From: a virus
Strand: one strand, 5' to 3'
Virus record (IMG/VR): IMGVR_UViG_3300027494_000019
Span: 1-23,521 of that record
DNA length: 23,521 bases
Below the pieces are notes generated by a model, which searched no databases, had not been told where the DNA came from, and saw only the letters and a list, made by a program, of their open reading frames with translations. Below, piece after piece: positions 1-23,521 of the stretch; position 1 is the stretch's first letter, and each line of letters opens with the position of its first letter. Both the position numbers and the translations under genes were made by a program.

Positions 1-3000
1 ATAGTTATTATTAGAAAGATCTTTTATTGAAGAAGCAGAAACTACAGAATCAAAACAAGTTTTATTATTAAAATCAACATAAAAAGAAAGACCATTTTTT
101 ACAATATCATTTCTTTGAGTATAAGCAAATTTTGATCTATTTAAAATATAACCATTAACATCTAATCTTTCAGCAGGACTTGTTGAACTTATACCGACAT
201 TCCCACCTCTTAATATGGTCATCCTTTGAGTAAGGCCACCAGCAACAGTGGGACGAGTATAGAAACCTAAAGCATAACCATTGTCTTGAACATCTTCATT
301 ATAAGCAGCTATTTGAGCATTATCTTGAAGGACATTTCCAGCAGTTCTTCCTTTGAAAATAATAGATGATCCAAAATTAGTAGTAATAGCAGAAGGGTAA
401 TCAGAAGTAATTGTTAACATCGGCTGCAAAGTGCCAGAAGTAGCAGGAACTTTATATAATTCTAATATTGAATTAGCGGTTACTGTTCCTATACCGACAT
501 TGCCTTCATTAGTTATACGAGCAACTTCAACAGGAGCTGTCGCATGAGTTAAAAATCTAATGCCATCACGGGATTGAGAAGCTATTTCTAATCCTAAGTA
601 AGCAGTAGCACTTGTTCTAGCAAGACGTAAATAAGCAGTAGCATTAGCAGTGCTATTATTTAATTGCAAGTTGTAGCCGCAATAACCAACATTTGAAGTC
701 GCATTTCCAAAAACATTGTATCCAAAAGTAGTTGGATTAGTACTAATTGTTCCTATGTTTAAATCTAGCTTATGATTTGCAGTAATAGTCCCTATGCCGA
801 CATTACCACCATTTGGATTTAATAATAATGGATAGTAAGCATCTAAACTAGTTTCATCTGTAGATTGTATCCATGCGCCTGAGCCCCCTGCTCTAATACC
901 AAAATCTAGAACTGCATTGTCTGTAGTATTACTAATTCTAAATATACCACTTTGGGTCGTACCATTTAAAGCAGGATTTCCGACAACTCCATCAACTTGT
1001 AATTTTTGAGTTGGAGAAATTCCAAGACCTAAAGAATTAGTTACAATTAATGAACCATCTGTTTTAATTACATCTTCTGCCGAACGATAAAGATTAGCTT
1101 GGGCATCATTTCCAAAACATATTCCACTATCTGGGAGAGTTGAATTTGTTGGCCCAACAGAAAGCAGACAATTTGGAGTGTTATTGGTACTCCCAATATG
1201 CAAACGCCCTTCTTTATTAAGGACCATTGCGACTCTACCACTTGAATAAAACCAAGTTTGCTGTACAGAAGCTCCTTGATTAAACAATACTAAACTTGGA
1301 CTAACGCCTCCTGCCGTTGTTGCATAAGGTCCAATATAAGCAACATTTGTTGGAAGTACAATTCCAAGCATTGGAACTGCTAATCCTGTAGAAGTAGTAA
1401 AAGATATGCCTCCGCCAGAAATATGAACTTTATTAGAAGGATTAGTTATACCAATTCCGACATTACCATTACCTAACATTACAAAATCATTTCCAAAATT
1501 GGATTTGTAAGCTAATATAGCCAAGTTATTTCCAGTACCTGTGGCATCTGCATCTACCCAATCCCAACCATCAGCATAATCATCATTATAACTACTACTA
1601 TACATGCTTTCCACATATAGCTTAGGCCAATATCCGGGGCCTACTAATACGATACAAACTTTAGGCGTACCTGAAGAATCCCAGTCTTCAGCAGACAACT
1701 TGACTATTGGAGCAAAACTACCTGCTGAACTAATTGCTGGACTATAAAATGTACTATTATAATAATGCCAACATACCATCAAACTAGCAGCTTCTGCACT
1801 ATTATATCTGAAACCTTTAATATTAATAGTGAAATCAGCGGCAGGTGAAGCAAAAGGAATTTTTGTTCTTATCTTTATGAAACTTGGAGTAGCTCCACTA
1901 TTTATATCTAAACCAATTAACGTAAGTTTGCTGTCATCTCCAAAACTCGCCTCTCCATTAACAGCTAATTTTACTGAAGGACTTGTCGTTCCTACACCTA
2001 CACTACTTTGAAAATAAGTTGGCGTAGTTGAATAACCTGCTATTCTAGAAACAGCTTGATCTGATCCATTTCTAACTTCTAAATAACCATCGGCACCAGA
2101 TTCATAAGCATATATTAATTTAGCAGTACTAGCATATCTTTCTATAATGAAAGTATTTGCACTAATAGTATTTGGCTTTATATGTAAAGAAGCTGCTGGA
2201 GATATTGTACCTACGCCAACATTTCCAGCACTATTAATACGCATGTATTCTACGCCGGTCGCAGAAGATGTTTTATCTCTGCCAAATGTTAATGCGTTTA
2301 CTCCAGAAGGTTGACCAATAAACCAATCAGCTATTCCATACTGAGTCCAAATAGTAAAAGCTCCGTTTGCTCCTGCTGCTCCAGCATTAAAATTATAGAA
2401 CTGCGCTAAAACTCCATTAGTAGGATTGTTGGCTTGGAGTTGTAATCTATAGATTGGATTTATTGCGCCTATGCCTACATCGCCGCTTAAATTGATACGC
2501 ATTCTTTCATTCGTATCTTCAGAGATGTCAGTATTTAAAGCAGAAATTATGTTAGTATGAAAAGTAACGCCCTTATTATAAATTAACTTTATAAAATTAC
2601 CCTGATCATTTGCACTTGCAAAACGACGAACTTGAGAATTTGCTGTAGGAGACGCTTTTACATTATTACCTATGATTGAGGCTGCACTGTTTAATACTTC
2701 GCCATAAGCTGCATAACCAAAGACAATATTTTTACCTGCTCCGCCGAAATCTAGAAAATCAGTAGGTGCATTTGAACTAATTCCAACGAGGCCATTATTT
2801 GTTATTCTAACTTTTTCGCTTCCAGTACCTCCATTAGAAGTTCTAAAAGCCATATAAGTATTACCAGCATCGCTTCTTGCAGAAAGAGTAAATATTCCAC
2901 CAACTGTATCATAATTTAAGAACCCTGCGTTATCAGTAGGATCAGAGTATGTCCCTGCTGATTTTATTTTTAATGTTCCGCTTACATCAAGTTTTTGAGT

Positions 3001-6000
3001 TGGACTTTCACTACCTATTCCAACGTTTCCAGCGGTCGTGATGCGCATTCTCTCTGCGCCAGCTCCTCTTGCTCTAAAAATATGAGTAGTATTGTCATAA
3101 TAATTAGTAGGATCGCTGCTATCTCCTAAATAGATTGATGGAAGTTCTGGATTCCATACTCTATTATAAACCGCAAACCTATCAGCAAATGAATAACCAC
3201 TTAAAGCAATAGTACCATTGACATCTAATCTTGAAACAGGACTTGCAGATCCAATACCTACATTACCTTGTTGAGTAACAACAAATTGTCTTGTAGTTTG
3301 ACCGCTAACATTCCAAACAGCAAAAGTATTATTTGCATCTGCTCCGATTGCGCCTAGTCCTGAGACTGCACCAATTCTTCCTAAAACTAATTGAATTGAA
3401 AAATTATTGGCTTTAATTTCTGCACCATAATTAAGTCTTTTATTGGCGATTGGAACTCCAACTCCCAATTGACCAGATACATAAAGATCTGTTCCTATAT
3501 TTATACTTCCACTTGTTGATAAAGTTGAGGTTACATTAACGCTACCATTTATTCTTGAATCACCAAATACTTCAAAAGTATCAGTAGACTGAGAATGAGT
3601 ACCGAACCTTACTAGATTTATGTATTGATGAGCGACACTTCCTGCTTGCTGCAAATATAAAGGTATATTCGCAGAACGATCTACTTTTATAAATCTATGC
3701 CTATACAAACCATTTGTATAAGTATCATGATCCATTACTAAACCAAAAACTCCAGAGGCATTTGGAAATAAATTAGTATCAGGGACTGTATCTTGATTAG
3801 TGAATCCCATGTTTTTCAAGTGTAGTTGACCTGATGGATTGGTTATACCTATTCCAACTGAGCCACCATTTGGATTTAATAAAAGTGGATAAGTTGCAGA
3901 TAAACTAGTTTCATCTGTAGACTGTATCCATGCGCCTAAACCTCCTGCTCTAATACCGAAATCTAAAACTGCATTATCTGTTGCGTTACTAATCCTAAAT
4001 ATGCCACTTTGAGTTGTACCATTTAAAGCAGGATTTCCTACTTCTCCATCAACTTGAAGTTTTTGAACCGGATTAATTCCAATACCTAAACTGCCATCTG
4101 TTTTTAAAGCTCCTAAGGCTGATCTATATAAGTTTGCAGAAGAGTCATTGCCAAAACTCATTCCACTTACGGCAGCAACAGAAGAAGTTGGACCGACATT
4201 CAATAAAGCTGGAGGAGTATTGCCAGCATTTCCTGCTATATTTAAACGACCCTCTTTATTGAGGACCATCGCAATTCTGCCGCTAGAATAAAAATAAGTC
4301 TGTTGAACAGATGACCCTTGATTAAATACAACTAAAGTTGGAGCATTACCATCTGTAGAAGTAGAGTAAGGTCCAATGTAGGCTACATTTACAGCAGTAA
4401 GACCAATCATTGGTACTGCTAATCCCGTAGATGTAGTAAAAGAAATACCACCACCAGATATATGAAGTTTATTAGAAGGATCAGTTATTCCTATACCAAC
4501 ATAACCATTATCTCTTAAAATGTTTATGGATCTTTTTTCTACGCTATTCTCATACGTTCCAAGAGAAACAGTATTTGCACTAGCATCATAACCAATGTAA
4601 CCACCATAAGTTGTAGTGCCATATGTTGGTCTTTCTTCTGAGAAAACTATTCTTTTGAAAAAAGTATCATTAACATCTAACACCATCCAAGGGTCATTAT
4701 TGCTTGCGTTACCACCAATATGAATAGGAGCAACGGCATTAACTGTACCAACTCCAACATTCCCTCCAGAAGTAATACTCATTACAGTATTTCTTCCAGC
4801 ACCACCGACAGAAGACTCTGTGCTAAAATATAAACTTTGACCGCTGGCCCAATCGAAATAATTTATTCCACCAAGTCTAAATAAAGAAATTCTAGCATTA
4901 TTTCCTTCACTAATTAATTCTCCACTTGCTCTAACTGTTCCTATTACATCTAAATTGTAACTAGGATTAACCGTGCCTACTCCTACATTTCCTCCACCGG
5001 GATTTAATAGTAATGGACCGGCAGTAGTATTTGAAATTACTCCTGTCGTATTTTCCTGAGCTATGTATAAATAATCGCTACCTACACCAACACCGTCAGC
5101 AGCATCTGGATCTAATATTAAATAAGACCTGCCTCCAGCGAGAGAATCTTTGCCTAATAAATATCCTCTAGTTCCATCATTACCTACAATATCTGCACTT
5201 AGATAAATATTTCCTACTACGTCTAATTTAGCAGATGGATTTGTTTTTCCTATTCCTACAAAATTATTTGCTACATTAAAATTAACTGGCGAGGATAATG
5301 CATAAATTCCTGTAGAAGCAAAACCAAAGTTTGCTACTTTTGTTTGATACATCCCCCAACCTTGAGAATAATCATTCTCTTGCCTTGTGGTTATGCAATC
5401 AACAGTAAATCTATAATAGTAATGAACGTCTCCTGTTTGTCCAAAGCAAACATTTATATAATTACTAGCATCTTTTGCAAGATATTTAGGAGAGCCGTCA
5501 TTTCCTAAATCAATTAAAGAATAGCTAATAGGTGAGTGACTTGGACCGTAATCATAAAATACAACTTTAAAATCATAAAGTTTAGCATCACCGTAACCGT
5601 ATCCTTTAACATGGACAATTGGCATTTCATAAGAGTTACCTATTTGGAAAGGCGTTCTAACGACATAAGCGCCGTCACTATAATTATCTGAATTGTAAGT
5701 GAGAATATTTTTGTACTCTTGAATTGCGGTAGTTCCACTTGCTCTTTGAGAAAATGAACCAGATATTCTTAATTTAGTATTTGGGCTTGCAGTTCCAATT
5801 CCAACATTGCCACCGCCTAGATTAAATAGGACATTACTATTTTCTCCGTCGAATCTTACTCTTGGAGCAGAATCAATTTCAGAAGATCTTTGGATTTGTA
5901 AATTATTATTACCATTATCAACATAGAAATACCAATCAGTTGAACCGGCTGTATTAAAAGCCATTCCATTTTCAGAGGAAGTAGAACTTCTATTTAATAC

Positions 6001-6798
6001 TAAAGAAGTACTACCCCCGCCTTGACCATCAATCGTGAAATTACCATCTGTTTTTATTCTTGAGCTAGATATCCTATATAAATTAGCTTGAGAATCTGCT
6101 CCAAAAGTTATACCGCTTGTAGCAGAAGTAGAACCCGCACCTCCAACTGATAAAAGAGTAGCTGGAGCTGCATTTCCTATTCCAACTCTGCCATTTTGCT
6201 GAAACCTAACTGTTTCAGTTCCACCGGGAGCAAAGATAAATTTGTTTGCTGTACCCTGACTATAATTTGATACAAATGTTAAAGTATTATCTCCAGCAGA
6301 GCTATGATATATTTGAGAATTTTGATTGGCGACAGCATTTCCTAACTGTATGCCGCCATTATAAGCAGGATTTCCAGCGAACGATTGAAATATTGCAGTT
6401 ATAACTGCATCATCTGCTCCTTTAACTTCTAGTTTAGCAGCAGGGCTTGTTGTTCCTATCCCAATGCCTGTTCCTAAATCATAAATACTTCCAGTAAGTA
6501 ATTCTTTTGTATTACTCCAGCGAGCAACATAATTTGCTACTCCAGATCCAGAAACAAAATTTCCATTAACATACCCACTAAGAGAATCGATCCTATTATT
6601 TAATAAAGTTCCAGTAGCCGCAATTTGCCCACTTAATAAAGAAAGATCAGCATTGTTTGAATCCGCTTGCCACATTACGCCAGAAGACGTAGATGTCAGC
6701 ACATAACCATTTGCGCCTATGTTATTGCTAACATCAAATACAAATCCAGAAATTGCAATTCCCGTCGTGAGAATTTCATCTATAGCGAATTGAGCCAT
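1..6798 (-). CDS. Giant repetitive tail fibre protein, C-terminus beyond window
   Basis: One uninterrupted frame of 2,266 codons runs from ATG at 6798 to the left edge without a stop. The upstream AAGG lies 8 bases before the ATG. The product is a string of about 21 modules, each opening with a motif near GNVGIGTxxPxxKLxVxG; clear examples begin near 6465, 6190, 5810, 5260, 4990, 4765, 4500, 3865, 3265, 3030, 2485, 2225, 2005, 1470, 810, 510 and 215. Gly/Ser/Asn/Thr-rich beta-type spacers separate them. The N-terminus (MAQFAIDEILTTG, then GYVLTSTSSGVMW) resembles virion-attached fibre ends. The last ~35 residues (NGLSFYVDF..., KDLSNNNY) resemble the start of a LamG/concanavalin-like domain. 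Family knowledge: such repeats occur in phage tail fibres, often ending in an intramolecular S74 chaperone, which cannot be seen here. Role inferred: host surface recognition. Fibre class is fairly secure; receptor and fold are unknown. Confidence 0.85.
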   Translation of the reverse strand, partial: MAQFAIDEILTTGIAISGFVFDVSNNIGANGYVLTSTSSGVMWQADSNNADLSLLSGQIAATGTLLNNRIDSLSGYVNGNFVSGSGVANYVARWSNTKELLTGSIYDLGTGIGIGTTSPAAKLEVKGADDAVITAIFQSFAGNPAYNGGIQLGNAVANQNSQIYHSSAGDNTLTFVSNYSQGTANKFIFAPGGTETVRFQQNGRVGIGNAAPATLLSVGGAGSTSATSGITFGADSQANLYRISSSRIKTDGNFTIDGQGGGSTSLVLNRSSTSSENGMAFNTAGSTDWYFYVDNGNNNLQIQRSSEIDSAPRVRFDGENSNVLFNLGGGNVGIGTASPNTKLRISGSFSQRASGTTAIQEYKNILTYNSDNYSDGAYVVRTPFQIGNSYEMPIVHVKGYGYGDAKLYDFKVVFYDYGPSHSPISYSLIDLGNDGSPKYLAKDASNYINVCFGQTGDVHYYYRFTVDCITTRQENDYSQGWGMYQTKVANFGFASTGIYALSSPVNFNVANNFVGIGKTNPSAKLDVVGNIYLSADIVGNDGTRGYLLGKDSLAGGRSYLILDPDAADGVGVGSDYLYIAQENTTGVISNTTAGPLLLNPGGGNVGVGTVNPSYNLDVIGTVRASGELISEGNNARISLFRLGGINYFDWASGQSLYFSTESSVGGAGRNTVMSITSGGNVGVGTVNAVAPIHIGGNASNNDPWMVLDVNDTFFKRIVFSEERPTYGTTTYGGYIGYDASANTVSLGTYENSVEKRSINILRDNGYVGIGITDPSNKLHISGGGISFTTSTGLAVPMIGLTAVNVAYIGPYSTSTDGNAPTLVVFNQGSSVQQTYFYSSGRIAMVLNKEGRLNIAGNAGNTPPALLNVGPTSSVAAVSGMSFGNDSSANLYRSALGALKTDGSLGIGINPVQKLQVDGEVGNPALNGTTQSGIFRISNATDNAVLDFGIRAGGLGAWIQSTDETSLSATYPLLLNPNGGSVGIGITNPSGQLHLKNMGFTNQDTVPDTNLFPNASGVFGLVMDHDTYTNGLYRHRFIKVDRSANIPLYLQQAGSVAHQYINLVRFGTHSQSTDTFEVFGDSRINGSVNVTSTLSTSGSINIGTDLYVSGQLGVGVPIANKRLNYGAEIKANNFSIQLVLGRIGAVSGLGAIGADANNTFAVWNVSGQTTRQFVVTQQGNVGIGSASPVSRLDVNGTIALSGYSFADRFAVYNRVWNPELPSIYLGDSSDPTNYYDNTTHIFRARGAGAERMRITTAGNVGIGSESPTQKLDVSGTLKIKSAGTYSDPTDNAGFLNYDTVGGIFTLSARSDAGNTYMAFRTSNGGTGSEKVRITNNGLVGISSNAPTDFLDFGGAGKNIVFGYAAYGEVLNSAASIIGNNVKASPTANSQVRRFASANDQGNFIKLIYNKGVTFHTNIISALNTDISEDTNERMRINLSGDVGIGAINPIYRLQLQANNPTNGVLAQFYNFNAGAAGANGAFTIWTQYGIADWFIGQPSGVNALTFGRDKTSSATGVEYMRINSAGNVGVGTISPAASLHIKPNTISANTFIIERYASTAKLIYAYESGADGYLEVRNGSDQAVSRIAGYSTTPTYFQSSVGVGTTSPSVKLAVNGEASFGDDSKLTLIGLDINSGATPSFIKIRTKIPFASPAADFTINIKGFRYNSAEAASLMVCWHYYNSTFYSPAISSAGSFAPIVKLSAEDWDSSGTPKVCIVLVGPGYWPKLYVESMYSSSYNDDYADGWDWVDADATGTGNNLAILAYKSNFGNDFVMLGNGNVGIGITNPSNKVHISGGGISFTTSTGLAVPMLGIVLPTNVAYIGPYATTAGGVSPSLVLFNQGASVQQTWFYSSGRVAMVLNKEGRLHIGSTNNTPNCLLSVGPTNSTLPDSGICFGNDAQANLYRSAEDVIKTDGSLIVTNSLGLGISPTQKLQVDGVVGNPALNGTTQSGIFRISNTTDNAVLDFGIRAGGSGAWIQSTDETSLDAYYPLLLNPNGGNVGIGTITANHKLDLNIGTISTNPTTFGYNVFGNATSNVGYCGYNLQLNNSTANATAYLRLARTSATAYLGLEIASQSRDGIRFLTHATAPVEVARITNEGNVGIGTVTANSILELYKVPATSGTLQPMLTITSDYPSAITTNFGSSIIFKGRTAGNVLQDNAQIAAYNEDVQDNGYALGFYTRPTVAGGLTQRMTILRGGNVGISSTSPAERLDVNGYILNRSKFAYTQRNDIVKNGLSFYVDFNNKTCFDSVVSASSIKDLSNNNY
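784..1473 (-). repeat. Internal duplication of fibre gene, copy A
   Basis: This block encodes fibre residues of about 1776-2005. It matches copy B at 3841-4512 codon for codon, apart from one net 18-base (6-codon) insertion near 1040 that adds residues IVTNSL. Shared landmarks are SNK(L/V)HISGGGISF, YIGPY, MVLNKEGRL, ANLYRS, LQVDG, NPALNGTTQSGIF and AWIQSTDETSL. Most differences are synonymous or conservative, so the copies have diverged under selection for protein sequence. Confidence 0.9.
3841..4512 (-). repeat. Internal duplication of fibre gene, copy B
   Basis: This block encodes fibre residues of about 763-986 and is the partner of copy A, offset by 3,039 to 3,057 bases. It spans two consecutive GIG-type modules. 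By eye roughly four residues in five are identical to copy A. The flanks on both sides (SGQLHLKN on one, DNGYVGIG on the other) stop matching, so the boundary is reasonably sharp. Confidence 0.9.
6042..6165 (-). repeat. Third, diverged copy of part of the duplicated fibre block
   Basis: The stretch LLSVGGAGSTSATSGITFG followed by ADSQANLYR and IKTDG matches the part of copies A and B reading LLSVGP...SG(I/M)xFGNDxxANLYRS...KTDGSL. Only this sub-block is shared; the YIGPY and WIQSTDETS portions are absent. It shows that the module family was present before the more recent duplication. Confidence 0.65.
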
Positions 6799-6812
6799 TT
6801 GAAAACCTTAAA

Positions 6813-6830
6813 CCTTATTATTAATTACAC
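6813..6830 (-). promoter_or_regulatory. Candidate late promoter/leader element before the fibre gene
   Basis: The minus strand reads GTGTAATTAATAATAAGG, ending 14 bases before the ATG at 6798. Near-copies precede the portal (16451-16468), the 189-aa gene (13245-13261) and the decoration-like gene (9335-9350). It sits directly after the terminator at 6836-6871, where a new transcript would have to start. Promoter function is inferred from position and recurrence only. Confidence 0.4.
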
Positions 6831-6871
6831 AAAAAAATCTTTAGCCCCCTAAAAATCGAGAGCTAAAGATT
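6831..6871 (-). terminator. Rho-independent terminator upstream of the fibre gene
   Basis: On the minus strand a 10-bp perfect stem (AATCTTTAGC with GCTAAAGATT, positions 6871-6862 and 6845-6836) encloses a 16-base loop and runs into a T-tract. It lies between the 74-aa gene and the fibre gene, so it would end the transcript of the two small genes downstream of capsid. The long loop and AT-rich stem make it weaker than the terminator at 7531-7557. Confidence 0.65.
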
Positions 6872-6897
6872 GCGTTTCTAATATTTTATCTGATATT

Positions 6898-7122
6898 TCA
6901 GACCTGCATCTTTGGGAATGGAGGAATCTCAGGAGCTTGAGTATTATTGAGTACACCCTGAAGAGCCGCAGTACACTTATCAAGGTACACATGCTCATCA
7001 TAACTCAATCGGCTCTGACGAGCTAGACCTACAAAAGTGTTTAGCGCAATTTGCGGCGTAGGATCTGGCAAGTCCTTGACGGATGGAGGCTGCTGTGGTG
7101 GCTGTTGATTAGTCTGTTCCAT
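6898..7122 (-). CDS. Small phage protein, proline/glutamine-rich N-terminus
   Basis: This 74-residue protein is not recognised. Residues 1-25 are rich in Pro and Gln (QTNQQPPQQPPSVKDLPDPTPQ region) and look disordered. Residues 26-62 look helical (ALNTFVGLARQSRLSYDEHVYLDKCTAAL), and the tail is again proline-rich. It lies 11 bases downstream of the 118-aa gene and ahead of a terminator, so the two probably share a transcript. The GAAGGAAG sequence upstream is too far from the ATG to be an ideal ribosome site. Its position between capsid and fibre suggests a minor structural or assembly role, which is inference only. Confidence 0.7.
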   Translation of the reverse strand: MEQTNQQPPQQPPSVKDLPDPTPQIALNTFVGLARQSRLSYDEHVYLDKCTAALQGVLNNTQAPEIPPFPKMQV

Positions 7123-7133
7123 ATGATTATATA

Positions 7134-7490
7134 TTATCTTCCTTCGGCTAAAATTCTTTTGGCTGCATCAGAAATGTCGTTGTCCAAAACTTTCTTTGTA
7201 CCGGATACTTTTAAATAAGAATTATTATGGCGTCGAAATTCATTCAAAAGTCTTTCTCTCAGCATTTTCATATTATCAACTGGGAGAAGATTCATTTTGA
7301 CTGCATGACTTTGAAGATCGCTCTTAGTCATAGCATTTAGTTGACTCCAATATTCATCCTCGTTAAAAGTACCGTACTTGTCTGAACCAGCATCACCAAG
7401 AATCTGGTCAAGAGTTTGGTATTGCTTTTCTTCAACTTGAGCATGAGTTTGACTCATGTCTTCTAATGCTTGCTTCTTCTTTTTAGCCAT
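7134..7490 (-). CDS. Small basic phage protein with SAP-like helical segment
   Basis: This 118-residue protein starts with a lysine run (MAKKKKQ). Residues 55-86 (MTKSDLQSHAVKMNLLP then LRERLLNEFRRH) have the pattern of a SAP-like helix-turn-helix: a short helix, a turn with Leu-Pro, then a second amphipathic helix. SAP motifs in other proteins bind DNA or mediate protein contacts. AAGG lies only 1 base from the ATG, which is unusually close, so the start at Met12 (an AGAAGA lies just upstream) cannot be excluded. It is the first gene after the capsid terminator. The function is unknown; the domain call is a pattern match by eye. Confidence 0.7.
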   Translation of the reverse strand: MAKKKKQALEDMSQTHAQVEEKQYQTLDQILGDAGSDKYGTFNEDEYWSQLNAMTKSDLQSHAVKMNLLPVDNMKMLRERLLNEFRRHNNSYLKVSGTKKVLDNDISDAAKRILAEGR

Positions 7491-7524
7491 ACCTTATAAT
7501 ACTATATATAAATAAAAATGTAAA

Positions 7525-7557
7525 ATAAAAAACCCCAGAGGGGTTACCTCTGGGGTT
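7525..7557 (-). terminator. Strong Rho-independent terminator after the major capsid gene
   Basis: An 11-bp perfect stem (AACCCCAGAGG with CCTCTGGGGTT) closes a 5-base loop and is followed on the minus strand by six T residues. It starts 17 bases after the capsid stop codon at 7575. This is the clearest terminator in the window and would end the head operon, leaving the downstream genes to read-through or their own promoter. Confidence 0.93.
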
Positions 7558-7574
7558 AAAACTGCGATAGTTTT

Positions 7575-8726
7575 TTAGTTGGTGATTACACCACCGATAG
7601 CGCGAGCGTCGATACAAATACGACCCTCTTCCAAGAAGCCGTAGAAGCCAGTCTTCTCGGCGCGAGAAACGAATTGATCATCAGGTAGAACGCTGAGTTG
7701 TCCACCGCTCTCAGCGTTTGTAGCGACTGGGCGGATAAATGCATCACGGCTCAAGTCAAGACCAATTGAGAGGTCATGAGAAGCAGTGGCGAAGGTAATG
7801 GCGTTAGCACCATTGATGTCAGGATATGTAGTTACGTCGAAAGAGTCAAACAAGGTGTTATACTTTTGACTCTTACCGAGTTCAACGAGTTCGATAATAT
7901 TAATACCGAACAAGCTCTCCATTCCGCCGCCTCTATAGATCTCAGTACGAACATCTTCAGACAATTGGGTTTGATAAGTTGTAGAAGAACCTGTCGCAAA
8001 GAGAGGATTGAATGAGAAAGAACGAATCTTAGCCTTAATTTCTGGGCTAATAAAGAGATCGGTCAATCCGCGAGCAGAAGCATCAGAAGGAGTACCACCA
8101 GCGAATGAAACGTTAATTCTCTTAAAGCGGAGAATTAGATCGTTCAAGCATCCCATATCGAAAGCTCTTGCACCACCAGTTGGGGCGATAAGATGCTTAA
8201 GGGCACCTGAAGCGGAGTAAGAAACTGAACGGCCATCCTTGGTAGCAGCAGCACCAAGAGCCTTTAGAATAACAGCCCAAGCATTGCGCTCTTGCTTAAC
8301 AAGAACCTCTTGAGCCATACGATCCAAAGCTCCGCTAACTACGTCGAGACGAGCCTTACGGGCGTACTTCTTATTGAAGGAAACGGCAGAGTCAAGACGA
8401 TAGGTAGCGATCTTCAACTCTTGAACTGGTTGATCCATGTAGTTGGAGGGCAAGCCACCAGCGACATTTTGAGCCCAGACGGAAACTAGACCAGCAGCCT
8501 CGTTGTAATAGAGGTCAAGAGGATAAGAAGGACTATCGTCTTCGTTATACTCCATGTCTCTATAAATCATGCTGGCAGTACCAGCTTGAGCGAGAACCTT
8601 TTGAATTACTGGTCCGACGAAAGCGGCCAAAGCTTCCATAGCCTCGGCAGACTCAACGACATTGCGAGAACCAACCTTTTTGATTAGCTCTACTTGTTCT
8701 GGCGTATTTTTTAATTTAAGTCTCAT
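7575..8726 (-). CDS. Major capsid protein
   Basis: The product has 383 residues, the usual size for an HK97-fold capsid protein. It sits directly downstream of the protease-scaffold and decoration-like genes and is followed by a strong terminator, the standard arrangement. The N-terminus is helical (residues 1-45), as expected of the scaffold-interacting arm or N-arm. A Gly/Ala-rich middle and the segment TDLFISPEIKAKIRSFSF (about residues 222-239) fit the peptide-recognition and axial domains of known capsid proteins. Codon use is visibly different from neighbours: Arg as CGC/CGT, and many GCC, ACC and AAC codons, versus AGA and AT-ending codons elsewhere. That fits very high expression. No Shine-Dalgarno sequence precedes the ATG (ACTAATATG). 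Assignment rests on context, size and composition, not on a unique motif. Confidence 0.85.
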   Translation of the reverse strand: MRLKLKNTPEQVELIKKVGSRNVVESAEAMEALAAFVGPVIQKVLAQAGTASMIYRDMEYNEDDSPSYPLDLYYNEAAGLVSVWAQNVAGGLPSNYMDQPVQELKIATYRLDSAVSFNKKYARKARLDVVSGALDRMAQEVLVKQERNAWAVILKALGAAATKDGRSVSYSASGALKHLIAPTGGARAFDMGCLNDLILRFKRINVSFAGGTPSDASARGLTDLFISPEIKAKIRSFSFNPLFATGSSTTYQTQLSEDVRTEIYRGGGMESLFGINIIELVELGKSQKYNTLFDSFDVTTYPDINGANAITFATASHDLSIGLDLSRDAFIRPVATNAESGGQLSVLPDDQFVSRAEKTGFYGFLEEGRICIDARAIGGVITN

Positions 8727-8762
8727 ATTAGTATATTAATTAGTTAGTTAAGTTATTGGTTA

Positions 8763-9326
8763 TTATAGGTCGAGGTTTAGTAATGCATAACCATCATCAT
8801 CAGCAGAACCTAGATAAGTTCCAACTTTAACGTAAGAACCGTGGATAGCAGCATTTGACTCCAACTCTCCGAGGGTATTAATATAAGCAGCGTTACCGGC
8901 AGAAGCACCAGTAGCGTAAGCCAATACAATACCACGCTTGAGAATAGGAACAGTTTGTCCAGAGACAACTGCACTCAATTCAGCAGCCTTACGAGGATTG
9001 AAGATTAGCTTCTCGCCGTTTTCGTCTGTTTCACGAACGTCATTAAGAAGCATTCCAACGACCTTGTTAGCATCGCCAGTACCAGCGGTAGTGACGCGAG
9101 CAGTGGTTGAATAACGATCAGAAACTACGTTAGAGTAAGAAGCTCCAACAGCAGTAGCTGAAGTAATGTTTAGAGCGTCATCGGTATTTTTCCAACCGGC
9201 TCCAAGAACTTTAACGAAAGTTCCCTTGTTTACAGTTTCGAGATCAAAAGCGAACATGTTAATAACTTCATGCTCACCATAACCGCGAAATGGTTTAATT
9301 AATCTTTTAGTAGATGAATATGCCAT
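8763..9326 (-). CDS. Putative capsid decoration or head-stabilising protein
   Basis: This 187-residue protein lies between the protease-scaffold and the major capsid gene, where decoration proteins commonly sit. Residues 1-22 (TKRLIKPFRGYGEHEVINMF) lead into a small-residue-rich, beta-predicted body with many Ala, Gly, Thr and Val. The second half alternates strands and turns (VSGQTVPILKRGIVLAYATG, VKVGTYLGSADDDGYALL), resembling the small beta-barrel of capsid-decorating proteins. It shares the capsid gene's GC-richer codon choice, another sign of a highly expressed virion protein. An AGGA lies 8 bases before the ATG. No specific family was recognised; a minor capsid or spike role is the alternative. 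Confidence 0.65.
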   Translation of the reverse strand: MAYSSTKRLIKPFRGYGEHEVINMFAFDLETVNKGTFVKVLGAGWKNTDDALNITSATAVGASYSNVVSDRYSTTARVTTAGTGDANKVVGMLLNDVRETDENGEKLIFNPRKAAELSAVVSGQTVPILKRGIVLAYATGASAGNAAYINTLGELESNAAIHGSYVKVGTYLGSADDDGYALLNLDL

Positions 9327-9334
9327 AGTATTTT

Positions 9335-9350
9335 CCTATTATTTATTTGT
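9335..9350 (-). promoter_or_regulatory. Candidate late promoter/leader element before the decoration-like gene
   Basis: The minus strand reads ACAAATAAATAATAGG in the 29-base gap after the protease-scaffold gene. It aligns with the elements before the fibre, portal and 189-aa genes. Its AATAAATA differs by one base from the T4 late promoter core. The AGG also serves as part of the ribosome site. Function is inferred. Confidence 0.35.
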
Positions 9351-9355
9351 TTTGT

Positions 9356-10006
9356 TTATTTTGTAATAACGAAGCCTTCGTCATTAAAAGCTGATTGATA
9401 TTTTTGCTTTAAAGTCTTTGAAGGATTAACAACGCCAGCAGTGATTACATCATTTTGCTGAGTTCCGTTGCTAATAGCGTCATCAACGACAGTAGCATTT
9501 TCGGTAGAAGCGACAGTCTCTTGAATCTCAGTAGCCATAGTCTCTTTCTTCTCTTCTTTTGGCATCTTTGAGGCTTTATAAGACTTGTTCTTCTCCTTCA
9601 TTAAAACGCCCATCTTTTTCTTGTAGGCGGCGAAAGAATCTTCATCCAAATCTCTGATATCGTTAGCAATTACTTCCCTATCTTCGGTATCAAGATCGAA
9701 CTCTTCATCTAGTCCAGCCATTCTGGAAGAGAATAGTTCTTGCTTCTCCTTAGAAGCTTTTTCTTGTTGTAGGGTTTCTAAAGATTGCTTGAGAGCCTCA
9801 AGTTCTTTCTTTAGGTTTTCAGAATCAGAAGAGAGACTAGCGAACTTCTCTTCGGCGTTCTTGATTGCGTCTTCTTTAGCTTTTTGTTCAGCAGCGAATT
9901 TCTCAGAGGCATCTTTGAGTTGCTCTCCAATAAAATCTCTGATGGAAGAAGCGGTTGCTTCTTTAAGCAACTCATCAGTAATTTGAGATACTTCAGATAT
10001 TTTCAT
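9356..10006 (-). CDS. Possible nested scaffold protein from an internal start
   Basis: An in-frame ATG at 10006 (Met274 of the protease-scaffold) opens a 216-residue product, MKISEVSQITDELL..., made almost entirely of the coiled-coil scaffold part. A purine-rich GAAAGAAAGA stretch ends a few bases before it, a plausible though weak ribosome site. The break coincides with the junction between protease and coiled coil. Phage lambda makes its scaffold (Nu3) from inside the protease gene C in the same way. That precedent is established; its use here is inference. Confidence 0.35.
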   Translation of the reverse strand: MKISEVSQITDELLKEATASSIRDFIGEQLKDASEKFAAEQKAKEDAIKNAEEKFASLSSDSENLKKELEALKQSLETLQQEKASKEKQELFSSRMAGLDEEFDLDTEDREVIANDIRDLDEDSFAAYKKKMGVLMKEKNKSYKASKMPKEEKKETMATEIQETVASTENATVVDDAISNGTQQNDVITAGVVNPSKTLKQKYQSAFNDEGFVITK

Positions 10007-10825
10007 ATTCTTTCTTTCGATAATTACATTAGATTCCAATGTTTGTGAAATTTCTTCTGCTTTTTGCTCAATAATTTGTTCAGACTCCGGTTTTTTAACG
10101 CTAACACCGACAACATCGGCGGCAGGATTAGCAGTTAGTCCAACTCCAAGAGGGAGAACTCGACCCTTAATTTTACGGTAAATTAATTGGTTTTCATTGA
10201 GTCTTCCGCTGCCACCAAATCCGGTTAGTTTTCCTTTAATTTTTTCAATCTCTTCTTTGTCAGAAATGATAGTAGCATTTTCAATATTCTTTTCGCTTCC
10301 TTCTAGGACAGCTACTTCAAAATCATTATAACCCAATTCCCAAGAAGCACTGACCTTCATGTAATTGTTAGAAGTGGGGTCATTTGACTCTTCGATTGTA
10401 TTGGCGAGATCTTTATTAACGATCTTCCAAACAACACCGCCAAGAGTAATATTATAAGGCTCTTTTTTATCTTTGACTTGCTCTTCAGTAAGGGGAACAT
10501 CAGTTCCAAACTCAGAAAATCCTGCTGACAAAATAACACCAACAACATTTGCGCGATTGTGTTCAATATTAATTGGCTTATTAATGAAGTTTTTATATAC
10601 TTCAGTAGCAATAGACGAATCAATTACATCACCATTTTTATTAACACGATTTACGACACAAGCATTAAAAGCAATTGGCAAAAGATCCATATTAGACTCA
10701 GCATTGACTTCAGGAATAAAATTCCCTACATCAATTAGACTGGCTAATGATAGATACTTGTCTTTTTCTTCAGAGACTAATGGTCTGATTGAAGAACTAA
10801 ATGTTGTAGAGAAGTCAAATTTCAT
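9356..10825 (-). CDS. Prohead maturation protease fused to scaffold
   Basis: The product has 489 residues in two parts. Residues 1-245 look like a phage prohead protease: NKPINIEHN with candidate catalytic His89, NNYMKVSASWELG with candidate Ser149 or Ser151, and GxGLTANPAADVVGV at about 229-242, a pattern seen in capsid maturation proteases of the U35/U9-type fold. Residues 274-400 are a charged, Ala/Glu/Lys-rich coiled coil (repeated KFAAEQ, EELKK-type heptads) typical of a scaffold. The tail is acidic, then ends with a basic helix (SKTLKQKYQSAF). The gene lies one base after the 98-aa gene and just upstream of decoration and capsid genes. The protease is expected to digest scaffold and capsid arms after shell assembly. 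Met274 may be a second start (separate entry). The catalytic residues are assigned by eye. Confidence 0.8.
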   Translation of the reverse strand: MKFDFSTTFSSSIRPLVSEEKDKYLSLASLIDVGNFIPEVNAESNMDLLPIAFNACVVNRVNKNGDVIDSSIATEVYKNFINKPINIEHNRANVVGVILSAGFSEFGTDVPLTEEQVKDKKEPYNITLGGVVWKIVNKDLANTIEESNDPTSNNYMKVSASWELGYNDFEVAVLEGSEKNIENATIISDKEEIEKIKGKLTGFGGSGRLNENQLIYRKIKGRVLPLGVGLTANPAADVVGVSVKKPESEQIIEQKAEEISQTLESNVIIERKNMKISEVSQITDELLKEATASSIRDFIGEQLKDASEKFAAEQKAKEDAIKNAEEKFASLSSDSENLKKELEALKQSLETLQQEKASKEKQELFSSRMAGLDEEFDLDTEDREVIANDIRDLDEDSFAAYKKKMGVLMKEKNKSYKASKMPKEEKKETMATEIQETVASTENATVVDDAISNGTQQNDVITAGVVNPSKTLKQKYQSAFNDEGFVITK

Positions 10826-10826
10826 G

Positions 10827-11123
10827 TTATTCTAGAAAATATGTAATACTACCTACGGTTGCGGTTGCAATAGCTATTCCAGAACTATCTGGAACTCTCA
10901 AAGGAGCAGAATAGTTGCAATTCCCTTGAGCTACATAAGCAAATATACTTCCACTTGCTGTAGCACTAGCATTTGCCAAAGTAAGATTAGCTTGAGTACT
11001 TATATCAGTAATAAAAATTCTTGAATTGCCATTATTGGGTGGCTGAATCAAAACACCTGTTGTTGTAAAATTAACAGTTGTTGTTGGTACGGACGCAATA
11101 CCATTTTGAATAAAAGATTTCAT
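10827..11123 (-). CDS. Small beta-rich structural protein
   Basis: This 98-residue protein is composed mainly of Thr, Ala, Ser, Ile and Val, with alternating strand-like patterns (TTTVNFTTTGVLIQPP, SRIFITDISTQANLTL, GSIFAYVAQGN). It has no signal peptide, membrane segment or cysteine pair (single Cys near residue 70). Its ATG overlaps the TAA of the Dps-like gene by one base, so the two are translationally linked. Size, composition and position beside the protease-scaffold suggest a small virion component such as a decoration or head-fibre protein. No family was recognised. Confidence 0.65.
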   Translation of the reverse strand: MKSFIQNGIASVPTTTVNFTTTGVLIQPPNNGNSRIFITDISTQANLTLANASATASGSIFAYVAQGNCNYSAPLRVPDSSGIAIATATVGSITYFLE

Positions 11124-11488
11124 TATTTTAAAGTTGTTAAATATTTAGTCTTATTTACACTTGCTAAAATTTCATCTCTAATATTAAGCAAGTCTGTATC
11201 TTTTGCAGCATCCAATTGAGATGGTAAATCATTGCTCAAAAAGCCAATAAAAGCATCCATTGCTTGAACTGGACTAATAGATTTATAATTTTGCAAAGTT
11301 AAAACAAAAGAATCCTTAGCAATAATTCGACCATATTTACCCATGAAAACCTCTACAAATTCATCAATATAACCAGACAAAGAATCATAAAGCTCTCCAA
11401 AAGCTTCATGCTCAGAGAATCCATAGGTTTGCCAATGGAATATCTTTACTTGGTTTTGAAACTGTAACATTGAAGATAGAATATTCAT
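11123..11488 (-). CDS. Small ferritin/Dps-like protein of unknown role
   Basis: This 121-residue, mostly helical protein begins with FQNQVKIFHWQTYGFSEHEA, then LYDSLSGYIDEFVEVFMGK. The pattern (His18-Trp followed by His27, then acidic residues one helix later) resembles the first two helices of Dps/ferritin-like four-helix bundles, where such His and Glu/Asp residues bind iron. I believe phage and giant-virus proteins with the same LQNQxKxxHWQT motif form a Pfam family of unknown function (possibly DUF5856), but I could not check it. AAGGGA lies 7 bases before the ATG. Its place among head genes is unexplained. Whether a ferroxidase site is complete cannot be judged; a purely structural helical bundle is the alternative. 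Confidence 0.65.
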   Translation of the reverse strand: MNILSSMLQFQNQVKIFHWQTYGFSEHEAFGELYDSLSGYIDEFVEVFMGKYGRIIAKDSFVLTLQNYKSISPVQAMDAFIGFLSNDLPSQLDAAKDTDLLNIRDEILASVNKTKYLTTLK

Positions 11489-11489
11489 A

Positions 11490-12665
11490 TTATTTCCCTT
11501 TCTTATATTGCAGCAAGCAAGATTGGAATTTTTCTTTGTCAGTTCCCTCTTTAGAAGGGATGCATTTTTGAAGGAAGTCTTTGAAATTTTGACCTTCTGT
11601 TTCGCACATTGACTTATACTCTTCCTCTTCTTCGTAAGAAGCGTAGACTTGAGCGCGAGAGAGTTGGTCCATTGTTTTTGTTAGGACTTCTCCCTTTTTA
11701 TAAGTTGGGCCTTCGTTAGTTACTTCATATGAAATAACTTTACCCATTTGATTTGGCAAGTCTTTGATCTCTTTTACGATTCCTTCGCTGCCATAATGAT
11801 AACAGTTCTTATTTACATTTCGAACCTTCTGACCAACCATAAACATTGGTTCAGAACTCATATAATTAGCGTCAGACTCTTCGGCAAACATTACATAGTT
11901 ATGAATCATTACCATGTAATCTTCAGTAATAGCAATCTTGCCTTGTAAGAATGACTCAGTTAAATTTTCTTTAACCTTTTCATCATTTAAAGCATTGAGA
12001 ATGTTCTCTGCATGAGTTTTAATAGAATTTAAAGAGCCAACTGACATTTCTAAATATTCATTCTTGTACTCTTCCATTTCGCTCTCTTCGGATTCCATCT
12101 CGTCTTCAGGCTCCATCATTTCTTCGGCTTTTGATAAATCAGGCCAAATTTTTAAGAGTTCGCTTTGATCCCAAAGAGTCAAACCATCCCACTCTTCTTC
12201 GTTAGCTTGAGCTTTCTTTAAAGCGTCTTGCTTTGGATAGTCTTTTTCTCCGGGCTTTGCTGGCTTATAGTTCTTGCCGAGACGATCTTTCTTCTTTTGA
12301 ATATTGTGCCAAAGACCTTTTCCAGCTTCTGTTTCTAAACTAAAGACCTCTTCTGAAGCTTTAACTGGAGAACCCGCCCTCCATTGATAGCATGACCAGT
12401 ATTTGGCTTTCCATTTTGGTCCGGGGTTTTTGTCGCAGCCATGTCTTGCTCTAAAACTTTTTCTTCTAGCAGGATCATCTCTCTTGATCTCCATGTTAGG
12501 ATCACCAAAGTTAACCTTTACAACATTTCCTTTGTCATTTTTGACATAAACAGAAAACTTTTTAGGCCCATCAGGAGTCCTGAATGGCTTATTTAATGTT
12601 TTCTTTTCTTTGTCTGCGGCGACGATTTTAGAAGAAATATCGATTTCTAATTCTTTGGTTTTCAT
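11490..12665 (-). CDS. Mosaic head-associated phage protein, function unknown
   Basis: The 391-residue product looks like several modules in a row. Residues 24-100 hold a Lys/Arg-rich segment, KKFSVYVKNDKGNVVKVNFG then RKSFRARHGC and YWSCYQW, with a pair of cysteines that could bind metal. Residues 115-145 (GLWHNIQKKKDRLGKNYK) are a second basic segment. Residues 180-205 are a run of Glu, Met and Asp. Residues 208-265 are helical (SVGSLNSIKTHAENIL, KIAITEDYMVMIHNYV). Residues 275-335 form an SH3/KOW-like beta region (MVGQKVRNVNKNCYHYGSEG). The end carries three cysteines. I have seen each module in other aquatic phage structural-region proteins, but know no function. One base separates it from each neighbour. 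A scaffold-core or internal head role is possible. Confidence 0.65.
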   Translation of the reverse strand: MKTKELEIDISSKIVAADKEKKTLNKPFRTPDGPKKFSVYVKNDKGNVVKVNFGDPNMEIKRDDPARRKSFRARHGCDKNPGPKWKAKYWSCYQWRAGSPVKASEEVFSLETEAGKGLWHNIQKKKDRLGKNYKPAKPGEKDYPKQDALKKAQANEEEWDGLTLWDQSELLKIWPDLSKAEEMMEPEDEMESEESEMEEYKNEYLEMSVGSLNSIKTHAENILNALNDEKVKENLTESFLQGKIAITEDYMVMIHNYVMFAEESDANYMSSEPMFMVGQKVRNVNKNCYHYGSEGIVKEIKDLPNQMGKVISYEVTNEGPTYKKGEVLTKTMDQLSRAQVYASYEEEEEYKSMCETEGQNFKDFLQKCIPSKEGTDKEKFQSCLLQYKKGK

Positions 12666-12666
12666 G

Positions 12667-13236
12667 TTAAATATATTCTAGCCAGTTTGCTTTTTCTTGT
12701 TCTGTATCCAAGTATAGATCATTCTCATCTTCAAAATCATAATCAAGATTATAGTCTTGAATATCATTATCTGCTTGAGAGAAATCACCATCATTTGGTT
12801 CCCAAGAACCTGTAACATCAATTTCTGAAGCTCTAGCTACATCACTATCAGCTTTGCGATAAGCATCTTTAACAGTTTTACCAGCCATCATTCTTAAGAA
12901 AGTATTCACACGGGCCATTGCCCATTGTCCTCTTGTTTTTCCGGGTCTATGGCTAGAACTAAAAGCTCCAGCGCCTCTACGATAAACTTTTTTTAGTTGA
13001 CTTAAGCTTACTTTCTTAGAATATTTGCTATTATGCTCTCTAACTTTAGACTTTAAAGCTTCAACTACTTTAGCAGAAAACTCTATTGCTTTATCGCTTT
13101 TTGTTCCTGCGCTACCAGAAGGATTTTTAGCAGAACCGCTGCGCTTTTCAGAAGGTTTGGCAGGGGTCTGAGCAGAGCTTTTAGGCCCAGACCTCTTTGA
13201 TTCTATAATTTCTATTTCTAAACCTTGTAGGTTCAT
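12667..13236 (-). CDS. Phage protein with KVYxRGxGAFSSSHRP/QWAMARVNxFL domain
   Basis: The 189-residue product has three parts. Residues 12-50 are a low-complexity Ser/Lys/Pro/Gly tail, probably disordered. Residues 51-132 form a helical domain with KKVYRRGAGAFSSSHRPG and QWAMARVNTFLRMM. Residues 135-189 are strongly acidic. The central motif recurs in phage and giant-virus proteins; I believe it corresponds to a Pfam domain of unknown function (DUF5824), unverified here. The gene starts a new stretch of the operon after a 47-base gap containing TATAAATA on the minus strand, with no Shine-Dalgarno sequence. The acidic tail and basic start resemble scaffold or DNA-mimic tails, but no role can be assigned. 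Confidence 0.65.
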   Translation of the reverse strand: MNLQGLEIEIIESKRSGPKSSAQTPAKPSEKRSGSAKNPSGSAGTKSDKAIEFSAKVVEALKSKVREHNSKYSKKVSLSQLKKVYRRGAGAFSSSHRPGKTRGQWAMARVNTFLRMMAGKTVKDAYRKADSDVARASEIDVTGSWEPNDGDFSQADNDIQDYNLDYDFEDENDLYLDTEQEKANWLEYI

Positions 13237-13244
13237 AATTTGTA

Positions 13245-13261
13245 GCTTATTATTTATACAC
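13245..13261 (-). promoter_or_regulatory. Candidate late promoter with TATAAATA core
   Basis: The minus strand reads GTGTATAAATAATAAGC, with TATAAATA at 13258-13251, in a 47-base intergenic gap. TATAAATA is the established T4 late promoter core recognised by the phage sigma factor gp55. The ATG follows 14 bases later, leaving a leader of about 8 bases. The same octamer also occurs inside the fibre coding sequence near 3498, so the octamer alone is not decisive. Confidence 0.4.
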
Positions 13262-13283
13262 TAAAAATTAACTATTAAGGAAA

Positions 13284-14558
13284 TTATAATGGCCCATTTG
13301 TATTAAAGTTTGTGTAACTTAATCCTTTTAACAATCCACTCATAAATAAACCATTAGGATGAGGATAAGAATTCATGTCCATATCACAGTAAAAACTAAA
13401 ATCTAAAACAGCATTTGAACCGATTGAAGAGTCATAAGATAGGTCTTTAAATTTAGCTCCTCTAATATCGTAGCGAATAATAGTTTCGGAACTCTTATTC
13501 ATCTTGATTGAGATGTCGTATTTAGATTCTGATTTTATATCTGACAAAAGATTTCCTGAATAGTTTAAGTTTCTATATATTGTAGAGAAAGAGCCTTCTA
13601 CAGTAATTGGAGTGTTTATTTGGCGATCTACTGGGTAAACATAGCCCAATGTTTTTAATGGTTCCCTTTCTAAAGGAATGTTAAAATTAAAACTTTGTAT
13701 AGCGGCATCTTGGATTATTAGATTAGACTTGTTTTTAGATGTTGAATTAGCGTCATAAATGTCAATCACGATATCGCCGGGGAGCAAAACAGAAATTGCA
13801 TTTCCAGTTTCCTCAAAAGCTGTATTATAAGTTGGAATATTAAACGTTATGCCGGTATTTAATGTTCCGCTCTTTGGTTCTAAATACGGAGAAACTACGT
13901 TTATTCCAGAAGAGTAATACAACACATTGTGTGCTGCATAATTTACTGTAGCTTTAGGGAAATCGTTAACTTGAGCTTGAACTCCATAAGAAGTAATATA
14001 ACAATTACCGAAAGCTAAGACCGGAAACCCAGAAATACTGTTACCAATTGCATCTGTATTATTTGGAGTAATTGTTAAAAATAGATTGCGCTGATCTCTG
14101 TATTTAAAAGGATACTTAAATGTATTATTTGTGGCTTGAGTTAAATCAGAGTTGAATGAATAGTTCTGGTCTCCAAAAGAAAACCCAGACAATAAATTAC
14201 CACTAGGAAAAACTTGCCCACCATCAAATTGATCTAAATTAGGAGGCCCAAGATTAACATAGAAGCCCATTCTGGCTTCGTTTCGCAGATCTTTAATGTT
14301 GTAATTGAAACTAAGGCTAATATCAGGAGGATTTAAAGTATAATCATAAATAGTAGAAGCATTTCCTATCTCTGAGAACCTAGAAGATTGAGTATTTATC
14401 TGATAACTAAATTGATTAATTCTTTTAAGGGGCTGAATTAAATTATAAACCCCAGTTCTGAGCAGGTTGCCGTTAGGGTCAGAGAAAAAATAGCCACTCG
14501 CTGGAGCAGGTCCAACGAATAGCAATTCGTTATTATATATTACTCTGTTTGTAGCCAT
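13284..14558 (-). CDS. Putative tail-tube-like structural protein
   Basis: This 424-residue protein follows the portal gene, overlapping it by one base (TAATG). It is rich in Asn, Ser, Tyr, Phe and Gly with strand-like patterns throughout and no membrane segment or signal. The C-terminal third (TPITVEGSFSTIYRNL, then DISIKM, then IRYDIRGAKFKDLSYDS and VLDFSFYCDMD) has the alternating strand layout common in phage tail-tube proteins. The N-terminal part (QFSYQINTQSSRFSEIG, DISLSFNYN) looks similar, so the protein may hold two related beta domains. Position next to the portal would also fit a neck or head-completion protein. The structural role is likely; the precise identity is not established. 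Confidence 0.6.
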   Translation of the reverse strand: MATNRVIYNNELLFVGPAPASGYFFSDPNGNLLRTGVYNLIQPLKRINQFSYQINTQSSRFSEIGNASTIYDYTLNPPDISLSFNYNIKDLRNEARMGFYVNLGPPNLDQFDGGQVFPSGNLLSGFSFGDQNYSFNSDLTQATNNTFKYPFKYRDQRNLFLTITPNNTDAIGNSISGFPVLAFGNCYITSYGVQAQVNDFPKATVNYAAHNVLYYSSGINVVSPYLEPKSGTLNTGITFNIPTYNTAFEETGNAISVLLPGDIVIDIYDANSTSKNKSNLIIQDAAIQSFNFNIPLEREPLKTLGYVYPVDRQINTPITVEGSFSTIYRNLNYSGNLLSDIKSESKYDISIKMNKSSETIIRYDIRGAKFKDLSYDSSIGSNAVLDFSFYCDMDMNSYPHPNGLFMSGLLKGLSYTNFNTNGPL

Positions 14559-16447
14559 TAGATTTTGCTATGATAGAGCAAACTAGCCATGTAAGAATCA
14601 ACTTGATGCTCGCAAGCGATATTATGAATCTCTTCTATTCTCTTTGGGTTTTTATCTACAGGAGTTTCAATGTATTCTCCTATTTTAGAGACCCAATTAG
14701 ATTGATCTTCGTTTGCGACAATAACTTTAGTGATATCAAGGACTACTTCTTTTTGTCTTTCATTTAATTTCTTAAGTTTATGTTTTTTCTTTAAGAAACC
14801 CTCTACTTCTGCTCCTAATTTACTTGTAGCTTCTACAATGTCTTTTAATTTCATGACACTGTAATTAGCTTTAGAAGAGGTGCCGATTGGCTTTACATTT
14901 TTTGTAGTTTGCTTGATGCCTGTGCTTCCTGCTGGTCTACCGGCTGCATCTATTTTTGGTCCACCGATTAAAGGCTGATAATATCCTTTATCTTTTAAGT
15001 CAACAAAAGCTGTTTGAGATTGCACTGACTCATCTGGAGTAGGCAATACTCCAGTTTCAATAGCTTTAAGACCTTCTTCAGGAGTAAGAACCCCAAGCTC
15101 AATAAGGCGAGTATAAATTCTGTTAAGATTTTGATCGCTCTTAAGATCCATATCTTCAAAGAATGGAGTTGGGAATACTTTGAATCCTATTTCTTTAGAA
15201 ATCCTCTTAACTTCTGGCAATAAGAAGTCAGTAATAAAAGCTTGGCGAGCCTGTAATAATTTCTGCCCTAATAGAGATACTTTTGTACTAGCATTAGCGA
15301 ATTTTTCATTACCAACAAGCACATTATTTAAGCCAATATTAATATCTTTATCGATGATCTCGTATTTCTTTGGATCTAAGATGTCAGCAATTTGAGGAAT
15401 GACGAATTCGGCTTTTGTAGTATAGTCAGCAATCAAGACTCTTCCAATAGACTGATTCGCAAATAAATTTTGCATCGTCTTTAAGTTCTCTTGGTTTACT
15501 CCACCTTTATCTGGCTCTGCGCCCATTGTGACAAGAAGGATTACTTGCTGAATTGTTCTTGTAAGAGCCATGTCCATACGGCGCATTTCTATTTTTGCGC
15601 TAATATCTTCAAGAACAGGAAAACCCATTGGTACAGCGAAGGGTTCGTAATCTTGTTTCTTGTAGAATACGGCGTAGAACTTCTTTGTGTCTAAATGGAG
15701 TAAAACTGCTGTAGCTTTTCCTTTTAGAACTTGCTCTTTAACTAACGGATCAAGAGAATCCAATATCTCTTTGTCTTCTTCTGTTCTTGGATTTCTAATT
15801 TGCTCAAGCTCGTAGTCAGTTAGAACCTTATAATACTGTCCTCTATTAAAAGACAAATTACCATTAACCTGAACGTCTGCTGGATTAATGATTATGTATC
15901 TAGCAGGTAAAGAAACTCTTGCCGCCAAAGCTTGAGAACCGAAAACTTGGCTAATTTTAGACACATCCTCTTCTCTAATGGTAGTATCATATCTATAAAT
16001 AAAAACATTACCAGAACGATAATACTCTCTAAAGAACTTGTCTTGTAATGCAGTAATGTTTATCTTATTAAATAAGGCTTGGAAGAAATCTCTTGCGCTT
16101 TTATTCCCACCTTTAAGATGAATATTGCCGCAAGAAAGCTCTGACATTAGATCAATAGTATTTCTAAATAAACCAAAGTTATAGTAGGCTTTTTGGCAAA
16201 GAATTACTGTATCTCTGACATCAATATTTGATTTATTATAATTATAACCAGTGGCATAGTTAAATGGCACCATGCCGTCATCAATATTGCGAAAACGATC
16301 TGTTCTCTCAATGGTTGATGCGGCGTTTCTGCGGCTCCTCGTTTCGGTAACTCTGCTTGCTACTCCGCCATGAGCAGGAGTAGAGCCTTCTACCATCATT
16401 GGGGCGAAAGAATTTTCCGCAACTTTGTCTTTTTTAACCTTTGCCAT
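14558..16447 (-). CDS. Portal protein
   Basis: The 629-residue product lies directly downstream of the terminase large subunit and has the size and composition of a large phage portal. The N-terminal 55 residues are basic and low-complexity. The core begins with VRDTVILCQKAYYNFGLFRN (residues 77-96) and FREYYRSGNVFIYRYD (about 138-153), segments typical of the portal wing. The middle contains the long helix-rich stem/clip part (FANASTKVSLLGQKLLQARQ near 386-405). Portals form the dodecameric ring at one capsid vertex through which terminase pumps DNA. An AGG sits 5 bases before the ATG. The 24-base gap to the terminase stop contains a candidate promoter element. Confidence 0.85.
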   Translation of the reverse strand: MAKVKKDKVAENSFAPMMVEGSTPAHGGVASRVTETRSRRNAASTIERTDRFRNIDDGMVPFNYATGYNYNKSNIDVRDTVILCQKAYYNFGLFRNTIDLMSELSCGNIHLKGGNKSARDFFQALFNKINITALQDKFFREYYRSGNVFIYRYDTTIREEDVSKISQVFGSQALAARVSLPARYIIINPADVQVNGNLSFNRGQYYKVLTDYELEQIRNPRTEEDKEILDSLDPLVKEQVLKGKATAVLLHLDTKKFYAVFYKKQDYEPFAVPMGFPVLEDISAKIEMRRMDMALTRTIQQVILLVTMGAEPDKGGVNQENLKTMQNLFANQSIGRVLIADYTTKAEFVIPQIADILDPKKYEIIDKDINIGLNNVLVGNEKFANASTKVSLLGQKLLQARQAFITDFLLPEVKRISKEIGFKVFPTPFFEDMDLKSDQNLNRIYTRLIELGVLTPEEGLKAIETGVLPTPDESVQSQTAFVDLKDKGYYQPLIGGPKIDAAGRPAGSTGIKQTTKNVKPIGTSSKANYSVMKLKDIVEATSKLGAEVEGFLKKKHKLKKLNERQKEVVLDITKVIVANEDQSNWVSKIGEYIETPVDKNPKRIEEIHNIACEHQVDSYMASLLYHSKI

Positions 16448-16450
16448 AAG

Positions 16451-16468
16451 CCTAATAATTAATTACAC
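16451..16468 (-). promoter_or_regulatory. Candidate late promoter/leader element before portal
   Basis: The minus strand reads GTGTAATTAATTATTAGG, nearly the same as the element before the fibre gene (16 of 18 bases). It fills the 24-base gap between terminase stop and portal start. Its terminal AGG is close enough to the ATG to act in ribosome binding, so the conserved sequence may combine promoter and leader. Function is inferred from recurrence. Confidence 0.4.
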
Positions 16469-16471
16469 ATT

Positions 16472-18313
16472 TTAAATTAAAATTGGTGTAAATCCCGCAG
16501 CTACTATTTTATTTTCAGTAGTCATAATGTCATTATAGCATTTAGAGCCCCATTTAGCTAACATTAAAGCAGTATAATTATCTTTTCTTGCTCTATTAGG
16601 AGAATTGGAACGCTTTAAGTGTTGAGGAAGGTCAAAATTAACAGACCCACGGCTGCTGGTAGTGAACTCAACTAGTGAGCATTGCTTCTTAGTGTTATAG
16701 ACAAGCAAATCTTGGTGTTCAATTAGGTCTAACTTGTTCCAGTCTTTGTTTTCTTCTACGAAGATTATGTCTTCTGGTATTCTTTTATTTATTTCTTCAT
16801 TAAAGAAGGTTTCGTTAGCTACTGTCTTTGAAGCAAACCAGATTTTCTTATAGTCAATTGCCGCTTGTAGATTTTCATTACCTCTTCTAATGAAGGTAGT
16901 AGTGAATACTTGAGTTACTGCTATTTGTTTATTTTCAAGGTTATATTGACTCTTGGCTTTCTGAACCATCTTTGTGTATTCAATGCCTTCAAGATCGGAA
17001 TCGAAGTCAATAAACTTAATCTTCTCAGACTCTGAGTTTACGAATTGAGATTCATTATAAGTGTTGAAGAAAATATCAGCACCAGCATTATCACATATGA
17101 TATAAACAATATTAAAGCTAGTCATTAAGTAATGAAAGTATTTAATGTGAGTATTTAAACTGCCAAGACCAGCATAAGCATGAACGAGAACGTCATTTTT
17201 GTTTTCTCTGTCTATTTCCAAAATAGCCATTGCAAAATAGTCAGCATTTGGACTGTCGCTCATGTTGGGGTCCATTGCTAAGATATATTGCTTGCCGCTA
17301 TCTCCTCTAATTTGGGAGTGAGGTCTCTCTTCAAACTTAAGAGTGCATTCTTCCATCTTCTTCATGCTGAAGTAAGAGTCGCTACCATCAGTAAATTGAG
17401 CGCAATACTCTCTCAAGAAAGAAGCGTGAGAAGATCCGCCGTTTTGCGCCTCTTCTGTAATTGAAGAATCTATCATCTCTGGAGGAAGAGACTCATAGCT
17501 TAATTGAGAAACGAAATAAGTAGCACTTGTTGGCTCCTTTGAATAAATATTATCGCACCACTCTTTATAAGTCTTATAGAGGTTCTCAAAAGTATAAGAA
17601 GCAGAAGACAGAGCGATCATTTTGGAAGTATTCTTGAACTCCATGCGGTCAGCTTCAGTCATTGCGCCTTGTGCAATTAATTCATTCTCTTGTTCGCGAA
17701 TACTAATACGTTCTTTAATGTCTTGAGGCACGATCAAGAAGGGCATTAATACATTTTTGATGATGTCTTCTGGCAATAAGAGAAACTCATCAAGCACAAG
17801 AACATTAGCGCGGAAACCGCGAATCTTTTCGCCGCTTAGAGGAATAGCTTTTATTGAACCTTCGTTAATTGACCAGTCGTATTCATCATTACGCTTTGAC
17901 TTTGCGCCGAATGCTTGCATCAAAAGGTCTGCGCCTTTAGATTCGGTAATCTTTTCTATTGAATTGAAAATGCTTCTTGCTGTTCTGAAGGTTGGGCCAG
18001 CAATTAAGATTTTGCTCTTAGGTTCAAAGATGCATTGTAGGAAACAAAACACCGCAGCAGAGAAAGATTTAGAAGCACCGCGACCCCACACGTTCATGCA
18101 GAAGTTTCGGTTCAACATTCCTTTAATTACAATCTCTTGATAAGGCCATAATTTTATACCAGAAATTAGCTCTGTAGTTATCCCTATATTTGAACGCAAA
18201 AACTTAGCTAAAGTTATCTTAGCTTCCTTATCTTCAAGAGTATCTTTTAGTCTAGAATATTCATCATTTAGATTTGGGATTATTCTATTGTATTTCTCTG
18301 GGGTATACCACAT
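16472..18313 (-). CDS. terL: Terminase large subunit (packaging ATPase-nuclease)
   Basis: This 613-residue protein carries the full set of terminase motifs. The ATPase has Walker A WGRGASKS at residues 76-83, Walker B VLVLDEF with Asp175-Glu176, and a coupling motif SSAS at 236-239. The RNase H-like nuclease has candidate metal-binding aspartates Asp348 (ILAMDP), Asp408 (IICDN) and Asp578 (RKDNYTALMLAKW). It drives ATP-dependent translocation of DNA into the prohead through the portal and cuts the concatemer. Length matches T4-type terminases (about 610 residues). It lies one base after the ERCC4-type nuclease gene and 24 bases before portal. No Shine-Dalgarno sequence is visible (CTATAATATG), suggesting coupling to upstream translation. 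Confidence 0.96.
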   Translation of the reverse strand: MWYTPEKYNRIIPNLNDEYSRLKDTLEDKEAKITLAKFLRSNIGITTELISGIKLWPYQEIVIKGMLNRNFCMNVWGRGASKSFSAAVFCFLQCIFEPKSKILIAGPTFRTARSIFNSIEKITESKGADLLMQAFGAKSKRNDEYDWSINEGSIKAIPLSGEKIRGFRANVLVLDEFLLLPEDIIKNVLMPFLIVPQDIKERISIREQENELIAQGAMTEADRMEFKNTSKMIALSSASYTFENLYKTYKEWCDNIYSKEPTSATYFVSQLSYESLPPEMIDSSITEEAQNGGSSHASFLREYCAQFTDGSDSYFSMKKMEECTLKFEERPHSQIRGDSGKQYILAMDPNMSDSPNADYFAMAILEIDRENKNDVLVHAYAGLGSLNTHIKYFHYLMTSFNIVYIICDNAGADIFFNTYNESQFVNSESEKIKFIDFDSDLEGIEYTKMVQKAKSQYNLENKQIAVTQVFTTTFIRRGNENLQAAIDYKKIWFASKTVANETFFNEEINKRIPEDIIFVEENKDWNKLDLIEHQDLLVYNTKKQCSLVEFTTSSRGSVNFDLPQHLKRSNSPNRARKDNYTALMLAKWGSKCYNDIMTTENKIVAAGFTPILI

Positions 18314-18314
18314 A

Positions 18315-19253
18315 TTATAGCATTTTTAGGTCGTAGCAAAGCTGGAGATCGTATTTAAAAAAGTTCTCATCAGTAGAGAACATCTTTTCTATGATTCGAA
18401 CAGACTCTTTGCGCCCTTTTGCAAATAAGAATTGCACATGGGGATATTTCTGAATCAACTCTCTGACATTATGGAATATAAACTCAGGGTTTACCTTTGT
18501 AGCTTTCTTGTATACATGAGGAAGATAATTAAAAGACAGAGCATTACTTAAACTCTCTTCTACAATGATAACCATGTTAGCTTTGGCTTCGCTGGCTTTC
18601 TCAATCTCTCGACAAAACCTTTCGTAACCGGCGCTTAGTGTTCCAATGAAATCAGAAATAGACTTTCTCTCAAAGTAAAGCTTGCCATCATAACTTGGAT
18701 GACTAAACCCATAGTCTCCAAACTTAAGAGTACGAACTTCAGATGCCATATTAAATATAAACGGCTTCTGCTCTCGCGTATCAATGTAAATGATTGACCC
18801 TTTGGTTTGTAATGGTGCTAAATTATCTAAACTCTCTGGGTATATGTATTTATTTTTAAATCCAAGATCTCCAGTGAACTGATAATAATCACCAAAAATT
18901 TCTTGTAAGTAAATAACGCTCGGGCTCAAGACACTGCGAAGCTCAACTTGAGATGGAGTATATGCTAGACCTTTCTTTTCTTTTCTCTTGATGAGAAAGT
19001 CTTTGCAGTACTCTTTCTGTTTCTCTAGTGATTGAGCTTTGAGCCAGTTTTTTAGATTATTTTTATTGTTAAAGTCAGTATTAAAGTACTGCTCTTTATT
19101 CTTGTAAATAATTATGGAGTTATCGAAAGCATCATAGCGAGGATGATGTTGTTGATAGTACTCTATTACTCTTAGTTTGTGAGCTTTGAGATGGCGATTA
19201 AAGTCTGCATCTACCTCATAAGCTTTTTGACATATTTTACATGTTTCAGCCAT
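18315..19253 (-). CDS. ERCC4-fold nuclease with N-terminal C2H2 zinc finger
   Basis: The 312-residue product combines two recognisable parts. Residues 5-25 are a textbook C2H2 finger: Cys5-x2-Cys8-x12-His21-x3-His25. Residues 153-260 show the XPF/MUS81 ERCC4 nuclease signature: IYIDTREQ (Asp158, Arg160, Glu161), FGDYGF (Asp180), FERKSISDF (Glu195-Arg196-Lys197, Asp201), then YERFCREIEKA. ERCC4 enzymes cut branched or flapped DNA with metal bound at the ERKxxxD motif. Residues 30-145 are unassigned and Lys/Tyr-rich. The start overlaps the upstream gene by 8 bases and is preceded by GAGGTG. Placement immediately before terminase suggests a role in resolving branched DNA before packaging, as endonuclease VII does in T4; a homing or recombination role is possible. 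The domain call is strong, the role inferred. Confidence 0.85.
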   Translation of the reverse strand: MAETCKICQKAYEVDADFNRHLKAHKLRVIEYYQQHHPRYDAFDNSIIIYKNKEQYFNTDFNNKNNLKNWLKAQSLEKQKEYCKDFLIKRKEKKGLAYTPSQVELRSVLSPSVIYLQEIFGDYYQFTGDLGFKNKYIYPESLDNLAPLQTKGSIIYIDTREQKPFIFNMASEVRTLKFGDYGFSHPSYDGKLYFERKSISDFIGTLSAGYERFCREIEKASEAKANMVIIVEESLSNALSFNYLPHVYKKATKVNPEFIFHNVRELIQKYPHVQFLFAKGRKESVRIIEKMFSTDENFFKYDLQLCYDLKML

Positions 19254-20364
19254 TTAACACCTCGTCCTCTGAAATTCCTAAGATACGGCACTTGATTTCA
19301 TCCATTGTAGAGAGGCGATCTATTTCATTCTTTACCATCGCCTTTCTCCTTTCAGCAAGTTTTAATAATTGCATACGAGATTCTTCTTCTTTCCACATTT
19401 GAACTAGATTAAGGATGCTGGCGTTCTCTTTTATTTGCTTGCTAAGACGATCACTTCGCTTTACCTTAAGGTCATTAAGAAGTTTTTGTTGGCGAATGGT
19501 CGATTGGTTATATTCGTCTCTTGCTCCACTGATTGCTTCAATGAGAGCCATTGGCAATTTGCCGCCGCCATCAATTTCTACATCAATTTGATTTTGAAGA
19601 GTTTGAATTGTCTCTTGAATATTAGCAGAGATAACTACTTCAGTAGCTAGAACAATGTATTGATCTACTTCTTCTTGAGTGAGGTCTGGTTTATCAAATG
19701 TATAACGAACAAAAGAGCTTTCAAATAACTCACGATCAATGTTAGAAGAGTAACTATTTATCTGATGCAAGAAACGATAAGTGTGCATGTATCCAATGAT
19801 AGCATTAACAGAAGCCTTCTGGCGTGAAGTGACTTTATCTTTATCAATACCTTCATGAACATACTTGTTGATTCGAAAAAGCATGCGCTCAAAAGTCTTT
19901 GGCGGCATGTATTGAGAATCTGCAAGACTCTCTGTATCTCTTTGTGAGACTGGACCTGCTTGAATTACTTTCTGGTCAAGAGTCTTAATGAAATCAATTA
20001 CAGTACGAGTTTCTTGACTGAGGCTAGTAAGGTTTTGATTATTGAAAATACTTTTAGTAATCTCAAGTGCGCCCATTGAACCTGCATTGTTAGCAGTAAA
20101 CTCTTTTTGTTCTGGAGATAGTTCAATCTTATCTTTTGCCAAGTACTCATACGAAGCCCTTGCTTTAATTTGTCTTGTGGATAAGAACTCTTTAACTTTC
20201 TTGCCGTGCCAACTTCTACCGTCTGCGCCTTCAATGTTAGGAAAAGCAACCCTAACAAGTTCAAGCAAAGAAGGAGGATTAGTAGGGCGATTGTTCCACT
20301 CATTTAAAATTGCCAGTCGCTGTTGGTCATTAAGTTCTTGAGGTTGGTTTTCATTTTCAGCCAT
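19246..20364 (-). CDS. Putative terminase small subunit-like DNA-binding protein
   Basis: The 372-residue product is mostly helical. Residues 12-68 (DQQRLAILNEWNNRP, LLELVRVAFPN, DGRSWHGKKVKEFLSTRQ) look like a helix-turn-helix DNA-binding domain. Residues 265-360 form a long charged helical region (ARDEYNQSTIRQQKLLNDLK, ERRKAMVKNEIDRL) suited to oligomerisation. It lies two genes upstream of the terminase large subunit, and overlaps both neighbours by 8 bases. GGAGAAG lies about 9 bases before the ATG. Position and architecture (HTH then coiled coil) match a small terminase that recognises packaging DNA, but the protein is about twice the usual length and no specific family was recognised. 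A transcription regulator is the main alternative. Confidence 0.5.
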   Translation of the reverse strand: MAENENQPQELNDQQRLAILNEWNNRPTNPPSLLELVRVAFPNIEGADGRSWHGKKVKEFLSTRQIKARASYEYLAKDKIELSPEQKEFTANNAGSMGALEITKSIFNNQNLTSLSQETRTVIDFIKTLDQKVIQAGPVSQRDTESLADSQYMPPKTFERMLFRINKYVHEGIDKDKVTSRQKASVNAIIGYMHTYRFLHQINSYSSNIDRELFESSFVRYTFDKPDLTQEEVDQYIVLATEVVISANIQETIQTLQNQIDVEIDGGGKLPMALIEAISGARDEYNQSTIRQQKLLNDLKVKRSDRLSKQIKENASILNLVQMWKEEESRMQLLKLAERRKAMVKNEIDRLSTMDEIKCRILGISEDEVLNG

Positions 20365-21049
20365 AAATTTCTACTTCTCCATTCACAATGCACTTCTTAG
20401 CTTTTACAAGTATAGAACGCTTTAAGTTCTTTATTTGCTTGTATCCGGGGGAACGATTCTTTTCAGTGGTCTTGAATCCTAGAACTTTTGCAACTTCTTC
20501 TTCTCTCTGATTTCTCAAGCAAAGCATTTCATAAACTATCCACTCTGCTGGCTTTAATACTTTTCTTAATGCTGATGATAAACTCTGAGTACTTCTTAGA
20601 AGGTCAAAACCTTCGTTAGTCATGTCGTGAACTTCTTTAATATGATTCTCAAGAGGGAGGGTTACTTTTGTATTGAAAGCGTCTTTCTTATTGTTTTCCC
20701 AATGAGCATACAAGGGGCACTTCTTACACTGTTCTCCATATATTGAACAAGAATCATCCCACTCTGCCGCCGCACACTTCAAACAAGGTCTGGCATAATT
20801 ACCATAGTTGTTTCTTATAATGTTTTTTATTTGATTGGATATGATAATGTTTAACCAAGGGGCAAGGGGTTTTTTCTGATCGTATAGACTCCATTTTTTA
20901 TAAATATGAATCCTCAATATCTGCTCAACGTCCTCGAAATCAATCCAAGACAATGCGGCAAGGTTCCACTTGTTTTTGCGTTTGCGAATTTCTTCGTCTA
21001 CGATAGCAATGTTCTTTTCAAAGGTTTCTTTTTGGACTTTTTGAGCCAT
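20357..21049 (-). CDS. Sigma-70-family-like phage sigma factor with cysteine-rich insertion
   Basis: The 230-residue protein has the two parts of a compact sigma factor. Residues 36-80 (WIDFEDVEQILRIHIYKKW, then PLAPWLNIIISNQIKNIIR) match region 2, which binds core polymerase and the -10 element. Residues 157-220 (LRKVLKPAEWIVYEMLCLRN, EEEVAKVLGF, then a recognition-helix-like KQIKNLKRSILVKAKK) match region 4. Between them lies Cys89-x2-Cys92-x8-Cys101-x6-Cys108-x2-Cys111, probably a zinc-binding insertion. The length is close to that of T4 late sigma gp55. AAGG precedes the ATG by 10 bases; one base separates it from the zinc-ribbon gene, and it overlaps the next gene by 8. It may drive the late head genes downstream. 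The domain call rests on pattern recognition; an HTH regulator is the alternative. Confidence 0.75.
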   Translation of the reverse strand: MAQKVQKETFEKNIAIVDEEIRKRKNKWNLAALSWIDFEDVEQILRIHIYKKWSLYDQKKPLAPWLNIIISNQIKNIIRNNYGNYARPCLKCAAAEWDDSCSIYGEQCKKCPLYAHWENNKKDAFNTKVTLPLENHIKEVHDMTNEGFDLLRSTQSLSSALRKVLKPAEWIVYEMLCLRNQREEEVAKVLGFKTTEKNRSPGYKQIKNLKRSILVKAKKCIVNGEVEIYG

Positions 21050-21050
21050 T

Positions 21051-21452
21051 TTATTTTTGCCTTAATGTACCGGCTTCTTTTTTAAACATTTTAAGAGTAT
21101 CTTTTACAGAGAGACCTTCTGCTCCTCTTGCTCCAAAACCTGCCATGCTGTCTGGCATTGTTGCGGCAATCTTTGCAAGAGATTCTTTTCTTGGGCCTTC
21201 CGCTTGATACTCAACTTCTAAACCATTTTTTAAATCAGGAATTGATGCATCATTTTCTTCATCATCGCTTTCATCATCGTCCTGCTCGTCATACTCTTCT
21301 TGAGCGCGAACTTTGTTTTCTCTTGCCTTTTTATCTTGTGGCTTTTCTACGATAACACCATAGAATGCTGTGCCACACGCAGAGCAAAACTTTGGCTTTG
21401 CTTGAGCGTACAAATTAGGATTTCCACATTGAGAGCAGTAAATTTTTTGCAT
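21051..21452 (-). CDS. Zinc-ribbon protein with acidic linker
   Basis: The 133-residue product begins with a zinc ribbon: Cys6-x2-Cys9, then Cys23-x2-Cys26. A short basic stretch is followed by an extreme acidic run at about residues 52-68 (EEYDEQDDDESDDEEND). The C-terminal 50 residues include DSMAGFGARGAEGLSVKDTL and a basic helix (FKKEAGTLRQK). Nothing identifies an enzyme. It is the first gene of the minus-strand array and directly precedes the sigma-like gene with a one-base gap, so it could be a transcription accessory protein. That is guilt by association only. A good sigma-70-type promoter sits immediately upstream, leaving a leader of only about 7 bases without a Shine-Dalgarno sequence. 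Confidence 0.7.
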   Translation of the reverse strand: MQKIYCSQCGNPNLYAQAKPKFCSACGTAFYGVIVEKPQDKKARENKVRAQEEYDEQDDDESDDEENDASIPDLKNGLEVEYQAEGPRKESLAKIAATMPDSMAGFGARGAEGLSVKDTLKMFKKEAGTLRQK

Positions 21453-21465
21453 AATTCATTAATTT

Positions 21466-21494
21466 ATTATAGTTTAATAACGGTAAAAAAGCAA
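21466..21494 (-). promoter_or_regulatory. Sigma-70-type promoter of the packaging/head array
   Basis: On the minus strand TTGCTT (21494-21489) is followed by a 17-base spacer and a perfect TATAAT (21471-21466). The predicted start is near 21459, giving a leader of about 7 bases to the ATG at 21452. This is a host-type promoter, unlike the AT-rich elements before the late genes, so the zinc-ribbon and sigma-like genes could be expressed early or mid-infection. Confidence 0.65.
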
Positions 21495-21510
21495 GTGTAA
21501 TTGTAATAGA

Positions 21511-21786
21511 ATGAAGTATTCATTTAAGAATTACGAAAAAGTTGAATACACCATTAATTGGGTCAAACCCCCTAAAGGGTGCTACGGTATATGCGATTCC
21601 CCAGAGATGGAGAATCCAAAGATAAAGATTGACCCTAAATTAACCAAACAAAAGACAGTCAACATTCTAATACATGAAGTATTACACGCATTTTTCTGGC
21701 AAGAATCAGAAACAAAAGTAACTAAATGCGCGAACACTTTATCAAGACTCATCCACCAAAGGATGAAACAAAAGTTTAATGAATGA
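21511..21786 (+). CDS. Small HExxH putative zinc metallopeptidase
   Basis: This 91-residue plus-strand protein contains NILIHEVLHAFFWQ, an HExxH zinc-binding motif at residues His54-Glu55-x2-His58, in a predicted helix. The rest fits a minimal gluzincin/SprT-like core: two strands before the helix (EYTINWVKPP, PKIKIDP) and one helix after it (ANTLSRLIHQRMKQK). A third zinc ligand is not certain; Glu62 or later acidic residues are candidates. Such mini-proteins of about 90-120 residues are common in phages and their substrates are unknown. It is one of two plus-strand genes in the window, diverges from the zinc-ribbon gene and overlaps the PhoH gene tail-to-tail by 11 bases. No good ribosome site precedes the ATG. 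Confidence 0.78.
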   Translation: MKYSFKNYEKVEYTINWVKPPKGCYGICDSPEMENPKIKIDPKLTKQKTVNILIHEVLHAFFWQESETKVTKCANTLSRLIHQRMKQKFNE

Positions 21787-22498
21787 TTGACTTGTATTTA
21801 GTAATCTTATCAACAATAAAGCGAGTAATACCACTTCTCATAATATCTTCTTGCCCAAGCTTAAAGTATTGAATGCCATTGTCTCGGCTATCTTGGTCTT
21901 GGAAGATATCACAGAACTCTTTGAACCCAGACTTCTTGCCTAGGTCATTTTGCATAATAGTATCACCACAAATAAATAGCTTACTAAATTTACCCATTCG
22001 GGTTGCCGCCGTTACAAGAGAATCAAACATCATGTTCTGACCCTCATCCAAAATAACGGAATTAACGTTAAAGGTATAGCCGCGAAGCAGAGAAACAGGG
22101 TAAGTTTTGATCCTTTCTTGCTTATTTAGTAATTCGATGCTGGATTTATTTAGTAATTCTTCTAGCTTATCAAATAGAGGTACGTTATAGAAGAAAGTCT
22201 TTTCGTCTAAGTCGCCAGTTAAGAAGCCAGTTTGACCATCTGTGCTTTGAATTAGGGATCGGATATATACAATATCAGAAATCTTTTTAGCCTTTAGTAA
22301 TTCTAGCGAGCAATAAACACTCAGTAGAGTCTTGGCTGTGCCGGGAAGCCCATCTAGAATGATTATATTAGTAGACTTGTCTAAGGCCGCTTGAATAATT
22401 TGTTCTTGTTTCGGGGTCCATTTTAATTTACGAATTTCAAAGTCATCTTTTACTTTGTCTTTTTGAGAAACGTGGGGGGAGTTATCTTTTTTTGACAT
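21776..22498 (-). CDS. phoH: PhoH-like P-loop ATPase
   Basis: The 240-residue protein has the PhoH order of motifs: a Q-motif-like LKWTPKQEQIIQAAL start (residues 25-39), Walker A GLPGTAKT at 50-57, the family-typical GFLTGDLDEK at 91-100, Walker B VILDEGQN with Asp151-Glu152, and CGDTxQND at 177-184. The usual G-P-A-G-T-G-K-T and D-E-A-Q-N are slightly altered (A55 for G, G153 for A). PhoH proteins are predicted RNA-directed ATPases, frequent in phages of aquatic bacteria; their job in infection is not settled. AAGG lies 9 bases before the ATG. A good promoter lies upstream, inside the opposing gene. Confidence 0.93.
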   Translation of the reverse strand: MSKKDNSPHVSQKDKVKDDFEIRKLKWTPKQEQIIQAALDKSTNIIILDGLPGTAKTLLSVYCSLELLKAKKISDIVYIRSLIQSTDGQTGFLTGDLDEKTFFYNVPLFDKLEELLNKSSIELLNKQERIKTYPVSLLRGYTFNVNSVILDEGQNMMFDSLVTAATRMGKFSKLFICGDTIMQNDLGKKSGFKEFCDIFQDQDSRDNGIQYFKLGQEDIMRSGITRFIVDKITKYKSIIH

Positions 22499-22519
22499 TT
22501 TAATTAGCCTTACTATTTT
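22492..22519 (+). promoter_or_regulatory. Candidate promoter for the plus-strand cysteine-rich gene
   Basis: A perfect TTGACA at 22492-22497 is followed after 16 bases by TATTTT (22514-22519), four of six matches to the -10 consensus. The start would be near 22526, about 14 bases before the ATG at 22540, with no Shine-Dalgarno sequence. The -35 overlaps the first codon of the divergent PhoH gene. Confidence 0.4.
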
Positions 22520-22529
22520 AATTACATGT

Positions 22530-22557
22530 ATTATATATAATGAGGAACAAATTTCAA
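22530..22557 (-). promoter_or_regulatory. Sigma-70-type promoter of the PhoH gene
   Basis: On the minus strand TTGAAA (22557-22552) is followed by 16 bases and a perfect TATAAT (22535-22530). The predicted start near 22523 leaves a leader of about 25 bases with AAGG. The -35 lies inside the first codons of the opposing plus-strand gene, and the -10 is half of the perfect palindrome ATTATATATAAT (22530-22541). Confidence 0.6.
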
Positions 22558-22881
22558 GTTACAGTTGTGAACCCCAAGACTTGCAGGAAGAAGATTCGTT
22601 GTGAGGGGTGCGAACTGGCGTATAGTAAAGAGGATTATTTATTATTCTTCACTGTTCGTAAGCTTGTTTATTTTAATATGATTGCTGAAGATGGGAAGCA
22701 AATGAAGATTTGCGACTCTTGTTTAGTGTCTCTCGCTTCGATGACTTGCGCGAAATATGATTTACCATATATTACTATTATAATTAAAGGCGAGGAAAAT
22801 ACAAAACAAATAAATATCGAGTATAGTGGAGACAAATCTTTTGAGCAAGAATTACTAAAAGTCTTTAACAAGATCAATTAA
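22540..22881 (+). CDS. Small cysteine-rich putative zinc-binding protein
   Basis: The 113-residue product is not recognised. It contains Cys21-x2-Cys24 (RCEGC) and Cys58-x2-Cys61 (ICDSC) separated by 33 residues, the layout of a split zinc ribbon, plus Cys15 and Cys70. The N-terminal strand KFQVTVV and C-terminal strands (YITIIIKG, INIEYSG) flank the cysteine core. No signal peptide or membrane segment is visible. It diverges from the PhoH gene, with back-to-back promoters, and its last 27 bases overlap the end of the HNH gene on the other strand. The -10 of the PhoH promoter ends at its ATG, so transcription of one gene may hinder the other. Role unknown. Confidence 0.7.
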   Translation: MRNKFQVTVVNPKTCRKKIRCEGCELAYSKEDYLLFFTVRKLVYFNMIAEDGKQMKICDSCLVSLASMTCAKYDLPYITIIIKGEENTKQINIEYSGDKSFEQELLKVFNKIN

Positions 22882-23367
22882 TTTTTGCCGCGATTCTTCT
22901 GTTCTCTGATCTGGAGTAGTGATATTTTTATAATACTGCATTACTCCAATCATAGAATTAATATTGTTTTTATTTTTTAATGCATTACCTTCGAAAGAGA
23001 CAATCTTAACATTGTCTGGTACATAGCCCTTATTTGGGTCTATCCTATCTAATGATGCAGATCTTTTATTATCTACTCCTGACTTATATAGTATTTCGCA
23101 GCCCAAAATGGGGCAGATATTATTTTTAATCTTTATTAAATCCGCAAGAGTGAGGTTGAACTCTATATTTTTCTTTTTTGAACGCATCTTGGCGGCTCTC
23201 AATATTACTTTTCTTAAATAGTAATTTTCGCCATCCATAGGGTCTTCCATTTTTTCCTTTTGTCTCTCGTATTCTAGAGAATAACAACAAGTATTGCACT
23301 TGTCTTTTGATCTACTGAATTCTGTATCTTCTTTCTCAGCTTGACACACAGAACATTTGATTAACAT
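22855..23367 (-). CDS. HNH-type endonuclease with N-terminal zinc-binding segment
   Basis: The 170-residue product has two cysteine-based parts. Residues 5-28 (Cys5-x2-Cys8 ... Cys24-x2-Cys27) resemble a zinc ribbon. Residues 85-130 hold CPILGCEI, SLDRIDPNKGYVPDNVKIVS and the final Asn-rich helix (GNALKNK), a pattern characteristic of phage HNH nucleases in which SLDRID supplies the first metal-site residue. Such enzymes are often free-standing homing endonucleases; others nick DNA during packaging or repair. Its position at a divergent gene border is typical for homing genes, though no intron or intein is seen here. No ribosome site stands before the ATG; the start codon lies at the edge of a perfect inverted repeat. 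It overlaps the plus-strand gene by 27 bases. Confidence 0.82.
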   Translation of the reverse strand: MLIKCSVCQAEKEDTEFSRSKDKCNTCCYSLEYERQKEKMEDPMDGENYYLRKVILRAAKMRSKKKNIEFNLTLADLIKIKNNICPILGCEILYKSGVDNKRSASLDRIDPNKGYVPDNVKIVSFEGNALKNKNNINSMIGVMQYYKNITTPDQRTEESRQKLIDLVKDF

Positions 23368-23395
23368 TAGATATATCTACACAAGCTATATCTAA
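23367..23395. promoter_or_regulatory. Inverted repeat over the HNH gene start (hairpin or operator)
   Basis: TTAGATATA at 23367-23375 and TATATCTAA at 23387-23395 form a perfect 9-bp inverted repeat with an 11-base loop. The first arm contains the perfect 12-base palindrome TAGATATATCTA (23368-23379) and the second arm repeats its half-site. The repeat touches the first base of the HNH start codon. It could fold in the mRNA and limit translation, or bind a dimeric repressor. No T-tract follows, so it is not a terminator. Confidence 0.55.
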
Positions 23396-23521
23396 AAAAG
23401 GTATTTTTTGGGAAGGGCTCCGGGGATTTTTTGACCTTGCAAACTCTTCAGGTCTTCCTTTTGGTCTTATTTTTTGAGAAATAGGGGGGTCTTATATAGG
23501 GATAGATATTAATACATAGAC
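23396..23521. other. Non-coding right edge with short direct repeats
   Basis: No gene is visible in these 126 bases. They hold three copies of ATTTTTTG (23403-23410, 23426-23433, 23469-23476), three of GGTCTT (23451, 23463, 23488; the last two extended to GGTCTTAT) and a GC-rich patch, GGGAAGGGCTCCGGGGA, at about 23410-23426. No convincing hairpin terminator or sigma-70 promoter for the HNH gene was found. The stretch may continue as a regulatory region beyond the window. Confidence 0.5.

Follow-up and report, generated by a model that had tools for sequence, protein, structure and literature searches.

The sigma gene and its neighborhood

The window, which is the whole stretch of viral DNA that was analyzed and corresponds to one complete virus record of 23,521 bases, contains an open reading frame (ORF) at 20357-21049 on the minus strand. 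This ORF begins with ATG and encodes a protein of 230 amino acids with cysteines at residues 89, 92, 101, 108, and 111. The translation agrees with a preliminary description of the locus in its coordinates and in the positions of the five cysteines. Profile searches and two structure predictions identify the product as a sigma factor in which region 2 is combined with a region 4 of the ECF type.

The gene lies in a block of fixed order, as compared over 295 loci in which nearly all or most neighbors are kept: PhoH, zinc ribbon, sigma factor, a 372 amino acid protein, an ERCC4 nuclease, the large terminase subunit (TerL), and a portal-like gene. In the window, all of these genes are on the minus strand. 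The block begins with a PhoH-like ATPase (21776-22498), which was assigned by family searches and locus comparison. It is followed by the zinc-ribbon protein (21051-21452), which adjoins the sigma gene upstream and is a conserved neighbor in the relatives. The next gene downstream of the sigma gene, which encodes the 372 amino acid protein (19246-20364), overlaps the sigma stop codon and holds the same place in 293 of the 295 loci. Then come the ERCC4-type nuclease (18315-19253), recognized by family searches and locus comparison and bearing an N-terminal C2H2-like finger, and TerL (16472-18313), which matches PHROG phrog_2 with E = 7e-27. The last gene (14558-16447) has no family match, and it is called portal-like on the basis of its position after TerL and its sequence character. 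Because the window genes from 21452 down to 16472 abut or overlap, the sigma gene belongs to the terminase operon.

The zinc-ribbon neighbor mentioned in the preliminary description is real and conserved. BLAST placed it directly upstream of the sigma gene in 239 of the 295 loci, and it was identified by eye in L231, L243, and L270, where BLAST had missed it. The pattern CxxC...CxxC is present in all 240 zinc ribbons that were found. No anti-sigma gene was recognized beside the sigma gene. Some other features of the window were also recorded. The finger of the ERCC4 nuclease, whose gene directly precedes TerL, keeps CxxC...HxxH in 213 of 294 relatives. An Endonuclease VII-like protein is encoded at 22855-23367 (minus strand), and its PHROG matches of weaker E-value include a decoy of host sigma70 and the Srd anti-sigma factor. 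At the other end, positions 1-6798 (minus strand) are occupied by an open-ended, tail-fiber-like ORF of at least 2266 amino acids with many GNVGIGT-type repeats.

The relatives of the sigma protein comprise 187 distinct sequences from IMG/VR and two Flavobacteriales or Flavobacteriaceae MAG contigs. Most of the search seeds had no cysteines and some contained them, so that a slight bias of this sample is possible. The family is plentiful in environmental phage contigs, with at least 592 matches. A search of 50,697 named phage records, which may lack entries very close to the window, returned no relative of the window protein or of L083, and a weak match of L231 among the named phages proved to be a different short sigma factor. 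The 187 relatives close at the C-terminus with an acidic-hydrophobic peptide, for example GEIDFL, GDIDIL, or KEEDL. A second sigma-like family, of 186-210 amino acids, was observed at L302:15905-16516 (+), L307:7935-8489 (-), L323:3760-4350 (-), L325:302-859 (-), and L326:521-1147 (+). In the contig G005, a third, primary-like sigma factor lies at about L323:19316-20000 and runs on into L324.

Sigma regions and the linker cysteines

Region 2 corresponds to residues 6-85 (20795-21034, minus strand). Pfam Sigma70_r2 (PF04542) matches the window protein at residues 34-81 with E = 4.4e-5 and 23.6 bits, narrowly missing the cut-off of 24. In a profile search, the same family was found in 95 of 95 aligned relatives at E ≤ 0.01, and its cut-off is exceeded in 15 of the 16 large related contigs. 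The NCBIfam profile sigma70-ECF (TIGR02937) covers residues 16-193 of the window protein, which takes in both regions, and it matches 95 of 95 relatives at E ≤ 0.001. The curated cut-off of this profile is 42.9 bits; the window protein scores 26.5 and the best of the four relatives listed scores 42.3. Since its score is below the cut-off, the protein is named here an ECF-like phage sigma factor and is not counted among the curated ECF members.

For region 4, Pfam gave no match to the window protein, and Sigma70_r4_2 was found in only 4 of the 95 relatives. The region 4-like helical domain at residues 150-224 (20378-20602, minus strand) was delimited by structure. In an AlphaFold2 model built on the 95-sequence alignment (mean pLDDT 83.5), residues 152-223 overlay region 4 of SigD from M. 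tuberculosis at 1.7 Å over 62 residues, while residues 6-82 overlay the N-terminal domain of SigE at 2.4-2.5 Å over 73 residues. The majority of the fold matches of the model are sigma factors; a search of the PDB with the sequence profile of the protein returned nothing significant. The pTM of the model is low (0.43), and the relative placement of the region 2 and region 4 halves is not predicted. Apart from the cysteine module, the model has no extra helical domain between the two regions. The profile matches and the predicted fold both bear out the preliminary description, in which a region 2-like and a region 4-like part had been proposed on either side of the cysteines.

Regions 2 and 4 are joined by a linker of about 65 residues, which holds a putative metal-binding module at residues 86-120 (20690-20794, minus strand) with the pattern C89-x2-C92-x8-C101-x9-C111. 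These four cysteines are all present in 174 of the 187 distinct relatives in the alignment, giving a CCCC ligand set. The remaining 13 relatives group together as a single derived clade (support 96/99) with NPCPDQHLSDHDPLTCPICTKW in this stretch. Here C92 and C101 have been lost, two histidines and one new cysteine have been gained, and the resulting motif is shorter and of the form C/H/H/C/C. The balancing of lost ligands by gained ones is the behavior of a metal site under selection. Cysteine 108, on the other hand, varies freely and is Cys in only 84 of the 187 relatives, which rules out a five-cysteine site. No cysteine after C111 is conserved among the 187 relatives, and there is no C-terminal Cys-rich domain.

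The model is consistent with a folded module. In a first model, built on 31 sequences, the cysteine region was unresolved. With the deeper alignment of 95 sequences it was resolved, and residues 91-120, with block-mean pLDDT of 83-89, form short strands followed by a helix that begins after C111. The preliminary description had proposed a five-cysteine insertion and a zinc knuckle between regions 2 and 4. A metal-site-like cluster does lie there and includes all five cysteines, but the conserved site has four ligands and C108 is dispensable. Taken together, the conservation pattern suggests a four-ligand metal site that probably binds zinc, with the fifth cysteine incidental. The open-access literature yielded no description of an ECF linker with a four-ligand metal site, or of a phage sigma factor whose linker binds zinc.

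The GTGTAA element

A short motif, GTGTAA, recurs before genes in the related contigs. In nine of these contigs it precedes 111 genes, compared to 4.2 expected, and among all hexamers before ORFs it ranks first in seven contigs and second and fourth in the other two. In G001, the closest large relative of the window, it ranks only fourth, with 5 genes. Gene starts in the relatives came from a simple longest-ORF caller, and single GTGTAA sites may be misplaced. No enrichment of the motif was observed in the T4 late region, in the Microcystis phage MaeS, in the Cellulophaga phage phi38:1, or before 81 Flavobacteriaceae MAG genes.

The position of the motif is more specific than its frequency alone. 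Within 60 nt before the portal gene, GTGTAA is present in 90 of 99 distinct upstream sequences (4.4 expected), and within 60 nt before PhoH in 72 of 101 (5.0 expected). It also precedes the SprT-like gene in 14 of 21 distinct upstream sequences. It is absent before genes internal to the block, namely the sigma gene (0/155), the 372 amino acid gene (0/131), ERCC4 (0/169), and TerL (0/166). The contrast between the portal and PhoH genes and the internal genes of the same block indicates that GTGTAA marks the heads of transcription units. The annotated genes that follow it include two tape measures and genes for virion structural, tail fiber, minor tail, and tail-fiber-assembly proteins. Some of the genes that follow it are non-structural, among them the ribonucleotide reductase small subunit, PhoH, and a cytidyltransferase-like gene. 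The replication block of the distant contig G016 (UvsX, DnaB, primase, exonuclease, and polymerase) has almost no GTGTAA.

In the window itself, GTGTAA occurs at 16463-16468 (minus strand) before the portal-like gene, where it is a candidate -10-like element of a late promoter. It occurs again at 6825-6830 (minus strand), between a terminator-like hairpin, which it directly follows, and the giant tail-fiber-like gene, an arrangement shared with G001, and at 21495-21500 (plus strand), 10 nt before the SprT-like gene. Two weak variants were noted, TGTAATTAA at 22518-22526 (minus strand) before PhoH and GTGTATAA at 13254-13261 (minus strand) before the ORF at 12667-13236, the latter being the same in G001. 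The count of GTGTAAT in the window, 5 compared to 2.5 expected, is not significant; the case rests on the relatives. No strong position corresponding to a -35 element was found upstream of GTGTAA in the related contigs. From its placement, mostly before late genes or operon heads, GTGTAA(T) is a candidate late promoter, for which no paper was found in the open-access literature.

Host-type promoters are a separate matter. The preliminary description had assigned one to the sigma gene, and TATAAT-type sites do precede the zinc-ribbon gene (TTGCTT-17-TATAAT) and PhoH (TTGAAA-16-TATAAT). These candidates are weak, however, as the scan as a whole returned 53 sites and shuffled sequences gave 49.8. 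The GCAACTC words that appeared in a motif search of G001 were rejected as a promoter signal because they are part of a palindromic repeat. It is a dispersed inverted repeat of 37 bp, [GC]A[GC]TTGC-N23-GCAA[GC]T[GC] with a G+C-rich center, found in L297 (G001) at 8316-19239 and in L305 (G016) at 2269-7488. G001 carries 15 copies in its early region and G016 carries 5; they are mostly intergenic, and several of those in G001 are close to terminators or TTGACA-like promoters. Possible roles are those of operators, stoperators, or recombination cassettes similar to the T4-type PeSLs.

Late transcription: proposed mechanism, alternatives, and known systems

The reading that we consider probable is that a phage sigma factor of the ECF type, with a metal-held linker, steers the host core polymerase to GTGTAA(T) late promoters. 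The protein, which has regions 2 and 4 and lacks region 3, would bind the host core RNA polymerase. A phage multisubunit RNA polymerase was rejected, and the host core is assumed, because the 16 related contigs, which are fragments, gave no RpoB match. It would steer the polymerase to late promoters of the phage, which have GTGTAA(T), a single -10-like element, as their main signal and lack a conserved -35. C89, C92, C101, and C111 would together bind a single metal ion, most likely zinc, around which the linker folds; this would probably shape the linker where it passes through the polymerase, or offer a docking surface. Since the operon of PhoH, zinc ribbon, sigma factor, and terminase is headed by GTGTAA in most relatives, the sigma factor probably amplifies its own synthesis. 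Several points count against this explanation. GTGTAAT is not enriched in the window and the motif ranks only fourth in G001, 11 of the 16 fragmentary contigs have a second sigma-like gene, and some of the genes after the motif are non-structural. In addition, one would expect a -35 element to be used by a sigma factor that has region 4, and none was seen.

A more elaborate proposal can be made only tentatively. The sigma factor and the always-adjacent zinc ribbon, which may be its partner, would together form a two-protein late initiation factor that reads a -10-only GTGTAAT in a widespread lineage of uncultured phages. Many late messages would then be leaderless, as is suggested by the clades in which GTGTAA lies 8-10 nt before the start codon, where a transcript beginning 6-9 nt after the element would start at the AUG.

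It is rather unlikely that the sigma factor is real but that GTGTAA is read by another factor, such as a second phage sigma, a modified host sigma, or a phage activator, in which case the sigma factor described here would serve middle genes or its own operon only. This is suggested by the second sigma-like gene in 11 of the 16 related contigs, by the third sigma of G005, and by the non-structural genes that follow the motif. In G003, G004, and G007, however, the metal-site sigma is the only one detected and GTGTAA is strongly enriched, which favors it as the reader; these contigs are fragments, from which a further sigma or activator could be missing. Nor is the motif enriched in the sampled host-like chromosome.

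The possibility that the cysteine module is a metal or redox sensor that toggles the sigma factor by the state of the cell appears quite unlikely. There are ECF sigma factors under cysteine-based control: in CorE the linker that joins regions 2 and 4 contains a CXC, and a Cys-rich domain lies at the C-terminus (PMC8999054), while in OrbS four C-terminal cysteines serve as an iron sensor (PMC9023288). CorE, CorE2 (ECF238), and OrbS thus resemble the window protein in that cysteines are tied to the function of an ECF sigma factor. In the window protein, however, all four conserved cysteines are in the linker and would form one site, and the C-terminal domain is lacking. The near-absolute conservation, the swap from CCCC to C/H/H/C/C, and the confident fold also fit a structural zinc site better, so that the module is likely structural and not sensing.

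It is very improbable that GTGTAA is a translation or RNA-processing signal. The modal distance of 8-10 nt to the start codon in most clades would suit such a signal, but for the same gene this distance differs among clades, over a range of 8-24 nt, which favors a promoter over a ribosome site; moreover, the motif is missing before operon-internal genes and sometimes follows terminator hairpins.

The T4 protein gp55 is a short phage sigma factor for late genes that recognizes a -10-only promoter and lacks region 4. The least probable of the alternatives is a late sigma of this type, dependent on a sliding clamp and a co-activator with the zinc ribbon in the role of gp33: the late role, the -10-only motif, and tails such as GEIDFL, which recall the gp55 tail PSLDFLYEAND, are outweighed by the predicted region 4, by hhalign against the single gp55 sequence (probability 0.1, E 0.56, no similarity), and by the lack of a match to the gp45-type clamp (Pfam PF02916) in the 16 fragmentary contigs. 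A 229 amino acid protein beside the polymerase gene was considered as a clamp and rejected, as it resembles, by eye only, a PHP-type piece of a PolIII-like polymerase. No family A polymerase was found.

The observations of the preliminary description are confirmed, and its interpretation is supported for the most part but not throughout. A late role gains indirect support from GTGTAA at late operon heads and from the place of the gene in the terminase operon, while the kinship with gp55 is not sustained. Beyond the ECF type, the corrections concern the number of ligands, which is four, and the host-type promoter, which is weak; the GTGTAAT late promoter is added as a candidate. The protein is probably a small phage factor that redirects host RNA polymerase to phage late genes. 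Its metal-binding linker would add to the known designs of sigma factors, and in hundreds of contigs from uncultured phages it would be linked to a specific promoter signal. If this is true, GTGTAAT would make it possible to recognize late operons in metagenomic phages of the group, and the system would be a further case, beside phiEco32 gp36 and T4 gp55, of late promoters cut to one short element.

Among known systems, gp55 is an analog at most. It shares the small size, the late genes, and the -10-only promoter, but it also lacks the cysteine cluster. The ECF (group IV) sigma factors described by TIGR02937 likewise consist of regions 2 and 4 without region 3; the window protein differs in its long linker with a metal-site-like module, in its location in a phage terminase operon, and in its score below the curated cut-off. 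The nearest functional analog, by comparison of size, gene targets, and promoter form, appears to be gp36 of phiEco32, whose promoters consist of one short motif, tAATGTAtA, and serve middle and late genes (PMC4331800). Like gp36 and the sigma factor of phage 7-11, the window protein would be a short phage-encoded sigma that serves middle or late genes through a single short motif. The resemblance does not extend to homology, as no sequence similarity to gp36 was detectable, and gp36 has no cysteines, a different motif, and different gene surroundings.
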